Shown in pieces: positions 1 to 64,000 of a stretch of DNA of 64,000 nt. Position 1 is the first letter of the stretch, and each line of letters begins with the position of its first letter. Below the pieces are notes generated by a model, which was given only the letters and a program-made list of their open reading frames with translations, was not told the DNA's origin and made no database searches. Made by a program: the position numbers and the translations under genes. Origin of the DNA: Dethiosulfatarculus sandiegensis (lineage in GTDB: Bacteria > Desulfobacterota > Desulfarculia > Desulfarculales > Desulfarculaceae); NCBI RefSeq assembly GCF_000931935.2, contig NZ_AZAC01000029.1, positions 1-64,000 on the forward strand, in the 5' to 3' direction.

Positions 1-205
1 CTTCCCGCCGAACCACAAAGGTCGCGGGGTTGTTGCAGCAAAAGCTGGACCAGGTGAGGTTCTCACATTCCTCGGGCGTATAGGCGAAATAGGGCCGGTC
101 GCGCAACGGTACGCTTCCCTTGGTAAAACCGATTACACAGTCCACCTGACCCTCTTCCAGAAGTTTTCTGGCCGCCGCCCTTATCTTTTCGGCGCGCTTC
201 TCCAT
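1..205 (-). CDS. Iron-sulfur/ferredoxin-like protein of an HdrA-MvhD operon (partial, N-terminal part only)
   Basis: The reading frame starts at ATG 205, which overlaps the stop of the MvhD gene in an ATGA arrangement, and runs off the left edge. About 68 residues are visible: a charged helical start (MEKRAEKIRAAARKLLEEG), then VDCVIGFTKGSVPLRDRPYF and two cysteine-containing stretches (EECENL, SFCCNN). From memory, this N-terminal pattern occurs in 4Fe-4S proteins encoded right after HdrA-MvhD in Desulfobacterota. The cluster-binding domain itself lies outside the window, so the family call is tentative. It is translationally coupled to mvhD and probably takes part in the same electron-transfer complex. 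Confidence 0.55.
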   Translation of the reverse strand, partial: MEKRAEKIRAAARKLLEEGQVDCVIGFTKGSVPLRDRPYFAYTPEECENLTWSSFCCNNPATFVVRRE

Positions 206-645
206 CAGGCCACCTGTTCCATACCTTTGAGCAAGAATCTGGCAGGCCCCAGGTTGCTCACTGATTCAGTAACTTTAATAACTGTTTCTTGGAATTTACT
301 GGCTTCTGCCGAAGAAATCCAACTGAAGTGCAGCCGACCTTGCTCAAGACCACAATATTCCAGTAGATTTCTCATGATAGCAAAACGTCTTCTGGCAAAC
401 AGGTTCCCGGCAATGTAGTGGCAGTCTCCCGGATGGCAACCGCTGACCCAAACGCCGTCCGCTCCATTGCGAAAGGCCTGTAAAATAAATTTCGGGCTCA
501 TACGGCCGGTGCAGGGAATCCGTATGACCTGAATATTAGGCGGGTATTGCAACCTGCTCACGCCAGCCAGGTCCGCCCCGCCATAAGTGCACCAATTGCA
601 AAAAAAGGCGGCTATACGTGGTTCAAAATCTGAGTTACTCGTCAT
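205..645 (-). CDS. mvhD: Hydrogenase iron-sulfur subunit, MvhD family
   Basis: 146 residues, the usual MvhD length. Cysteines at about 16, 19, 45, 70 and 75 (FFCNWC, IPCTGR, GCHPGDCH) match the conserved iron-sulfur ligands of the delta subunit of methyl-viologen-reducing hydrogenase. In methanogens MvhD passes electrons between the hydrogenase and the flavin of HdrA. In sulfate reducers and class II benzoyl-CoA reductase complexes (BamF) homologues serve other donors. The gene follows hdrA by 11 bp with a good ribosome site (AAGGAG) and overlaps the next gene by an ATGA. No hydrogenase large subunit is visible, so the electron donor is unknown. No in-frame UGA suggests selenocysteine. Confidence 0.88.
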   Translation of the reverse strand: MTSNSDFEPRIAAFFCNWCTYGGADLAGVSRLQYPPNIQVIRIPCTGRMSPKFILQAFRNGADGVWVSGCHPGDCHYIAGNLFARRRFAIMRNLLEYCGLEQGRLHFSWISSAEASKFQETVIKVTESVSNLGPARFLLKGMEQVA

Positions 646-656
646 TTAGGGCTCCT

Positions 657-3600
657 TTAGGCACATTCCGCGCAAGGTTTATTGTTTAGCATCGCAGCCA
701 CCTGGGCCAAGACGTCTTGAGTGCTGAATCCCAAAAGGTTTGGCGCGCCCGAGCGGCAGGAGGCCACGCAGGTGCCGCAGCCTTTGCACAGGGCGCTTTG
801 CACCAAGGCATGGCCGTTTTCGTCCTGGACTATGGCCTGGAAAGGGCAAACCGTCCAGCAGACGCCGCAGCCGGTGCACTTGGACTGGTCGATCGCGGCC
901 ACCTGGCCTGAGAGCCAGATTTCTTTTTGGGAAAGGACGGTTACGGCACGGCTCACCGCTGCCTGGGCCTGGGCCACCGCCTCTTCCACCGGCTTGGGAT
1001 AATGGGCCAGGCCCGCCATATAGACGCCGTCGGTGGCAAAATCCACCGGCCTCAGCTTGACATGGGCCTCCTGGAACCAACCGTCCTGATCAAGGGCGAT
1101 CTTGAACATACGGGCCAGGGATTCATCCCTCAAGCTCTCGATGGCGCTGGCCAAAACTAAGAAATCCGGAGTAAATTCAACCGGTCGATCCAGTACATGG
1201 TCGTTTATGACAACCTTCAGGGCATTTCCTTGAAGTTCGACCTTGGGCTTTTGGGCGGGATCATAGCGGACAAAGAGAACCCCCAGTTTCCTGGCCTTTT
1301 GATAGAGGAATTCCCTTTCCCCATAGGTGCGCATATCCCGGTAAAGCACCGTAACCCTGCATTTGGGATTGCTCTCCTTGAACTGGATGGCCTTTTCAAC
1401 CGAATGGGTGCAGCAGACCTTGGAGCAATAGGGGCGCTCAGGCTCCCTTGAGCCCACGCACTGAATAAAGACTATTGACCGGCATTTTTCAGGATCGATT
1501 TCCTTGTTTAAAAGGGCCGCGTCCAGTTCCAGGTGTGTTTTCACCCTGGGGTCCTTGCCATAGAGGTATTCGGTTGGCTGGTGTTCCTTGGCCCCGGTGG
1601 CTATAACGCAGACGCCGTGCTCTACTGTTTCCGAGCCCTGGTCTGTGTGAAGCGTGGATTTGAAGTTGCCTACAAAACCTTCCACCTTTTCGATGACAGC
1701 CCCGAGATGCAGGGCGATCTTGGGCTCGGCCTCAATCTTGTCTCTTAATTCCGCCAGGCGGGCCTGAATATTATCTCCGCCGGCCGAGCTTAAGAGGAAG
1801 CGGGCATTTCCGCCCAAGGCGTTATCCCTTTCCACCAGATGGGTTTCAAAGCCCTGACGGCTGAATTCAAGGGCTGCTGTCATGCCGCTGATTCCGCCGC
1901 CGATAACCATGGCCTTGGGCAATATGGATAAACGGGATTCAGTGAGCGGCTCCAGGAGTGCGGCCTTGGCCACTGCCATGCGCACTTGATCCTTGGCCCT
2001 TTCCGTGGCCTTAACCGGGTCGTTTGAGTGAACCCAGGAACCCTGGTTTCTGATGTTGGCCATCTCAAAAAGGTACTTGTTCAATCCGGCCGCTTTGAGG
2101 GTTTCCTGGAAAAGGGGTTCGTGGGTTCTGGGGCTGCAAGCCGCCACTACAATGCGGTTTAGCCCTTGCTCCCTGATTACCTGGGCCATTTTGTCCTGGG
2201 TGTCCTGGGAGCAGGTGAACAGGTTGTTCTCCACATAAGATACATGGGGCAGGGTGGAGGCAAAATCCATCACTGCCTTTACATCCACCACGCCTGCTAT
2301 GTTTATGCCGCAGGAACAGACAAACACCCCCACTCTGGGGGGGTCGCCATGAACATTTTTTTCCGGCTTGATTTCCGGTTCTTTGATCAGGCTTTTTCTG
2401 GAAACGCTTAAATCTCCGCCTGCGGCGCAGGCCGCGGCCGAGGCCTCCATCACTGAAAGCGGGATATCCTTGGGTCCGGCCAGGGCGCCGCAGACATAGA
2501 TGCCCTTTCTGCTGGAAGCCACCGGGCTGAAGTCTCCTGTCTTGATAAAACCGCCGGGACTGAATTCCAGATCCAGCTTCTTGCATAAAGATGCGGTGAC
2601 CGGATCCATTACCAGGCCCTGGCTCAGAATCACCATGTCATATTGGGCGGTTTTCAGATTTCCTTTTTCGTCTGCGTATTCCAGCTTCAGGCTTTGGTCG
2701 TCCAACTCTTCCACACTGTGGATGCGGCTTCTTATAAAGCGAACTCCCTTTTCCTTGGCTCCCTCATAGGTGCGCTCGAAATCCTTGCCATAGGTGCGCA
2801 TGTCCATGAAAAATACATCTGTAAGAAGATCGCCCTTGGAATGCTCCCGGGCGATTATCGCCTCTTTTATGGCATACATGCAGCAGACAGCAGAACAGTA
2901 ACCATGGTCGCAGGTGTTTGAATCCCTGGATCCTACACATTGCAGCCAGGCTATTTTTTTGGGTTCCCTTTCATCGCCGGGGCGCACCAGGTGCCCCATC
3001 CAGGGGCCGCTGGCGCTTAAGATGCGCTCAAACTCAAGGGCTGTCACCACATTGGGAAAGCGGCTGTATGAATATTGAATATGGGGTGTGGGATCAAAGG
3101 GCTTAAAACCCGCGGCAAGCACCACTGATCCTACTTTTAATTCTATTTCCCGGTCTTCCTGGCTGAAATCAACCGCTCCGGCCGGGCAGAACCTCTGGCA
3201 GGCCTTGCATTTCCCCTTTTGGAAATAAAGGCAATGATCCTGATCAATGCTGTATTTAAGGGGCACTGCCTGGGGATACTTCACATGAGCGGCTTTGCGC
3301 TTGTTCAGCCCCTGGTTGAATTCATCAACCACCTTGGTGGGGCATTTTTCCGCGCAGGCTCCGCAGGCAATGCATTTGTCCATGTCAATATAGCGCGCCT
3401 TTTGCCTGACCTTTACCGTGAAGTCGCCGGCAACCCCTTGGATGTCCTGCACCTGAGCCATGGTTATCAGCTCAATGTTGGGGTGCCGTCCGGCTTCCAC
3501 CAGTTTGGGGGACAAAATGCACATGGAACAGTCATTGGTGGGGAATGTCTTGTCCAGTTGGGACATGACTCCGCCAATGGCCTCGCTTTTTTCCACCATG

Positions 3601-3713
3601 TGAACCAGAAATCCGGAATCGGCCAGATCAAGGGCGGCCTGGATGGCGGCTATACCGCCTCCCACCACCAGGGCCGCTCCCACGGGTGTCGTGTTTTTTG
3701 AATAACCAGTCAT
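657..3713 (-). CDS. hdrA: HdrA-like flavoprotein with two FAD modules and several 4Fe-4S sites
   Basis: 1018 residues, longer than a single-module HdrA. The first Rossmann FAD motif is at residues 14-48 (VVGGGIAAIQAALDLADSGF). A ferredoxin-type motif sits at 114-124 (CIACGACAEKCP) and another near 160-180 (CKACQRFCP). A middle segment begins VGVFVCSCG. The second Rossmann motif is near 605 (MVIGGGISGMTAALEF). A C-terminal two-cluster ferredoxin lies near 945-1000 (CTGCGVCWTVCP, CKGCGTCVASC), and the protein ends in CAEC. It therefore looks like two HdrA modules fused. HdrA proteins carry the flavin used for electron bifurcation or confurcation in soluble complexes. It heads the operon hdrA-mvhD-ferredoxin, with AAGGAAA upstream of the ATG. 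A role like BamE of class II benzoyl-CoA reductase is possible, but no BamB/BamC is in the window. Confidence 0.88.
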   Translation of the reverse strand: MTGYSKNTTPVGAALVVGGGIAAIQAALDLADSGFLVHMVEKSEAIGGVMSQLDKTFPTNDCSMCILSPKLVEAGRHPNIELITMAQVQDIQGVAGDFTVKVRQKARYIDMDKCIACGACAEKCPTKVVDEFNQGLNKRKAAHVKYPQAVPLKYSIDQDHCLYFQKGKCKACQRFCPAGAVDFSQEDREIELKVGSVVLAAGFKPFDPTPHIQYSYSRFPNVVTALEFERILSASGPWMGHLVRPGDEREPKKIAWLQCVGSRDSNTCDHGYCSAVCCMYAIKEAIIAREHSKGDLLTDVFFMDMRTYGKDFERTYEGAKEKGVRFIRSRIHSVEELDDQSLKLEYADEKGNLKTAQYDMVILSQGLVMDPVTASLCKKLDLEFSPGGFIKTGDFSPVASSRKGIYVCGALAGPKDIPLSVMEASAAACAAGGDLSVSRKSLIKEPEIKPEKNVHGDPPRVGVFVCSCGINIAGVVDVKAVMDFASTLPHVSYVENNLFTCSQDTQDKMAQVIREQGLNRIVVAACSPRTHEPLFQETLKAAGLNKYLFEMANIRNQGSWVHSNDPVKATERAKDQVRMAVAKAALLEPLTESRLSILPKAMVIGGGISGMTAALEFSRQGFETHLVERDNALGGNARFLLSSAGGDNIQARLAELRDKIEAEPKIALHLGAVIEKVEGFVGNFKSTLHTDQGSETVEHGVCVIATGAKEHQPTEYLYGKDPRVKTHLELDAALLNKEIDPEKCRSIVFIQCVGSREPERPYCSKVCCTHSVEKAIQFKESNPKCRVTVLYRDMRTYGEREFLYQKARKLGVLFVRYDPAQKPKVELQGNALKVVINDHVLDRPVEFTPDFLVLASAIESLRDESLARMFKIALDQDGWFQEAHVKLRPVDFATDGVYMAGLAHYPKPVEEAVAQAQAAVSRAVTVLSQKEIWLSGQVAAIDQSKCTGCGVCWTVCPFQAIVQDENGHALVQSALCKGCGTCVASCRSGAPNLLGFSTQDVLAQVAAMLNNKPCAECA

Positions 3714-4379
3714 TCTTTTCCTTGCCGTTTTGCTTAGCTAGGGGCCAACTGTTTATTGGTTATTTTAAATCGCGGCAAGTCCGGTCAAACCGCCCACCTG
3801 CTTTGCGAGAGCCTGAAATCAGCCTCAGGCCTTTTCGGACCATAGCCCCCAACTGCGTATGCCAAAGGTTTTGGTATATGGGGGTATATCCACTCCGGCT
3901 TTCGCGCGGTGGATGCAAAAGGTGGTTGCCGGCCGGATGGGAAAGGCGTAAGGCCCAGGTCGGGTCAGCCGCTGCAAAGAAAACTCATTGCAGCAGATGG
4001 CCAAAGATTCTGGCTTAATAAAATCCGACATTATCGCCTCTCCGAGTAGGATCACCGCTCGGGCGCCACGGCCCGCAGTTAAGATCAGCCCGGTTCGGTC
4101 GGCGAGGTTTTGAATGGTTTGAATTCAGAATTGCGAATGCAAAAAAGAAAGCTCCAGCTTCCCCCGTCTACCGGGCCCGGGTAGCGTCCCATAAGCGGAC
4201 TCAGGTAAAGCCGAAGTAATAAGACATGGTAAGCACCAGTTAGAGTATTAGAGTAAAGGTTAATCAGTGGCATTGTAGGAGAAATAAAATGAGGTGTCAA
4301 ACAGGGAATTACCATAAATCGCCCAGAGCAGGCGCAAATTGGAGCTTGCTGGCCTCTGCCCCGGAGCCGGATTAATTGC
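3714..4379. other. Long intergenic region upstream of hdrA, no confident gene
   Basis: About 670 bp between hdrA (reading left) and the end of the ABC operon. The hdrA promoter should lie at its left end. On the minus strand a 68-codon frame (4031 to 3825) begins after GGAGAGGCGATA and could be a small gene, but its composition gives no recognisable family. Several GC-rich self-complementary stretches occur (for example around 3900-3960 and 4160-4190). I could not match them to 6S, SRP, RNase P, tmRNA or a cobalamin riboswitch. Confidence 0.4.
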
Positions 4380-4419
4380 AAAAAGCGCCGGAAGCCAACA
4401 CAGGCTCCGGCGCTTTTTG
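4380..4419 (-). terminator. Rho-independent terminator of the ABC transporter operon
   Basis: Inverted repeat AGCGCCGGA (4385-4393) and TCCGGCGCT (4407-4415), flanked by A5-6 on the left and T5 on the right. It can therefore work in both directions. It lies 20 bp beyond the stop codon of the permease gene on the minus strand. Confidence 0.85.
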
Positions 4420-4437
4420 TGGTTTCCGGTGGTTTTT

Positions 4438-5385
4438 TCAGGCGGATCGCACTTCCTGGCGCATAAATGCCAGATAGCTCAAGGCAAAACACAAAACCGT
4501 CATGGCCAGAATGGTGGTCAGATAAGGCGCAACCACCAGAAGCGACTGGTCCAGGGGAAGGGGACTTTGAAACCGGTTCATGGAGAGTTGCTCAAATCTG
4601 CCGCTTAGAACCAGTGACTGGGTGGTCTTGCGCATGGGGTCCAAAAGAGTGGCGGTTGCCTGATTGTAAAGTTCCAAGGGAGAAAACAGGCTCAGTCCCT
4701 CGGTCAGCTCCTGATTGAGCATTACTGCTTCCACGTTTTGGGGGTCGTCTACGGGTGCAATGGCGTTTGCCGCCAGGCTGGCCCCAAAGGCCACAAAGAA
4801 ACTGAAAAAGATCCATACCGCCAGGGAAGCCAAAGCCGAGGATGCGGTGCTCCTGAATGTAATGGAGAACAAAATCGCAACCCCCATCCAAAAGGAGATA
4901 TAAAAGATAGATATAACCAGGTAGATCAAAAGGCGTCCGACCTCATCCGGGCCCGGCACCACGCCGAGCACCAAAAGGCCAAGACCCGAGATTAGAAGTA
5001 AAAGCGCAGTCAGCATGATAGCGGAAGTGGCCACACCGGCCAGGAATTTGGCGTTGATAATAGAGTCCCGCAGGATGGGCTGGCTCACCAGTTTGGACAG
5101 GGTGCCCTGGTTGCGCTCCCGGTTAATGGCGTCAAATCCCAGGATCAAGCCAATCAGGGGGCCGAAGATGGCCACAAAATCGGCCAGGGAAAAAAAACCT
5201 CCCGAAGATGTGAAGAGATAAAGGAAGATGATTTCGTTCATGGCCCGGCCTGTGAGCTGATCCTTCAAACCGGTGCCCACCATATAGGCCGTCACCACCG
5301 AGACCATGATGATCAAGGCCAGCATCAGGGTGAAACGCATGGAACTGAAATGATCTGCCAATTCCTTGCGAAAGATGGTCCACAT
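4438..5385 (-). CDS. ABC-2 type transporter permease
   Basis: 315 residues from the ATG at 5385 (MWTIFRKELADHFSS). That start lies 4 bp after the stop of the ATPase gene and is preferred over a longer frame that would run into that gene. The N-terminal KEL motif, a membrane segment near 18-38, the extended region following NRERNQGTLSKLVSQPI and about six hydrophobic segments match NosY/GldF-type ABC-2 permeases. With the adjacent ATPase it should form an exporter or membrane-remodelling ABC complex in the cytoplasmic membrane. The third gene encodes a NEW3-domain membrane protein, an arrangement seen with uncharacterised ABC-2 systems. The substrate cannot be told from sequence. Confidence 0.85.
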   Translation of the reverse strand: MWTIFRKELADHFSSMRFTLMLALIIMVSVVTAYMVGTGLKDQLTGRAMNEIIFLYLFTSSGGFFSLADFVAIFGPLIGLILGFDAINRERNQGTLSKLVSQPILRDSIINAKFLAGVATSAIMLTALLLLISGLGLLVLGVVPGPDEVGRLLIYLVISIFYISFWMGVAILFSITFRSTASSALASLAVWIFFSFFVAFGASLAANAIAPVDDPQNVEAVMLNQELTEGLSLFSPLELYNQATATLLDPMRKTTQSLVLSGRFEQLSMNRFQSPLPLDQSLLVVAPYLTTILAMTVLCFALSYLAFMRQEVRSA

Positions 5386-5389
5386 TTTG

Positions 5390-6139
5390 TCAGGCCTCCT
5401 TGAAATAGCGCATGTAGATCTGTTCCAGGGTGGATTCCGGCTCCCCATCCCGGCCCGGGATTTGTTGGGCCAGCTCTTTAATGCCGCCTTGGGCAATGAT
5501 ATCTCCCTGGCTCATTATCCCCACCTGGGTGCAGATGCGCTGAACCTGGTGGAGATGATGAGAGGAGAGCAGCACGGTTATATTTTGTTCACGGTTTAGG
5601 TCCACGATCAAATCCAGCATGCGGTTGATTCCGTCCGGGTCCAGGCCCAGGGTGGGTTCGTCTAAAAAGACAAGCTCGGGTTTCTTTATCAGCACTTCGG
5701 CTATGCCCAGCCTCTGACGCATTCCCCTGGAATAGGCTCCGGCCTTTTTAGCAGCCTCGTCAGCCAGACCCACCAACAAAAGGGTCTCCATGACCAGCTC
5801 ATTAACCTGTTTTTCAGGCACATTGTTTAAACGGGCCACATAGGCCAGGTTTTCCCCGGCGGTCATTTCCGGGTAGAACCCCACGTTCTCGGGCAGGTAG
5901 CCTACTTTTGATTTGACCTGGAGCGGGTTTCGGCAAGGATCAAAACCCAGGACCGAGGCAGTGCCGAAACTGGGTTCGCTTAAGCCCAGGAGCATTAAAA
6001 GGGTTGTGGTTTTGCCCGCTCCATTGGGCCCGAGAAAACCGAATATCTCCCCCTTTTGAACCTCGAGATCCAGATGGTCCACGGCTGTGTGGTTGCCATA
6101 GGCCTTGGTCAGGCCTTTGGTTTCAATTACCATAGCCAT
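5390..6139 (-). CDS. ABC transporter ATP-binding protein
   Basis: 249 residues with all ABC ATPase signatures: Walker A GPNGAGKTT near 38-46, Q-loop region VGYLPEN, signature YSRGMRQRLG, Walker B ELVFLDEPTLGLDP and a switch histidine in LLSSHHLHQ. The PEN(V/L) and DPDG features are typical of ATPases paired with ABC-2 permeases. It lies between the NEW3-domain gene (2 bp gap) and the permease (4 bp gap), so the three genes are one operon. It powers transport by the permease at the inner face of the membrane. Confidence 0.92.
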   Translation of the reverse strand: MAMVIETKGLTKAYGNHTAVDHLDLEVQKGEIFGFLGPNGAGKTTTLLMLLGLSEPSFGTASVLGFDPCRNPLQVKSKVGYLPENVGFYPEMTAGENLAYVARLNNVPEKQVNELVMETLLLVGLADEAAKKAGAYSRGMRQRLGIAEVLIKKPELVFLDEPTLGLDPDGINRMLDLIVDLNREQNITVLLSSHHLHQVQRICTQVGIMSQGDIIAQGGIKELAQQIPGRDGEPESTLEQIYMRYFKEA

Positions 6140-6141
6140 GA

Positions 6142-7341
6142 TCAGCGCCTGCCGAGTTTGCGGAAAGTGAATACCAGGCCCAGGAGGACAAAGATTATGA
6201 TGCCAATGCCCACCCAGCCCCAGGCAGCCGAGGCCTTCACCGTTACCCTGAACTCCATTTCCTTGTCCGCCTTGTCGCCAAGGCAGTTGACGGCAACCGA
6301 ATAGTCGCCGACCAAGGCCTGTTTGGCCGGGGTGATAAAGGCCTCCACCTGACGCACCTCGCCGGGTTTCAGGTTAACCAGTTTTTCAGGCTTGTACTCC
6401 ATTTTCCAGTTCTCCGGCTTAAAGCTCATGAATTTGACCTGGGATTGGGGAGCTGTGCCTGTGTTTTTCACCATGAAGTTAATGGTTGAAGTATCCCCCT
6501 TTTGGGCCGAGAGGGAGAGCAGCCCGTTTACAGTGCCTGCACTGATTTTATAGGTGCCGGTTAAGACGACCATAAGGGTTGCGGCGGCCTCCTGGCGGGG
6601 GCCTTTAACTTTTATTTTTATGGGATATTCGCCCACCAGGGCGTTTCGGGCGGGGATTATATTCACCCCTACAGTTGAGGATTGGTCTGATTTAATTTTT
6701 AAAGAGGAGATTTGCTTGTTCTCATAGGCCGGTTTGAACGAGATCAGCCAATCCCTGGGGCCTTGGGCGGTTAAGTTGAACAGGGCGTCTTGGGATCCTT
6801 TGTTTTCAATATCCAGGCTGAATTCAAATTCAGAGTCGCCGGGCCCCTTTAATACAGGGTAGGAGGTGTTGATCGCAAGGGATTTGCCGACATTTTCCTT
6901 GCCTTGAACCGTTACCAGGAGCTTGGATTTGCGCTGGTAATATCCGTCCGGCGTGCGGGCCAGTACGGTGAAGGCATACTCGCCAGGCCTAAGTCTGCCC
7001 CGTTCCATGGGTTCGGCTGTGAATTCCAGGCTGGCCTGGTCACCCTGGGGCAGAAAAACTCCGCTCACAATGTGGTTGAAATGCCTTATCTCGGCTCGCC
7101 AGTTGTCAGGCTTTTCAAGAATTTCAAAATCAACGGTTTCGTCTGATCCGCCTAAATTGCGGGCAATAAGGTCGATACGCACCTTTTCGTTTGGGGTTAT
7201 GGTGATCCCGGGATATTTCAGCGCCGCCACCAGCCCCCTTGCATGTGGTTTTTTATGGTTTTGATCCCCGGCAAGTGCGGCGGCTGTGAACAGATTCAGT
7301 ATGAAAGCCAGAGCCAAGGTCAAGGCCATAGAACGCTTCAT
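6142..7341 (-). CDS. Exported NEW3-domain protein anchored by a C-terminal membrane helix
   Basis: 399 residues. It has an N-terminal signal peptide (about 1-24, ending AAALAG). Two or three beta-sandwich repeats follow, of the type in NPCBM-associated NEW3 domains; look for the repeated pattern of PGE, DYSVAV and NTG at about 40-140, 155-250 and 260-370. A C-terminal helix (WVGIGIIIFVLLGLVF) is followed by basic residues RKLGRR. The bulk should therefore sit outside the cytoplasmic membrane. It is first in the operon with the ABC ATPase and permease, so it probably acts as the extracytoplasmic part or chaperone of that transporter. The function is not established. Confidence 0.8.
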   Translation of the reverse strand: MKRSMALTLALAFILNLFTAAALAGDQNHKKPHARGLVAALKYPGITITPNEKVRIDLIARNLGGSDETVDFEILEKPDNWRAEIRHFNHIVSGVFLPQGDQASLEFTAEPMERGRLRPGEYAFTVLARTPDGYYQRKSKLLVTVQGKENVGKSLAINTSYPVLKGPGDSEFEFSLDIENKGSQDALFNLTAQGPRDWLISFKPAYENKQISSLKIKSDQSSTVGVNIIPARNALVGEYPIKIKVKGPRQEAAATLMVVLTGTYKISAGTVNGLLSLSAQKGDTSTINFMVKNTGTAPQSQVKFMSFKPENWKMEYKPEKLVNLKPGEVRQVEAFITPAKQALVGDYSVAVNCLGDKADKEMEFRVTVKASAAWGWVGIGIIIFVLLGLVFTFRKLGRR

Positions 7342-7910
7342 GGCTAAAACTCCTTAAGGTTTTTTCTGCACCGGTCCAGCCTGGAAAAAGTTTGTCCGGT
7401 GTAGGGTCATTTTGTTTCTGGTTGGTTTGACTAAATTCATATTCACCAAGGCTGTTCGTTAGCAACCCGTTGGCCGCGCTTGAGGCGCCTGGACTGTTAC
7501 TAATATGAATCCTCATGGTCCGGGATTCAACCCTTGCATAGGACGGAGGGGGGTGCGGGGCTTGCCCGGAGGGGTTGATAACAATTTCCTAAAAGAACAC
7601 TAAAAATTTTGTTTTTGTTGATTTAAAAGTATTAGTATTATTTTTAGTCTCAAGATTTGAGATTTTGACTGTAATGGACCTTACTCCGCTTAAGGTATGG
7701 CGTGGCTAATTTGTTTTTTCCGCCACTCTCTCACTGGAGTTTGATTGCTTGAAAATAAACGGGAGCAGCTGCGTTGCCGTTATGGACTTTACCTATAATG
7801 AAAATAGCTTTTAGTCAGCTTCACGGCACTGTTAACAAGATTCTTCTTTTGTGCGGACTATTAGACAAAAATCTGTTTTAATTTCTAAAAAATGTTCAGA
7901 GACTGAATAA
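7342..7910. other. Divergent intergenic region
   Basis: About 570 bp between the start of the NEW3/ABC operon (left) and a diguanylate cyclase (right). It should hold both promoters. The right half is AT-rich. A short inverted repeat TCTCAA-GAT-TTGAGA lies near 7648-7665. No gene, RNA or clear operator was recognised. Confidence 0.4.
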
Positions 7911-9728
7911 ATGATAAAGAAAACAAGTAGCCAATACAGCCTGCACCATCAGATAAATTCAACTGGATATCAGACCGGCCAAGTCTTAATATTTTCAGAA
8001 AAACTATGCTTGTTTTTTTTAATTCTAATGCTTTTTACCTTTGGTTGCGGGCTGAACAGAAACGCCGAATTAGATCATTTGCCTTTTTTAAATGAAAAGC
8101 TGTTCCTTACTCCCAATTCTTATATATTTGTCGACCTAAAGGGAGATTTGGGTGTTGACAAGATTTCATCTCCTGCCTTTTTCATGAAATTTAAGGTTAA
8201 TACATCACAAAGACTCTCCCTTGCCGTGAATCCAGCCAAAACCTGGGTGCGCTTTAAACTTTCGCCCGATGTTCTCAAGGCGTTGGGCCATGGCCCCTGG
8301 ACCCTGGAGCTGGCCTCTTCTCTGGCTGACCGGGCGACTTTGTATGTCCCCGATCCCTTGGCCAAGCACGGTTTAAAAGAGGTCAGGGCAGACAGGCGGG
8401 GAACCGAAAATCCTCACGATGTAAAGTTCAGGAACCTTAGTTTCACCTTGGATTCACCTGCCTCGCCCCAATCATTTTATTATCTGAAAATGGAAGCCTC
8501 CCGGCCTGCGGTGTTGCCCCTGGTCTTGCGTTCCTGGAAAGGATTCTACTCCTACGCGAGCTATGACTACCTGGTATTCGGTATGCTCTACGGAACCATA
8601 GGCTGCATGCTTTTTTATAACCTTTTTATCTTCTTTTCCCTGCGGGATAAAATATACCTGGTTTATGTTGCCTACATGCTGTCCTTTCTTTTTTACTTTC
8701 CCTTACTGAACGGACAGATCGGCACGGTGATTGATATTGATCCCCTGGAACTGCAGACCTGGGAACGCTTTTTTCTGGGGGGATCAATATTTTTTGCCTG
8801 TAGTTTTTGCCGGTTGTTTTTCCGCACCTGGCAAAGTGTTCCCAGGTGGGATTTGGTGGTGCGGTCTTTTCAAATCATGGCCCTGGTCATTATCGCCTTG
8901 GGGCTTGTAGGCCTTTTTTATTGGGCCGCCTGGCTGGCCAAGTTCGCCGGGGCCTTTGGCCCCTTGAGCCTGGTGGTGGCGGCTGTGCTTTGCGGTCGCG
9001 AGGGAGCCCGTTCCGCTAAATATTATTTAACGGCTAATATTTTTCTCATGGCCGGAACTCTGATCTATGTTCTTTGGAGTCTCGGGATAGTGAAGAAAGT
9101 CCCCGGTGACATTTTGTTCACCCTGGGGCCTGCCATTGAGGCGGTGTTGCTCTCTTTTGCCCTTGGTGACAGGATTAAATACTTAAAACATCAAACCCAC
9201 GCCCTGGCCGCAAGTGAGGCCGTCTATAAAAGGGCCAGTGAGACCGATGGCTTGACCGGGCTGTTTAATAAACGCTATCTCATGGAACAACTGGAAGGGG
9301 ATCTTGCCAAAACAGATGCCAAGGGGCAACAGCTTTGTTTGATAATTATGGATGTGGATCATTTTAAGCGTTTCAATGACACCTATGGTCATCCGGAGGG
9401 GGATAAGGTGCTTGTGACACTGGCCCAGATAATATCCGCCAGTATTCGTTTTCGGGATTATGGCTGCCGGTTCGGCGGGGAAGAGTTTTCCATAACCCTG
9501 CCCGATACCGACCTGAAAAGCGCCCGGATTGTGGCCGAAAGAATAAGGGAGCGATTTGGCGCCCATGGCTTCAACCCCGGGGAGGCAAAAAACGTTTTTG
9601 TCACCGTCAGCATGGGGCTTGCCCAGTATTCACCAGGTGAAGGTGCCGTTAATTTGATAAAAAGGGCGGATAGTTCCCTTTATCAGGCCAAAGCCATGGG
9701 AAGGGACCTGCTGGTGATCGCCGAATAA
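7911..9728 (+). CDS. 7TMR-DISM diguanylate cyclase
   Basis: 605 residues. A hydrophobic N-terminal segment (about 26-46) is followed by an extracytoplasmic 7TMR-DISMED2-like sensor region. Seven membrane helices lie at roughly 215-425, and then comes a GGDEF domain. The active site is GGEEF, preceded at the correct five-residue spacing by RFRD. This is the RxxD inhibitory site, so feedback inhibition by c-di-GMP is expected. The protein should sense an external signal and make c-di-GMP. It is close in architecture to the protein at 38151-39926. The gene stands alone and ends 14 bp from the convergent LysR gene. Confidence 0.9.
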   Translation: MIKKTSSQYSLHHQINSTGYQTGQVLIFSEKLCLFFLILMLFTFGCGLNRNAELDHLPFLNEKLFLTPNSYIFVDLKGDLGVDKISSPAFFMKFKVNTSQRLSLAVNPAKTWVRFKLSPDVLKALGHGPWTLELASSLADRATLYVPDPLAKHGLKEVRADRRGTENPHDVKFRNLSFTLDSPASPQSFYYLKMEASRPAVLPLVLRSWKGFYSYASYDYLVFGMLYGTIGCMLFYNLFIFFSLRDKIYLVYVAYMLSFLFYFPLLNGQIGTVIDIDPLELQTWERFFLGGSIFFACSFCRLFFRTWQSVPRWDLVVRSFQIMALVIIALGLVGLFYWAAWLAKFAGAFGPLSLVVAAVLCGREGARSAKYYLTANIFLMAGTLIYVLWSLGIVKKVPGDILFTLGPAIEAVLLSFALGDRIKYLKHQTHALAASEAVYKRASETDGLTGLFNKRYLMEQLEGDLAKTDAKGQQLCLIIMDVDHFKRFNDTYGHPEGDKVLVTLAQIISASIRFRDYGCRFGGEEFSITLPDTDLKSARIVAERIRERFGAHGFNPGEAKNVFVTVSMGLAQYSPGEGAVNLIKRADSSLYQAKAMGRDLLVIAE

Positions 9729-9742
9729 TTCACAGTGAAGAT

Positions 9743-10657
9743 TCATACCTTAATCGAAGAAGGAGCCGGGCTGGATTGCTTAAGCTCCTTTAGCAGAGCC
9801 AAAAACATGCGCGCCGGTTGGGACAGCTCATGGCCTGCCCGCATGGCAATAAAAATTTCCAGCTTAAGTCTGGGACCGGCCAGGTTTGCCATGGAGAATC
9901 TCCTGGAGATGACGTCTTTATACACAGCAGACCTGGTAAGTATGGAAAGACCCATGCCCCGGGCCACCTGCTCCTTGATTACCTCCGCATTGCTGGCTTC
10001 AAAGACCACCTTGGGTATCACCCGGTGACGCTTGAAAAAGTTTGCAACCACTCTCCTGGTGCCTGAGCCCTTTTCCCGCATGATGAAAGGCTCGTTATGC
10101 AGCCTTTGGGCCGGGACCTCGTCCTTGAAAGCCAGTTCATGGTCCCTGGGCAGTATGAGCACCAGGTCTTCGCTTTTATAAAATTCCAACTCGATATTGC
10201 GGAACCCACCCGCCTCGGCTATCAGCGCCACCTCCACCTCAAGATTCCTCAAGCTGTTGGTCATATCCTTGGAGCTTCCTTCCCTTAAAATGATGTTCAC
10301 CAAGGGAAAGCGGTTTTGAAAACCGGCCAGCAAAGGGGGGAGAAGATGGCGGGCATAGGTGCGGGCCGAACCCAGTTTGAGGGTGCCCCTGCGCACCATG
10401 CGCATTTGCTGCATTTGTTTGTCTGCCAGCTGCTCCAGTTGGATTATTTTCTTGGCATAGCCCAAAAGAACTTCGCCCGGTTCGGTGAGTATCAGCTTTT
10501 TGCCCAGTCGGGAAAAAAGCTTTATGCCCAAATCCTTTTCCAGAAGGCGCACCTGGGTGCTCACCGCCGGTTGGGTGACATTTAGCTTGGAAGCAGCCCG
10601 GGAAAAGTTCATCTCTTGGGCGGCGTGATAGAAGGTGACTAACTGATTGAGTTTCAT
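9743..10657 (-). CDS. LysR-family transcriptional regulator
   Basis: 304 residues. The N-terminal winged helix-turn-helix (MKLNQLVTFYHAAQEMNFSR, then AASKLNVTQPAVSTQV) is typical of LysR proteins, followed by the two-lobed effector domain (SGTRRVVANFF, ASNAEVIKEQVARGMG). It is of the CbbR/CysB-like branch and the usual length. It is transcribed away from the aromatic cluster starting at 11023, the classical layout for a LysR activator of a neighbouring catabolic operon. Control of the cluster by an aromatic effector is therefore likely but inferred. Confidence 0.92.
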   Translation of the reverse strand: MKLNQLVTFYHAAQEMNFSRAASKLNVTQPAVSTQVRLLEKDLGIKLFSRLGKKLILTEPGEVLLGYAKKIIQLEQLADKQMQQMRMVRRGTLKLGSARTYARHLLPPLLAGFQNRFPLVNIILREGSSKDMTNSLRNLEVEVALIAEAGGFRNIELEFYKSEDLVLILPRDHELAFKDEVPAQRLHNEPFIMREKGSGTRRVVANFFKRHRVIPKVVFEASNAEVIKEQVARGMGLSILTRSAVYKDVISRRFSMANLAGPRLKLEIFIAMRAGHELSQPARMFLALLKELKQSSPAPSSIKV

Positions 10658-11022
10658 TATTAGTTTATTTTTTTAGGATAAAAAACGATATGAATTGTAG
10701 TAAAAAAAACAACTCACTGTAATTTAAATACTTTTTGCCATTATATATAAATTTATTTTATATAAGCAATAAATATTTTTGACTTGAAGTTTTTCTTCTG
10801 AAAAAGCGAAGATTTACTTGTCCAAAGAGTTCCTTTGAATTTGGTCATCCACTTAAGGCAGTTTTTTAAAACGCTTAAGTCTGTTGTATCCGCTCCTGGT
10901 TCTGTTTATGGCCGCAATTTTTGGTTTTGAATATCTAAGGTCCCGTCGGCAAGAGGGGGTTCATCCATGCCTGGGGATCTGATCCAGCCAAAACTATAGC
11001 CGTCAGGAAGGGAGTAGGGACC
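10658..11022. promoter_or_regulatory. Divergent regulatory region between the lysR gene and the aromatic cluster
   Basis: 365 bp, strongly AT-rich at 10660-10800 compared with the flanking genes. An inverted repeat TATATAAA (10744-10751), 5 bp, TTTATATA (10757-10764) is a weak candidate for a LysR site. Because it is pure A/T, chance is a real alternative. TTGACT near 10780 could be a -35 element. A ribosome site (AGGAAGGGAG) precedes ATG 11023. Confidence 0.4.
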
Positions 11023-12867
11023 ATGGCCAGCAAATCCTTGAAGTTTCCCCGTCCTCAGGAATTGGACAAACTGTCCGGAACCGAGGGGTGGGAAAGGATG
11101 TATCCCTATCAATACCAATTTGTGACAGATGATCCCGAAAGGCAGGGATACGAGGAGAAGACCTTTTGGTTTTATGATGGCCTTCATTATCCGGAGCCAA
11201 TGTATCCCTTTGACATGATTTGGGATGAGGCCTGGTACCTGGGCTTGAGCCAGTTCAACACCAGGGTTTTTGCCGTACCCCCTGTCTTTGGTGTGGATCA
11301 CCGCATAGTAAACGGCTACATCTACATCTCGCCTGTTCCGGTCCAGGATCCCGAAGAGATAGAGGAGCGGGTGGGCTATTTCATGGAAAGGGCCGGTTAC
11401 TATTACCAAAACTGGAACGAGCTGGAGGCCAAGTGGGTCAAGAAGATGGAAAAGGTCATCGACCAGCTTGATGAATTGAAAATAGAACCGCTGCCCGGCC
11501 TGGAGGACAAGTCCGTTGTCACCCAGGGGCTCGGAAGATCCAAGGGGTATGATCTTCTGCACAATTATGACAAGCTGATCGATTTGGGCATCCTCTGCTG
11601 GCAGTATCATTTCGAGTTTTTGAACCTGGGCTATGCCGCCTACGTAACCTTCTTGGACTATTGCCAGAAGGCTTTTCCGGATATCCCTTTGCAAAGGGTC
11701 ACCCAGATGGTTTCGGGCATAGACGTGATCATGTATCGCCCGGATGATGAGCTAAAGCGTCTGGCCCAAGGGGCGATTAAGCTTGGCATAGCGGATTTGA
11801 TGCTGAAATGCGAGACCTTTGACCAGACTAAGGAGGCCCTGCAGGCCGAGGTGAATGGCCGGGAATGGCTGAGCCAATTTGAAAAGGCCCGCTACCCCTG
11901 GTTCTGGACCTCCACCGGCACGGGCTGGTACCACCACGACAAATCCTGGAACGATGATCTGGACATCCCCCTGGCCTCCATACGCATATACATTGAAAAA
12001 TTACAGGCCGGGCAAAACATTGATCGTCCCATGAATGACGTGATCAAGGAAAGGGACCGCATAACCGGCGAATACCGCAATCTTCTGCAGACAGACGAAG
12101 ATAGGGCGGGATTTGATCAGCTTCTGGGAACTGCCCGTACGGTCTTCCCCTATGTGGAGAATCACCTCTTTTATGTGGAGCATTGGTTCCATTCCCTTTT
12201 CTGGAACAAGATTCGGGAAGTGGCCGCGATTATGGTTGATCACGGCTTTATCGAGGAGGTTGAGGATGTCTGGTACCTGAAGCGGGCCGAGATCAAAGAG
12301 GCTTTGTGGGATCTGGTCACCGCCTGGGCCACGGGGGTTCTGCCCAGGGGACCCAAAGTCTGGCCCAAGGAAGTGGTCTGGCGCAAGAAGGTGATGGATG
12401 AGTTCCGCAAGTGGACTCCACCGCCTGCCATTGGCGTGCCGCCCGAAGTGATACAAGAGCCCTTTACCGTGGTCCTCTGGGGGGTGACCAACGACTCCTT
12501 GACCGCCTGGGCCAAGGTCAGGGAGGTTGAAGATCCCGACACCATAGAAGAATTCACCGGTTTCCCGGGCAGCCCCGGACTGGTTGAGGGCAAGGCCAGG
12601 GTCTGCCGCACAGTCAAGGAAATTAACCAGCTCAAGGAAGGTGAAATTCTGGTGGCTCCGACCACCAGCCCCTCCTGGGCCCCGGCCTTTCAGAAGATCA
12701 AGGCCGCGGTCACGGATGTGGGCGGGGTGATGTGTCACGCAGCCATTGTGTGCCGGGAATACGGCCTGCCGGCGGTGGTCGGCACGGGCCATGCCACCAG
12801 CATCATTAAAACCGGCATGGAACTTACCGTCGACGGCAGCACCGGCGTTATCACCATTAAACGCTGA
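11023..12867 (+). CDS. ppsA: Phenylphosphate synthase subunit A-like protein (PEP-utilising enzyme with mobile phosphohistidine domain)
   Basis: 614 residues (about 70 kDa). The C-terminal 100 residues are the swivelling domain of PEP synthase-type enzymes: GFPGSPGLVEGKARV, then PTTSPSWAP and the histidine loop GGVMCHAAIVCREYGLPAVVG with His572. In Thauera aromatica phenylphosphate synthase, protein 1 (70 kDa) carries the phosphorylated histidine at nearly the same position, and the ATP-binding part is a separate 40-kDa protein. The same split is seen here with the next gene. Residues 1-480 form the substrate-handling part and are rich in Trp and Tyr. Predicted reaction with ppsB and the CBS protein: ATP-dependent phosphorylation of phenol or a related phenol. 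It is the first gene of the cluster. Substrate identity is inferred. Confidence 0.82.
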   Translation: MASKSLKFPRPQELDKLSGTEGWERMYPYQYQFVTDDPERQGYEEKTFWFYDGLHYPEPMYPFDMIWDEAWYLGLSQFNTRVFAVPPVFGVDHRIVNGYIYISPVPVQDPEEIEERVGYFMERAGYYYQNWNELEAKWVKKMEKVIDQLDELKIEPLPGLEDKSVVTQGLGRSKGYDLLHNYDKLIDLGILCWQYHFEFLNLGYAAYVTFLDYCQKAFPDIPLQRVTQMVSGIDVIMYRPDDELKRLAQGAIKLGIADLMLKCETFDQTKEALQAEVNGREWLSQFEKARYPWFWTSTGTGWYHHDKSWNDDLDIPLASIRIYIEKLQAGQNIDRPMNDVIKERDRITGEYRNLLQTDEDRAGFDQLLGTARTVFPYVENHLFYVEHWFHSLFWNKIREVAAIMVDHGFIEEVEDVWYLKRAEIKEALWDLVTAWATGVLPRGPKVWPKEVVWRKKVMDEFRKWTPPPAIGVPPEVIQEPFTVVLWGVTNDSLTAWAKVREVEDPDTIEEFTGFPGSPGLVEGKARVCRTVKEINQLKEGEILVAPTTSPSWAPAFQKIKAAVTDVGGVMCHAAIVCREYGLPAVVGTGHATSIIKTGMELTVDGSTGVITIKR

Positions 12868-12880
12868 GGCAACTAAAAAA

Positions 12881-12905
12881 GGCCCCGGCTTTTTAAGCCG
12901 GGGCC
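12881..12905. other. Perfect 11-bp hairpin between ppsA and ppsB
   Basis: GGCCCCGGCTT (12881-12891), loop TTT, AAGCCGGGGCC (12895-12905), just after the ppsA stop. There is an A6 run on its left and no T-run on its right. It therefore reads as an intrinsic terminator only for minus-strand transcription. On the sense strand it may protect the 3' end of a processed ppsA message. Confidence 0.6.
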
Positions 12906-12923
12906 GGATAAACGGGGGCGTTC

Positions 12924-14012
12924 ATGATGGAGAGCAAAACACCTTGGGTAACCTGGTTTCAGGATTGCAATAAAGACTCCGTACCTCTGGTGGGGGGCAA
13001 GAACGCATCCCTGGGTGAACTGATCAACGCAGGGATCAGGGTGCCGCCCGGTTTTGCCGTGACTACCGAGGGATACAGGCATTTTTTGCGTGACCCGATT
13101 ATTAAAAAGCAAATTCGCTCCGAACTCTCAGACCTGGATCACCAAGACTCCCGGGCCCTGGACAAGGCCAGCGAAAATGTTCGCCGGGTAATTGAAAATA
13201 CGGCTTTTACCTGGGAGTTGGAAGACCATATAGCAGAACACATGCGCAGGTTGAGTATTATCTGTGGTTTGCCTGCGGTGCCGGTGGCGGTCCGTTCCAG
13301 CGCCACGGCCGAGGACCTGCCCGGGGCCAGCTTTGCCGGGCAGCAGGACACCTTTCTCTGGATCAGGGGAATGGACAGCCTGCTTGAGCACATCAGACGC
13401 TGTTTTTCCAGCCTGTTCACCGCCAGGGCAATCGCCTATCGGGTGAAGATGGGGTTTGACCATGAGGTGGTGGCGATCAGCGTTGGTGTGCAGAAGATGG
13501 CCAACTCCTTTACCGCGGGTGTGATGTTCACCTTAAACCCTGCCAACGGCGACCGTTCCCAGGTGGTCATTGACAGCAATTACGGATTTGGCGAATCCGT
13601 GGTCTCGGGCGAGGTTACGCCTGATCATTTTCGGGTGGATAAGGTGAACATGGAGATCACCAAGCGGACCATCAGCAAAAAGGAAGTTTATTACACCCTG
13701 GATCCGGGAGCCCATTGTTCCAAGCGCTTTGACCTGCCGGAAGAGCGCCAAAAAGCCCAGTCGATTATTGATGAAGATGTTTTGGAGTTGGCCGCCTTGG
13801 GTAAGACCATAGAAAAGCACTACGGTTGCCCCCAGGATATTGAATGGGCGGTGGACAAGGACATGCCCAAAAGAGGGAGCGTCTTTATTTTGCAGAGCAG
13901 GCCGGAAACGGTCTGGAGCAGCAAGGAATGCAAAAAGGCAACCCAGCCCGGACATAAGTCCGCGGTTGAACACATCCTGGCCAATCTTTTGGCGGGTAAA
14001 AAGTTGGGTTGA
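12924..14012 (+). CDS. ppsB: Phenylphosphate synthase subunit B-like protein (PEP synthase ATP-grasp domain)
   Basis: 362 residues (about 40 kDa). It matches only the N-terminal ATP-binding half of PEP synthase: VGGKNASLGEL near 24-34, PPGFAVTTEGYRHFL, VAVRSSATAEDLPGASFAGQQD near 120-141, and DIEWAVD...ILQSRPETVW at the end. The phosphohistidine and PEP domains are absent, as in protein 2 of Thauera phenylphosphate synthase. In that enzyme this subunit supplies ATP-driven phosphorylation of the histidine on subunit A. It follows ppsA by 56 bp, with the hairpin between them. Two adjacent ATGs (12924, 12927) are possible starts. Confidence 0.83.
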   Translation: MMESKTPWVTWFQDCNKDSVPLVGGKNASLGELINAGIRVPPGFAVTTEGYRHFLRDPIIKKQIRSELSDLDHQDSRALDKASENVRRVIENTAFTWELEDHIAEHMRRLSIICGLPAVPVAVRSSATAEDLPGASFAGQQDTFLWIRGMDSLLEHIRRCFSSLFTARAIAYRVKMGFDHEVVAISVGVQKMANSFTAGVMFTLNPANGDRSQVVIDSNYGFGESVVSGEVTPDHFRVDKVNMEITKRTISKKEVYYTLDPGAHCSKRFDLPEERQKAQSIIDEDVLELAALGKTIEKHYGCPQDIEWAVDKDMPKRGSVFILQSRPETVWSSKECKKATQPGHKSAVEHILANLLAGKKLG

Positions 14013-14181
14013 ATCTGAAATTTTAGCATTATCGGCAAGTTAGTAAAAAAGTCCCCAAGGGGCTCGGGGAGGAGTGCGCTCAAATCAAGACATCTCTCAA
14101 GCATTCAAGGCTTGGCAAAATTTAAAAAAAGCCGGGGCTCCGGTCCCTGAAAGATGTCCATTTTAGAAGAGGGAGAGAAAA

Positions 14182-15654
14182 ATGATTCAAGATCTTAGAG
14201 ATTACATTGCCGCTCTGGAAAAAGAGGGCGAGCTGCACCGGGTCACCACGGAGGTGGACTGGAACCTGGAGCTCTGCCATGTCTCCAAGGTCAATGAGGA
14301 GCAAAAGGGCCCGGCCTTGCTTTATGAAAACGTAAAGGACTATGACATCCCGGTTTTTACCAGCGCCTTTACCACTCCCAAAAGACTGGCCATCTGCCTG
14401 GAACAGGACACCAGCCTTTCCATGAGCAAACTCTCCAAAAAGTGGATGGAGCTGACCACCAAAAAGATGATTCCTCCTGAGATTGTTAGTCATCCCAAGG
14501 TGATGGAAAATGTGATCACCGGCGATGACGTGAATGTGGAAATGTTCCCGGCTCCTTGGTTCTATCCCGAGGATGGCGGCCGTTTTATAGGCACGGCCGT
14601 GTACCTGGTGACCAAGGACCCGGAGACCGGCTGGACCAACCTGGGCACTTACCGCATGCAGATTCTCGGCAAGAACGTGGTCGGCGTGCAGATCATCAAG
14701 GGCAAGCATGCGGATTTCATGCTCAAACAATATGAAGCCATGGGCAAGAAAATGCCCGCCGCCGCGGTGATAGGCTGCGACCCGGTGCTGTTCCTTTGCA
14801 GTTCCACCCTGGTCAGCGCCCAGACAGACGAGTATGACGTAGCCGGTTCTCTGCGCCAGGCCCCGGTGCCGGTCTTTGAAAGCGACCTGACCGGGCTCAA
14901 ACTTCCGGCCACCGCCGAGGTTATTTTAGAAGGGTACATCGATCCCAAGGTATTGATGGATGAAGGCCCCTTTGGCGAGTACACCGGTTATTACTCGGGC
15001 AACAAGGGCAAGGAATGGCCCAAGCCCGCCTTGCAGATCGAGCGCATCCTGCACAGGAACGATCCCATTTTGTGGTCCACCACCGTGGGCAAGCCCATCA
15101 ACGATATCCACATGATCCAGTCCTTAAACCGCACGGCCACCCTTTGGTACGACCTGGAAACCATGCGGGTGCCGGGGATTGAAAGCGTTTACATCCCGCC
15201 CGAGTCCTGTGGCCGTTTCTGGGGCATTGTCTCGGTGCGCCAGAAATACCCAGGCCATTCCAACCAGGTGGGCAACGCGGTTATAGCGAGCACTACCGGC
15301 CACTACGGCATGAAGGGCGTGATAACCGTTGATCACGACATAGACGCCGACGACTGGGACCGCATCATGTGGGCGCTCTCCACCAGGTTTGATCCCAAGC
15401 GTTCGGCCCAGATCATAGACCGGGGCCGTTCCACACCCCTGGACCCGGGTTTGCCCATAGAGGCCAGGGATGTAACCAGCCGCATTATCCTGGATGCCTG
15501 CACCCCCTTTGAATGGCAGAACAAGCCCAATGAAATCTTCATGGACCGGGGAGTCTTGACCAAGGTCAGTGAGCGTTGGGCGGATTACGGTTTGGGTGAG
15601 ACCAGCCCGGTGGCGGATATGATCGACCGCCTCACCAAACCCGAGAGCAAGTAG
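14182..15654 (+). CDS. UbiD-family (prenylated-FMN) decarboxylase/carboxylase
   Basis: 490 residues, the usual UbiD length. The signature DEGPFGEYTGYYSG at 260-273 contains the two active-site glutamates (E261, E266). NLGTYRMQ near 153-160 and the metal/prFMN-binding region are present. UbiD enzymes use prenylated FMN to add or remove CO2 on aromatic rings. Alpha and beta subunits of phenylphosphate carboxylase belong here. By context the enzyme probably carboxylates the aryl phosphate made by PpsABC to a 4-hydroxybenzoate. Only one UbiD is present, unlike Thauera. UbiX (20463) and the LpdD-like gene (19973) in the same cluster would supply and handle the cofactor. A plain hydroxybenzoate decarboxylase cannot be excluded. 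Confidence 0.88.
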   Translation: MIQDLRDYIAALEKEGELHRVTTEVDWNLELCHVSKVNEEQKGPALLYENVKDYDIPVFTSAFTTPKRLAICLEQDTSLSMSKLSKKWMELTTKKMIPPEIVSHPKVMENVITGDDVNVEMFPAPWFYPEDGGRFIGTAVYLVTKDPETGWTNLGTYRMQILGKNVVGVQIIKGKHADFMLKQYEAMGKKMPAAAVIGCDPVLFLCSSTLVSAQTDEYDVAGSLRQAPVPVFESDLTGLKLPATAEVILEGYIDPKVLMDEGPFGEYTGYYSGNKGKEWPKPALQIERILHRNDPILWSTTVGKPINDIHMIQSLNRTATLWYDLETMRVPGIESVYIPPESCGRFWGIVSVRQKYPGHSNQVGNAVIASTTGHYGMKGVITVDHDIDADDWDRIMWALSTRFDPKRSAQIIDRGRSTPLDPGLPIEARDVTSRIILDACTPFEWQNKPNEIFMDRGVLTKVSERWADYGLGETSPVADMIDRLTKPESK

Positions 15655-15747
15655 TCACCGAACCGTTGCCCACGGCCCTTTGCCGGGGCCGGACCTGGAC
15701 TTCGTACACCCTTAAGCCCGGGTCGAGCAGAGTCATACCCCCCAAAA

Positions 15748-15796
15748 CCGGGGCTGGATGGGGAGACAAATGGGTCAATTCCCCATCCGGTCCCGG
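15748..15796 (+). promoter_or_regulatory. Hairpin before the CoA ligase ribosome site
   Basis: GGATGGGGA (15756-15764) pairs with TCCCCATCC (15780-15788), with an outer CCGGG/CCCGG extension. It ends just before CCAAGGAGG. It sits in a 165-bp gap between ubiD and the ligase gene and could be a processing or translation-control structure. There is no T-run, so it is not a terminator. Confidence 0.45.
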
Positions 15797-15819
15797 CAAC
15801 CCAAGGAGGTCGGCCAACC

Positions 15820-17472
15820 ATGAAACCGATCAGGTACACCGAGGCCATGATCCAGGAATTTTTAGGTGACGGCTTTTGGACCAAGGAAACATTCTTTGAT
15901 TTTTACGAGAAAAACGCAGCAGAACTGCCGGACCGGGAGGCCTTGGTTGATTCCAGATACCGGGTCACCTGGGCCGAGGCCAGGGATCTGACCAACGCCA
16001 TAGCCACGGCCTGGGTGGAATCCGGCCTGCCCAAGGACTCCAGGGTGATCATCCAGTCTCCGAACAGTGTTTACGGTTTTTTGGCCAGGATAGCCGCTGA
16101 AAGAGCCGGTCTGGTTTCACTTACGGTTTATCCCTACCTGCGGCAAAGGGAACTTGAATACATGGTGGAGATCACGGAAGCCAAGATGGTGGTGATCCCC
16201 CACATCTACCGCAAGTTCGACTACATAGAGATGTATAAGGAGCTGATGGCCCGTTTCCCGGCCTTGAAGCAGATCTATCTGTTTGACGAGACCGTGCCGG
16301 AAAGCGCGCCTTCAGGCACCAAGTCTCTTATTCAGGAGGCCCAAAAATATCTGGGCAAGGCCGATCCAAAGCTTTTGGATAAAAGGCGGCTGGATGCCAC
16401 GGGCGATGTGGGGCTCCTTACCTCCACCACCGGCACCACCGGCATTCCCAAGCTGGTGGAGTGGCCCATTTCGCCCAGGGTCTGTACGGCCAAGGGCAGG
16501 GTGCAGATCTGGGATCTCACGGAAAAGGATATCACCATGGCCGTGGCCCCCCATGCAGGCGGGGCGGCCGGAACCCTGACCTATTTCGCAGCCCCCATGG
16601 CAGGGGCCAAGACCGTGATGCTGGAGGAGTTTGACCCCAAAACAGCCCTTGAGGTCATGGCCAGGGAAAAGGTAACCGCAATCGGGGTGGTTCCCACCCA
16701 TCTGGTGCGCATGCTGGAGCAGGATATCGAATCCTTTGATCTTGGGGCCTTGCGTTTTATCCGTTCAGCCGGGGGATATCTGCCGCCCAAGGTGGCCAAT
16801 GAGGCGGAAGACCGCTTCAAGGCGGTTATCACCAGCGACCTGGGCACCCAGGACGTGGGTTCGGTTTCCGGCTGCCGGGTCAGTGATTCCGTTCTTTTAA
16901 GACGCTCCACCGTGGGCAGGCCTTTGCCCGGCAATGTGGTGAAGATCTTGGATGACGACGGCAATGAAGTGCCCGGCGGCAAGCCGGGGCAGCTTTGGTT
17001 CAGGGGTCCTCACGCACCTGCGGGCTATTACCGTGACCCCAAGTTGACCTCGGGCGTTTTTGATCAAAACGGCTGGGCCACCACCGGTGACATAGTAAAG
17101 CTGGACCAGGACTGCCTTTGGATCATGGGGCGTAAAAAAGACATGATCATAAGAGGTGGTCAGAATATTTATCCGGCCGAGATTGAAGGGCTTTTGAATA
17201 ACCATCCCGCGGTCTCCAGCGTGGCCGTGGTGGGCATGCCGGATGAGGAGATGGGGGAAAAGGCTTGCGCCTATGTCACGCCCAAGGGAGGCATGGCCTT
17301 TACCTTTGACGACATGAAGACCTTTTTACTGGACAAAAACATTGCCAAGTACAAATTGCCCGAACGCTTGGAATTGACTTTGGAAATGCCCACAGTCGGT
17401 GATTCGGGCAAGATCAACAAGGAAGTGCTTAAAGAGGATATTGCCCGAAAACTGGGGCAGGGGATGCATTGA
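15820..17472 (+). CDS. AMP-forming acyl/aryl-CoA ligase, probably for a hydroxybenzoate
   Basis: 550 residues of the acyl-adenylate-forming superfamily. The P-loop STTGTTGIPK is near 199-208. ATTGD near 422 and GRKKDMIIRGGQNIYPAEIE near 440-460 are the nucleotide and hinge motifs. Lys531 in GDSGKINK is the conserved catalytic lysine. The overall pattern is closest, by eye, to dihydroxybenzoate-AMP ligase and cyclohexanecarboxylate-CoA ligase types. In context it should activate the 4-hydroxybenzoate produced by the UbiD enzyme to its CoA thioester. The aryl substrate is inferred. It is followed 3 bp later by the UPF0261 gene. Confidence 0.85.
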   Translation: MKPIRYTEAMIQEFLGDGFWTKETFFDFYEKNAAELPDREALVDSRYRVTWAEARDLTNAIATAWVESGLPKDSRVIIQSPNSVYGFLARIAAERAGLVSLTVYPYLRQRELEYMVEITEAKMVVIPHIYRKFDYIEMYKELMARFPALKQIYLFDETVPESAPSGTKSLIQEAQKYLGKADPKLLDKRRLDATGDVGLLTSTTGTTGIPKLVEWPISPRVCTAKGRVQIWDLTEKDITMAVAPHAGGAAGTLTYFAAPMAGAKTVMLEEFDPKTALEVMAREKVTAIGVVPTHLVRMLEQDIESFDLGALRFIRSAGGYLPPKVANEAEDRFKAVITSDLGTQDVGSVSGCRVSDSVLLRRSTVGRPLPGNVVKILDDDGNEVPGGKPGQLWFRGPHAPAGYYRDPKLTSGVFDQNGWATTGDIVKLDQDCLWIMGRKKDMIIRGGQNIYPAEIEGLLNNHPAVSSVAVVGMPDEEMGEKACAYVTPKGGMAFTFDDMKTFLLDKNIAKYKLPERLELTLEMPTVGDSGKINKEVLKEDIARKLGQGMH

Positions 17473-17475
17473 GCC

Positions 17476-18723
17476 ATGGAAAGCCAAGTGCTTTTAATCT
17501 CCACCCTGGACACCAAGGCCTCCGAGACCTTTTATCTCAAGGAGCAGATGGAAAAGGGCGGCCTCGAAGTCTGGGTGATGGATCTTTCAATGGGAGCGGC
17601 CTCGACTCACACCTGCCGGGTTCCGGCCCGGCAGGTGGCCCTGGCCGGTGGTTGGGATATTGACAGCATCAGAGAATCCAGGGAAAGGGCGAAGATTACC
17701 GCCGTTATGACCAAAGGGGCCGTCAAGATCGCCCGGGATATGTTTTTTCAAGGCAGATTGAGGGCTGTGGTGGGTTTGGGAGGCTCCACCGGCTCCCTTA
17801 TGGCCGGGGAGGTGATGCACGGGCTGCCCTTTGGCCTGGGCAAACTTTTGGTCTCAAGCACCGCCGCCCTGCCGGGCATGGCAACCCGTTACATAGGCAC
17901 CGCAGATCTTATGCTCTTGCACACCGTGGTGGAGATTGCCGGTCTTTCTCCGCTTCTGCGCTCGGTCCTGGACCGGGCTGCCCAAACCGCCGTGGGCCTG
18001 GCCAGGGCTCCGCTTTTGGATCCCGGCAAGACCATGCAAAACGGTGAGCGCCTTTTGGCCATGAGCATGTTCGGGCCTTGCGAAAAATGCGCCCAAAGGG
18101 CCAGGCTGGGGTTGGAAAAGGCGGGCTGGCAGGTGATCGGCTATTCCGCAGCCGGGGTCTGTGACCGGGCCATGGAAAAGATGATAGGCCAGGGTTATTT
18201 CAAGGGGGTCTTGGATATCGCCTCCGGCGGGGTGGGAGAGGAGATCATGGGCGGCATGAGGGCGGCCGGGCCGGAGCGCCTGGAAACAGCCGGCCGCATG
18301 GGCCTGCCCCAGGTCATAGCCCCCAGCGGGGTCAACCTGATGAGCCCCCGCAAGTCCCGTTATAAACCGGATTATTATAAAAGGCGTAAATATGATTTGG
18401 ACAAACACCGCACCTTCTTACGCTTGACGCCGGCTGAACTGGTCAAGGTGGCGGGCGAGTTTGCCAGAAAACTCAACCAGGCCAAGGGACCGGTGACCTT
18501 TCTGATCCCCACCAGGGGCTGGGCGTCTTTTGACTGCCAGGGGCAAAGTGTGCATGCGCCTTTGGAAGACAGTCTTTTTACAAAGGAACTAAAAAAAAAG
18601 ACCAAGGATCATGTAGAGGTGCGCGAGGTGGATGCCAACCTGGAAGATCCGCTTTTCTCAGATGAGCTGGTTAAGGCGATGCTGTTTTTATTGCCAGATG
18701 CACAGGGAGAAGCCCATGGTTAA
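17476..18723 (+). CDS. UPF0261 / Tm-1-like ATP-binding domain protein
   Basis: 415 residues. The opening (LLISTLDTKASETFYLKEQM), GLGGSTGS near 98 and the late segment PTRGWASFDCQGQ are typical of the UPF0261 family, related to the plant Tm-1 resistance protein ATP-binding domain. No enzymatic function is established for bacterial members. The gene sits 3 bp after the ligase and overlaps the Nudix gene by 8 bp, so it is firmly inside the aromatic operon. A helper role in aryl-phosphate or CoA-ester metabolism is conceivable, but nothing in the sequence specifies it. Confidence 0.82.
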   Translation: MESQVLLISTLDTKASETFYLKEQMEKGGLEVWVMDLSMGAASTHTCRVPARQVALAGGWDIDSIRESRERAKITAVMTKGAVKIARDMFFQGRLRAVVGLGGSTGSLMAGEVMHGLPFGLGKLLVSSTAALPGMATRYIGTADLMLLHTVVEIAGLSPLLRSVLDRAAQTAVGLARAPLLDPGKTMQNGERLLAMSMFGPCEKCAQRARLGLEKAGWQVIGYSAAGVCDRAMEKMIGQGYFKGVLDIASGGVGEEIMGGMRAAGPERLETAGRMGLPQVIAPSGVNLMSPRKSRYKPDYYKRRKYDLDKHRTFLRLTPAELVKVAGEFARKLNQAKGPVTFLIPTRGWASFDCQGQSVHAPLEDSLFTKELKKKTKDHVEVREVDANLEDPLFSDELVKAMLFLLPDAQGEAHG

Positions 18724-19261
18724 ACCCTGGAAATTGGTTTCGGAAAAAGACAAGGCCGACCTGGGGCTCTTCAGGGTCAAGGGACGCAAGGCCGTTTCTC
18801 CCTTAAACGGCCTGGTGCACGAGTTCATGGTGGTTAACATGCCGGATTGGTTGCAGCTATTACCCATCACTCAAGAGGGCCGGGTGGTTTTGGTGAAACA
18901 ATACCGGCATGCCAACCAAATGATAGGACTGGAAGCGCCGGGAGGCCTGGTGGAGCCGGATGACCCTGATCCCGGACTGGCCGCCTTAAGGGAGTTAAGA
19001 GAGGAAACCGGCTATGGCGGGGGAGAGGTGTTCCATTTGGGGACCTTTTGGCCCCAACCGGCCATGCTGGCCAATCAGGCCCATTTTTATCTGGCCAAGG
19101 GAGTGAGCTTGCAGGGCCCCCAGGAACAGGATCCCGGCGAGGACATAGAGGTGGTTCTGGCCTGGCCCGAGGAGATGGAAGAAATGATCGCTAAAGGCAG
19201 GGTGCATAACGCCATGACGGTTCTGGCCTGGACCCTGGCCCAAAAAGCCCGGCTGGTGTGA
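18716..19261 (+). CDS. Nudix hydrolase
   Basis: 181 residues from ATG 18716, which overlaps the UPF0261 stop by 8 bp; a longer frame upstream would lie inside that gene. The Nudix helix ALRELREETGYGG carries the metal-binding REL-x-EE-x-G core. The preceding loop is one residue longer than consensus and the first glutamate is not conserved. The LVKQYRHA and EAPGGLVEP motifs resemble ADP-ribose pyrophosphatase-type enzymes. From memory, a MutT/Nudix-like ORF is also part of the Thauera phenol gene cluster, which supports a conserved but unknown role. Its stop codon is 24 bp before the CBS gene. Confidence 0.87.
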   Translation: MVKPWKLVSEKDKADLGLFRVKGRKAVSPLNGLVHEFMVVNMPDWLQLLPITQEGRVVLVKQYRHANQMIGLEAPGGLVEPDDPDPGLAALRELREETGYGGGEVFHLGTFWPQPAMLANQAHFYLAKGVSLQGPQEQDPGEDIEVVLAWPEEMEEMIAKGRVHNAMTVLAWTLAQKARLV

Positions 19262-19284
19262 GCGAAAATAAAGGAGGGGTGGAG

Positions 19285-19995
19285 ATGATCCTGAAAAACT
19301 GGATGAAAAAAGACCCGGTCACAGTAGACAGCGACACCTTGGTTGAAGAGGCTGAGCGCATCATCAATAAGCACAGCCTGAGAGCTTTGCCTGTGGTGGA
19401 TCAGGGCCGCTTAAGGGGGCTTGTGACCAGGCGTAATCTCTATCGCTCCAACGTTTTTGTGGCCCGCACTCAAGACCCCAATGAAATGAATTACTTCCTT
19501 ACCCAGTTAAAGGTCAAGGACATCATGATCCGCATGCCCAGAACCGTTCAGGTAACTGATTCGGTGGAGGCTGTGTTGCGTAAAGGCGCGGTGGATCAGG
19601 TGAGCCTTTATCCGGTTCTGGATGGTGAAACCCTGGTGGGCATCTGTTCTTCTGTAGAGATATTCCGCACCTTTAGTCAGATTCTGGGGGTGAGCCAGGT
19701 CTGGAAAGGCATAACCCTAAGGCCGGTTGTGATTGAAAACGACACCTTGAGCAATGTTGCCCAGGTGGCATCCCGCGCCGGGGCAAGGCTGCACGCCCTG
19801 TTTACTTTGCCGGACAATGGCGAGGAAGAGAAAAAGGTGGTCTTGCGCTTTGAGGCCGATGATCTGTCCGCCGTGGTGGAGGCCTTGGACGAGGCGGGTT
19901 ACGGGGTTTTGGAACAAAGGGACATGGTCCAGCTCTGCGAGGCCCCCTTGAGTCACAAAGAGGTGTTGAAAAATGGGGCGAGTGCTCAGGTTTGA
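19285..19995 (+). CDS. ppsC: Two-CBS-domain protein, probable regulatory subunit of phenylphosphate synthase
   Basis: 236 residues from ATG 19285, chosen because AAGGAGGGG lies just upstream; a GTG at 19258 is less likely. Two CBS domains (about 1-65: MKKDPVTVDSDTLVEEAERI; about 75-135: IMIRMPRTVQVTDSVEAVL) are followed by an ACT-like region (about 150-215). In Thauera, protein 3 of phenylphosphate synthase (24 kDa) has two CBS domains and stimulates the other two subunits several-fold. The same role is inferred here, probably by sensing nucleotides. Unlike Thauera, the gene is separated from ppsAB by four genes. Confidence 0.75.
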   Translation: MILKNWMKKDPVTVDSDTLVEEAERIINKHSLRALPVVDQGRLRGLVTRRNLYRSNVFVARTQDPNEMNYFLTQLKVKDIMIRMPRTVQVTDSVEAVLRKGAVDQVSLYPVLDGETLVGICSSVEIFRTFSQILGVSQVWKGITLRPVVIENDTLSNVAQVASRAGARLHALFTLPDNGEEEKKVVLRFEADDLSAVVEALDEAGYGVLEQRDMVQLCEAPLSHKEVLKNGASAQV

Positions 19996-20356
19996 GACCA
20001 AAACCGGGGTTTGTGATCTCGAGGCCGCCGCGGTTTGGGTGGGCTCGGACTTGCTTGTCTGGATTCAAGGAGGAGAGGCTCCCCATATCGGAGCCGTGGC
20101 CATGGCCCAGCCCAGACCTTCTTTGGCTGATCCAAATAAGGTGAGCGCCACCACCAGTGTATTCGCCTATGTGGGGCACAAGGAAGACATGTTGGCCCAA
20201 AAGGCGGCCCAGACCCTGGCCTCGGCCCTTAATACCAGGGTGGTGGTCACAGCCGGGGCCCATTGGGACAACCTGGACAGCGCGGGCATTAAAAAGGTCA
20301 TGGCCAATTTCAATGACCTTTTGGGGGTTGTTTTGCAGGGACTTTTAAGGGAATAA
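19973..20356 (+). CDS. LpdD-like small protein associated with UbiD/UbiX enzymes
   Basis: 127 residues, overlapping the CBS gene by 23 bp. The segments GEAPHIGAVAMAQPRP and VVTAGAHWDNLD resemble LpdD, the small third protein of lactobacillus gallate decarboxylase (with LpdB = UbiX and LpdC = UbiD). LpdD-like proteins are thought to help handle prenylated FMN. The gene lies 106 bp before ubiX and in the same cluster as a ubiD homologue, which fits. Recognition is by motif and context only. Confidence 0.65.
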   Translation: MGRVLRFETKTGVCDLEAAAVWVGSDLLVWIQGGEAPHIGAVAMAQPRPSLADPNKVSATTSVFAYVGHKEDMLAQKAAQTLASALNTRVVVTAGAHWDNLDSAGIKKVMANFNDLLGVVLQGLLRE

Positions 20357-20462
20357 CGGGTTTCATACTCGGTAAACCCTATGGGTGATATTGACAATGT
20401 GGATGGATTGGCCCATTATCAGGGCCTGGTTCTCCGCAAAGCCATGGTTTTAAGGAGTGATC

Positions 20463-21077
20463 ATGACACTTCCTTTGGTGATCGGCATATCAGGCGCCAG
20501 CGGAGTTATCTACGGGGTGGAGATGTTGAAGGCCCTGAAAGAGCTTCGGCATCCCAGCCATCTGATCGTCAGCCAGGCCGGAGCGCGCAACCTGGCTATT
20601 GAAACCAACTACAGTCTGGATGAGGTCAAATCCCTGGCCACTCGTGTTTACGATGTAAAGGATGTGGGGGCGGCGGTGGCCAGCGGCTCCTTTAGAACCA
20701 AGGGCATGGTCATAGCCCCTTGCACCATCAAGACCCTTTCGGCTGTGGCCAATTCCTTTAACTACAATCTTTTGATCCGGGCGGCGGACGTGACCTTAAA
20801 GGAAAAGCGTCCCCTGGTTTTGATGGTGCGGGAGACGCCTTTGCACAAAGGCCACCTTGAGCTTATGGCCAGGGCGGCTGACCTGGGGGCTTTGATACTG
20901 CCGCCGGTCCCGGCATTTTATCATGACCCCAAGGGGATAGAAGACATCATAAGACAAAGCGTGGGTAAGGCTTTGGACCATTTTCATATTGAACACAACC
21001 TTTTCAGGCGCTGGCAAGGCGAGGAAGCCCAAATAGAAACAAAGCCGGAACAGCGGCTCAAGCCTGTCCCGGCCTGA
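20463..21077 (+). CDS. ubiX: Flavin prenyltransferase UbiX
   Basis: 204 residues from ATG 20463; AAGGAG ends 5 bp upstream, so this start is preferred over GTG 20457. The FMN-binding GISGASG at residues 8-14 and the later VIAPCTIKTLSAVANSF and PLVLMVRETPLHKGHLELM segments are diagnostic. UbiX joins dimethylallyl phosphate to FMN to make prenylated FMN, the cofactor required by UbiD enzymes such as the one at 14182. Confidence 0.93.
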   Translation: MTLPLVIGISGASGVIYGVEMLKALKELRHPSHLIVSQAGARNLAIETNYSLDEVKSLATRVYDVKDVGAAVASGSFRTKGMVIAPCTIKTLSAVANSFNYNLLIRAADVTLKEKRPLVLMVRETPLHKGHLELMARAADLGALILPPVPAFYHDPKGIEDIIRQSVGKALDHFHIEHNLFRRWQGEEAQIETKPEQRLKPVPA

Positions 21078-21118
21078 AAGGCGGAGAATGGAAAACCTAA
21101 AACACCTGGAGGCTCGCG

Positions 21119-21997
21119 ATGTTATTGCCCGGGTTTGACTATCACCGGCCCAGGGAGATCAAAGAGGCCCTGGCGGTTTTGGCTGATTACCAGGATCAGG
21201 CCGCACTTCTGGCCGGAGGCACGGATCTGTTGGTGAATATGAAAAGAAAACTGGCCCGACCCAGCCAGGTGGTGGGACTGGAGGCTCTTGCGGGGTTAAA
21301 GGAAATTCAGGTGGGAGAGAATGAAATAAGGCTTGGCCCCATGCTCACGGCCACTGAGTTGGCTGAAAATCCCGAGGTCCAGTCCCTGGCCGGGGTGCTC
21401 GCCCTGGGTGCCTCCCGTTTGGGAGGCGAGCAGGTGCGCAATCGGGCCACCTTGGGCGGTAATGTAGTCAACGCCCGCCCGGCCGCTGATTTGTGCCTGC
21501 CCCTTTTGGCCCTGGAGGCCAAGGCACTGCTGAAAAGCGTCTCTGATGAGCGGATTTTGGATCTGGACGAGTTTTTCCTGGGGCCGGGAGAGACGGCCCG
21601 CAGGCCATCAGAGATGGTCACTGCCCTGATCGTGCAACGGGAGTCTTTGCCCGTGGGCTATGGCTATGAAAAATTGGGCCTGCGCCAGGCCATGGAGATA
21701 GCCCTGGTCAACGTGGCTGTGAAGCTCGTTTTGGAAAAAGATAAAAAGACCGTAAACAAGGTTTTTATTTCCCTGGGCGCGGTGGCTCCCAGGCCGATTC
21801 TGGCCCGTGAGGCGGCTGGGACCCTGGCAGGGGCGGAGGCCGGGGAAGATGCTCTTAAAAACGCCGCCCGCAAGGCGGTTTCAGAGGCCAGTCCCATTGA
21901 CGATCATAGAGGGGCTGCCTGGTACAGGAAACGGATGATTGAGGTGCTCACCTTCCGCGCTTTGAAACAGGCCTGGGAACAGGCCAAAGGCGCCTAG
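21119..21997 (+). CDS. FAD-binding subunit of a molybdenum hydroxylase (xanthine dehydrogenase/HcrB family)
   Basis: 292 residues. FAD motifs ALLAGGTDLLVNMKRK (about 29-44) and LGGNVVNARPAADLCLPLLA (about 112-131) are present, followed by the CO dehydrogenase flavoprotein C-terminal domain. CTGGAGG precedes the ATG. In the 4-hydroxybenzoyl-CoA reductase of Thauera the equivalent subunit (HcrB) has a roughly 40-residue insertion with four cysteines holding an extra 4Fe-4S cluster. Here the whole subunit has one cysteine (in ADLC), so that cluster is absent. With the next two genes it forms the three-subunit enzyme. Confidence 0.88.
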   Translation: MLLPGFDYHRPREIKEALAVLADYQDQAALLAGGTDLLVNMKRKLARPSQVVGLEALAGLKEIQVGENEIRLGPMLTATELAENPEVQSLAGVLALGASRLGGEQVRNRATLGGNVVNARPAADLCLPLLALEAKALLKSVSDERILDLDEFFLGPGETARRPSEMVTALIVQRESLPVGYGYEKLGLRQAMEIALVNVAVKLVLEKDKKTVNKVFISLGAVAPRPILAREAAGTLAGAEAGEDALKNAARKAVSEASPIDDHRGAAWYRKRMIEVLTFRALKQAWEQAKGA

Positions 21998-22063
21998 AAA
22001 TCGCCTCGTGGAAAACAGATTTCAAGGGGCATTTTGAGTAACACCCGGCAAGGGAATTTAGAT

Positions 22064-22540
22064 ATGAAAAAGCACCACATAAATCTGACGGTAAACGGCA
22101 AGGAGCTGGAACTTTTAGTTTCTTCCAATCACACCCTGGCCCAGGTTCTGCGCAAGGATCTCAAGCTGACCGGTCTTAAACAGGGGTGCGAAGTGGGAGA
22201 CTGTGGATCCTGTACAGTGCTTCTGGATGGATCGCCGGTGAACTCCTGTCTGGTTTTGGCGGTTCAGGCCCAGGGCAGGGAGGTTACCACTATCGAGGGG
22301 CTTGCCCAGGGCAATGAGATGCACCCGGTGCAAGAGGCAATGGTCGAGCACGGGGGCATACAGTGTGGGTTTTGTTCTCCGGGAATGATTCTTTCCGCCA
22401 AGGCGCTTTTGGATAAAAAGCCCGATGCCGGGCGTGAAGAGATAAAAAGGGCCCTTTCCGGCAACCTGTGCCGCTGCACCGGATACCAGAAGATTCTGGA
22501 GGCTGTGGAAGACGCGGGACGCAGAATGGGGAGGTCGTGA
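22064..22540 (+). CDS. 2Fe-2S subunit of a molybdenum hydroxylase (HcrC/CoxS family)
   Basis: 158 residues from ATG 22064, preceded by AAGGGA; an upstream TTG (22034) is less likely. The plant-type 2Fe-2S site is C42, C47, C50 and C62 (GCEVGDCGSC). The second, all-alpha 2Fe-2S domain has C101, C104, C136 and C138 (CGFCSPGM, CRCTGYQ). Both clusters are intact. It relays electrons between the molybdenum subunit and FAD. It ends 2 bp before the molybdenum subunit gene. Confidence 0.92.
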   Translation: MKKHHINLTVNGKELELLVSSNHTLAQVLRKDLKLTGLKQGCEVGDCGSCTVLLDGSPVNSCLVLAVQAQGREVTTIEGLAQGNEMHPVQEAMVEHGGIQCGFCSPGMILSAKALLDKKPDAGREEIKRALSGNLCRCTGYQKILEAVEDAGRRMGRS

Positions 22541-22542
22541 TC

Positions 22543-24897
22543 ATGGGACAGAAGTTTAAGGTTATAGGTTCCAGGGCCCCTCGGGTGGATGCGCCGGACA
22601 AGGCCACCGGCAGGGCTGTTTTCATGGATGACCTTGAGTTCAAAGACGAGTTGGTGGGGGTGATCCTGCAAAGCCCTTATGCCCACGCCAGGATACTGGA
22701 TATAGACGCCAGTGCGGCCAAGGCATTGCCCGGAGTCAAGGCGGTGCTCACCGGCCGAGACCTGCCGGAGATTAAATACGGCGTATCTCCGGCCCGTTAC
22801 GATGAGGAACTCCTGGCCAGGGACAAGGTGCGTTATGTGGGCGACGAGGTGGCCTGTCTGGCTGCGGTGGATTTGGAAACCGCTTTAGAGGCCTTGGAGC
22901 TGATCAAGGTTGAATATGAACCCCTGCCCTATGTGCTCACCGTGGAAGATGCCCTGGCCGAAGATGCGCCGGTGATTCACGATGCCTTTCCGGGCAATAT
23001 CTGCGCGGAGGTGCACCAGGAGTTCGGGGACGTGGCTCAGGGCTTTGCTCAAAGCGATTTCATCCGCACGGACAACATGTTGAACAAGCGACAGGACGGA
23101 GCCTTTATCGAGCCCCACCGGGCGGTTGCGGTATATGACTTAAGCGGTGGCCTCACCCTGTACAGCTCCACCCAGGTGCCCCATTACGTGCAGCGCACCG
23201 TCTCCATGGTCACCGGCCTTGATGTGGGCAAGGTGCGGGTGATCAAGCCCTATGTGGGGGGTGGATTCGGGCCCAAGGCAGAGGCCACGCCCCTGGATAT
23301 GTGCGCCGCTTTTTTGAGCATCAAGACCGGGTTGCCGGTGCGCATGTCCTACACCAGGGAGCAGGTGTTTCTGCATTGCCGGGCCAGGCACCAGTTCAAC
23401 CACACCATGAAGGTGGGGTTCAAAAAAGACGGAGCCATAATGGCGCTGGATCACCAATGCACCCTGGAGGGGGGGGCATATTCCTCCTTTGGCATTGCCA
23501 CGGTCTATTATGCGGGTTCACTTTTGGGTGCGCCTTATCTCCTGCCCAATATGAAATACGACGGCCTGAGAATCTATACCAACAAACCCGCCTGCGGGGC
23601 CCAAAGGGGGCACGGCGGGGTGATCGCCAGGGCGCTTTTCGAACAACAGCTGGATCTGGTGGCCGAGGAGCTCGGCATGGACCCGGTTGAGCTGAGGCTT
23701 AAGAACATCATGGAAGCGGGAGATGTTTCCTGTAATGATCTGGCCATGAGCTCCCTGGGGATGAAGGAATGCATCGAGGCAGTGGCAAACGGCTCGGACT
23801 GGCAGGAGAAAAGGGGCAAGCTGCCGCCCGGCCAGGGGATCGGCATGGCGTCCGGGTTTTTTGTTTCTGGCGCGGGCTATCCCATCTACCGTTCAGAGAC
23901 CTACCACTGCACAGTGACGATCAAGGTTCAGGAGGACGGAGGCACGGTCAAGGTCATGACCGGCGCGGCCGAGATCGGCCAGGGTTCGGACACCGCCATG
24001 GCCATGATCGCGGCCGAGGCCATCGGCATACCCCTTGAGTCGGTGCGCATAGTCTCGGGCGATACGGACCATGGGGTTGACCTGGGGGCCTATTCCTCCC
24101 GCACCACCCTGATGACCGGTCACGCCACCAAACAGGCCGGGGAAAATGTCAAGGATAAGGTGCTGACCGCCCTGGCCGAGGAACTTAATGTGGAAAAAGA
24201 CCGCCTGGATATAGTTGAAGGCAAGGTCCGGATCCAGGGTGACGGGGTCGATATCAAGGCGGTTCGCCAGAAATACCTGAAAGAACACAGGGGTTGGGAA
24301 GGGATGCCCCGGGGAGAGGAGCTCACCTTCAGCGAGGCCGCGCGGGTGGCTTATCTTAAATTCGGCACCATAGTGGGGACGGGCAAGTACAAGCCCCCTG
24401 TTTTAGGCGGCAAGTTCAAGGGGGCCGCGGTGGGCACTTCCCCTGCCTATGGCTGCTCGGCCCAGGTGGCCCAGGTCGAGGTGGATCTGGAGACCGGCCA
24501 GGTCCGGGTGCTTAACATCACAGACGCCCATGACTGCGGCAAGGCCATAAACCTGACCAGTGTGGAAGGCCAGATGGAGGGCTCGGTCTCCATGGGGCTC
24601 GGCGAATGCATGTTCGAGGAGGTTAAGTTTGATGATAAAGGCAGGGTGCTGAACCCTTCTTTGGGCGAATACCACATACCCACTGTGATGGATATGCCCC
24701 GGATGAATTGTATTGTGGTGGAGAGCAACGAGCCCAACGGCCCCTTTGGGGCCAAGGAAGTGGGTGAAGGAGCTATCATGCCCACCATCCCGGCCATATT
24801 GAACGCTGTGCGCGATGCCACCGGAGCGGCTGTAGATGAGCTTCCCCTGACTCCGGAAAGAGTGCTCAAGGCGATTATGGATAAGGATAAAGAATAA
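22543..24897 (+). CDS. Molybdopterin-binding catalytic subunit of a molybdenum hydroxylase (xanthine dehydrogenase/HcrA family)
   Basis: 784 residues from ATG 22543, 2 bp after the previous stop. The cofactor-binding motifs are present: YVGGGFGPKAE near 240, TGAAEIGQGSDTAMAMIA, YSSRTTLMTGHA, and PFGAKEVGEGA near 735. Glu742 there corresponds to the catalytic glutamate of xanthine dehydrogenases. In context the enzyme is expected to remove the 4-hydroxyl group from 4-hydroxybenzoyl-CoA to give benzoyl-CoA. The family also contains hydroxylases and dehydrogenases of N-heterocycles, and the missing cluster in the FAD subunit leaves the reaction open. It is the last gene before the terminator. 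Confidence 0.9.
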   Translation: MGQKFKVIGSRAPRVDAPDKATGRAVFMDDLEFKDELVGVILQSPYAHARILDIDASAAKALPGVKAVLTGRDLPEIKYGVSPARYDEELLARDKVRYVGDEVACLAAVDLETALEALELIKVEYEPLPYVLTVEDALAEDAPVIHDAFPGNICAEVHQEFGDVAQGFAQSDFIRTDNMLNKRQDGAFIEPHRAVAVYDLSGGLTLYSSTQVPHYVQRTVSMVTGLDVGKVRVIKPYVGGGFGPKAEATPLDMCAAFLSIKTGLPVRMSYTREQVFLHCRARHQFNHTMKVGFKKDGAIMALDHQCTLEGGAYSSFGIATVYYAGSLLGAPYLLPNMKYDGLRIYTNKPACGAQRGHGGVIARALFEQQLDLVAEELGMDPVELRLKNIMEAGDVSCNDLAMSSLGMKECIEAVANGSDWQEKRGKLPPGQGIGMASGFFVSGAGYPIYRSETYHCTVTIKVQEDGGTVKVMTGAAEIGQGSDTAMAMIAAEAIGIPLESVRIVSGDTDHGVDLGAYSSRTTLMTGHATKQAGENVKDKVLTALAEELNVEKDRLDIVEGKVRIQGDGVDIKAVRQKYLKEHRGWEGMPRGEELTFSEAARVAYLKFGTIVGTGKYKPPVLGGKFKGAAVGTSPAYGCSAQVAQVEVDLETGQVRVLNITDAHDCGKAINLTSVEGQMEGSVSMGLGECMFEEVKFDDKGRVLNPSLGEYHIPTVMDMPRMNCIVVESNEPNGPFGAKEVGEGAIMPTIPAILNAVRDATGAAVDELPLTPERVLKAIMDKDKE

Positions 24898-24924
24898 ACC
24901 GAACTGCAAGTTAAAAACATTTCA

Positions 24925-24957
24925 CCTGCCCGGCCTGCATGTCCGGGCAGGTTTTTT
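24925..24957 (+). terminator. Terminator closing the aromatic cluster
   Basis: CCTGCCCGG (24925-24933) pairs with CCGGGCAGG (24943-24951), followed by T6. It lies 27 bp after the stop of the molybdenum subunit gene and marks the end of the 11023-24897 transcription block. Confidence 0.92.
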
Positions 24958-25110
24958 GTTCTGTAGACAGAATTTGAAATTATGGCCACATGCCTACCTG
25001 GTTCCTGGTATTTTTTCGCTCCCTTGCTAAAATTAATCTATCTGCAAAAAAACTGCCCCGCGGGGGACGCCTGCCCTTCTTGCCCCCCGGCGATCCGAAC
25101 GGAGTCAGTC

Positions 25111-26307
25111 ATGTTCACCAATTGGTTGACCAGGCTGGAGAAGGTGTCCCTGGCCCATAGCAGATGGGAGCAAGAAGCCATATACGGCTTGCGCTACAAG
25201 GTCTATGTGGAGGAGCTTGCCAAGAAAAACCCCAGCAATGTGGACCACGAACGGCAGTGGATAAAAGATCCGGGAGACAGTGAACCGGGCACGGTTTTGC
25301 TTTATTCCGGCTCCATGCCCAACCTTTCCGGCACCTTGCGGCTCACCACCTGGCAACCCGGCCAAATCCCGGAAGAGGTGGTGGAGCGTTATTCCCTGGA
25401 ACTTTTCCCTGATTATGAGAACTTGACTATCTGTGAGGCCGCCCGGCTGGTGGTGCGGTCAAACTTCAGGGGAAAGCTTATTCTGCCGTCTCTGGCCAGG
25501 GCCTGTTACGAAACAGTGTGCCGCAAGCAGAATGTGCACCTGGCTTTTCTTTACTGCGCTCCCGGCCTGGTGCGGGTTTACCGCCGCCTGGGGTTCAGGC
25601 CCTATTCCGGCAGGCTGGTCTCAACCAAAGACGGCATCAGGGTGCCCCTTTTGATGATACCCTCTGATCTGCGCTATTTTCGGGAAGTCAATTCCCCGCT
25701 CAGCTGCCTGGCCAAAGAGATATTCGGCCAGGGAGGCAGGGGACACCTCAATATAAAACCCTATCTGCATCTTTTGCAGGCAGATGCCGCTCAGTACCAG
25801 CTCGACGCTGAATATGTGTGGACCCGCCTGGAGACTGATTTTCTGCAAAGGAAACATACAGGTTCCACCTTTTTACAGGACCTGGCCCCGGCCGACCTTA
25901 AGCTTCTTTCCAGCAAAGGCTTTATTCTGGAGGTGACCGCGGGGGAGACTGTGACCAGGGAGGAGCTGGTGGAAAAGGAAGTTTTTTTGATTCTGGAGGG
26001 ATCTTTCGAGGCCATGGTGGGGCATAGAAGGCTGGCTATTTTGAACAAGGGAGATGTCTTTGGTGAAGAGGCTTTTTTTCTGGAGTCGGGCCGCAGGACC
26101 TCCACCATACGCTCCCTTACGCCGGGTAGGGTTATTGTGCTGCGCCGCAGATTTATCCAGGAAATAGGAAAAACCAATCCCGCTCTGGAGGCCTGCATCC
26201 TCTTTAACCTGGGGAGGGTCATGGCCATGCGCCTGTCCGAGATGATTTCGAGTATTGATCCCCAGACCGACACCTGCGGGGCCTCAAGCCTGATGAAGAC
26301 GGGTTGA
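25111..26307 (+). CDS. GNAT/FeeM-like acyltransferase fused to a cyclic-nucleotide-binding domain
   Basis: 398 residues from ATG 25111, with GGAG 6 bp upstream; an open frame to 24982 is non-coding in character. The N-terminal half (about 20-210: YGLRYKVYVEEL, EAARLVVRSNFRG, VYRRLGFRPYSG) resembles the N-acyl amino acid synthase/PEP-CTERM-associated acyltransferase branch of GNAT. The C-terminal part (about 265-380: LEVTAGETV, FLILEGSFEAMV, GDVFGEEAFFLESG) is a cNMP-binding beta-barrel with no DNA-binding domain. Mycobacterial Pat couples the same two domain types in the opposite order and is cAMP-controlled. Allosteric control of acylation is inferred; the substrate is unknown. Confidence 0.75.
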   Translation: MFTNWLTRLEKVSLAHSRWEQEAIYGLRYKVYVEELAKKNPSNVDHERQWIKDPGDSEPGTVLLYSGSMPNLSGTLRLTTWQPGQIPEEVVERYSLELFPDYENLTICEAARLVVRSNFRGKLILPSLARACYETVCRKQNVHLAFLYCAPGLVRVYRRLGFRPYSGRLVSTKDGIRVPLLMIPSDLRYFREVNSPLSCLAKEIFGQGGRGHLNIKPYLHLLQADAAQYQLDAEYVWTRLETDFLQRKHTGSTFLQDLAPADLKLLSSKGFILEVTAGETVTREELVEKEVFLILEGSFEAMVGHRRLAILNKGDVFGEEAFFLESGRRTSTIRSLTPGRVIVLRRRFIQEIGKTNPALEACILFNLGRVMAMRLSEMISSIDPQTDTCGASSLMKTG

Positions 26308-26401
26308 AAAAACGCTTGAGTCTTTGAACAGGAGGATCTTTCCTTAAATTTTGTCCTGCCCCGCATTACAGATGGTCTCTTATTGATTAAGGGGTTTTGA
26401 C

Positions 26402-27210
26402 ATGTCCACGCCAAGGGGCTCCTTGAGTTTGAGGAATTCAATAACCGTACAGATGAGCTTAAGCGCCTGGAGTCCCAGGCCAGGGCCGGGCTTGAGATTG
26501 AACGCGCCTATTGGCGCAGGTTGGGCCTCAAACCGGGGCTGGATGTATTGGATTTGGCCTGCGGAACCGGGATTATAAGCTGTGAGCTGGCGAGGTTTGT
26601 GGCCCCTGGCCGGGTGGTGGGCTTGGATGGCTGCCAGGCCTTTATCCAAAGGGCTGGAGACCGGGAAGAGGCTTTGAACCTTGCTAATCTTTCTTTCAGG
26701 TGCGGTGATATCTATGAGCCGGATTTGCCGGCTGATTCCTTTGATTTTGTCTATGCCCGTTTTGTTTTCCAGCATCTCGAAAAATCGGTCAGGGCCTTGA
26801 GGAGCATAAAGCGTTTACTAAAGCCCGGAGGCCTGGTCTGCGTGGTGGATGTGGATGATGACTGGCTGGGGCTTTATCCGCCTTTGTCTGAATTTTTATC
26901 CTTTACCAGCGCGGCTCGAAAAGGGCAGAAAGAAAACGGCGGCGACCGTAATGTGGGCCAGAAGCTGGTGGGCTATATGCATGAGGCCGGATTACGGGAG
27001 GTTCGGGCGGATATTCAGGTGATCACCAGTTTTGATCTGGGTTTGAAAAAATTTTTGCAGTTAACCACGCTGTTTAAACGCGAGCAGATTTCCAGGCAAC
27101 GAAAAGAGCGCACAAAAGAGGAGTTGGCCCGTTTGAGGGTCTGCGCTGAAGATGGATCTGCCTGGGGAGCGGCAGGGATTTTTGTGGTTACAGGCCGCAA
27201 AGATGATTGA
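26402..27210 (+). CDS. Class I SAM-dependent methyltransferase, probable 1-nt frameshift near its start
   Basis: The glycine-rich SAM motif VLDLACGTGIISCELA, the acidic residue in VVGLDGC, and FDFVYARFVFQHLE plus LLKPGGL mark a class I methyltransferase. The frame carrying these motifs is open from 26401 but has no ATG, GTG or TTG before TTG 26521. Its translation up to there (HAKGLLEFEEFNNR ... EIERAYWRRL) looks like real protein. ATG 26402, preceded by AAGGGG, is in another frame. One extra G in the GGGG run at 26415-26418 would join them into a normal start MSTPRGLLEFEEF. Either a sequencing error or a true frameshift is likely. The methyl acceptor is unknown. It lies just upstream of hgcA. 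Confidence 0.7.
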
Positions 27211-27442
27211 CTATGGAATAAATGCAAGTAAAATAGTAGGTTATATATTCCGATTATGAAGCATAAAACAGCTCTGGAAAAGGGGATTATTTTTGAAAAG
27301 CGATCTTAGCTGTACAGAGATGAGCCCTGATCCGGGGCGCAACAATGAGGTGTGTTGAGGACCCCGCGCCACAGCCTGGACGGCTGTCCCCATAGACAAA
27401 CAATCCTTTGTCACCCACACAATCATAACTCCTGTTGGGCAA

Positions 27443-28435
27443 GTGCCGCTGGTGGCGACAGACTTAAGCCTCAAGGACCGGCTTTACGGATGCCTGGTCC
27501 GTTGGGGGATAAACCGCATGAACTACCCGGTGCGTCCGGGGTTGTATGGGGTTAATCAACCCGGCCAGGACTCACCTGTCCTGGTCACCTGTAATTACAA
27601 ACTCACCTTTGACTGTCTTCGCCGTTGTTTGGGCAAGGTCAACGCCTGGATTCTGGCCCTGGACACCAAGGGAATCAATGTCTGGTGCGCGGCAGGCAAA
27701 AAGACCATGTCCACGGACAACCTGGTCAAGAGCCTGGCAAAGGAAAAAATTTTAAACCTGGTGAATCACAGGCAACTGATCCTGCCCCAGTTGGCAGGGC
27801 CAGGGGTGGCCGCCCACCTGGTGAAAAAGGCCGCCGGTTTCAGGGTCATCTACGGGCCGGTCGCGGCCCGTCATATCCCGGAATTTTTGGCCAACGGTTT
27901 CTCGGCTGATCAGAAGATGCGGGAAAAAGGGTTCGGGCTTTATGAAAGGGCGGTGCTCACCCCCATGGAGTTGCTGCCCGGCCTGCGCCTGGGCCTTCCC
28001 CTGGCCGCTGTGGTCGGGATTTTGACCGCCTTGCTCTGGCCCGGAGCTTTTTTAAAAAATTTGGAGTCGGTCGGCGCACTGACCGGTCTTTACATCTTGT
28101 GGAGTTTGTTTCAGGGGACTGTGTTGGGCCCCTTGCTCCTGCCCTGGTTGCCCGGCCGGGCCTTTGCCGCCAAGGGCTGGTTTTTGGGCTTGCCCGGATG
28201 GTGGGCCTATTGCCTGGCTTTTATGCGGCCGCAAGGGTTTGACTGGCTGTTGTTATGGCCTTTTTTGCCTTTGGGAGCTTCTTTGGTCTCCTTTAGCTTG
28301 ATGAATTTCACCGGCGCTTCCACTTTTACCTCCATGACCGGTGTGGAAAAAGAGATCAAGGCCCATGTTCCCCGGCAGGCACTGGCCCTTGGCCTGGGAC
28401 TGGCCGCCTGGCTCTTAATGCCTTATTTGGGTTGA
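27443..28435 (+). CDS. hgcA: HgcA, corrinoid protein for mercury methylation
   Basis: 330 residues from GTG 27443. The cap-helix motif NVWCAAGK (79-86, Cys82) is the diagnostic HgcA signature in which the cysteine ligates cobalt. The corrinoid domain (about 20-180) is followed by about five membrane helices (about 185-330) containing the conserved NFTGASTFTSMTGVEKEIK. HgcA transfers a methyl group from its corrinoid to Hg(II). The reading frame continues upstream without a start to 27359, and its translation (DKQSFVTHTIITPVGQVP) matches the usual HgcA N-terminus. The true start therefore lies upstream; see findings. hgcB follows by 10 bp. Confidence 0.95.
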   Translation: MPLVATDLSLKDRLYGCLVRWGINRMNYPVRPGLYGVNQPGQDSPVLVTCNYKLTFDCLRRCLGKVNAWILALDTKGINVWCAAGKKTMSTDNLVKSLAKEKILNLVNHRQLILPQLAGPGVAAHLVKKAAGFRVIYGPVAARHIPEFLANGFSADQKMREKGFGLYERAVLTPMELLPGLRLGLPLAAVVGILTALLWPGAFLKNLESVGALTGLYILWSLFQGTVLGPLLLPWLPGRAFAAKGWFLGLPGWWAYCLAFMRPQGFDWLLLWPFLPLGASLVSFSLMNFTGASTFTSMTGVEKEIKAHVPRQALALGLGLAAWLLMPYLG

Positions 28436-28445
28436 GGTTAGAAAA

Positions 28446-28724
28446 GTGTCCCGATCACCGCTTTATATTAAAAATGTAAGCACTCTTCTGCTTTTTTCCG
28501 ACCTTTGCATTGGTTGCGGAACCTGTCTCAGCGTCTGCCCGCATCAGGTTTTGAAACTGGTCAAGGGCAAGGTGGCGCTCAAATGCCTGGATGCTTGCAT
28601 GGAATGCGGGGCCTGCGCCTTGAATTGTCCGGCAAAAGCCATTACAGTGAACTCCGGGGTGGGGTGCGCAAGCTCCATTATCCTGACCGCCCTGGGGCTT
28701 GGCTCCCAAAAGGTTTGCTGCTGA
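28446..28724 (+). CDS. hgcB: HgcB, ferredoxin partner of HgcA
   Basis: 92 residues from GTG 28446. Two 4Fe-4S sites are seen: C21, C24, C27, C31 (CIGCGTCLSVCP) and C51, C54, C57, C61 (CMECGACALNCP). An extra Cys47, a conserved Cys74 (GVGCA) and a C-terminal CysCys pair (91-92) are all features of HgcB. HgcB reduces the HgcA corrinoid and its terminal thiols are thought to bind mercury. It is 10 bp from hgcA and presumably co-transcribed. Confidence 0.95.
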   Translation: MSRSPLYIKNVSTLLLFSDLCIGCGTCLSVCPHQVLKLVKGKVALKCLDACMECGACALNCPAKAITVNSGVGCASSIILTALGLGSQKVCC

Positions 28725-28874
28725 AAGCAACGCCTGTCTTCTTTTACCTCCAGTACATGGCTGTTTCCAATCGTGACAAGAATATGTTAAAAATAACATA
28801 TCAAGTTCATGAACGACTTCCTCTGCCTTAATGTTTCGTATAATCAGACTGTTGTGACCTGAAACGGAGTGAAG

Positions 28875-29696
28875 ATGAAACGCCTTGCCCTGGCTTTGTT
28901 TTTGACGACGACCTTTACCTGCATGCTGTCTTTCTCTGCCTTTGCCGCTGGCAGCTTCTATGTCATAGGTCTGGGCCCGGCCGGGCCGGAATTCCTTTCC
29001 AGACAGGCGGCCGGTTTAATCCAAAAAGTGGACGCCGTTATTGTGGGAGAGAATCTGGGACCCAGGTTCAGGAACTTTTTGGCCGGGAAAAAGGTTTTGT
29101 TTAATCCTTATGATTATCATCGCCGCAACTTCGCCGCCCTGCATCCGGAATGGCCGGATGCCAAAATAAAAAAAGAGCTCGAATCTGCCCGGGCCCAAAA
29201 GGCCGGGCTTGTGCTTAACATGCTGAAACAAGGCCATGATGTGGCCTATCTTGCCGCCGGAGACCCGAACATCTTCGGCAGCTGGCGGCACTGGATAAAA
29301 GGATTCATACCCGAGGACAGGGTAAAGGTGATCCCGGGTATCAGCTCTTTTAACTCTGCCGCGGCAGCCCTGAAAAGAAACCTGATCTGCAACAGCTCCG
29401 TGGTCCTGGCCACACCTGATATGGTAAATGAAAATGAACCCCTGGTCGCGGCTCTGGCCAGGGGCGGCGACACCATGGCCCTTTTCATGGCCTTAAAAAA
29501 ACCTTCCGCATACATTTCCAAACTGGCCAGGCATTACGGCCCTTCCACCCCGCTTACTGTGGTTTACTACGCCGGGTATCCCCACAAGGAAAAAGTCATA
29601 AAGACCACCTTGGCAAAGGCGGTTTCCGTTATCACAGCCGAGCCTGAAAAATATATGGGAATCGTCTTTGTCGGCCCCTGCCTGGCGGCTTATTGA
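28875..29696 (+). CDS. Exported tetrapyrrole (corrin/porphyrin) methylase-fold protein
   Basis: 273 residues from ATG 28875 (GGAG 5 bp upstream). Residues 1-23 are a clear signal peptide (ALALFLTTTFTCMLSFSAFA). The mature part begins FYVIGLGPAGPEFLSRQA, the first motif of tetrapyrrole methylases. It continues with AYLAAGDPNIFGSW, the GDP motif, VIPGISSFNSAAAAL, and a late ATPDMV/VVYYAGYPHKE region as in CbiF/CobM. Such enzymes methylate corrin or porphyrin rings with SAM in the cytoplasm, so a signal peptide is odd. It is 150 bp downstream of hgcB and convergent with the VWA gene. A corrinoid-related role is possible but unproven. Confidence 0.82.
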   Translation: MKRLALALFLTTTFTCMLSFSAFAAGSFYVIGLGPAGPEFLSRQAAGLIQKVDAVIVGENLGPRFRNFLAGKKVLFNPYDYHRRNFAALHPEWPDAKIKKELESARAQKAGLVLNMLKQGHDVAYLAAGDPNIFGSWRHWIKGFIPEDRVKVIPGISSFNSAAAALKRNLICNSSVVLATPDMVNENEPLVAALARGGDTMALFMALKKPSAYISKLARHYGPSTPLTVVYYAGYPHKEKVIKTTLAKAVSVITAEPEKYMGIVFVGPCLAAY

Positions 29697-29709
29697 TTTG
29701 ATACAGGAG

Positions 29710-31365
29710 TTATCCCGGCTCAATAATTTGGGTGGCCAGAAAATCCCATTCCGAATTTTCTGGGGAATCACCCAACTTTATAAAGATCAATTCCCGCAAC
29801 TGTTGCTGCAAGGCAGGGAGCATATCTTCTGGTACAGAGCCGCAGCCGTCTGTGAGAATAAAGGCATGGGTCAGCTTGTTTTTCAGGATGTGCTCGGCCA
29901 CTGCCTTGTAACTGGTGCCGCCGCTGCCAATATAAAACCTTCCGCACAGGTGCTTTTGCATCTCCACCACCAGGCGGCTGAAGTTATATACCGTGTAGTC
30001 AACACCGGAGAGCGCCTTTAGCAAACAGGGCAGATAACCGATGTACTCCAGCATGGAGTCGGAGACATCAAAATATACGGCATAGTGCTTTTTTGATACA
30101 TCCTCCACCTGGTGTTGCCAGAATATCGGCTGGGCTCCCATGCTTAGACTGAAGGCATCGGGACGGCTGATTCTGTGCGGCATATAGGCAAACGGCATCT
30201 GTTTGTCCCTGTGGTTGGCCTGCACCAAAAGGCCTTCCGCGGCCTTCATAAAACCTTCCATTACCTTAGCCTCAAGCATGACCTGGGCGTTTAAGTCCAG
30301 GTTGTTGTTGTCGCTGGTTTGGGTTATCAAAGAAGCGTCCCATTCCCTGGTTTTGGGAATGATTCTTTGGGCTGATACGTAATAGGTGCCGCTGCCTGAT
30401 TTGTGATAATGGCCCGTTTGTTCGGAAAACTCTGTTTCCTCCGGGTTAAGGTCATGCTGCAGGGCGTCATAATTGCTTTCACTTAGGGGCTGATAAAGGA
30501 ATTCCCCGGAACCGCCTGTGTTGCCTTCCCGGCGGTCTCCGGTTTTTTGTTCTTCCTCGCCTCCAGCGGATTTGGAGTGGCTGTCGCCTTTTTCTATCTC
30601 CTGATCGCTGCCCGCGGGGTTGTCATTTTTGTTTTCCCGAGCGGTTTCAGGTTCGCCTTCTAGAGATGCTTTGCCTGTCTGTTTTTGGTTGAGATATTTC
30701 AGGAAAAAGGCATAGGCCGTCTGCACCCAGTATCTAAAAGAAAGGTCTTGCTTGGCTATTTGCATGCTCTTACTTGCATATTGGTAAATATTGCAGAGCA
30801 TGGCGTATGTTTTCGCCTCTTCGGTTCCGGCGTAAAGATCAAAATCCGGTTTGTAAATATCAAAATACTTGGGATGCATCAGCCAGCGTTCCATGCCCGG
30901 CTTTTCTTCATTGAAATAACCGTAAAATCTTTCCGGCAGGTCTGTATCAACAGATCTGCGGACAATTCCGTTTATATAGGTGTCTTCCAAAAAGGCCTGT
31001 AAAGATATGTTTATGTTGTGTTGATAATATAAAATCCTGCTTATATCCACTTCATGCAGATAACGCAGGGCAATATGATGTCGTTCGCGCAGGACAATAA
31101 ACGCCAGGTCATTGACGTTTTTAATGTGATCTATGAGAAAAGACCTGTTTATGGTGATTTTGTTTTGCTTTAAGTCGATATGGGAGGTTTTGTATTCGTG
31201 ATTATCCGGTACAACTTCAGCATGATGTAAAAACATCCATATGTTATTCAGAGCCTTATTTTTAATGGGGCTGTTCCTGGTAAACCTGAAGAGGATTTCA
31301 TCCAGACGCCGACCGGCTCGGGCTAATTCATTTTTCTTAGCCAGCTCCACCAAAAGGGAATCCAC
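29710..31365 (-). CDS. VWA-domain protein of a MoxR/VWA operon (CobT-like layout)
   Basis: 551 residues. The C-terminal VWA domain (about 428-551) has a complete metal site: DVSDS at 433-437, the threonine in GGTSY and the aspartate in LTDG. An acidic, low-complexity stretch lies at about 220-285 (AREN, EKGD, GGEEEQKTGD). The N-terminal region is helical with a histidine-rich patch (RERHHIALRYLHE). This layout (N-terminal domain, acidic linker, VWA) is shared by CobT and by DUF2201-type VWA proteins that work with MoxR ATPases. It is the last gene of a three-gene minus-strand operon. The client of the system is unknown. Confidence 0.75.
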   Translation of the reverse strand: MDSLLVELAKKNELARAGRRLDEILFRFTRNSPIKNKALNNIWMFLHHAEVVPDNHEYKTSHIDLKQNKITINRSFLIDHIKNVNDLAFIVLRERHHIALRYLHEVDISRILYYQHNINISLQAFLEDTYINGIVRRSVDTDLPERFYGYFNEEKPGMERWLMHPKYFDIYKPDFDLYAGTEEAKTYAMLCNIYQYASKSMQIAKQDLSFRYWVQTAYAFFLKYLNQKQTGKASLEGEPETARENKNDNPAGSDQEIEKGDSHSKSAGGEEEQKTGDRREGNTGGSGEFLYQPLSESNYDALQHDLNPEETEFSEQTGHYHKSGSGTYYVSAQRIIPKTREWDASLITQTSDNNNLDLNAQVMLEAKVMEGFMKAAEGLLVQANHRDKQMPFAYMPHRISRPDAFSLSMGAQPIFWQHQVEDVSKKHYAVYFDVSDSMLEYIGYLPCLLKALSGVDYTVYNFSRLVVEMQKHLCGRFYIGSGGTSYKAVAEHILKNKLTHAFILTDGCGSVPEDMLPALQQQLRELIFIKLGDSPENSEWDFLATQIIEPG

Positions 31366-31366
31366 T

Positions 31367-31849
31367 TCAGGCCGCCGTTTTATTCGCTCTGTAAGGTAAG
31401 TTTTTACTGACCATGAACTGACTTAACGCCACCCAGGCCTCTTTAAGCCCCAAGGAGTCCAAATCTTTAAATAGAGGCTCAACCAAGACCTTGACCAGAT
31501 AACTTTGCTGCTGCTTAGACCCAAAGGCGGCCAGGCCATCTTGAGTGTATTTTTCATAACTCACTGAGTTGAAACCGTTTTGCAGATTATAGCTCCAGAT
31601 GTCTTCCAAATCCGGGCGCAGCCAAATCAATTCCAGCTCCTCACCGATTTTGGTCTCCAGTAACACAGTCAGCTTAGGCGAGACCAATAAACGCGTGGAA
31701 TGAGGATTAAGCGGTTGACTTAACTTGCTTATGAGATTGTTTTTGGTTTCAAGATTGTCAGGTCCAATGCGCAGATAACAACCTTTCAATGTGTTTAGAT
31801 TAGCGCCGACATCCAGGATGCAACTATTTTTTAACGGATCGCAATTCAT
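31367..31849 (-). CDS. Uncharacterised protein between MoxR ATPase and VWA genes
   Basis: 160 residues, no recognised family, signal peptide or membrane segment. It contains mixed alpha/beta-like segments (RLLVSPKLTVLLETKIGEELELIWLR is split around position 60-85) and three cysteines near the N-terminus. It lies 1 bp before the VWA start and 27 bp after the MoxR stop, so it is co-transcribed and probably part of the same complex. Confidence 0.7.
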   Translation of the reverse strand: MNCDPLKNSCILDVGANLNTLKGCYLRIGPDNLETKNNLISKLSQPLNPHSTRLLVSPKLTVLLETKIGEELELIWLRPDLEDIWSYNLQNGFNSVSYEKYTQDGLAAFGSKQQQSYLVKVLVEPLFKDLDSLGLKEAWVALSQFMVSKNLPYRANKTAA

Positions 31850-31876
31850 TTGATTTATTTGCTTTCCTTTATGCCT

Positions 31877-33118
31877 TTATTGGGTTGCAATCCTGGCACA
31901 GGCGTATTGCGGTTCTTCAGATCTGTCAAAGCCGTATTCTTTGTAAATTCGTCCGATATGGTTATAGCTTTCCTGCAGCGAATCGGAAGTATTGAGTTTA
32001 AGCCTGATGATTTTATTGATGAGCTGGAATTGAACTTTGTCCTTGTGTTCTCCTGAATTACGGGAAGATTTTAGTGTCTCATATCCCTCGAGCAGCTCAT
32101 CAAGGTCTTCCGTGGCCATAATGGTTTTTTGGGCGGCCTTTGCCCAGCTTACCTTGTCTTCATAGTCCAGGGCCAAAAGGCTTGGCAGGCTCTTTGCCAT
32201 GGTGATTTCGTCTTTCAGTACAAATCCTTTAACCAGGCTGAAAACCACATTCTTGATGGCCGAGACATCCACACTGGCGGCCACTACATCGTTAACCTCC
32301 GGAATTGTGGCCAGGAGGATATCAGCCATTACCATGCTGTTTTCCAGGTCTTGGCCCAGGCCGACCCGGTGCAGCGCAACTGCCGCTTCCAGCATGGCCA
32401 GAGCGCTCTTGGCCTGGCGCATACTGTAGTTGACCTTCAGCTCCGCAAGTTTGCCGATTACCTTTAGTAAAATATGAACCAGGTCTTCTTTCTGCTCATG
32501 GGTTATTTGAAGTTTTAAGGATTTTTCGAATTGTAGACGAATTGATTCCTTGTCTTTTTCAGACAGGGTATTGCGGCCTGATTCAAAGAGAACCGCCATG
32601 TGATCGATCCTGGACATATCCTTGATATCCGGGATCTGCACGCAGACAAAACGGCTGGCCAGGGCCAGACCCATGTAAGAACTGTCGTAGATGCCGGGAG
32701 GATTCACCGCACTGAAGACAAACTCAAGGTTTGTGTCCATGCCCATCAGCCTTTTGGTGCGGATGATTTCGTGCAGCTTGCCCTGAACCAAGGGGTTGGC
32801 CCGGTTGATTTCATCAAAGATGGCAGCCTTGGCTCCCCAAATGGCAAAGGGAGTGTCCACAAATTCTATTTTGCCGTCTGATAAACTTTTGGGGTTGGGA
32901 TAGCCAAATAAGTCATCAGGATTGAGAATCGGCACTTCATAGTTCCTGAAAGTGAAATCTCTTTTATTCCCCAGCAGAAGTTCACTTATTATTTCAGCCC
33001 CTTCTGTTTTGCAGCTACCGTGGCTGCCTATTAGCAGGGGCCTTTGGTCCGCAGCCAGGGCGGCTAATATAGTAGTTTCGATTTTTTCCCAGCCTATTAT
33101 CCCAACTCGTTCTAACAT
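31877..33118 (-). CDS. MoxR-family AAA+ ATPase
   Basis: 413 residues. Walker A is the MoxR variant GSHGSCKT at 31-38. Walker B and the following segment are AAIFDEINRANPLVQGKLHEII near 95-117, then sensor 1 FSAVNPP. MoxR ATPases act with VWA partners as metal-insertion or protein-remodelling chaperones; CobS of cobaltochelatase is one branch. The gene is first of a three-gene operon with an unknown protein and a VWA protein. The C-terminal third (about 280-413) is helical and family-specific. Confidence 0.85.
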   Translation of the reverse strand: MLERVGIIGWEKIETTILAALAADQRPLLIGSHGSCKTEGAEIISELLLGNKRDFTFRNYEVPILNPDDLFGYPNPKSLSDGKIEFVDTPFAIWGAKAAIFDEINRANPLVQGKLHEIIRTKRLMGMDTNLEFVFSAVNPPGIYDSSYMGLALASRFVCVQIPDIKDMSRIDHMAVLFESGRNTLSEKDKESIRLQFEKSLKLQITHEQKEDLVHILLKVIGKLAELKVNYSMRQAKSALAMLEAAVALHRVGLGQDLENSMVMADILLATIPEVNDVVAASVDVSAIKNVVFSLVKGFVLKDEITMAKSLPSLLALDYEDKVSWAKAAQKTIMATEDLDELLEGYETLKSSRNSGEHKDKVQFQLINKIIRLKLNTSDSLQESYNHIGRIYKEYGFDRSEEPQYACARIATQ

Positions 33119-33391
33119 TCAGGAATCCTTATATTTTAAAACAGCTACAGCTTTTGGACCCGTAACTCATTTTAATTTATCGTATAAAAATAAGAAATTC
33201 TAATTTTATTTGGAATAACTAAAATAGAATCATATACTCCAACCAGCCTGATGGCAACCCTTGATTTTGGCGGAACTCCGGACCTGCCGGTTCTCCTGAT
33301 TGGTGATGTTTAGGCCCTGGGGTTATCTCATTTTAAATAATATAGTAAAATACTAGTATATTATTTTGACCCCCCCGGCCAGGAGCAGGCC

Positions 33392-33592
33392 ATGGAAATA
33401 ATGATCAATGGTTTTTGGGAGGAAGTTCGGCAAGGTATAACCCTTTACCAGGCTATAGAGCTGTTTGAACCCGGACATCCTGAATTGATTGTCGAGTTGA
33501 ACGGGCGATTTGTGCATTTTCGGGAATATAAGGAGCGGGTGCTGTCCCCTGGGGACCGGTTGGAACTGATTCTGGCCGCTTTTGGGGGATGA
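33392..33592 (+). CDS. MoaD/ThiS-like sulfur-carrier protein
   Basis: 66 residues with a beta-grasp pattern and C-terminal Gly-Gly (AAFGG), the site of adenylation and thiocarboxylation. GRFVHFREYKERVLSPGDRLELI is the usual ThiS/MoaD core, with PGD before the last strand. The stop overlaps the start of the E1-like gene (ATGA). With that enzyme it should deliver sulfur, most likely for molybdopterin (Mo or W cofactor), though thiamine or another sulfur compound cannot be excluded. CAGGAG lies upstream. Confidence 0.8.
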   Translation: MEIMINGFWEEVRQGITLYQAIELFEPGHPELIVELNGRFVHFREYKERVLSPGDRLELILAAFGG

Positions 33593-34359
33593 TAATGGAT
33601 TCACGTTATGAAGTTCAGATGCGGCTTGAGGATTGGGGTGAGCAAGGTCAGCAAAGGCTGGCTGGAAAGGAGGCCGCGGTTGTTGGGGTGGGAGCTCTGG
33701 GTGGAACCGTGGCAGCTCTTCTGGTCAGGGCCGGTGTTGGCAAATTGCGCCTTATTGATCAAGACAGGCCAAACCTTGATAACCTGCACAGGCAGCTGCT
33801 TTACAACGAACCCCAGGTAAAGCAAGGCGTCAGCAAGGTCAAGGCTGCTGCCGATACCCTTTCACTGGCCAATTCCAATTGCAGGATTCAGGCTTTTGAG
33901 CAAATGCTCAGCAAAGAAAACTCAGCTCAACTTCTGAAAGGGGTTGATCTGGTAATCGACGGCCTGGACAACCCAGATGCCCGCAAGGTTTTAAACAGGT
34001 CCTGCCTTGAGTTGGTCATACCCTGGGTCCACGCCGGTGTGGCTGGATATCAAGGGCAATTGCTTGTGGTTCGGCCAGGCCTGTCCCCTTGCCTGGAGTG
34101 TTGGTTTCCCTTTGATCAGTTAAAGGCAAAGTATGGGCAAAAAGGCGGTGGAGGCATATTCGGGCCACTACCATCCTGCCTGGCAAGCATACAGGCTTCC
34201 GAGGCCTTGAAGTTCCTTCTGGGAGAAAAGGAAGCCTGCTTGACTGATCTGCTTTTGGTTGATCTCAGGGGGCCAACTTTCAAGCGTCTGCCCTACAGGT
34301 CCCGGAACGGGGTTGGCTGCCCGGTCTGCGGGTATAAAGATTTCCGTAGAGCGGGTTGA
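33589..34359 (+). CDS. MoeB/ThiF-family adenylyltransferase
   Basis: 256 residues of the E1-like family. The nucleotide motif VVGVGALGGTVAALLVRAGVG is near 30-50, the Arg/Asp-rich RLIDQDRPNLDNLHRQLLY follows, and VIDGLDNPDARKVLNRSC is near 122-140. Zinc pairs are CLEC (about 168) and CPVC (about 249). It adenylates the C-terminal glycine of a sulfur carrier, here presumably the MoaD/ThiS protein with which it overlaps. It could serve the molybdenum enzyme at 21119-24897, but that is inference. Confidence 0.88.
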   Translation: MIMDSRYEVQMRLEDWGEQGQQRLAGKEAAVVGVGALGGTVAALLVRAGVGKLRLIDQDRPNLDNLHRQLLYNEPQVKQGVSKVKAAADTLSLANSNCRIQAFEQMLSKENSAQLLKGVDLVIDGLDNPDARKVLNRSCLELVIPWVHAGVAGYQGQLLVVRPGLSPCLECWFPFDQLKAKYGQKGGGGIFGPLPSCLASIQASEALKFLLGEKEACLTDLLLVDLRGPTFKRLPYRSRNGVGCPVCGYKDFRRAG

Positions 34360-34562
34360 TTGATTTTTGCAAGATTATGTTCATGGAGCCGTATTAAATT
34401 TTAAAGCACGATTTTATCTGATCATAAAAATTACCTTGCCCCCCAAGTGTTTTTTTCAAGGAATACCCCGCGCTGAGGTGCAAATTATCAGCAATGTTAT
34501 AAAATACTATGTTAAAAATTTTTGTAATTACCTAAAATTATAGTTGTTATAAGGTTTATAGC

Positions 34563-36995
34563 TTGGTACGCAATTTTTATACCGTAAAGATGCTTATTAC
34601 CGTTTACCTGGCTGCGGTTTTTTTGTCAGTGGGGAGTCTTGGCAGCTATTGGATATACCGTGAGTATTCTGATTTTAAGCTCCAATCCCGTGAACTTAAA
34701 CAAATGTTACTGGCAGAGCACAAAAACCAGATAAAGGTAGAGGTGGAAAAGGCTGCCGGATTTGTCGAGTTCACCAAACGGCGCATGTATAAACGCCTGA
34801 TGCGGGAACTTAGGTATAAGGTATATCTGGCTCACGGAGTGGCTGAGAGTATTTACCAGGAGCAAAAAGACCCCGCGCACTTGCAGGAAACCATGGCCCT
34901 GGTTAAGCGGATTTTGAGCAGGATTCGTTTTTGGAATGAGGATTGCTATTACTTTGCCGGGGACTCTTCGGGCAGGGTGGAGAGGTTTCTCCGTCCGGAC
35001 AAAATAGTCCATGGAACCATTGACAATCTGTTCACTTCAAAGAGCCTGGAATACGTCAAGGAAATGACGACGTTGGCCCAAAATGGAAAAGAGGGCTATC
35101 ATCAGTATGAGCTGATTGATCCGGGATCAGATGCCCCCCCGCGAACCAAATTATCCTTTTTAAAGAATTTCAAGCCGTTCAACTGGTATCTGGGAACCGG
35201 CGAATACCTGGACCAGGCAACCGAACGTATTCAGACAGAGGTGATCAAGGGCTTGGAGAAGGTCATTTTGCCCCCTGGCGGGTATCTTTTTTTGGGAGAT
35301 TTCAAGGGCAAGACGCTTATGGGGAGTTTTGCGCCCGAAAATATGTGGACCTTTAAAACCCCTGAAAACAGCCAAGTGGTGGAGCGTCTCATACAGGTCG
35401 CACGGCAAGGCGGCGGCTTTGTGCAATATACTATGTTTTCCGAAGATAATCCGGGCCGTCCCAGACAGAAGATTAGCTATGTTTTGCCCATAAAAAATTG
35501 GGACTGGTTTGTGGGAACAGGTTTTTTTACAGATGAAATTGACCTCAAATTGGTCCACCGCCAGAAACGCCTTACAAAACAGATAAAGGCCAAGATAGCC
35601 AATATTTTGGTTTTTGTTTTTTTGGCCACCTTTTTTATCTACCTGTTTTGGCTTTTTGTTTCCAACAGGTTGTCAAAGGAACTGGCTGTATTCCAAAGTT
35701 TTTTTGCCCAGGCAGCCACTAAAAGAAAACCCATTGACCTTGAGAAGCTCAAAAGCCGGGAGTTCAAGGACCTGGCCTGTCTGGCAAATCAAATGCTTGC
35801 GCAAAGAAAAAAGGCCGAGGCGGAAAAGGCCAACATGGAAAGGCAACTTTCCCGGGCCAAAAAGATGGAGGCCATCGGCACTCTGGCCGGGGGCATAGCC
35901 CATGATTTCAATAATATATTGGGGGGGATAATGGGCTATGCGGAACTGGCTCAAAATAAACTTCCCAGGGCCGGTCACGGCACAGTGGAGCTTGGAAAAA
36001 TTATAAGCGCTGCCGAACGGGCAGGAGTCCTGGTAAGGCGCATACTCACCTTCAGCCGCAAGCATAACACCCAATACGAACCACTGGACCTTAATCAGGT
36101 TATCAGGCGGGCCATGGAGCTTTTGAGCTGCTCTTTGCCCAAGATGTTGCAAATAGAGTTGATTTTGGCAAAGGAACGGCCCTGCATCATGGGGGACGCC
36201 AATGAACTGGAACAGGTGATAATGAACCTGGCCTCCAATGCCAAAGATGCCATGCCCATGGGGGGGTGTCTTTCTATAATCACCAGCCTGGTTTCTATTC
36301 CCGGCAAGTTGCCGGATCAGGGGACAAGGAAGACCAAAACGCCTTTTGTGCGGCTTACCGTGTCGGATACTGGTTGTGGTATATCCAAAGACCACCTGGA
36401 ACAGATTTACGATCCCTTTTTTACCACTAAAGGGGTCGGTAAAGGCACGGGATTGGGGCTCTCCACTGTAATGGGCATTATCGAAAACCATAATGGTTGG
36501 GTCGAGTGTAAGAGCGCCTTAAAAAGAGGAACGGAATTTACAATATATTTGCCCCGTTGTCCTGAGGAAATGCTTCTGCCCGCAAAAAAAAGCCTGGAGA
36601 GCGGGGGTGAGGTCCAAGCAGAAAAGGCAGGCTACATTTTGGTGGTGGATGATGAAAAAGCCTTAAGGGAAACCACGGGCCAACTGCTTAAGTATAAGGG
36701 TTATAGAGTTGCCACCGCAGGCAGCGGGGAAGAGGCATTGGAAGCCTTTGACCATTCAGAGATTCCCTTTGACCTGGTAATTCTGGATGTGAGCATGCCT
36801 GGGATGGGAGGCAACCGCTGCCTTACCGAACTAAGGGCCAGGGACCCTGAGTTAAAAGTTTTATTGATGAGTGGTTATGCCTTGCAGGGCAGCCTGGCGG
36901 AGCTTAAGAAAAAAGCAGCCGGATTTTTAGCCAAACCGGTGAGGGCGGCCCAGATACTGGAAGCCGTGCAGGAGGCTCTTTTAAGCAAAAACTAG
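34563..36995 (+). CDS. Double-Cache hybrid sensor histidine kinase
   Basis: 810 residues from TTG 34563 (AAGG 8 bp upstream); ATG 34590 is an alternative. A membrane helix (about 15-35) is followed by an external double Cache sensor (about 55-330) with two copies of the end motif W-x-x-GTG (FNWYLGTGEYLD, WDWFVGTGFFTD). A second membrane helix lies near 345-362. HisKA follows (MEAIGTLAGGIAHDFNNILG, phospho-His near 448), then a HATPase with N, G1 (DTGCGI) and G2 (GKGTGLGLS) boxes, and a C-terminal receiver (LVVDDEKALRE, LDVSMPG, KPV). It should sense a small external ligand. No separate response regulator is adjacent. Confidence 0.9.
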   Translation: MVRNFYTVKMLITVYLAAVFLSVGSLGSYWIYREYSDFKLQSRELKQMLLAEHKNQIKVEVEKAAGFVEFTKRRMYKRLMRELRYKVYLAHGVAESIYQEQKDPAHLQETMALVKRILSRIRFWNEDCYYFAGDSSGRVERFLRPDKIVHGTIDNLFTSKSLEYVKEMTTLAQNGKEGYHQYELIDPGSDAPPRTKLSFLKNFKPFNWYLGTGEYLDQATERIQTEVIKGLEKVILPPGGYLFLGDFKGKTLMGSFAPENMWTFKTPENSQVVERLIQVARQGGGFVQYTMFSEDNPGRPRQKISYVLPIKNWDWFVGTGFFTDEIDLKLVHRQKRLTKQIKAKIANILVFVFLATFFIYLFWLFVSNRLSKELAVFQSFFAQAATKRKPIDLEKLKSREFKDLACLANQMLAQRKKAEAEKANMERQLSRAKKMEAIGTLAGGIAHDFNNILGGIMGYAELAQNKLPRAGHGTVELGKIISAAERAGVLVRRILTFSRKHNTQYEPLDLNQVIRRAMELLSCSLPKMLQIELILAKERPCIMGDANELEQVIMNLASNAKDAMPMGGCLSIITSLVSIPGKLPDQGTRKTKTPFVRLTVSDTGCGISKDHLEQIYDPFFTTKGVGKGTGLGLSTVMGIIENHNGWVECKSALKRGTEFTIYLPRCPEEMLLPAKKSLESGGEVQAEKAGYILVVDDEKALRETTGQLLKYKGYRVATAGSGEEALEAFDHSEIPFDLVILDVSMPGMGGNRCLTELRARDPELKVLLMSGYALQGSLAELKKKAAGFLAKPVRAAQILEAVQEALLSKN

Positions 36996-37012
36996 TTGGT
37001 TTGAAGCCGGGT

Positions 37013-37819
37013 TCAATCATTTACGGCGTAAGGCGTAAACACTTTAGTTCTGTCTTCTTGGGGCAAGGGTAAATCAAGGCTTGAGAAGGCTTTGCCCGGA
37101 TCGTCCAGGGTGTTTCTGGCCAGTTCACCCAATTCAAAAAAATAATCCAGGTCAAAGGAACAGAGTTTTTTTGTCAGGGCCTTTTTTTCAGGCTCAGGCC
37201 TGTCTTGCAGCCATTTGCTGAAAACCATCCCCTGGGGAAGGCGTAAAGAATCCATAAAGGTGATGGTGCAGGCCAGCTGATCCATGTTTTTGTGCAGTTT
37301 TTTCAGCTCATCCGGGGAAATCAGGTTTGTTTCCTTGAGAAGTTGATAGATCCTGGGCAAAAACGGTTGGGTGCGCACCTCCACAAAGGTGTTTCTCTTA
37401 AGCCAGTTAATCACCTCCAGGGAGTTTCCGCCTTTTTCCTTGAACTGGCTGGTCAGCGGCAGGTTCGGGTCTTTGATTATCGGGGCAGTCTTGCCTTTCT
37501 GATGTATCAAAACCAGGGCGGGCCTGAACAGCAGGCTGGATGCGGTGTCGCATTCTGCCTGGTCCGCCTGGCTGCCTGCCTGAAAAAGGGCCAGTTCCAT
37601 GAGCCTGTTGAGGCAGTTGGCATAAATATATCCATCCTGGCCCAAACTCCGGGTTATCTGGCTGAGACGCATCTCAAAGGAGTGTGTATTAATAAGGCCA
37701 AGACCGGCGTCTTGATCCAAAATGTCATGTAGCTTAAGTGCTTGAGTATATTTGCCCTGCATCGCCGCCCGGTTTTCTTTGCATGGGTGAAACGGTAACA
37801 GATTGTCAATAAAGGGCAA
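37013..37819 (-). CDS. Uncharacterised protein
   Basis: 268 residues, or about 249 if the internal methionine (MQGKYTQALKLHDILD) is the start. No family recognised. It is soluble and largely helical by composition. A histidine- and cysteine-containing start and the segments NTHSFEMRLSQITRSLGQDGY and FDLDYFFELGELARNTLDD give no known motif. It converges on the hybrid kinase (17 bp between stops) and stands alone. It is long and free of stops with normal composition, so it is probably a real gene. Confidence 0.6.
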   Translation of the reverse strand: MPFIDNLLPFHPCKENRAAMQGKYTQALKLHDILDQDAGLGLINTHSFEMRLSQITRSLGQDGYIYANCLNRLMELALFQAGSQADQAECDTASSLLFRPALVLIHQKGKTAPIIKDPNLPLTSQFKEKGGNSLEVINWLKRNTFVEVRTQPFLPRIYQLLKETNLISPDELKKLHKNMDQLACTITFMDSLRLPQGMVFSKWLQDRPEPEKKALTKKLCSFDLDYFFELGELARNTLDDPGKAFSSLDLPLPQEDRTKVFTPYAVND

Positions 37820-38150
37820 TTTACACCAAGGGTGCTGTTTATGTCAATCAAGACATATGTCACCTAAGGCATAAATGAACAAAACAGGTAAACATTCTTG
37901 AAATTACAGTGACAGGTAGGATAATTATATACGATCTTAATTTTTCCTTAGGTCTGCCCATTTTTTGGGCCGGGCCAGGGCCGTCTCACCTGTCCCGCTC
38001 TGGCCCGGAACATTTTTTGTTTTGATACAACCCAAAAAATGTGTCTTGTTTTTTTGTGCCTACTGGTCCATGGCCGGTTGCCCGGATGGCCTCTAAAGAA
38101 GCCTCCCGGGCAACCGGCCATGGATAGGGGCTTTATTCGGTTGCGGAATT
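37820..38150. other. Intergenic region with two strong inverted repeats
   Basis: 331 bp between two minus-strand genes. A nested inverted repeat has outer arms CATTTTTTGGG (37959-37969) and CCCAAAAAATG (38031-38041), with inner arms CCGGGCCAG (37970-37978) and CTGGCCCGG (38000-38008). A second, perfect 18-bp inverted repeat occupies 38068-38085 and 38106-38123. One or both may end transcription of the diguanylate cyclase gene, but neither has a proper T-run on the minus strand. Confidence 0.6.
38068..38123. repeat. Perfect 18-bp inverted repeat with 20-nt loop
   Basis: Arms CCATGGCCGGTTGCCCGG (38068-38085) and its exact complement (38106-38123). It lies 28 bp beyond the stop of the minus-strand diguanylate cyclase gene. 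It forms a very stable stem with no T-tract. Confidence 0.85.
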
Positions 38151-39926
38151 TTAATCAGAAATTATTGTAATGTTCTTCCCTTTGGCCTTGGCCTGGTAAA
38201 GGGCTTGATCCGCCCTGCCGATCAAGGTGCGGTCATTATCATGGGGCTCAAGATTGGCAAGCCCTATGCTGATGGTGATTTGCCTTGCCTTTTTTCCGGA
38301 ATCCGCCAGGTTGAACTCCAAAGATTCCAGGCTGGTTCTGATCCTTTCGCCCACAATCAGGGATTCGTCCTGGTCAGCGCCCTTTAACACAACTACAAAT
38401 TCCTCACCGCCATAGCGGCCGGCCCAGTCTTTTCCTCTGATGTTGGTTGTAATCAAACCACCCAATTGGGCCAGAAGCCGGTCCCCGGCCTGGTGACCGA
38501 ATTGGTCGTTAAAGGTTTTGAAATCATCAAGATCCATCATCAAAAGGCCCAGAGGCGCCTTTTTAAGCTTGGCTTCCTCGATATCCTCGGGAAGTTGTTT
38601 TTTCAAAAATCTGCGGTTTTTTAAACCGGTCAGGCTGTCAGTCAGGCTGATAGCCTCCAGTTGATCGTGTTTTTTCTGGAACACCTTGTTCTTTTTTTGG
38701 AGATAGCGGACTGTTTGGGAAAGGGCCAGTGACAAAAAGAGCGCATCCAAGGCCAAGCCGCAGTGAAGCGCGTAATAGCTGTAGGCGGAGTAGGCAAGTA
38801 TGCCCCATTCCGTCAGAACAAATAAAGATCCGCCGATTCCCGAACTTAAAACAGCCGCTAAAAAAAGGCCTGAAATCCGAATTTTTTTGATCAGTCCCGT
38901 GATCCCCAGTCCCAATACAGCCAGGGTGCTCAGTAAAACCAGCATATCAAGGGGGTCATTTAACAGGGAAATCGGTAGCAAAAGGCAAGCTCCGGCTGCG
39001 GTCAGCCACAACAGGGCCAGTATGTTCAGGGAACGATTCCAGTTTTTTAAATAAGTTTTGGTCTGTAATAGTTCTTTGGCAAACATGATCGAGGTCAGGT
39101 GTAAAAAGGAGAGCCAGAGGCAGAGTTGATTATTGTTGAATAAAAAAAGGCTCCAGGCCGGGGCAAACTCCCTGGCCAGGCCGTCCATGCCCACCTGGAA
39201 AAGGCCGGTGAAAATCAGGGTGGCGATATACCAGAAGATGGCCTGTATGCGTAACGAAACAAGTAAAAAGAGATTAAACAGGATCAGGGCCAGCAAAAGG
39301 CCGTAAAAACCGCCGAGCAAAAGAGTTTCCTGCCTGGCTTTTTGAAAAAGTGAACGCTCCGTTTCCAGATGAAAGGGGATAACCACGGGATTTAGAGACT
39401 TTAACCGCATATAAAAAGTCGGAGGTTCGGCAAGGTTTTTGGGCAGTGGAAAAACCAGGGATTCAGTGAGATAAGACGTGTCCGGTTGATTTCGGAAAAA
39501 TCCTCCCCTTATCACTTTAAACCCTCTGGAAATCGTTTCTGAGGGAATATAAAAATCCACCAGCGCCACCAAGGGGCAACCGAGTTTCAGAAAAAGTCTT
39601 TCACTCTTCTGTTTTGATTCTTGAGGTGCAAAAGGTGCTAGTCTGAACCTGACCCAATAGGCAGCCTTGGGGTCTTGTATAACCAGTGCCGTATTACCGG
39701 CGGGTTTAAACTCCCCACTCCAGGGGGGGCTGCTGACGTGAGAGATAGTAAGCTTTCTGGTGGGATCTTTTAGTATGGTCAGGGCCTGGTCCAGGCTATA
39801 GCTTTGCTCTGCCGCATTTAACTGCAAAACAATAGCCTTATCAAGGGCATAACCTGAGACCGGGCAAGCCGACACCAGAAAGAGGCAAAGCCATACTATA
39901 TGTCCGGACCTGGATATTGAGTTCAT
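38151..39926 (-). CDS. 7TMR-DISM diguanylate cyclase
   Basis: 591 residues. An N-terminal signal-like helix (about 10-27), a 7TMR-DISMED2 sensor region (about 35-190), seven membrane helices (about 200-390) and a short coiled stretch (LQKKNKVFQKKHDQLE) lead into a GGDEF domain. The active site is GGEEF, preceded at the right spacing by RGKD (RxxD inhibitory site). It should convert an external signal into c-di-GMP, subject to product inhibition. Architecture and several motifs match the protein at 7911-9728, so the two are paralogues. Confidence 0.9.
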   Translation of the reverse strand: MNSISRSGHIVWLCLFLVSACPVSGYALDKAIVLQLNAAEQSYSLDQALTILKDPTRKLTISHVSSPPWSGEFKPAGNTALVIQDPKAAYWVRFRLAPFAPQESKQKSERLFLKLGCPLVALVDFYIPSETISRGFKVIRGGFFRNQPDTSYLTESLVFPLPKNLAEPPTFYMRLKSLNPVVIPFHLETERSLFQKARQETLLLGGFYGLLLALILFNLFLLVSLRIQAIFWYIATLIFTGLFQVGMDGLAREFAPAWSLFLFNNNQLCLWLSFLHLTSIMFAKELLQTKTYLKNWNRSLNILALLWLTAAGACLLLPISLLNDPLDMLVLLSTLAVLGLGITGLIKKIRISGLFLAAVLSSGIGGSLFVLTEWGILAYSAYSYYALHCGLALDALFLSLALSQTVRYLQKKNKVFQKKHDQLEAISLTDSLTGLKNRRFLKKQLPEDIEEAKLKKAPLGLLMMDLDDFKTFNDQFGHQAGDRLLAQLGGLITTNIRGKDWAGRYGGEEFVVVLKGADQDESLIVGERIRTSLESLEFNLADSGKKARQITISIGLANLEPHDNDRTLIGRADQALYQAKAKGKNITIISD

Positions 39927-40086
39927 GCGCCGGTCTGGTTTGGTTGTGGTATTGTCACAGCAGTATGCCTTGGCTTCTGGTTTGGCTGACCGTGGCTTTT
40001 AGCCCGGCATTTGGCTATGGCCCCTGAATATTCCCGTTAAACCGAAAACGGGTTTTATGGCCGCAGCCGGTTCGCCGGGGAAACCC

Positions 40087-40332
40087 CTATTTTGACTCTT
40101 CGGGATCAATTTTGATCTTGGTTGCCGTTTTGGGCGGTTCTTTTTTTTCTTCCACCAAGTCGTCCAATAGAGAGCGCACAGCCAAAAGGAATTCGTTTTC
40201 AGCCTTTTTTAGGTGATCAAAAAAAACCCGGTGTTCTTCTTTACATTTTTCAGCTTTTTCGGCCAGTCTGGCCAGGGGGCAGTTCACTTGACACGGGCCC
40301 TGATCCTTTTTGCTTTTATTGTCCTGATTCAT
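40087..40332 (-). CDS. Small charged helical protein coupled to the ArsA-like ATPase
   Basis: 81 residues from ATG 40332, with AGGAGAAA just upstream; longer starts would lie inside the ATPase gene. It overlaps that gene by 17 bp. CQVNCPLARLAEKAEKCKEE contains three cysteines, followed by an amphipathic helix (FFDHLKKAENEFLLAVRSL) and a Lys/Glu-rich tail. No known family recognised. The tight coupling suggests a partner or client adaptor of the ATPase. Confidence 0.65.
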   Translation of the reverse strand: MNQDNKSKKDQGPCQVNCPLARLAEKAEKCKEEHRVFFDHLKKAENEFLLAVRSLLDDLVEEKKEPPKTATKIKIDPEESK

Positions 40333-41515
40333 TTTCTCCTCCAAACCTGATAACCAGTTCATCCCCGTCCGTGCGCGCTCCGACCGGTTCCAGGGCGGCA
40401 AAAGAACGGGGCAGAATGAGGTTGCGTTTGAAGTTGGCGGTTTTGATGATCAGTTCATCTCCGACTTTGGTAAGGTCCAGGTCCTTGCTTTCGGCGAAAG
40501 GGACATGGATCCTTAATACCAGGTGACCGTTTTCTTTTACGAATTTGGTTGGCTGCCTGCGGTAAAAAACTTCTGTGGGATTTTTTTTCGGATAAAGCGC
40601 CCGGCTTAGGCGGGTCAATTTTTCCATGCCCAGGATTTCGCCCTCCTGCCAGGGGCATTGGAAAATCGGAACCGGGCTGAAATAGTCTTCCGCTTTTTTG
40701 AGATATCCATCCTGTATAGCGCCCCATTCCCTGAATCTTTCATCCCGGCTGTCCTTGGGCAGGATGCGGTTTATGATCACGGCGTCAATGGCAAGCTGGT
40801 GCAGGCGGAAGAACATAAAAGCCCTTTGGGTTTCCCTTAGAACCATCTTTTCCGGATTGGTGACCAGGCGAACTGTGGTGTGTTCCATATCGGTCAATAT
40901 TTTATCCGCACCTTTCAGCCTGCCGAAGAGCTTGTCCAGGGAATTGAAATAGGAATCCCTGGGCAGGGGGATATCCGATACTTTGTCCGCCACCGGCCTG
41001 ACGATCTTCATGATGTTGCGCTGCAGGCTGAAAACCTTGTTCATGTACCATTCCAAGGTGGTCGGCAGGCTTACAAAACGTAAAGACTCAGCGGTGGGCG
41101 CACAGTCCAGGATAATCAGGTCATAGGTTTTTTGCTTTACATAGGTGTTGATATGTAAAAGCGCGCTGATTTCTTCCATGCCCGGCAGAACAGCCAGCTC
41201 TTCGGCCAAGATGTCGTTTATGCCTGAGGTGTTGAAGACCGAGGCCAGGTAGCGGTGCACCTCGCCCCAGTTGGATTCCAGTTCTTCGTGGATATCCAGC
41301 TCCTGGAGCCAGATGTTTTTGTCCAACTTAAGGGGCTTGCCCTTGTGGGCGGCTAAAAGGGAGATGTCAAGGTCAAAGGCGTCGCTTAAGCTGTGGGCAG
41401 GGTCCAAAGACATCAGAAGGGTTTTGCAGCCTGTTTGCGCCGCAGCCACGGCTGTGGCCGCGGCGATGGTGGTTTTGCCCACTCCCCCCTTGCCTGCGAA
41501 CAGAATTATCCTCAT
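40316..41515 (-). CDS. ArsA/Get3-family ATPase with C-terminal HSP20-like domain
   Basis: 399 residues. The deviant P-loop GKGGVGKTTIAAATA is at 8-22, the A-loop LDPAHSLSDAFD near 36-47, and DCAPTAESLRFVSLPTTLEWY near 135-155. The C-terminal 80 residues (HLVLRIHVPFAESKDLDL, DELIIKTANFKRNLILPRS, DELVIRFG) form the HSP20-like beta-sandwich found on some bacterial ArsA homologues. Only one ATPase domain is present. No arsenic genes are nearby. A chaperone or targeting role is more likely than arsenite export, but unproven. Confidence 0.85.
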   Translation of the reverse strand: MRIILFAGKGGVGKTTIAAATAVAAAQTGCKTLLMSLDPAHSLSDAFDLDISLLAAHKGKPLKLDKNIWLQELDIHEELESNWGEVHRYLASVFNTSGINDILAEELAVLPGMEEISALLHINTYVKQKTYDLIILDCAPTAESLRFVSLPTTLEWYMNKVFSLQRNIMKIVRPVADKVSDIPLPRDSYFNSLDKLFGRLKGADKILTDMEHTTVRLVTNPEKMVLRETQRAFMFFRLHQLAIDAVIINRILPKDSRDERFREWGAIQDGYLKKAEDYFSPVPIFQCPWQEGEILGMEKLTRLSRALYPKKNPTEVFYRRQPTKFVKENGHLVLRIHVPFAESKDLDLTKVGDELIIKTANFKRNLILPRSFAALEPVGARTDGDELVIRFGGENESGQ

Positions 41516-41892
41516 CTGGTAACTCCCTTTTTTATCGCTATGATATAGGATAGTCTTAGCATACTCAAACTAAGGTTACGTTTTTTAATGACTTTGCGTA
41601 GGTTGGAAGTGTGAGGTTGGGGGATAAGGATATTTAACTTAAACCGGTTTTTGTCCTGTATCGTTACCCGGGCACCGGTTTATGAATTGAGAAATGATTC
41701 TGTTTTTCCCTTTTGTCGTATTAAGTGGCCATTTCTCAACACCCTGCCAGTCGCTAACTAAACCAGAACAAAAAGTAATAGTTATAGATTTCAAGTTAAT
41801 GATTCCTTGATATTTATTCAGTGCGGGCATGTTTTTGTTGGTAAGCTGGCCCGTGTTTTTGACCGCTGATATTACCTTGGCAGCCATTTGGC

Positions 41893-41945
41893 AAAGCCGC
41901 ATTTTTACCTAACGGTCTCTAAGAAAGTCCAGGAGGATTTTGTCC
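41893..41945 (+). repeat. Dispersed intergenic repeat, copy 1
   Basis: The core AAAGTCC-AGGA-GGATTTT (41924-41941) and the preceding GCATTTTTACC...TCTCTAAG align with the copy at 47397-47449 and, on the opposite strand, with copies near 54297 and 54595. It is immediately followed by a hairpin at the end of icd. Confidence 0.6.
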
Positions 41946-41957
41946 GCCGGTTATAGA

Positions 41958-41983
41958 TCCGCCCGGTTTTCTAACCGGGCGGA
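41958..41983 (-). terminator. Hairpin at the end of icd
   Basis: TCCGCCCGGTT (41958-41968) pairs perfectly with AACCGGGCGGA (41973-41983), 8 bp beyond the icd stop. There is no clear T-run, so termination may be weak. Confidence 0.6.
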
Positions 41984-41991
41984 ATTCATGT

Positions 41992-43197
41992 CTAGTTGGC
42001 CTGCATACGTTCCGAAACAGCCTCGCCAAACTCGGAGCATTTCACCTCTTTGCCTCCTTCAAGCTGTCTGGCCAGATCATAGGTTACAACCTTGTCCTTG
42101 ACTGCCCGCTCCACTCCCAGCCTGACCAAATCCGCGGCCTCTTGCCAACCCATATGCTCCAGCATAAAGGCTCCGGAGAGGATCATTGAGCCGGGATTTA
42201 TCTTATCCAGGCCCGCGTATTTGGGCGCTGTGCCGTGGGTCGCCTCAAAAACAGCCACCTCGTCGCTGAAATTGCCACCCGGAGCCATGCCGAGCCCGCC
42301 TACCTGGGCGGCCAGGGCGTCTGAGAGATAGTCTCCGTTAAGGTTCGGGGTGGCCAGCACCTGATATTCCTGGGGCCTCAAGAGAATCTGCTGGAACATG
42401 GCGTCTGCTATGCGGTCTTTGATAACCAGCCTGGTTTCGTTGGCTTGGGCCTTGGATTCGGACACGGTATGAGCGCCGTATTCCTTGGCCGCCAGTTCAT
42501 AACCCCAGTCCTTAAAGGCGCCTTCCGTGTATTTCATGATATTACCCTTGTGCACCAGGGTGAGGGATTTCAGTTTGTGCTTTAGCCCCCATTCAAGAGC
42601 GCGGCGGATAAGGCGAACCGAGCCTGGATGGCTCATGGGCTTTACGCCCAGAGCCGAGCCGTGCCGGATTTTTTGACCCATCTGTTTATTCAGAAAATCA
42701 ATCACCTCTTCGGCCTGTTTGCTTTCAGCGGCCCATTCAATGCCTGCGTAGACATCTTCTGTGTTTTCCCGGAAAACGATCATGTCCACTTTGTGAGGTT
42801 CTTTTACAGGAGAGGGCATGCCTTCTATGTATTTAACCGGCCTGATGCAGGCGTAAAGATCCAGCTCCTTTCTGATCGCCACATTCAGGGAGCGGATGCC
42901 GCCTCCAATTGGTGTGGCCAAGGGGCCTTTAATCCCCACCCGGCAGCGTTTCAGTTCTTCCAGGGTTTCCTTGGGGAGCCATTCACCGGTTTTTGCGTGG
43001 GCCTTTTCCCCGGCCAACACCTCCAGCCAGTGAATTTTTCTCTGACCGTCATAGGCAAGCTCCACAGCCCGGTCAAACACGGGGCAAGAGGCCTGCCAGA
43101 TATCCGGCCCCACACCGTCACCTTCAATAAAGGGGATTATCACCTGGTCCGGGGTGTTAAGGGTTTGACTGGCATGTTGTTCAATTCTCTCGGGCAT
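41992..43197 (-). CDS. icd: NADP-dependent isocitrate dehydrogenase
   Basis: 401 residues, like E. coli Icd. The substrate serine region [20 protein letters not shown] is near 102-121. [13 protein letters not shown] is at about 148-160. The cofactor segment [18 protein letters not shown] has the Lys-Tyr pair typical of NADP specificity. It converts isocitrate to 2-oxoglutarate and CO2 in the citric acid cycle. AAAGGAAAGGG precedes the ATG. It is the third gene of an operon led by a GntR regulator, an unusual setting for icd. Confidence 0.95.
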
Positions 43198-43219
43198 GAT
43201 CCCTTTCCTTTGTAAAAGA

Positions 43220-44071
43220 TTAATCCCCCAGCAGTTCAGCCGGGACTTTTTTGGTCATCAGGTCAATATCTTCTTGTTTGATTCCTTTTTCCACGAGGCA
43301 CTGGGCAAAGACCCTTAACACCTCATAGGGCTTTGATTTGCGGGGCTGTCCTGCGTCTGAACTGAGGATCAGGTTTTGAGCTCCTATGGCGGATATGGTC
43401 TCGAGGTAGTTATCCAAGGTGGCTAGGCCGGGTATGGGATAGAGGTTGCCTCCGCATAGTTCCAGCCTGGCCCCAAGGCTGGTGAGCTCTTTTTGCTGCT
43501 TAACCGAAAGCCTGGGTGGGGCAAAATAGGGGTGGGTGACCAAAAGTTTTTTAAAACCGGTGGTTCGCGCCAGGCGTGCCAGTTCGTAAATTTCGGCCGG
43601 GGTCAGGTGGGCGGTGCCTAAAATCACCCCTGATTCCCGGCAAAGTTCAAGGATTGTTTTTACCTCGGGCTTCAGTTTGTTGTCTTCCGTCAGCACAGAG
43701 ATTCCCTTGTCTTTCGCGCCTTGGGAGCTTCCCTGGACCGGGAATTTGTCTTTGTGTGCCCTGGAGCTTAAGGTCGGCATCCAAATTTGTCTGGCCCCCA
43801 GTTTAATGGCTGTATCCACAGCCGCGGGGTTTAATCCCCCGCAAAAGGTATTCAAGACCAGGCCTCCATAAACCTGGATGCCTTCCACTGCTTGGGATGC
43901 GGTCGCGGCCCGGCCCACCGTGGATTCAAAATGGTTTTTCAGCATTATTCCGGCCAAAGGGGATTCCGCCCCGTCACGGGCCGTTTCAAGATCACCCTTG
44001 CTTCTCTGAATAAGAGAGGGATTTGTATGGATATGTAGGTCAAAGGCGCCTTCAAGGTTTACCAGAGGCAT
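43220..44071 (-). CDS. DUF6282-like amidohydrolase-fold protein
   Basis: 283 residues. An N-terminal metal-type motif [10 protein letters not shown] is at 10-19. Further conserved-looking segments are [52 protein letters not shown] and ILSSDAGQP, which place histidines and an aspartate at the ends of predicted TIM-barrel strands. From memory this is the DUF6282 group, with no assigned reaction. It lies between the GntR regulator (18 bp) and icd (22 bp), so it is co-transcribed with both. Confidence 0.75.
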
Positions 44072-44089
44072 TATTGATAATCCTTTTTC

Positions 44090-44881
44090 TTATCTGATCT
44101 CAATGTGGTAGCTGAACTTGTCACCTCGGCCCAGGCTTTTGCGGAACTCCACCGGGCGATCCTGATAGGTATAGGCAATGCGTTCTATGGAGATAACAGC
44201 CTGTCCCGGCTCAATGGCAAGGTAACCGGCTGCCTCCTGGGTGGCTGTGAGCGGTTTTAAAAATTCCTCGGCCCAGATTATGGGGGTGTGGTATTTTCGG
44301 TCGTATATGGGATAAAGTAGTTTTTGGGAGATATCCAGTTCGTCGAAACCTTTGAAGATTTCTTCGGGCAGGTGGATATCCTCCAGCATTAGGGGGATGT
44401 CTTCCAAGATGCGCAGACGGCGGATCAAAATGGTTCTTTGGCCAGGTTCAAGCTTCAGGGCCTTGGCAACTTCCGGCATAGGATCAACCGTTCCGCTGGC
44501 TAATACCTTGGAATGGGGGAAGACACCTTCTTTTTTTGAACCAAAGCGGAAAAAACGGATAAAGCTTTTGTTAAAGTCGGGCTTGGCCACAAAGGTGCCC
44601 TTCCCTTGCCGCCTGGTCAGCAATCCCTGACTTACTAGCTCCCCCAGGGCCTTTTTAACGGTTCCGGAGGAGACCTTAAAGGCTTCGGCCAGTTCGTTTT
44701 CCGAAGGAATCATTTGCCCCTGCCGCCAGTGATTGTCTGCTATTTGCGCCTGGATCAGCTCTTTGAGCTGATAATAAAGGGGCACCGCGCTTTTAATATC
44801 CAGTTCTTGGCCTTGGAAAAAAATATCTGATTTTTCATGGTTTTTGCGTAGCATACTTGATTCCGTGTTCTGTTCGCGCAA
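44090..44881 (-). CDS. GntR/HutC-family transcriptional regulator
   Basis: 263 residues. The winged helix-turn-helix (VPLYYQLKELIQAQI, GQMIPSENELAEAF, SSGTVKKALGELVSQGLL, RRQGKGTFVA) spans about 33-105. The effector domain is of the UTRA type (about 120-260: FRFGSKKEGV, RRLRILEDIPLMLEDIHLP). UTRA regulators bind small metabolites such as sugars, amino acids or fatty acids. It is first in the operon with the DUF6282-like gene and icd. A perfect 28-bp palindrome 17 bp upstream is the likely operator for autoregulation. Starts at 44881 or at an internal ATG (codon 10) are possible. Confidence 0.9.
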   Translation of the reverse strand: MREQNTESSMLRKNHEKSDIFFQGQELDIKSAVPLYYQLKELIQAQIADNHWRQGQMIPSENELAEAFKVSSGTVKKALGELVSQGLLTRRQGKGTFVAKPDFNKSFIRFFRFGSKKEGVFPHSKVLASGTVDPMPEVAKALKLEPGQRTILIRRLRILEDIPLMLEDIHLPEEIFKGFDELDISQKLLYPIYDRKYHTPIIWAEEFLKPLTATQEAAGYLAIEPGQAVISIERIAYTYQDRPVEFRKSLGRGDKFSYHIEIR

Positions 44882-44898
44882 TTTGGCTTTATATCTTA

Positions 44899-44926
44899 TT
44901 ATCTACTTATATATATAAGTAGATAA
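44899..44926. promoter_or_regulatory. Perfect 28-bp palindrome, probable GntR operator
   Basis: Left half TTATCTACTTATAT, right half its exact reverse complement, no spacer. It lies 17 bp before the GntR start codon and about 230 bp before the divergent hybrid kinase gene. GntR/HutC operators are typically AT-rich palindromes near their own gene. Confidence 0.75.
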
Positions 44927-45156
44927 CTTGTCACCCAAATATTATATTTCCCCCACTTTTGGGTGTTTTTACTAAATACATTGGGATAAATGCAGGTTAG
45001 GTAAGAGAGTAAAACATCATTATCCACCAGGGCAAAGCGATTTACCGCTGAGAAGCAGTTTGTAGTTGAATTTCCGCTTGTTATATTGGTAAAGTCTGAA
45101 AAAACAAAAGGTTATTTAAAAGAAAGCACACCACTATCGCCCAGGCAAGGAGGTCT

Positions 45157-47382
45157 ATGCACGGTATTTCCCTTAAGGGGCGTGCTACCAGATTAAACCC
45201 CCTTTCGCTTGCATTTTCCGGTGAAAATCAATGGCTGGAAGCCCGTTATCTCGATCAGCGGGCAGAGCAGTCCAAATTTTATATTCGCATCTCATTGATT
45301 CTGGGTATTTTTATTGTCTCGGCCTTTGGCATTCTTGATCAAATTAATAATCCGCAAAATTTAGACCTGCTTTGGCCGGTGCGCTTCGGGGTGATGGTCG
45401 GTTTTGGCCTGGGGGTGCTGATCTATTCATTTTACCCCGGTTTTACAAAGCATTACCAAATATGGGTGAACCTGGTCATTTTGGTCACCGGTATGGGCAG
45501 CCTTTATATGCATGGCCTGAACCATGAATTGACCGGTAAGCATACCTATGCCGGATTCATTATTATATTTCTCTGGGGATATGCCTTTATCAGGGCCAGG
45601 TTTATTTATGCCTCTGTAACCTGCGGGTCGATAGTTCTGGGTTATTATCTGGTTGCCAGATTTTATATGAGGCTCGATTCATTGACTTTGTTGAATAACT
45701 GCTTTTATCTGTTCGGCGCCGATTTAGCCGGCATGTTTATAGCCTATTTAATGGAATATTCCGAAAGGAAAAATTTTGTTTTACAAGAAAGGCTGCGACA
45801 AGACATAGCTGAAATAAAACGCATGGAACAGGCCTTGCGTCGTTCTGAAAAATTCATGCAACGGGCCTTGGACACGGTTGAGGATCCGTTTTATGTCAAG
45901 GACCAGAAACATCGCTGGTGGCTCTTAAACGATGCCGCCTGCCAAATGCTGGGCAGAACCAGAAAACAACTCCTGGGTAAGGATGACTACAGCATATTCC
46001 CGCCCGAACAGGTGGATGTCTTCTGGGCCCATGACAATGAGGTTTTGAAGAGCGGCCGGACCATACTAAAGGAAGTTCAGATAAATTGGGGTAAAGAGGG
46101 CAAGCCCCGCATAATCTCAACCAAGAAGTCCCTTTTTACGGACCCGGTCACCGGCGAGAAACTGGTGGTTGGGACTATCCGGGATATATCCCGCATCAAG
46201 GCGGCCGAAAGGGAGAACAGGCGTCTTGAGGCCCAGTTGCGGCAGTCCCAGAAAATGGAGGCCATAGGCACCTTGGCAGGGGGGATAGCCCATGATTTCA
46301 ATAATATACTAGGGGCGATCGTTGGCTTTACCGATATTGCCAAAGACAAGATAGCCGGTCATGAAGATCCTTCTTTTGAACTTGATCATGTTCTCGGGGC
46401 TGCGGAAAAGGCCCGTAACCTCATACGTCAGATTCTACTTTTCAGCCGTAAGGCTTCCCTTGAGATGAAAAACGTGGACCTCAACCTGGAGGTCAGGCAG
46501 GCTATCGGGCTCCTGAAAAGAACTCTGCCAAAAAATATCAAGATAATCGAAGAGTTGAAGGCGGAGCCCGGATTGGTTCTCGGAGATTCCAATCAGTTGG
46601 CCCAGGTTGTCATGAATCTGGCCTCCAATGCGGCCGATGCTATGGTCGAAGGGGGGACGCTCACCATAAGCACCAACAGCCTTTCTTTAGACTCTACTTA
46701 CGGGAAACCTCCCAATGAGTTGGAGCCGGGACCATATGTGGAACTTTGCCTTGAAGACAGTGGATGCGGCATTGAACCTTCGCTTTTGGCAAAGATTTTT
46801 GATCCCTTTTTTACCACCAAGCCGGTGGGCAAGGGCACCGGCCTGGGTTTATCAACGGTGTTTGGGATTGTCAAGTCCCATTCCGGGGTGATCACCTGCG
46901 AAAGCGCTAAAAGCAAGGGCTCGATATTCAAGGTTATTTTGCCTGCCTTGGATCACAGTAAATGGCTGGGCACAGATCTCTTCAGGTCCGAGGGTAAGGC
47001 CGCTTTCCAGGGTTATGAAACAGTACTTTTAGTTGATGATGATCCGGCCATAAGGCAAATGCTCCAAGGTATGCTTTTGCGCTCCGGTTACGAGGTGATG
47101 GCCGCCGCCACCGGGGAAGAGGCCCTGGAGCTGTTTGGCGAAGAAAGGGAAAAGGTTGAGCTGGTGATTCTGGACCTTGATATGCCGGGCATGGGCGGGG
47201 TGCGATGTCTTGAAAGCCTGAAAAAGCAGAAACCGGAGATCAAGGTGCTGATAGCCAGTGGGCATGCAGGCTCGTCCCTGGTTGATAAGGCCATGGCCCT
47301 GGGAGCCAGTTCTTTTATGGATAAGCCCTTTACCAAAGAGGAATTTTTAGTGGGAGTCAGAAAAGTCCTGGATGGGAAATAG
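45157..47382 (+). CDS. Membrane PAS hybrid sensor histidine kinase
   Basis: 741 residues; GGAGGTCT precedes the ATG. Six hydrophobic helices (about 45-205) form an integral membrane sensor. A PAS domain follows (about 228-345: RALDTVEDPFYVKDQKHRWW). Then come HisKA (MEAIGTLAGGIAHDFNNILG, phospho-His near 378), HATPase with DSGCGI and GKGTGLGLS, and a C-terminal receiver (LLVDDDPAIRQ, LDLDMPGMGG, KPF). It shares the kinase core with the protein at 34563 but has a different sensor. No partner regulator is adjacent; signal and output are unknown. Confidence 0.9.
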   Translation: MHGISLKGRATRLNPLSLAFSGENQWLEARYLDQRAEQSKFYIRISLILGIFIVSAFGILDQINNPQNLDLLWPVRFGVMVGFGLGVLIYSFYPGFTKHYQIWVNLVILVTGMGSLYMHGLNHELTGKHTYAGFIIIFLWGYAFIRARFIYASVTCGSIVLGYYLVARFYMRLDSLTLLNNCFYLFGADLAGMFIAYLMEYSERKNFVLQERLRQDIAEIKRMEQALRRSEKFMQRALDTVEDPFYVKDQKHRWWLLNDAACQMLGRTRKQLLGKDDYSIFPPEQVDVFWAHDNEVLKSGRTILKEVQINWGKEGKPRIISTKKSLFTDPVTGEKLVVGTIRDISRIKAAERENRRLEAQLRQSQKMEAIGTLAGGIAHDFNNILGAIVGFTDIAKDKIAGHEDPSFELDHVLGAAEKARNLIRQILLFSRKASLEMKNVDLNLEVRQAIGLLKRTLPKNIKIIEELKAEPGLVLGDSNQLAQVVMNLASNAADAMVEGGTLTISTNSLSLDSTYGKPPNELEPGPYVELCLEDSGCGIEPSLLAKIFDPFFTTKPVGKGTGLGLSTVFGIVKSHSGVITCESAKSKGSIFKVILPALDHSKWLGTDLFRSEGKAAFQGYETVLLVDDDPAIRQMLQGMLLRSGYEVMAAATGEEALELFGEEREKVELVILDLDMPGMGGVRCLESLKKQKPEIKVLIASGHAGSSLVDKAMALGASSFMDKPFTKEEFLVGVRKVLDGK

Positions 47383-47396
47383 GCTTTTGCTTTTTT

Positions 47397-47449
47397 GAAG
47401 CGCGTTTTTGCCAAGTTGCCTCTGGCAAAGTCCAGGAGGACTTTGTCAG
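47397..47449 (+). repeat. Dispersed intergenic repeat, copy 2
   Basis: GCGTTTTTGCCAAGTTGCC followed by TCTGG and the palindrome CAAAGTCC-AGGA-GGACTTTG (47426-47445). It aligns closely with the reverse complement of 54290-54340 and with 41893-41945. It sits directly before the shared terminator of two convergent genes. Confidence 0.75.
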
Positions 47450-47453
47450 CAAG

Positions 47454-47488
47454 CACAAAACCACCCGGAAAATCCGGGCGGTTTTGTG
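47454..47488. terminator. Bidirectional terminator between convergent genes
   Basis: CACAAAACCACCCGG (47454-47468) pairs with CCGGGCGGTTTTGTG (47474-47488), with one A/C mismatch that becomes a U-G wobble on the minus-strand RNA. A- and T-rich arm ends serve both the kinase gene (plus) and the CoA-transferase gene (minus). Confidence 0.8.
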
Positions 47489-47507
47489 ATATCAATCAAA
47501 AAACGGC

Positions 47508-49478
47508 TTATTCAGTAGTCAAGAGCCTGGCTGCCTGTTCCTTGGTTTCAAACAGGTTTACCGGCACCTTTTTGGCCTCCAGCGCGTCGCCCAGTTTCAT
47601 GCGCATAAAAGCGTTTGTGGTGTAGCGGGTTACGCTGGCATAGAAGTTGTCAATGAGATACCTGGCCAATTGGGCGAATTCATCTACCAGGTCAGGCATG
47701 ATAAAGAAGTTGTCGTAGTTGACAATAGCCTGAACCTTGTGGCCCACCGGTGAAAGCTTGTTGGTAAGCGCCTCTTTAAGGTCCTCGATCTGCTCGTTAC
47801 TCTTGATGCTCATGAACTCCAGGTTCACAAAGAAGAAGTTGGTCGCGGGATCATAGGTGAGACGCTCCTTGTTGGGAATGGCAAAGAGTTCGTTGATAAG
47901 GCCCATGGAGTGGGCGGCAAAGAGCCTTTTATCCATGATTTTGATTTCCCTGGGGATCACCGGCTTGAAGTCCATGTGGGCCAGAATATCTTTTCCCAGG
48001 TCCAGTCCCGGTGCGATCTCGATCAATTCCGGGCCGTTCTTGCCCAGGCGGAAGACTGCGCGCTCAGTGACATAATAAACCGGTCGACCATTTTGGGCGG
48101 CCAGTTCACCGCTGAAGGTTATCTCTTCCACCTGGTCCACAAATTTGTGCACCTTGCCTTCCTGTTGGATCTTAAGGCCGTTTTCATCGATAGAGGCCTT
48201 GAATCCCCCGGCGGTCATGGTGCCGGTAAAGACCACTTTTCTGGCGTTTTGGCTGATATTTATAAAACCGCCTGCGCCGGTGAATTTAGGGCCAAAACGG
48301 CTGACATTGACGTTTCCCTTTTTATCCACCTGCGCCATGCCCAAAAAGGTCACATCCAGGCCGCCGCCATCGTAAAAATCAAACTGGTTGGCCATGGGCA
48401 CGATAGCTTCGGTATTCGAGGCGGTGCCAAAGCGCAAGCTACTCGAAGGCAGGCCGCCGATGACTCCAGGCTCGGTGGTCAGGGTGACGTAGTCCAGGAT
48501 TTTTTCTTCTGCCGCCACTGAGGCCACGGTCTCGGGGATTCCAATGCCCAGGTTCACCACTGAGTTGGGGGTGAGTTCAAAAGAGGCCCTGCGGCCGATG
48601 ATTTTCTTGACGCTCAAATCCATGGCCTGGACCGAGGTTTGGGGCATCCTGATCTCACCGGTGAGTGCTGCGTCATAGGCATCAAGACCTGTGAGCCAAT
48701 GGTTATCCGGCTCTGCCTTGACCACACAATCCACCAGAATACCGGGTATGCGCACATCCCTGGGGTTTAAGCTGCCCCTTTCGGCAATACGCTCCACCTG
48801 GCAAATCACGATTCCGCCCTGGTTGCGCACAGCCGTGGCCATGGCCAGGTGGTCCAAGTCAAATGCCTCTTTTTCCATGGTGATGTTGCCGTGGGAGTCG
48901 GCTGTGGTGCCCCTTATGACCGCCACATTGATGGTGAGAGGTTTAAAGCGCAGATACTCCTCCCCATCAATCTCCATCAGTTCCACAATGTCTTCGGTGG
49001 TGCTTTGGTTGAGCTTGCCGCCCGTTTGACGAGGGTCGACAAAAGTGCCGAGGCCGACCTTGGTGATAAGACCGGGCCTGCCCGCCGCTGTATCCCGTAA
49101 AAGGGCGGCGATGCAGCCCAAAGGCAGGTTGTAGCCCTGAACCTGGTTATCCCGGATCACCTCCTGCAGGCCAGGCACCATGCTGAAATGGCTGCCTATA
49201 ACTTTTTTGAGAAGGCCTTTGTGGGTCAAACGGTCCAGGCCGCCGAAATGGCCTCCGGCCTGTCCGGCGCTGTATAGCAGGGTCAGGTCCTTGGGATGCC
49301 CTGTCTCCAGGAAACTTTTTTCCAGAGCCTTGGTCATCTCCTCAGGCAGGCCTGTCGCAACAAACCCGCCAAAGGCTACTGCGGCTCCATCTGGAATCAA
49401 ACGCACCGCTTCAGCTGCGGTGGTAATCTTCTCCTTTTTCATTCCGGAACCCAAATTGGGCATTGAGGTTGATGTCAT
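47508..49478 (-). CDS. Fused acyl-CoA:acetate CoA-transferase (propionate CoA-transferase-like) with C-terminal extension
   Basis: 656 residues from ATG 49478, with AAAGGAAC upstream; the longer frame to 49565 is unlikely. Alpha and beta CoA-transferase domains are joined in one chain. The alpha part holds AAVAFGGFVATGLPEEMTKAL and GKLNQSTTEDIVELM. The beta part holds NLGIGIPETVASVAAEEKIL and the active-site loop TLTTEPGVIGGLPSS, with the glutamate that forms the CoA thioester. This is the YdiF/Pct pattern. The last 120 residues (FFFVNLEFMSIKSNEQIEDL onward) are beyond the usual family end. It moves CoA between short-chain acids; the exact pair is unknown. Confidence 0.88.
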   Translation of the reverse strand: MTSTSMPNLGSGMKKEKITTAAEAVRLIPDGAAVAFGGFVATGLPEEMTKALEKSFLETGHPKDLTLLYSAGQAGGHFGGLDRLTHKGLLKKVIGSHFSMVPGLQEVIRDNQVQGYNLPLGCIAALLRDTAAGRPGLITKVGLGTFVDPRQTGGKLNQSTTEDIVELMEIDGEEYLRFKPLTINVAVIRGTTADSHGNITMEKEAFDLDHLAMATAVRNQGGIVICQVERIAERGSLNPRDVRIPGILVDCVVKAEPDNHWLTGLDAYDAALTGEIRMPQTSVQAMDLSVKKIIGRRASFELTPNSVVNLGIGIPETVASVAAEEKILDYVTLTTEPGVIGGLPSSSLRFGTASNTEAIVPMANQFDFYDGGGLDVTFLGMAQVDKKGNVNVSRFGPKFTGAGGFINISQNARKVVFTGTMTAGGFKASIDENGLKIQQEGKVHKFVDQVEEITFSGELAAQNGRPVYYVTERAVFRLGKNGPELIEIAPGLDLGKDILAHMDFKPVIPREIKIMDKRLFAAHSMGLINELFAIPNKERLTYDPATNFFFVNLEFMSIKSNEQIEDLKEALTNKLSPVGHKVQAIVNYDNFFIMPDLVDEFAQLARYLIDNFYASVTRYTTNAFMRMKLGDALEAKKVPVNLFETKEQAARLLTTE

Positions 49479-49683
49479 TCTTTTAAGTTCCTTTGTTTGG
49501 GAGGGATTTAATTGAAAATATTTCAATTGCAGAGGATTGTAACGAACCCCGGGTTTCCTGGCCATACAGGGGGTGAGAAAGGGGAATTAAATGTGAAAAA
49601 AGGAACTTTTGGAGAAGGCTATAGAAGCTTATCTTTTTACGGGAATAAAAAGGTTGGGCATGGTTTAGCTACAGGCGAGGTAG

Positions 49684-50562
49684 TCAGCGCCGAACCGCGC
49701 CAAGGTAGATAGCCCCCAGGGTGATAACCGCTCCCAGGGCCTCAATGGCTGTGGTGGGTCGGGCAAAGATCAGGATATCCCAGATAAAGGCCAGGGTGGG
49801 CTGCATTAAAAGGATAAGGCCGGTTTTTGAGGGAGGGATGCGAGGCATGCCCGTACCGATCAGAATCCAGCCCAGGCTGTGGCAGACCAGCCCATAGATC
49901 AAAAGCCACAGCCAGTCTACAGGCCGGGGAATGGCCAAAGATTCTCCGGTAACAGTCGCTGTTATGTAAAGAAAAAGAGCACTGACCAAAGACATGATCG
50001 CCATGTTGGCAAATAAAGGCAGCTTTACAGGCAAAACCATGGTGCGGCGTAAGGCAAAGAGATAGAAGGTGTAGCTTAAAGCGGCTAAAAGGCCCAGTAA
50101 AACACCTGCCCGGTAATTGCCTGCCGTGGCGGCCCAGTCCTGGGCCACGATCAGGTATAGCCCGGCCAGGGCGGTGATAATGGAAAAGATCAGGCGGGTT
50201 GTGACTTTTTCCTTAAAAAACAGCACCCCGGCCGCAGCCACCAGAAAGACCTGGAAATTGGCTATCAAAGTAGCCAGACCTGGCCCTACATAGTGGATGG
50301 AGCGGTGCCAGAACACCATGTCAAAGCAAAAGAAAAGCCCGGCCGCAGCTGCGCCGAAGAAAGCCTTGGCCCCCATCCAAAGGTTTTCCCTGCGGATTAA
50401 CGCCCCGGCCAGAAGGGCGATTCCACCAAACAAAACCCGGTAAACTCCGGCTGCGGTGGGGTCAGCCTCGGAAAGCCTGACCATGATGCTGGAAAAGCTT
50501 ATCAAAGAGGCTCCGGCCAGCACCTGTAACAGGGGAAGGTTTTTCAAGGTAGAGTCTTGCAT
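49684..50562 (-). CDS. EamA/DMT-family transporter, first of three paralogues
   Basis: 292 residues with ten predicted membrane helices in two five-helix EamA repeats. Diagnostic segments are ISFSSIMVRLSEADPTAAGVYR, FWHRSIHYVGPGLATLIANF, and LIYGLVCHSLGWILIGTGMPRIP in the second half. DMT proteins export or exchange small metabolites across the inner membrane; the substrate is unknown. Very similar motifs recur in the genes at 50671 and 52021. Confidence 0.9.
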   Translation of the reverse strand: MQDSTLKNLPLLQVLAGASLISFSSIMVRLSEADPTAAGVYRVLFGGIALLAGALIRRENLWMGAKAFFGAAAAGLFFCFDMVFWHRSIHYVGPGLATLIANFQVFLVAAAGVLFFKEKVTTRLIFSIITALAGLYLIVAQDWAATAGNYRAGVLLGLLAALSYTFYLFALRRTMVLPVKLPLFANMAIMSLVSALFLYITATVTGESLAIPRPVDWLWLLIYGLVCHSLGWILIGTGMPRIPPSKTGLILLMQPTLAFIWDILIFARPTTAIEALGAVITLGAIYLGAVRR

Positions 50563-50670
50563 TATGCTTTCCTGGTATTTTCAAGTTTGCGCCTGGCCGG
50601 GATTTGGTTATGAGGCATGATTCTAACCGGAAGGCAGGCTGAAAATCCAGGATGCTTTCAGGCGGAAGGG

Positions 50671-51555
50671 CTATTTATTCATACCGCTTGATCCAAGGTA
50701 CACGGCGGATAGGGTGAGGCCTGCTCCTGCCGCTTCAGTAATGGAAAACGAACGGTCAAAAATCAGCACATCCCAGACAAAGGCCAGGGTGGGTTGAAGC
50801 AGGAGCACCAATCCGGTCAGGGATGCGGGGATGCCCGCTATGCCTTTAGCTATGAACAGCCAGCCCAGGCCATGGCACAACAGGCCGTAGATTAAAAGGA
50901 AAACCCAGTCTTTTTTCTCCGGTATGGCAAAAGATTCACCCAACCCAAAAATGACGATGCTCAAGATCCCGGCGCTGGTCAAAGATATCATGGTCATGTT
51001 GCCCAGGGCCGAATCAGCTCCCCGGCTTACAGTAGAGCGCCTTAAGAATAGGATGTAAAAGGCATAGCTGGTGGCTGAGACCAGGGAAAAAAAGATCCCC
51101 AACTCGTAAGCCGCTCCTGTGTCCTGCCAGTCCGGGGCCAGGATCAGATAAAGTCCGCCGACAGCCAAGGGAATAGCCAGAAAAAAGTTTTTTGTGGGGT
51201 TTTCCTTTAAAAAAACAACACCGGCTCCGGCAACTATAAAGACCTGCAGATTGGTCATGAGTGTGGCCAGGCCGGGACCGATAATATGTATGGATCTGTG
51301 CCAAAAGCCCAGGTCGCAACAAAGAAAAATTCCGGCGGGAATAATCACGCCAAGGGGCTTCCAACCATTCAAGAGAGGCTTGTTCTGAAGCAGGGCAATA
51401 AGTAAAAGGCCCAACCCTCCAAAAAGAAAGCGATAAAAAGCCGTTGTGGTGGGGGCCGTACGGGTCAGTCCCACCATTATGCTGGAAAAGCTGATAAGAA
51501 CAGCGCCCACTCCGACCATCAGGAGTGCTTTTCGGGAGGGGGTTAAGGTTTTCAT
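50671..51555 (-). CDS. EamA/DMT-family transporter, second of three paralogues
   Basis: 294 residues, ten helices. ISFSSIMVGLTRTAPTTTAFYR, FWHRSIHIIGPGLATLMTNL and LIYGLLCHGLGWLFIAKGIAGIP align with the neighbouring copies. The gap of 108 bp to the next gene contains no terminator, so co-transcription is possible. Substrate unknown. Confidence 0.9.
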   Translation of the reverse strand: MKTLTPSRKALLMVGVGAVLISFSSIMVGLTRTAPTTTAFYRFLFGGLGLLLIALLQNKPLLNGWKPLGVIIPAGIFLCCDLGFWHRSIHIIGPGLATLMTNLQVFIVAGAGVVFLKENPTKNFFLAIPLAVGGLYLILAPDWQDTGAAYELGIFFSLVSATSYAFYILFLRRSTVSRGADSALGNMTMISLTSAGILSIVIFGLGESFAIPEKKDWVFLLIYGLLCHGLGWLFIAKGIAGIPASLTGLVLLLQPTLAFVWDVLIFDRSFSITEAAGAGLTLSAVYLGSSGMNK

Positions 51556-52020
51556 GGAATTATCTCGCCCTGTTGTTGTTTGTAATCAAAGCGAGGCATT
51601 CTACATCCCAGACACCAGAAAAGCTATGGCTGAGACAATTTATTTTTTAAAAAAAGATCATTCGAAAAAAGAAAAGAATATTTATTTTTTGGCAGGGGGT
51701 GAAAGGAAAATTGATTTGCATGTCAGTAAATAGTCTTTTTAAGAAAAAGTAATTTGTGAATTAGGATGAAACTCAGAATTGTTCATTGGCGCCTGCTTTA
51801 AGATATATTTAAACTAGTTGAGAATAAAAGTTATTTTAAAGATACTCGGTTCGTTTTCAAAAGAGTTTTTTTGAGCCCGGAAGTTTACATTATAAGAAAA
51901 CTGGACAAATAGGAGGCGGGTGGTTAAAAAATACATCTGATTCCTTGAAAAATGAACCCCCGTAAACTCCAGCGGAGCGTCCGCTATTTCTTCTTGCTCT
52001 GCTCATAAGGCTGCGTCCTG
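51556..52020. other. AT-rich intergenic region between transporter paralogues
   Basis: 465 bp, AT-rich at 51620-51900. It should contain the promoter of the gene at 50671-51555. No gene, RNA or repeat of the dispersed family was recognised. Confidence 0.4.
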
Positions 52021-52911
52021 CTAGGTTTTGTTTTTCCCAAAGTTTATACCCAGGTAAATACTGACAAGGGCAAGGCCCGCACCGGTTGCCTCACTTGGGG
52101 AAAAGGGCCTGGCAAAAAACACCACATCCCAGACAAAGGCAAGGGCGGGCTGCATAAGCAACACCAAACCGATGAGCGAGGCCTTTATGTGGGGAAGTCC
52201 GTTTGAGATAAACCACCAACCCAGGCTGTGACAGACTAAGCCGTAGATCAAAAGCCAAAGCCAGTCTATGGCCCTGGGAATGGCAAAGGTCTCGCCCGTG
52301 CCCCAAGAGCCCAAGCCCAGAAACAGGGCGCAGAAAAGTGAGACCAGGGCCATGGCGCTCAAGGGCGAGAGCCTTTGGGCGGCGCCCACCAGGTGGCGCA
52401 GGCTGATAAGGTAAAAGCTGTAGGCCAAGGCGGCCAAAAGGGCCAGAAAGACGCCTGTGCGATATTCGGTTGTGAGTTGGCCCCAGTTTTGGCCCACAAT
52501 CAGGTAAAGACCGGCCAAGGCAAGGAAAACGGCTCCCAAATATATGCCGTTTAGTTTTTCCTTAAAAAGAAAAAAGCCAAAACCAGCCATGATGAAGACC
52601 TGAAAATTCAGTAAAAGCGTTGCCAGTCCCGGACCAATGAACAGGATAGACCAATGCCACACCCCCAGGTCCAGAGCCCAGAAAAAACCTGCCAGGGCAG
52701 CCAGGCAGATGCCTTTTTTACCCGGTGGAACCGGATTTTTTTGTTGAAGGGCCAGGGCGGTTAAGGCTACCCCGGCAAAAAGGACCCGGTAAAAGGCGGC
52801 TGCCACCGGCTCTGTGTGGGTGAGTTTGGCCATGACACTGGAAAAGCTGATAAACACAGCTCCAGCCAAGACCTTGATCAGTGCGGAATCCATACCATTG
52901 GCAGGGCTCAA
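52021..52911 (-). CDS. EamA/DMT-family transporter, third of three paralogues
   Basis: 296 residues, ten helices. ISFSSVMAKLTHTEPVAAAFYR, VWHWSILFIGPGLATLLLNFQV and LIYGLVCHSLGWWFISNGLPHI are shared with the two other copies. The separation of 465 bp suggests its own promoter. The three genes probably arose by local duplication. Substrate unknown. Confidence 0.9.
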   Translation of the reverse strand: MSPANGMDSALIKVLAGAVFISFSSVMAKLTHTEPVAAAFYRVLFAGVALTALALQQKNPVPPGKKGICLAALAGFFWALDLGVWHWSILFIGPGLATLLLNFQVFIMAGFGFFLFKEKLNGIYLGAVFLALAGLYLIVGQNWGQLTTEYRTGVFLALLAALAYSFYLISLRHLVGAAQRLSPLSAMALVSLFCALFLGLGSWGTGETFAIPRAIDWLWLLIYGLVCHSLGWWFISNGLPHIKASLIGLVLLMQPALAFVWDVVFFARPFSPSEATGAGLALVSIYLGINFGKNKT

Positions 52912-53273
52912 AATCTGGCTCCATTTTGCTGGGAAAGGGAAGTGTTTTTTAAAGGGGTTGATCCTAACCGTCTTTTGATTTGAAGACCAGGTTTTTCTAA
53001 AAAAGGGCGGGCCGGGAAAAGGTTTTCAAACAGCATCCTGTGATCTGTCCATGAAAAAACTTGTTTCAGGGAGGCAGGAACAAGGAATCCTGAGTATCAG
53101 CTAATTCCTTAATTGGAGTATCCATGGCAAGGGGAACAATTGCCGCAAAGGAGGGCGTACAGGTTGGACCTGCGGAGCAAAGTTTCCGGGATAGCCTGTA
53201 GAAAGGTAAATGGGGGTATCCACCCGGTGCATTTGGCTGCATCAGGCGGTTTGTATAGATAAAAAAGAGGGGC
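52912..53273. other. Intergenic region, nothing recognised
   Basis: 362 bp between the third EamA gene (minus) and a small membrane-protein gene (minus). It should hold the EamA promoter. No convincing frame, hairpin or repeat seen. Confidence 0.4.
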
Positions 53274-53492
53274 CTAATTTTGCATCAGGCGTTTGACTTT
53301 GCGGTGGCAAAGTCCCGAGGTGAAAAGAAGCACCAGCCCCAAAAAGAAAAGGCCCAGACTTTCCACCATATACAGGCCCTTGCCTGTAAGCCACCCTCCC
53401 AGGGCATGGTCCCAGACCATGATGGAGAGCATTAGCATAATAAAGCCCGCTACAAAAAACAAGATAGACAGAATCCTGAAGAATATACGCAT
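53274..53492 (-). CDS. Small two-helix membrane protein
   Basis: 72 residues with two hydrophobic helices (about 5-27: ILSILFFVAGFIMLMLSIMV; about 40-60: MVESLGLFFLGLVLLFTSG) and a basic C-terminus (CHRKVKRLMQN). The ribosome site is weak (AGGGGAA about 12 bp upstream). No family recognised. Strong membrane-type composition supports a real gene. Confidence 0.5.
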   Translation of the reverse strand: MRIFFRILSILFFVAGFIMLMLSIMVWDHALGGWLTGKGLYMVESLGLFFLGLVLLFTSGLCHRKVKRLMQN

Positions 53493-53614
53493 GGATCTGA
53501 TTATTCCCCTGGAGAATTGTTTTTTTATGCCTTTTACGGCTGTCAGGCATGAGGATGAAAAATAATAAACAATATATGTCCTAATAGAATTTATTTCATT
53601 GTAGCATTAAAAGA

Positions 53615-53635
53615 ATCCCGGGCATAGCCCGGGAT
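53615..53635. terminator. Short perfect hairpin before the MarR gene end
   Basis: ATCCCGGGC (53615-53623), loop ATA, GCCCGGGAT (53627-53635). It lies about 130 bp beyond the marR stop on the minus strand and could end its transcript. No T-run is obvious. Confidence 0.45.
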
Positions 53636-53763
53636 GCCCAGGTGACAGACAAAATACTGCCTTGGCATGTGGATAACCTGAAAGACGGCGCGGCTGATAA
53701 TCTAGACCGGAGACCGCTGTCCGGGGTTAGGTTTGGTCAGTCGGAGAAAAATGTTATTCAGGG

Positions 53764-54267
53764 CTATTTGGGGTCCTGGTTTTTGCTTAAAAGCCGCTGG
53801 ATCAGCTCCATGGCGTTGACCATTTGTTCTATTTCTTCCGGGTTCAAGGGTGAGATCAGGCTGTTGATCAGGTCGGAGCTGTTATTGATAATGGTATTTA
53901 ACACCATCTGCCCTTGATTGGTCAGGGTGAGGCCCCTGGCCCTTTTATCCTGGGGATCTTTTTCCCGTAAAATCCAACCCTGGCGTTCCAGCCTGCGGAG
54001 GGTCCTGCTCATATAACCCCGGTCCATGCCCAGCATCTCGATGAGATCCTTGGCCCGACATTTGGGGTGGTCATTAACCTCAAATAGAATACGCGCTTCA
54101 GAGAGAGACACAGGGCTGTTGAGGTATCCCTCGTTTAAGAGGCCCAGAACCCTGGTGTAAAAGCGGTTAAACAGTCGTACCGATTCGGCTGGTAAAGGCA
54201 CAAAAAATCCTTTGGTTTGAGTTTGTATCTGCATCTTGGCCCAGGGAATTGCTTTTGTCAACTTCAT
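53764..54267 (-). CDS. MarR-family transcriptional regulator
   Basis: 167 residues from ATG 54267; a second ATG at 54234 (MQIQTQTKGFF) would leave the operator fully upstream and is also plausible. The winged-helix core is at about 50-125: SLSEARILFEVNDHPKCRAK, DLIEMLGMDRGYMSRTLRRL, and the wing RLERQGWILREKDPQDKRAR with the DxR motif. It is divergent from the GNAT gene at 54732. Matching operator-like sites lie at its own start and before the GNAT gene, so it probably represses both. Confidence 0.88.
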   Translation of the reverse strand: MKLTKAIPWAKMQIQTQTKGFFVPLPAESVRLFNRFYTRVLGLLNEGYLNSPVSLSEARILFEVNDHPKCRAKDLIEMLGMDRGYMSRTLRRLERQGWILREKDPQDKRARGLTLTNQGQMVLNTIINNSSDLINSLISPLNPEEIEQMVNAMELIQRLLSKNQDPK

Positions 54268-54286
54268 AGTTGACAAAAGCAACTAT
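54266..54286. promoter_or_regulatory. MarR operator-like site at the marR start
   Basis: ATAGTTG-ACAAAAG-CAACTAT, an inverted repeat of the AGTTG...CAACT type bound by many MarR proteins. It overlaps a second inverted repeat, GCTTTTGTCAA (54251-54261) with TTGACAAAAGC (54270-54280). A near-identical site lies at 54648-54666. Confidence 0.7.
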
Positions 54287-54296
54287 TACTTTCTGA

Positions 54297-54630
54297 CGAA
54301 GTCCTCCTGGACTTTGTCAGATGCCAATTGTCCAAAACGCGGTTTTGACAATTGCACGAATTACTCGGCTTAAGAAAGCCTCCTAATTCGGCGGGCCATC
54401 CATGGCCCGCGCTTTGTTACTTAGGCCTTTTGATACTTTGACTGACATCCAGTGTCAAAAACGCGGTTTTGCCAGTGGATTCGAATTACTCGGCTTGGGA
54501 AAGCCTCCTAATTCGGAGGGCCGTCATACGGGGTCCCCAAAAATGCATAGCATTTTTGGGGTGATTTCATGGCCCGCGTTTTGTTATTTAGGCCTTCCTG
54601 GACTTTGTCAGATGCCAATTGGCCAGGGCG
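54297..54630. repeat. Hairpin-rich tandem repeat array
   Basis: Two imperfect units of about 85 bp (from 54310 and 54438) share the elements AAAACGCGGTTTTG, GAATTACTCGGCTT, GAAAGCCTCCTAATTCGG and GGGCC. Each folds into successive stems. Extra perfect hairpins are GCGGGCCAT/ATGGCCCGC (54391-54399 with 54402-54410) and CCCCAAAAATGC/GCATTTTTGGGG (54535-54546 with 54550-54561). Inverted copies of the dispersed AAAGTCCAGGAGGA repeat bound the array (54297-54316 and 54595-54622). It looks like a BIME- or MITE-type element; no coding frame is seen. Confidence 0.75.
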
Positions 54631-54647
54631 TGTTTCTGAAGATTTAA

Positions 54648-54666
54648 TAGTTGACAATAGCAACTA
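54648..54666. promoter_or_regulatory. MarR operator-like site upstream of the GNAT gene
   Basis: TAGTTG-ACAATAG-CAACTA, matching the site at the marR start except for one base in the spacer. It lies 66 bp before the GNAT start codon, in or near its promoter (TATACT near 54680). Confidence 0.7.
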
Positions 54667-54731
54667 GATATCCTAGTGTATACTGGTATTAAATAAGATT
54701 GCAAGGCAAAGGAAGGGGGCAAAGGGGCGAT

Positions 54732-55223
54732 ATGACGGCTAAGTTTGTCTTTTCCGGTTATTACCCCGGTCTTATCGGCCGTGTGGTTGAGCTGCACGGT
54801 AGTTTTTATGCGGAAAACTGGGATTTTGATGTGAGCTTTGAGACCCAGGTGGCCATGGAACTCGGCGAATTCATGCACGAGTTTAAGCCTTCGCGGGATG
54901 GAGTCTGGGCGGCCCGCCTTGATGGGGAGTTTGCCGGTAGTGTTTTCATAGACGGTAAGGAGGCCATGCAGGACGGGGCCAGATTACGCTGGTTTATAGT
55001 CAGCCCCAAGGTTCAGGGCCATGGTCTGGGCAGGCTGCTTTTGGCAAAAGCAGTTGATTTTTGCAGGCAAAGAAAATATCCCAAGATAAACCTCTGGACC
55101 TTTAAAGGGCTTGAGGCTGCCAGGGTCCTTTACCTGGATGCCGGATTTGTGGTTACCCAAGAGCACAATGTAGACCAGTGGGGCGGAAATCTCTTGGAAC
55201 AGCGTTATGATTTGAAGCTTTAG
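54732..55223 (+). CDS. GNAT-family N-acetyltransferase
   Basis: 163 residues from ATG 54732, with AAAGGGG upstream. The acetyl-CoA-binding signature is seen in WFIVSPKVQGHGLGRLLLAKA (about 92-112; Q/RxxGxG/A type), followed by INLWTFKGLEAARVLYLDAGF. MarR/GNAT pairs and fusions are common, and here the two genes are divergent with shared operator-like sites. The acetyl acceptor is unknown; a small-molecule or antibiotic-detoxifying role is one possibility. Confidence 0.88.
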   Translation: MTAKFVFSGYYPGLIGRVVELHGSFYAENWDFDVSFETQVAMELGEFMHEFKPSRDGVWAARLDGEFAGSVFIDGKEAMQDGARLRWFIVSPKVQGHGLGRLLLAKAVDFCRQRKYPKINLWTFKGLEAARVLYLDAGFVVTQEHNVDQWGGNLLEQRYDLKL

Positions 55224-55309
55224 CCAAAACCGGGCAGATTGAATCAGGGGGGCAGGGCCGGTTAAGCGGTTTTTATAAATAACCGCGGGGATTTGATAAA
55301 AATAATGCG

Positions 55310-55334
55310 GGCCGGGGCAAAGACTGCCCCGGCC
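55310..55334 (-). terminator. Terminator of the YhaN/YhaO operon
   Basis: GGCCGGGGCA (55310-55319), 5-nt loop, TGCCCCGGCC (55325-55334). On the minus strand it is followed by ATTATTTTTATC. It lies just beyond the stop codon at 55342. Confidence 0.85.
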
Positions 55335-55341
55335 GAGGTTT

Positions 55342-58300
55342 TCAGGCCTCAAGGCGATGGATAAACAACTCTCCATCTTTGGCGACTTGGCCTGCCAGTT
55401 CCCCCAGGTGCTGGTGGTGGGTAAAGAAAATAACCTGGGTTTGGGCCGAAAGTCTGGTCAGGGCGGATAAGGCCCGGGCTGCCCTTTGGTCGTCAAAGTG
55501 CACCAGTGCGTCATCCATGATAAAGGGAAACGGTTCCCTGGCTGCCAGGTGCAGTTCCAGGGCGGCCAGACGCAGACCCAGATAAAGTTGGTCACAGGTG
55601 CCGTCGCTCATGGCTCCCACCGGTAATTGTTCTTTGTTTTTTCCAGAACGAATACCCAAAAGAATGGGGTTATCCTTTTCATCATAGCCCATGGCAAGAC
55701 CGCTGAAAGAACCGCCGGTGAGTTCCCGGAAATATTCTCCGGCCTTATCTAAAAGGGGCTTTTTGTTCTCTTTGAGATAGCGCTCCATCTGCATTTTAAG
55801 GAGATTTACCGCGAACAGAATTTTTAAGTATTCCTCTGTCTTATCCCTTGCTTCGGCAAGAAGGTTGCCTGCTTCCTGCCTGGCCTGGGCAGCCCCTTTC
55901 TGATCATTCATCTGTTCAAGCCTAAGCTTGGCCTGGGCCGTTTTTTCCTGTTCCCCGGCTCTTTGTTCTTCCAGGTCATCCAGTTGTTGTTGGGTCTCCG
56001 CCTTAAGGGCAAAAATTTCATCAGCCTTGACCTGGGCGGCTTCTTCCCTTAGTTCTCCGGCTCCCATGCCCGGGCTGGCGTGGGAGAGGAGGCTTTGGGT
56101 CAGCTCATTGATTTCCCTTAGCTTTGCCTCGCGCTTAAGCCAAATGTCTTCCGCCAGGGGCAGATTTTCTTCTTTTTCCACTCCTGCCTGGATCAAAAGC
56201 TTGGCCAAAACTTCCTTGGCCTGATTGAGCCTGGCTTCAATTCCGTTAAGGCTGGTTTCCTTGTCCTGCAGCTGTTCTGAGAGAGCCTCTTTTTGGGTTT
56301 GCGCTGTCTTGGTGTCGGCCAGGAGCCGGTTAAGCCCTTCCACTGCTTCTTCGGTTTTTTGGTCCGACAGCCTGGGGGCGATGGCCGTGCAAAGATCTTG
56401 AACCTGTTTTTGGTAAGTGGAGATTTTTTGTCTCAGGGCCGCAATGGTTTGCCGGGCACTATTGGCCTTGGCCAGGGTTTGGCTTAATTCTGTCCTTGTA
56501 TTGAGCTCGGCCATGGCCTGACGCGGCGTAAGGCCTGAATTCATACCGGCCTGATCAAGGGCCCTCTCCCAGTTTTCCTGCCACAGGTCCAGGGCTTCCT
56601 TGTGCTCTGCCTGCTCGGAGTTGGCCTGCTTAAGCTGTTCATTTACTTCGCTGATGCGCTCTTCTGCGTTTTTTTGATCTTGACCGGCCTTGATTAAGGA
56701 TGCGTGCAGCCCTTCGGCCATTTTCAAAAGGGCCTGCCAGTCAAGGCCGCTTGAGAGCAGGGGGCCCTGGATTTGGCTCAGGATGCCGGTCAACTCCGCT
56801 TGATAAGTGCCTTTTGTTTTTTGAATTCGGGCCAGTTTTTGTTTTGCTTTTTCCCGGTCCAGGGATAATTGCTTTATTTCCTTGAAATCCCTTAGCCACC
56901 TTTGCATCTCATTGGGTGCACCCGGTTCGGGCATCAGGGGGGTCCACAGGTTTGCCCATTTTTGCCAGGATGTCATCGCCTCTTCTTCCTGGGCCTTGAT
57001 TTTGAGGTTGATTTCATTCAGGCGTTCGAGACAGTTTTTTTGCCTGGCCTTGCGGTCCTCGAGTCTGGTGACGGTTTCACTCTGCTCAAAAATGCGGTCT
57101 GCCGTTTGATCAGCCTTTTTTACAGAGGCTTCATAGGCCAGATCCAGGGAAAGGGAGCCTTTGAAGCGAGCCTCTGCCTCAGGATCAGGTGAATGCATAA
57201 GCCATGACTTTTTAATCAGTTGCCAGCCTTGATCCCTTTTTTGCCTGGCTTTGGTCAGCTCCTCCATTGTGGGAGCGGAACCATGTATAGTCAGGCTTTC
57301 TATTTCTACCTTGAGGTCGTTCAGCTCGGAAAAAAGCTGTTCCCTGCCTTGCTCCAGGGAATCTTTCCTGCGCCGGTTTTCCGCCATAAGGGCTTCATGC
57401 TCGGCTGCGGTTTCTTCATAAGGTGCGTTAAAGGTGAGCAACTCCTCCAGGGAGCCTTTGAAAAAGGGTAAGTCCATAACTGACTGATTCAGCCTTTGTT
57501 CCAGCTCAATCACCTGGTTTTGCATCTCCGCTATGGCTGTATCCAGGTCTCCCTGCTCCCTGGCCCGGCCCACGGCCATAGCCAGGGGATGAACAAGCTC
57601 GAGCCCGGAAGGCAGGTTTTTTTGCCGTTCCTTTAACCTGGCATGTTCGGTTGCTAACTCCCTGGCCCTGTTTTGGGCGTTTGTCAGGTTATTTTTCAGG
57701 GCCTGTTCTTCTTCGGAGAGCTCCTGCAATCGGGTTCTTTGGCTCACACTCGGCAGGGCTGGCTCTTCTTCTGTATCTTCCGGCTTAAGACCCAGCTCGC
57801 GGTACAGCTTTTCCGCCTGATGTTTTTTCTCCTTCAGCAGAGTGTCTTGGCCGGGCAGGTCGCTTAAATTTTGTTGATACTTACCCAGGTCACTAAAGAG
57901 TGATTCCACGGTCCGGGTCTTTTCCAGAACCGTCTTGTCAGGCAAAAGACCGCTCAGTCGTTGTTTAAGGCTTTCGATCTCCGCAACCAGGGCCGCCTTT
58001 TGGCTTTTTGCCTCTTTTATTTCCTTTTGGGCCTCCCTGCGGCTGCCGCTGAACTCCGTGTCCAGCTTAGCGGCTTTGGGTAATGCTTTCAGGTCCTGTT
58101 CCGCTTGGCCAAGGGCCGCTACCAGGGGCTGAGTTTTTTCTATGCGTTCAAGCTGGTTTAGCCGGGAGCTGAGATCGCGAATTTCCGTTTTAAGGTGATC
58201 AAGCCTTTTTTGAGCCTGGTTTTGTATGGCAAGCTGTTCTTCGTATTCCTCGGGCTTGAGAATGGTTTTGCGGGCCAGGGTCATCTGGCTTTGGTATTGA

Positions 58301-58863
58301 ATCAACAGGTTGTTGAGAAACGGTTTTTTGGCGTTGGTGGGCTTGAAAATAGCCCCTGCCTGATCCTCCAGCTCCTGAATCAGGTTTCGCATGCCCAGTC
58401 CGCCGGTGCCGGCCGCGAAAAGGGCCTGCCCCAGGTCTCCCTGGCCTGTGGCAATGAGCTCTCCCCCCTTACGCAGCTCTTCATGGCTGGTGCTGAAGAT
58501 GCTTTTAAAGGTTGATTCCGGCACCAGCTCCAGAAACCGGGCTGTCTCCTTGGGTGAAAGAGGGCTGCCTTCCTGGTCCAGCAGGGTGTTTTTATTGCCT
58601 TTTCTGCGTTGACAAAAGATGGCGTCCCCGTTTTTGAGCTCCAGCAAAGCCTTGATCAAAAGTTTGCTTGGCGCATGCAGAAAGCTGTCCGTGGTTCTGG
58701 CCGGTATGCCAAAGAAAAGGTCGTGTATGGCCCTTAAGGCAGTGGATTTGCCTGCTTCATTGGGGCCCAGAACCAGGTGAAGCCCCTGGGCTCCCTGGGA
58801 AAGATCCAATATGGTGTCGTTAAAATGGCCAAAGGCGGCCAGCTCCAGACGTCTGAACCTCAT
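55342..58863 (-). CDS. YhaN-like SMC/Rad50-type ATPase
   Basis: 1173 residues. Walker A GPNEAGKST is at 33-41, followed by the YhaN-specific ALRAIHDLFFGIP. The long middle (about 190-990) is coiled coil rich in Gln, Glu and Lys. The C-terminal head carries the signature MSDGTCDQLYLGLRLAALE and Walker B PFIMDDALVHFDD. Together with the SbcD/YhaO-type nuclease encoded just upstream (ATGA overlap at 58860-58863) it should form a Rad50-Mre11-like complex acting on DNA ends. It is larger than many YhaN proteins but of normal architecture. Confidence 0.88.
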   Translation of the reverse strand: MRFRRLELAAFGHFNDTILDLSQGAQGLHLVLGPNEAGKSTALRAIHDLFFGIPARTTDSFLHAPSKLLIKALLELKNGDAIFCQRRKGNKNTLLDQEGSPLSPKETARFLELVPESTFKSIFSTSHEELRKGGELIATGQGDLGQALFAAGTGGLGMRNLIQELEDQAGAIFKPTNAKKPFLNNLLIQYQSQMTLARKTILKPEEYEEQLAIQNQAQKRLDHLKTEIRDLSSRLNQLERIEKTQPLVAALGQAEQDLKALPKAAKLDTEFSGSRREAQKEIKEAKSQKAALVAEIESLKQRLSGLLPDKTVLEKTRTVESLFSDLGKYQQNLSDLPGQDTLLKEKKHQAEKLYRELGLKPEDTEEEPALPSVSQRTRLQELSEEEQALKNNLTNAQNRARELATEHARLKERQKNLPSGLELVHPLAMAVGRAREQGDLDTAIAEMQNQVIELEQRLNQSVMDLPFFKGSLEELLTFNAPYEETAAEHEALMAENRRRKDSLEQGREQLFSELNDLKVEIESLTIHGSAPTMEELTKARQKRDQGWQLIKKSWLMHSPDPEAEARFKGSLSLDLAYEASVKKADQTADRIFEQSETVTRLEDRKARQKNCLERLNEINLKIKAQEEEAMTSWQKWANLWTPLMPEPGAPNEMQRWLRDFKEIKQLSLDREKAKQKLARIQKTKGTYQAELTGILSQIQGPLLSSGLDWQALLKMAEGLHASLIKAGQDQKNAEERISEVNEQLKQANSEQAEHKEALDLWQENWERALDQAGMNSGLTPRQAMAELNTRTELSQTLAKANSARQTIAALRQKISTYQKQVQDLCTAIAPRLSDQKTEEAVEGLNRLLADTKTAQTQKEALSEQLQDKETSLNGIEARLNQAKEVLAKLLIQAGVEKEENLPLAEDIWLKREAKLREINELTQSLLSHASPGMGAGELREEAAQVKADEIFALKAETQQQLDDLEEQRAGEQEKTAQAKLRLEQMNDQKGAAQARQEAGNLLAEARDKTEEYLKILFAVNLLKMQMERYLKENKKPLLDKAGEYFRELTGGSFSGLAMGYDEKDNPILLGIRSGKNKEQLPVGAMSDGTCDQLYLGLRLAALELHLAAREPFPFIMDDALVHFDDQRAARALSALTRLSAQTQVIFFTHHQHLGELAGQVAKDGELFIHRLEA

Positions 58864-60134
58864 TTCCCCCCCTTGATCTGCTGGTTTAGTTTTTCCAGGA
58901 TCAGGTCCCTGGCCAGGAGCAGACGCCCGCTCATTAAAGTGGGATCTTCAAGGTCAAGCTCATAAGGCGGTTTGTTGAGATCGCCGGGCAGCTTAGCTGC
59001 CAAGGGTTCAATCTGTCTTGTTATCTCGGCCAAAGCCTCAGGCTCCCGGCCATTGATGAGCTGGTCCGTGAACTCAACCAGGCCCGCGGCCAGGGGATCT
59101 TCAGCCAGAAGGGTCTCCAGGGATAGGGGTGCCGCGGTCTTGAGGATGATTTTTTCCACCCAGGCCTGTTCGGAGGTGACATCCGCCACCAAAGAGCGCA
59201 ACTCGTTGTGCCAGCGCTCCGGATTCTGATTCAGCTCCCCATGGGCCGGGGTCTGTCCTGTTATCTCCACCCTGAGCCCCAGCACCTGGCCCTGGTTTTC
59301 CTCCATGAGTTTTTCCGCTTTTTTAGCTGTCTTTTCCAGCACCTGCTCCGGGCTTTTAAGGCCTGTGGCTTCAATCCGGCAGACCTGCCAGCGCACACTG
59401 TCCAGAGTGACGAATTCCGGGGTGAGGCTCTTGCCTTCCACCTTGACCACAAAGCAGCCCTTGGTTCCGGTCTCCCGGATGTTTCTTCCTTGAGCGCAGC
59501 CGGAAAAGATGATCCAGGGCTCTTCGTGTACGATCTCCCCGGCGTGAACATGGCCCAGGGCCCAGTAGTCATAGCCTTTTTGCAGCAGATCACTTAAGCT
59601 GCAGGGCGCATAGGGTTCATGCCCCTGACGCCCGCTCAAGGCGGTGTGCAAGACACCGATGTTTATAAGATCGTCCAAAGCCTGCGGGTATGAACTGCTT
59701 AAGTTTTTGTCCACGGCCGAATGACCGTAGCTCTGGCCGTGCAGGGCAACCGGCAAATCCGGGAGGGTGAAGGTCTCGGGCTTTTTGCTTGCAAAAACAA
59801 AGGTGTTATCCGGAAGCTTCAGCTTTTTGGTAATCCTGGTTTGGGCGTCATGGTTGCCCAGGGCCAAATAAACCTTAATGCCCTGTTGTTTAAGCCGGCT
59901 CAGTCGGCTTTGCAGAAAAAGGGCAGTGTTGTAGTCCTTTAAATCACCGTCGTAAAGGTCTCCGGCGATCACAATAAAGGCGGCCTTTTCTTCACAGGCC
60001 AGTTCCACCAGCCTGTCCAGGGCCTTGCGGGTGGCGTTTCTGATTTTTTTAACCGGCGCCCTCTCATAACCGGCCAGTCCCAAAAGCGGGCTGTCCAGAT
60101 GCAGGTCCGCCGCGTGAATAAAGGTAAAATCCAT
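58860..60134 (-). CDS. YhaO/SbcD-like metallophosphoesterase (DNA exonuclease type)
   Basis: 424 residues from ATG 60134 (MDFTFIHAADLHLDSPLLG); an extension to 60209 is possible but less likely. The metallophosphoesterase motifs are all present: DLH near 10-12, GDLYDG near 60, GNHDAQ near 95, and GHVHAGE near 195. The C-terminal domain (about 260-424) is of the YhaO type. It precedes and overlaps the YhaN-like ATPase gene. The pair resembles Mre11-Rad50 and probably takes part in DNA break processing. Confidence 0.88.
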   Translation of the reverse strand: MDFTFIHAADLHLDSPLLGLAGYERAPVKKIRNATRKALDRLVELACEEKAAFIVIAGDLYDGDLKDYNTALFLQSRLSRLKQQGIKVYLALGNHDAQTRITKKLKLPDNTFVFASKKPETFTLPDLPVALHGQSYGHSAVDKNLSSSYPQALDDLINIGVLHTALSGRQGHEPYAPCSLSDLLQKGYDYWALGHVHAGEIVHEEPWIIFSGCAQGRNIRETGTKGCFVVKVEGKSLTPEFVTLDSVRWQVCRIEATGLKSPEQVLEKTAKKAEKLMEENQGQVLGLRVEITGQTPAHGELNQNPERWHNELRSLVADVTSEQAWVEKIILKTAAPLSLETLLAEDPLAAGLVEFTDQLINGREPEALAEITRQIEPLAAKLPGDLNKPPYELDLEDPTLMSGRLLLARDLILEKLNQQIKGGK

Positions 60135-60357
60135 TAATACCTGCTCGTTAGATGCTGATCTCAGGTTGCCCCGTTGGTTTTGACCGGGCTTTTCACCAGT
60201 TGATTTCAAAGCCTATTTTATTGTTTCCACCCAAGCATAGCACGTCCGGATCAAGTTTGTTTTCTTTGATGCTTGCGAAAAGGGTTGCACTGGTTTTGCC
60301 TAATGGGATATAAGATAAATAAGACAAACTTAGTCCTCTATCAAAAAAGGAAAAAAC

Positions 60358-60780
60358 ATGAATCTTACTCGGGCAGGGGAATATGCCGTCAGGTGCGTGC
60401 TGTTTCTTTCCCTGCATGAGCCCAGTGAAATAGTAAATCGGAAAAAGATTTCCGCAGCCATGGATATACCCAGCCAGTTTTTAAGCAAGATCGCCCAGAG
60501 GCTTTCACGCGGCGGACTTATAGTGATCACCCAGGGTTCCAAAGGCGGGTACCAACTTTTACGCGCCCCCGAAGAGATAACTCTTTTAGACGTGATCGAA
60601 TGTGTGGAAGGCGATATCGGGCTTAACACATGTATTTTGCGTCCCGAATCCTGTGCCCGCACCCCTGGTTGCCCGGTTCATGAGGTCTGGGATAAGGCCA
60701 GGAATGCCCTGCGCCAAGTGCTGAGAGCAGCTGATTTCGCCACCTTGGCTGCCAGGGAAAAGCATTCTGACTCAAGCTGA
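60358..60780 (+). CDS. Rrf2-family transcriptional regulator, probable iron-sulfur sensor
   Basis: 140 residues; AAGGAAAAAAC precedes ATG 60358. The winged helix-turn-helix (MNLTRAGEYAVRCVLFLS, ISAAMDIPSQFLSKIAQRL, GSKGGYQLLRAPEEITLLDV) is typical of Rrf2/IscR. Cys92, Cys99 and Cys105 (TCILRPESC, PGCPVHEVW) match the three cluster-ligating cysteines of IscR/NsrR/RirA-type proteins, so it may sense oxygen, NO or iron. It is 204 bp upstream of cydAB in the same direction, and control of the oxidase is likely but inferred. Confidence 0.9.
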   Translation: MNLTRAGEYAVRCVLFLSLHEPSEIVNRKKISAAMDIPSQFLSKIAQRLSRGGLIVITQGSKGGYQLLRAPEEITLLDVIECVEGDIGLNTCILRPESCARTPGCPVHEVWDKARNALRQVLRAADFATLAAREKHSDSS

Positions 60781-60984
60781 AGAAATAAGCATGAGCGGCT
60801 GAAAGCCGGTTGGAGCCTTGCCCCGAACCTTTCAAATAGTCGAAAAAAGTTTTCGAAAGGCATCTTTTAAAAGAAAAATAGTCTGTTAATTGGAAGTACC
60901 TATGAAGTCCCATCTGATAAGTAGTAAATTAAAGAGTAATAACAATGCCCAACCGGGCCAAGACAACGGGGAGGGTGATTTAGT

Positions 60985-62337
60985 ATGGATGTATTGATGT
61001 TGTCCCGGCTGCAATTCGCGGCCGCCACTTTTTTTCATTTTCTTTTTGTGCCCCTGACCTTGGGTCTTTCCCTACTCATCGCTGTCATGGAGACGGTCTA
61101 TGTAAAAAAAGGTGATGAAAAATACAAACGCATGGCCAAATTCTGGGGCAGGATTTTTATAATCAACTTTGCCATCGGCGTGGTCACAGGCATTACCCTG
61201 GAGTTTCAGTTCGGCACCAACTGGTCGCGCTATTCCCAATATGTGGGAGATATCTTCGGCTCGCTTTTGGCTGTGGAAGCCACCTTGGCCTTTTTCCTGG
61301 AATCAACCTTTATCGCGGTATGGATATTTGGTTGGGACCGCATCTCTCCCAAATTACATGCCACGGCCATCTGGCTGGTGGCGATTGCCTCCACTGTAAG
61401 CGCATATTGGATATTGGCCGCGAACTCCTTTATGCAGCACCCGGTGGGGTATGCGATCAGAAACGGCCGGGCCGAACTCACTGATTTTGTCTCCGTGGTG
61501 ACTCAAAAGTGGGCATTGCTCGAGTTCCTGCACACGGTTAGCGGGGCCTATCTGCTGGCCGGTTTTTTCGTCATGGGGGTGAGCGCCTGGCATATCCTAC
61601 GCAAAAACCAGGTGGAGTTTTTTACCAAAAGCTTTTCCATTGCTGCGGCCTTTGCCCTGATCTTCAGCGTTTTTGTGGCCGTAAACGGTGATATGAGCGG
61701 CCAGGAAGTTGCGCAGAAACAGCCTTCCAAGCTGGCGGCTATGGAGTCCCATTGGGTCACCCAAAAAAATGCGCCCCTTTACCTGCTGGTCTGGCCGGAT
61801 CAGGAGAATGGGGGCAATCTGATTGAGGCCCTACCCATACCGGGGGCCCTGAGTTTTTTGGGGTTTCATGATTTTGATGCCGAAGTAAAAGGCCTAAACG
61901 ACATACCCAAGGAGGATCACCCGCCTGTTCTGCTCACTTTTCTTGGCTTCAGGCTTATGGTGGGTCTGGGGGCCCTTTTTATCCTGCTTTCGGCCTGGGC
62001 CTGGCTTAAGCGTAAAGATCCCAGTCAGAGCCCGCTTTTGCTGAAGATTCTGCCCTGGGCCATTCCCCTGCCTTATATAGCCATGCAGGCCGGTTGGGTA
62101 TTGGCCGAGGTGGGGCGGCAACCCTGGATAGTCTGGGGGCTGATGCGCACCAGCGACGCGGTGAGTCCTGTGGCCGCCAGTCAGGTGGGGGTGTCCCTTG
62201 TGGCCTTTATTGCCATATACGGCCTCTTGGGAGCAGCGGCTTTTTACCTGATCTTCAAACATGCCCGCAAGGGGCCGGAACCCCTAGCGGCTTCTAAAGT
62301 GAATTCGTCAGAGGGAAAGGAGGCGGCCCATGCTTGA
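60985..62337 (+). CDS. cydA: Cytochrome bd quinol oxidase subunit I
   Basis: 450 residues with nine predicted helices. Haem and quinol elements are recognisable: the His in FFHFLFVPLTLG (about 18), the second haem ligand region LLEFLHTVSGAYLLAG (about 180-195), the Q-loop start GDMSGQEVAQKQPSKLAAMESHW, and GRQPWIVWGLMRTSDAVSP. The Q-loop is of the short type. It reduces oxygen with quinol electrons. In an anaerobe it usually serves oxygen protection. It overlaps cydB by 8 bp. GGGGAGGG lies upstream. Confidence 0.96.
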   Translation: MDVLMLSRLQFAAATFFHFLFVPLTLGLSLLIAVMETVYVKKGDEKYKRMAKFWGRIFIINFAIGVVTGITLEFQFGTNWSRYSQYVGDIFGSLLAVEATLAFFLESTFIAVWIFGWDRISPKLHATAIWLVAIASTVSAYWILAANSFMQHPVGYAIRNGRAELTDFVSVVTQKWALLEFLHTVSGAYLLAGFFVMGVSAWHILRKNQVEFFTKSFSIAAAFALIFSVFVAVNGDMSGQEVAQKQPSKLAAMESHWVTQKNAPLYLLVWPDQENGGNLIEALPIPGALSFLGFHDFDAEVKGLNDIPKEDHPPVLLTFLGFRLMVGLGALFILLSAWAWLKRKDPSQSPLLLKILPWAIPLPYIAMQAGWVLAEVGRQPWIVWGLMRTSDAVSPVAASQVGVSLVAFIAIYGLLGAAAFYLIFKHARKGPEPLAASKVNSSEGKEAAHA

Positions 62338-63355
62338 GTCAGTTTGGTTTTTCCTGTGGGGAGTGCTTTGGGCTGTTTATTTCATGCTCGACGGTTTTGA
62401 TTTGGGCGCAGGTGCGCTGATGCCTTTTCTGGCCGGCGATGAAAGGGAAAAGCGCCTGGTCTATAACGCCATGGGACCCTTTTGGGACGGCAACGAGGTA
62501 TGGCTCATAACCGCCGGTGGGGTGACCTTTGCCGCCTTTCCCACTGCCTACGCGGTTATGTTCAGTTCGCTTTATTCTGCGCTTTTGTTGCTTTTATTTG
62601 CCTTGATACTGAGGGGAGTGGCCTTTGAGTTCCGCTCCAAAGTGGATTCGGACGCCTGGCGCAAGCTATGGGACATTTGCCTTTTTATCGGCAGCGCAGC
62701 CCCGGCTTTACTCTTGGGGGTGGCTTTTGCCAATATCTTCACGGGCATACCCATTGATGCCGAAGGGGTCTACCATGGGACTCTTTTCACTCTGCTGAAT
62801 CCCTATGGCCTTATGGGCGGAGTTTTGTTTGTAATGCTCTTTTTAGTGCACGGCGCTCTTTGGCTGGCGATAAAGACCCCCAATGGACTAGGGCAAAAGG
62901 CCCAAAAAACCGCCAAGGTTTTATGGCCGGTAATGGTGGTCGTGGCGGTGGCCTTTTTGGCGGCAACCGCCTTTTACACCAGACTGTATGAGAATTATCT
63001 GGCCATGCCGGTTCTGTGGTTGATTCCCCTGGCCTCGGTGGCGGCCATGCTTGTAAGCAGGTGGATGATGACCCGGAAAAGTTGGTGGAAGGCGTGGTTC
63101 GCCTCCAGCGCAGCTATTTTGTTTTGTGCGCTTTTCGGGGTGACCGGCATGTATCCCAATCTTTTGGCTTCAAGCCTTGATCCGGCATATAGCTTAAATA
63201 TCACCAATGCCGCCTCCAGCCCACTCACCCTCAAGATCATGCTCGGGGTGGCGTTGGTCATGGTGCCTGTGGTGATCTGCTATCAGGCCTGGGCTTACCA
63301 TATGTTCAGGCATCGCTTGACTGATGAGGATCTGGCCGGGGAAGAGGCTTATTAG
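62330..63355 (+). CDS. cydB: Cytochrome bd quinol oxidase subunit II
   Basis: 341 residues with eight to nine helices. The opening (FFLWGVLWAVYFMLDGFDLG) and GPFWDGNEVWLITAGGVTFAAFP are diagnostic of CydB. It pairs with CydA to form the membrane oxidase. The start overlaps the end of cydA. No CydX-like small frame is evident after the stop. Confidence 0.95.
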   Translation: MLESVWFFLWGVLWAVYFMLDGFDLGAGALMPFLAGDEREKRLVYNAMGPFWDGNEVWLITAGGVTFAAFPTAYAVMFSSLYSALLLLLFALILRGVAFEFRSKVDSDAWRKLWDICLFIGSAAPALLLGVAFANIFTGIPIDAEGVYHGTLFTLLNPYGLMGGVLFVMLFLVHGALWLAIKTPNGLGQKAQKTAKVLWPVMVVVAVAFLAATAFYTRLYENYLAMPVLWLIPLASVAAMLVSRWMMTRKSWWKAWFASSAAILFCALFGVTGMYPNLLASSLDPAYSLNITNAASSPLTLKIMLGVALVMVPVVICYQAWAYHMFRHRLTDEDLAGEEAY

Positions 63356-63441
63356 GAGTCTGGAGAACGATTCCCTCCTTGATTTAGAGGAAGAGGCTAA
63401 GCCGTCCTACTTGACCCCTTTTGCGAGCCTGTTCTAACATG

Positions 63442-63482
63442 CGGGCTGAACGGTGAAATCAGATACCGTTCAGCCCGTTTTT
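63442..63482 (+). terminator. Terminator after cydAB
   Basis: A perfect 13-bp stem, CGGGCTGAACGGT (63442-63454) with ACCGTTCAGCCCG (63465-63477), followed by TTTTT. Confidence 0.93.
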
Positions 63483-63509
63483 ATCATGCAAAAAAAGGGG
63501 GTATGATTC

Positions 63510-64000
63510 ATGTCTGAGCATTTTGTTTTGATCCACGGCGCTTGGCACGGCGGATGGTGTTGGGACAAGGTTGTCAAGGAGCTCGAGGCCAGGGGGCACA
63601 CCGCCAGCGCACCCACTTTGCCGGACCCGGCGCTGGGCCTGAATCCGGCGGATATAACCTTGGATGATTACGTCCAGAGCCTGGCCAAGGTTCTCAATGC
63701 CCAGGAGAAAAAGGTTGTTTTGCTGGGTCACTCCAGTGCGGGGATTATCATGCAGGCCGCCGCACCCTTGGCTGCCGACAAAATAAGCCATCTTATTTTT
63801 CATAACGCCTTTGTATTGCCCCACGGCATGTGTCAGTTTGACCTGGTCCCTCCGGAGGTGAGCCAGGGAATGACCCAGGCGGCCCAGGCCTCACCTGACG
63901 GGTGCGTGCCGATTATGGAGGACTTTGTAAGAACCGCCCTGATGCCGGAAGAGTCGAAAGAGGTTCAGGATGATCTTATCGGCCGCCTGAACACTCAGCC
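63510..64000 (+). CDS. Alpha/beta hydrolase (partial, C-terminus outside window)
   Basis: The frame starts at ATG 63510 after AAAAGGGGG and is open to the right edge (163 full codons visible). FVLIHGAWHGGWCWDKVV gives the oxyanion-hole HGxW region. VLLGHSSAGIIMQ near 73-85 is the nucleophile elbow with serine after GH. HNAFVLPHG follows. The pattern is of the RsbQ/salicylic-acid-binding esterase group. The catalytic His and Asp lie beyond the window. Substrate unknown. Confidence 0.88.
   Translation, partial: MSEHFVLIHGAWHGGWCWDKVVKELEARGHTASAPTLPDPALGLNPADITLDDYVQSLAKVLNAQEKKVVLLGHSSAGIIMQAAAPLAADKISHLIFHNAFVLPHGMCQFDLVPPEVSQGMTQAAQASPDGCVPIMEDFVRTALMPEESKEVQDDLIGRLNTQ

What the first reader, a model, noticed from the sequence alone, without database searches (positions are those of the whole stretch)
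27443..28724. hgcAB: genetic potential to methylate mercury
The HgcA cap-helix motif NVWCAAGK and the conserved membrane-loop motif, plus HgcB with two 4Fe-4S sites and a terminal CysCys, are diagnostic. The organism is therefore a predicted methylmercury producer. Co-occurrence with a phenol-type pathway is ecologically notable for polluted sediments.
Basis: partly seen in the sequence, partly recalled or inferred. Interest (0 to 1): 0.75.

Follow-up and report, generated by a model that had tools for sequence, protein, structure and literature searches.

The report
Mercury-methylation genes, HgcA with selenocysteine
This bacterial genome carries the gene pair hgcA and hgcB that lets microbes turn mercury into toxic methylmercury, and its hgcA gene is longer than it first looked because it reads an internal "stop" signal as the rare amino acid selenocysteine.

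Summary
HgcA scores 368.5 bits against NF040863 (cut-off 275) and HgcB 106.3 against NF040864 (cut-off 99). HgcA keeps NVWCAAGK. HgcB keeps both 4Fe-4S motifs, the GVGC cysteine and the terminal Cys-Cys.

The gene boundary is wrong. GTG 27443 is not the natural start. The frame runs on upstream through an in-frame TGA (27356-27358), read as Cys-Sec, to TTG 27293 or ATG 27320. A profile of this N-terminal stretch from 19 relatives, window left out, finds only this stretch in the six-frame window (E = 2e-8). Twelve bases after the TGA stands a GG-loop hairpin, placed as in Sec-type relatives and mostly weak or absent in Cys-Cys forms. The genome has SelA, SelB, SelD and tRNA-Sec, and its SelD itself carries a UGA at the usual Sec site.

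HgcA falls with its own taxonomic family, on a long branch, but keeps the conserved positions. Sec-containing HgcA ("CU") is already listed in the literature: a new member of a known kind. Methylation is predicted, not shown; the role of the Cys-Sec end (probably Hg(II) capture) is inference. The neighbouring phenol-type genes are real.

The parts
27293..28435 (+). hgcA, full-length reading with TGA 27356 as selenocysteine, from candidate start TTG 27293 (380 residues). ATG 27320 is the other candidate start. Last in-frame TAA upstream is at 27263.
   Evidence: The stretch from the Cys-Sec to the start of the old ORF matches an N-terminal profile of 19 relatives at E=2.1e-8, the only significant hit in the six-frame window. 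Choice of start is inference.
27280..27285 (+). Shine-Dalgarno-like AAGGGG, 7 nt before TTG 27293
   Evidence: Sequence; inference.
27353..27358 (+). TGT-TGA: N-terminal Cys-Sec pair (C21-U22 of the TTG-start protein)
   Evidence: in-frame TGA after Cys in about 20 related hgcA genes at nearly the same distance from the conserved VPxV; Cys-Cys stands in this region in others.
27371..27387 (+). bSECIS-like hairpin: ACAGCC (27371-27376), loop TGGAC, GGCTGT (27382-27387), beginning 12 nt after the TGA
   Evidence: 6-bp stem with GG in the loop, reached in 0.5% of shuffles; same place as the stem of most Sec-type relatives, generally weak or absent in Cys-Cys homologues. Single-sequence folding energy is not unusual.
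27443..28435 (+). hgcA as first reported (330 aa): corrinoid-binding domain plus transmembrane domain
   Evidence: NF040863 368.5 bits vs cut-off 275, profile positions 1-322 of 325.
27677..27700 (+). Cap helix NVWCAAGK with the corrinoid-coordinating Cys (C82 of the short ORF; Cys93 in ND132)
   Evidence: Invariant in 17 aligned HgcA; role of Cys93 from PMC7305189.
28446..28724 (+). hgcB: dicluster ferredoxin with C21/C24/C27/C31, C51/C54/C57/C61, GVGC74 and terminal C91-C92
   Evidence: NF040864 106.3 bits vs cut-off 99; sequence.

Best explanation
The locus is a functional-looking hgcAB operon whose HgcA is a selenoprotein. HgcA carries an N-terminal Cys-Sec pair encoded by TGT-TGA and a SECIS-like hairpin, followed by the corrinoid-binding domain with the Cys-on cap helix and a membrane domain. 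HgcB is an ordinary Cys-type dicluster ferredoxin. From published work on HgcAB, HgcB is presumed to reduce the corrinoid, SAM methylates the cobalt centre, and the methyl group passes to Hg(II). The step I add by inference is that the N-terminal Cys-Sec pair is a soft, high-affinity ligand that captures Hg(II), or takes over CH3Hg+, near the active site, as the Cys-Cys tail of HgcB is proposed to do. Shown here: gene identity, intact residues, coding continuity through the UGA, the hairpin, and the Sec machinery. Inferred: Sec insertion in vivo, Hg methylation, and the role of the pair. The confidence given is for hgcAB with a Sec-containing HgcA, not for the role of the pair.
For: Curated equivalog hits above cut-off. 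The cap helix and other invariant columns are kept, and only 2 of the columns conserved at 95% or more deviate, against a median of 1 in 94 HgcA. Own-family placement, 96% SH-aLRT. N-terminal profile built without the window, E=2.1e-8. In-frame TGA after Cys at nearly the same distance in about 20 homologues, with Cys-Cys in others. SECIS-like hairpin placed as in Sec-type relatives (mean stem score 14.1 over Sec-type rows against 7.6 over Cys-Cys rows). SelB, SelA, tRNA-Sec and SelD above cut-offs, and SelD with a UGA at its usual Sec position. All 12 tested named genomes with clear Sec-type HgcA have selA; 5 of 14 others lack it. Mechanism of HgcAB: PMC7305189 and PMC11588087.
Against: No experiment. 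The hairpin is not unusual by single-sequence folding energy (z about -0.2 to -0.8), and the lowest-energy fold of the shortest stretch pairs differently. The HgcA branch is very long (1.59 against a median of 0.3), and HgcA (49-53% identity to family members) is more diverged than AcsC (75-78%), so relaxed or altered function is possible. The Sec pair is not universal: some members of the same family have Cys-Cys, GGG-Sec, Thr-Sec or nothing there, so it is unlikely to be essential in general. The selA association is weak (one-sided exact p about 0.03, worked out by hand) and uncorrected for relatedness.
Confidence: 0.87

Rival explanations
1. Ordinary hgcAB with HgcA starting at GTG 27443; the upstream TGA is simply a stop in non-coding DNA.
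For: GTG 27443 opens a clean ORF and NF040863 aligns from residue 1.
Against: The 28 codons before GTG match the conserved N-terminal stretch of relatives (E=2.1e-8). In many relatives the same stretch follows a TGA or Cys-Cys. No clear Shine-Dalgarno before 27443. The SECIS-like hairpin is positionally conserved.
Confidence: 0.06
2. hgcA is a decaying or recently inactivated gene: the TGA is a nonsense mutation and the fast divergence reflects lost constraint.
For: Long branch.
Against: The TGA is shared at the same place across several families. Conserved columns are kept. The downstream 330 codons and hgcB are intact.
Confidence: 0.03
3. HgcAB here does another methyl-transfer job, such as methylation of a metalloid or an unknown substrate, with mercury methylation as a side reaction. 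(This can be true together with the best explanation.)
For: The natural role of HgcAB is, to my knowledge, unsettled, and this protein is fast-evolving with a soft-metal Cys-Sec pair.
Against: The residues tied to mercury methylation in the literature are kept; no alternative substrate gene is conserved beside it.
Confidence: 0.2

Closest known systems
HgcA/HgcB of Pseudodesulfovibrio mercurii (formerly Desulfovibrio desulfuricans) ND132
   Same: Cap helix with Cys-on ligand, membrane domain, dicluster ferredoxin with the extra conserved Cys and terminal Cys-Cys.
   Different: This HgcA has an N-terminal Cys-Sec pair encoded by TGT-UGA; it is also strongly diverged (about 41-53% identical to the other HgcA examined).
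Selenocysteine-containing HgcA with 'CU' motif (NF040863, WP_250697417.1 in the review PMC13188914, which cites Haft and Gwadz 2023)
   Same: HgcA with a Cys-Sec motif.
   Different: No difference in kind seen; I could not read the original paper, so the motif position was not compared residue by residue.
Selenocysteine-containing HgcB ('GVGU', NF040864)
   Same: Same gene pair, Sec used in mercury methylation.
   Different: Here HgcB has Cys (GVGC) and the Sec is in HgcA. GVGU forms were seen in five other loci.
Corrinoid iron-sulfur protein large subunit (CFeSP gamma, PDB 2h9a, 4djd)
   Same: Homologous corrinoid-binding domain (E=4.6e-12).
   Different: CFeSP lacks the cap-helix Cys and the membrane domain; this genome has a separate copy of it.

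Membership tests
HgcA (NF040863) | Score above curated equivalog cut-off | tested here: met
   368.5 bits vs 275
HgcA (NF040863) | Cap helix N-V/I-W-C-A-A-G-K with strictly conserved Cys | tested here: met
   N79-K86, invariant in 17 aligned
HgcA (NF040863) | C-terminal transmembrane domain of five helices | tested here: inconclusive
   Model aligned to position 322 of 325, so the domain is there by homology; a simple hydropathy scan found only three strong windows, two of them overlapping, so the number of helices was not established
HgcB (NF040864) | Score above curated cut-off, two CxxCxxCxxxCP motifs, GVGC, C-terminal Cys pair, adjacent to hgcA | tested here: met
   106.3 vs 99; residues; 10-nt gap after hgcA
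Mercury methylator | Forms methylmercury | not testable with these tools
   Needs culture or purified protein
Selenoprotein | In-frame UGA with coding conservation on both sides and Cys homologues | tested here: met
Selenoprotein | bSECIS hairpin shortly after the UGA with G in the apical loop | tested here: met
   Stem 27371-27387, loop TGGAC, placed as in relatives; folding energy alone inconclusive
Selenoprotein | Sec machinery in the genome (SelA, SelB, SelD, tRNA-Sec) | tested here: met
   610.9/267.9, 422.2/242.25, 383.1/125 and 73.2/47 bits against cut-offs
Selenoprotein | Sec present in the protein | not testable with these tools
   Needs mass spectrometry or 75Se

The most novel reading that the evidence does not exclude
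In this lineage, full mercury-methylation activity depends on selenium. The N-terminal Cys-Sec pair of HgcA is the Hg(II)-capture (or product-release) site of the complex, so selenium supply controls methylmercury output by the many sulfate-reducer-like bacteria with this form.
Probability: 0.25. Interest if true: 0.7.

Novelty: new member of a known kind. Interest (0 to 1): 0.42.

Why it matters
hgcAB marks organisms able to make methylmercury. Gene callers that stop at UGA cut off the N-terminus of Sec-type HgcA, so the conserved Cys-Sec/Cys-Cys end drops out of the annotation, as it did here. The Sec form is common in the relatives sampled and offers a direct, testable link between selenium and methylmercury formation.

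Tried and rejected
Neighbouring genes as functional partners: the methyltransferase (26521), FeeM/cNMP protein (24982) and tetrapyrrole methylase (28869) are not found beside hgcA in relatives (the same-family loci searched there had only 1.5 kb flanks). Sec in HgcB here: GVGC is Cys; nothing recognisable follows the TGA after the terminal Cys-Cys. Organism name: own records not shown and no 16S found in the assembly. One same-family genome (G001) is a single contig of 3,655,731 bases, which from memory is the size of Desulfarculus baarsii, so Desulfarculaceae is my guess; the paper library did not confirm it. MerB: no match in the genome, but nothing rang in the controls either, so uninformative. 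Haft and Gwadz 2023 and Smith 2015 are not held. Rows L096, L036, L057, L074, L108 and L021 have TGAs that look like real upstream stops or unrelated frames and were not counted as clear Sec forms. No structure prediction was run: curated profiles already settled the families.

Full report
Identity. The ORF 27443-28435 scores 368.5 bits against NF040863 (HgcA; cut-off 275) and 28446-28724 scores 106.3 against NF040864 (HgcB; cut-off 99). HgcA keeps NVWCAAGK, with the Cys that ligates cobalt (Cys93 in ND132; PMC7305189). HgcB keeps both CxxCxxCxxxCP motifs, the cysteine of GVGC (matching Cys73 of ND132, needed for activity) and the terminal Cys-Cys. Of the columns conserved at 95% or more in 94 HgcA, the window deviates at two.

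The gene is longer than reported. Upstream of GTG 27443 the frame has no start codon for 28 codons and then meets TGA at 27356, directly after TGT. Reading TGA as Sec, the frame continues to ATG 27320 and TTG 27293, the latter with AAGGGG seven bases ahead; the last in-frame TAA is at 27263. The stretch C-U-GPRATAWTAVPIDKQSFVTHTIITPVGQ is the N-terminal stretch of other HgcA: Cys-Sec, a short linker, then DQPFVtGsveTpvG and VPxV. A profile of 19 Sec-type relatives, window excluded, finds it over all 30 positions at E=2.1e-8, with no other significant hit among 1632 six-frame segments of the window.

Selenocysteine. Three lines agree. (a) Homologues have Sec or Cys-Cys in this region, and the TGA is shared across families, so it is no sequencing error. 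(b) A hairpin ACAGCC-UGGAC-GGCUGU begins 12 nt after the UGA. Sec-type relatives have a stem in the same place, typically GGCUC-AGGU-GAGCC or similar with GG or G in the loop; Cys-Cys homologues mostly do not (mean stem score 14.1 vs 7.6; the window's score is reached by 0.5% of shuffles). The Sec mean includes a few rows whose TGA is probably a true stop, which lowers it. Folding energy alone is not unusual. (c) The genome has SelB, SelA, tRNA-Sec and SelD above their cut-offs, and its SelD reads MGQDVNLAEKARAAG-UGA-AAKVGPGDL, a UGA at the usual active-site position, so UGA is very probably recoded in this organism. In named genomes, 12 of 12 with clear Sec-type HgcA have selA and 9 of 14 others do (one-sided exact p about 0.03 worked out by hand, uncorrected for kinship).

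Evolution. In a 94-row tree made without the Sec stretch, the window groups with three same-family HgcA, all Sec-type (96% SH-aLRT), on a long branch of 1.59 against a median of 0.3. Its HgcA is 49-53% identical to family members, which are about 55-61% identical to each other between most genera, while AcsC is about 75-78% in both cases. The Sec label needs 9 changes on the tree against 25 when shuffled: it is inherited but gained or lost repeatedly. Within the one family there are Cys-Sec, GGG-Sec, Thr-Sec, Cys-Cys and none.

Mechanism. Published: HgcB is presumed to reduce the corrinoid, SAM methylates it, and the methyl goes to Hg(II) with Co-thiolate ligation from the conserved Cys (PMC11588087; PMC7305189). 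Proposed here: the Cys-Sec pair is a soft-metal site for Hg(II) capture or CH3Hg+ release, parallel to the Cys pair of HgcB. This is inference.

Known status. Sec-type HgcA ('CU') and HgcB ('GVGU') are listed in the review PMC13188914, and PMC11588087 notes that some HgcA/HgcB may be selenoproteins. This is a new member of a known kind, not a new system.

Context. The phenol-type cluster upstream is supported: phenylphosphate carboxylase beta (595.3 bits vs 469), UbiX, phenylphosphate-synthase-like proteins, a CoA ligase and a 4-hydroxybenzoyl-CoA-reductase-like enzyme below its cut-off (879 vs 994.6). Co-occurrence is a fact; 'polluted sediment' is not shown.

Noticed in passing
L075, L094, L099, L105, L111: HgcB with GVGU (in-frame TGA in place of the GVGC cysteine), in loci whose HgcA was not scored as Sec-type (L111 does have a Cys-TGA further upstream in hgcA, outside the range counted).
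   Followed up: partly
26400-27210 (+): SAM methyltransferase beside hgcA: coding-like sequence appears to begin about 120 nt before the first start codon (TTG 26521), after a TGA, with no ATG/GTG/TTG between; an alternative start or a frameshift is likely.
   Followed up: partly
28869-29696 (+): Tetrapyrrole (precorrin) methylase-like protein with an apparent signal peptide, directly after hgcB; not found beside hgcA in relatives.
   Followed up: partly
11023-24897 (+): Phenol-type (phenylphosphate carboxylase) gene cluster.
   Followed up: partly
24982-26307 (+): FeeM-type N-acyl amino acid synthase domain fused to a cyclic-nucleotide-binding domain.
   Followed up: no
L134 (G000:C47:2815-3738): SelD of this genome is itself read through a UGA at its active-site position.
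   Followed up: yes
L006, L010, L014, L015, L016, L017: Same-family HgcA with the Sec codon after Thr or Gly-Gly-Gly instead of Cys, so the partner residue of Sec is not fixed.
   Followed up: no
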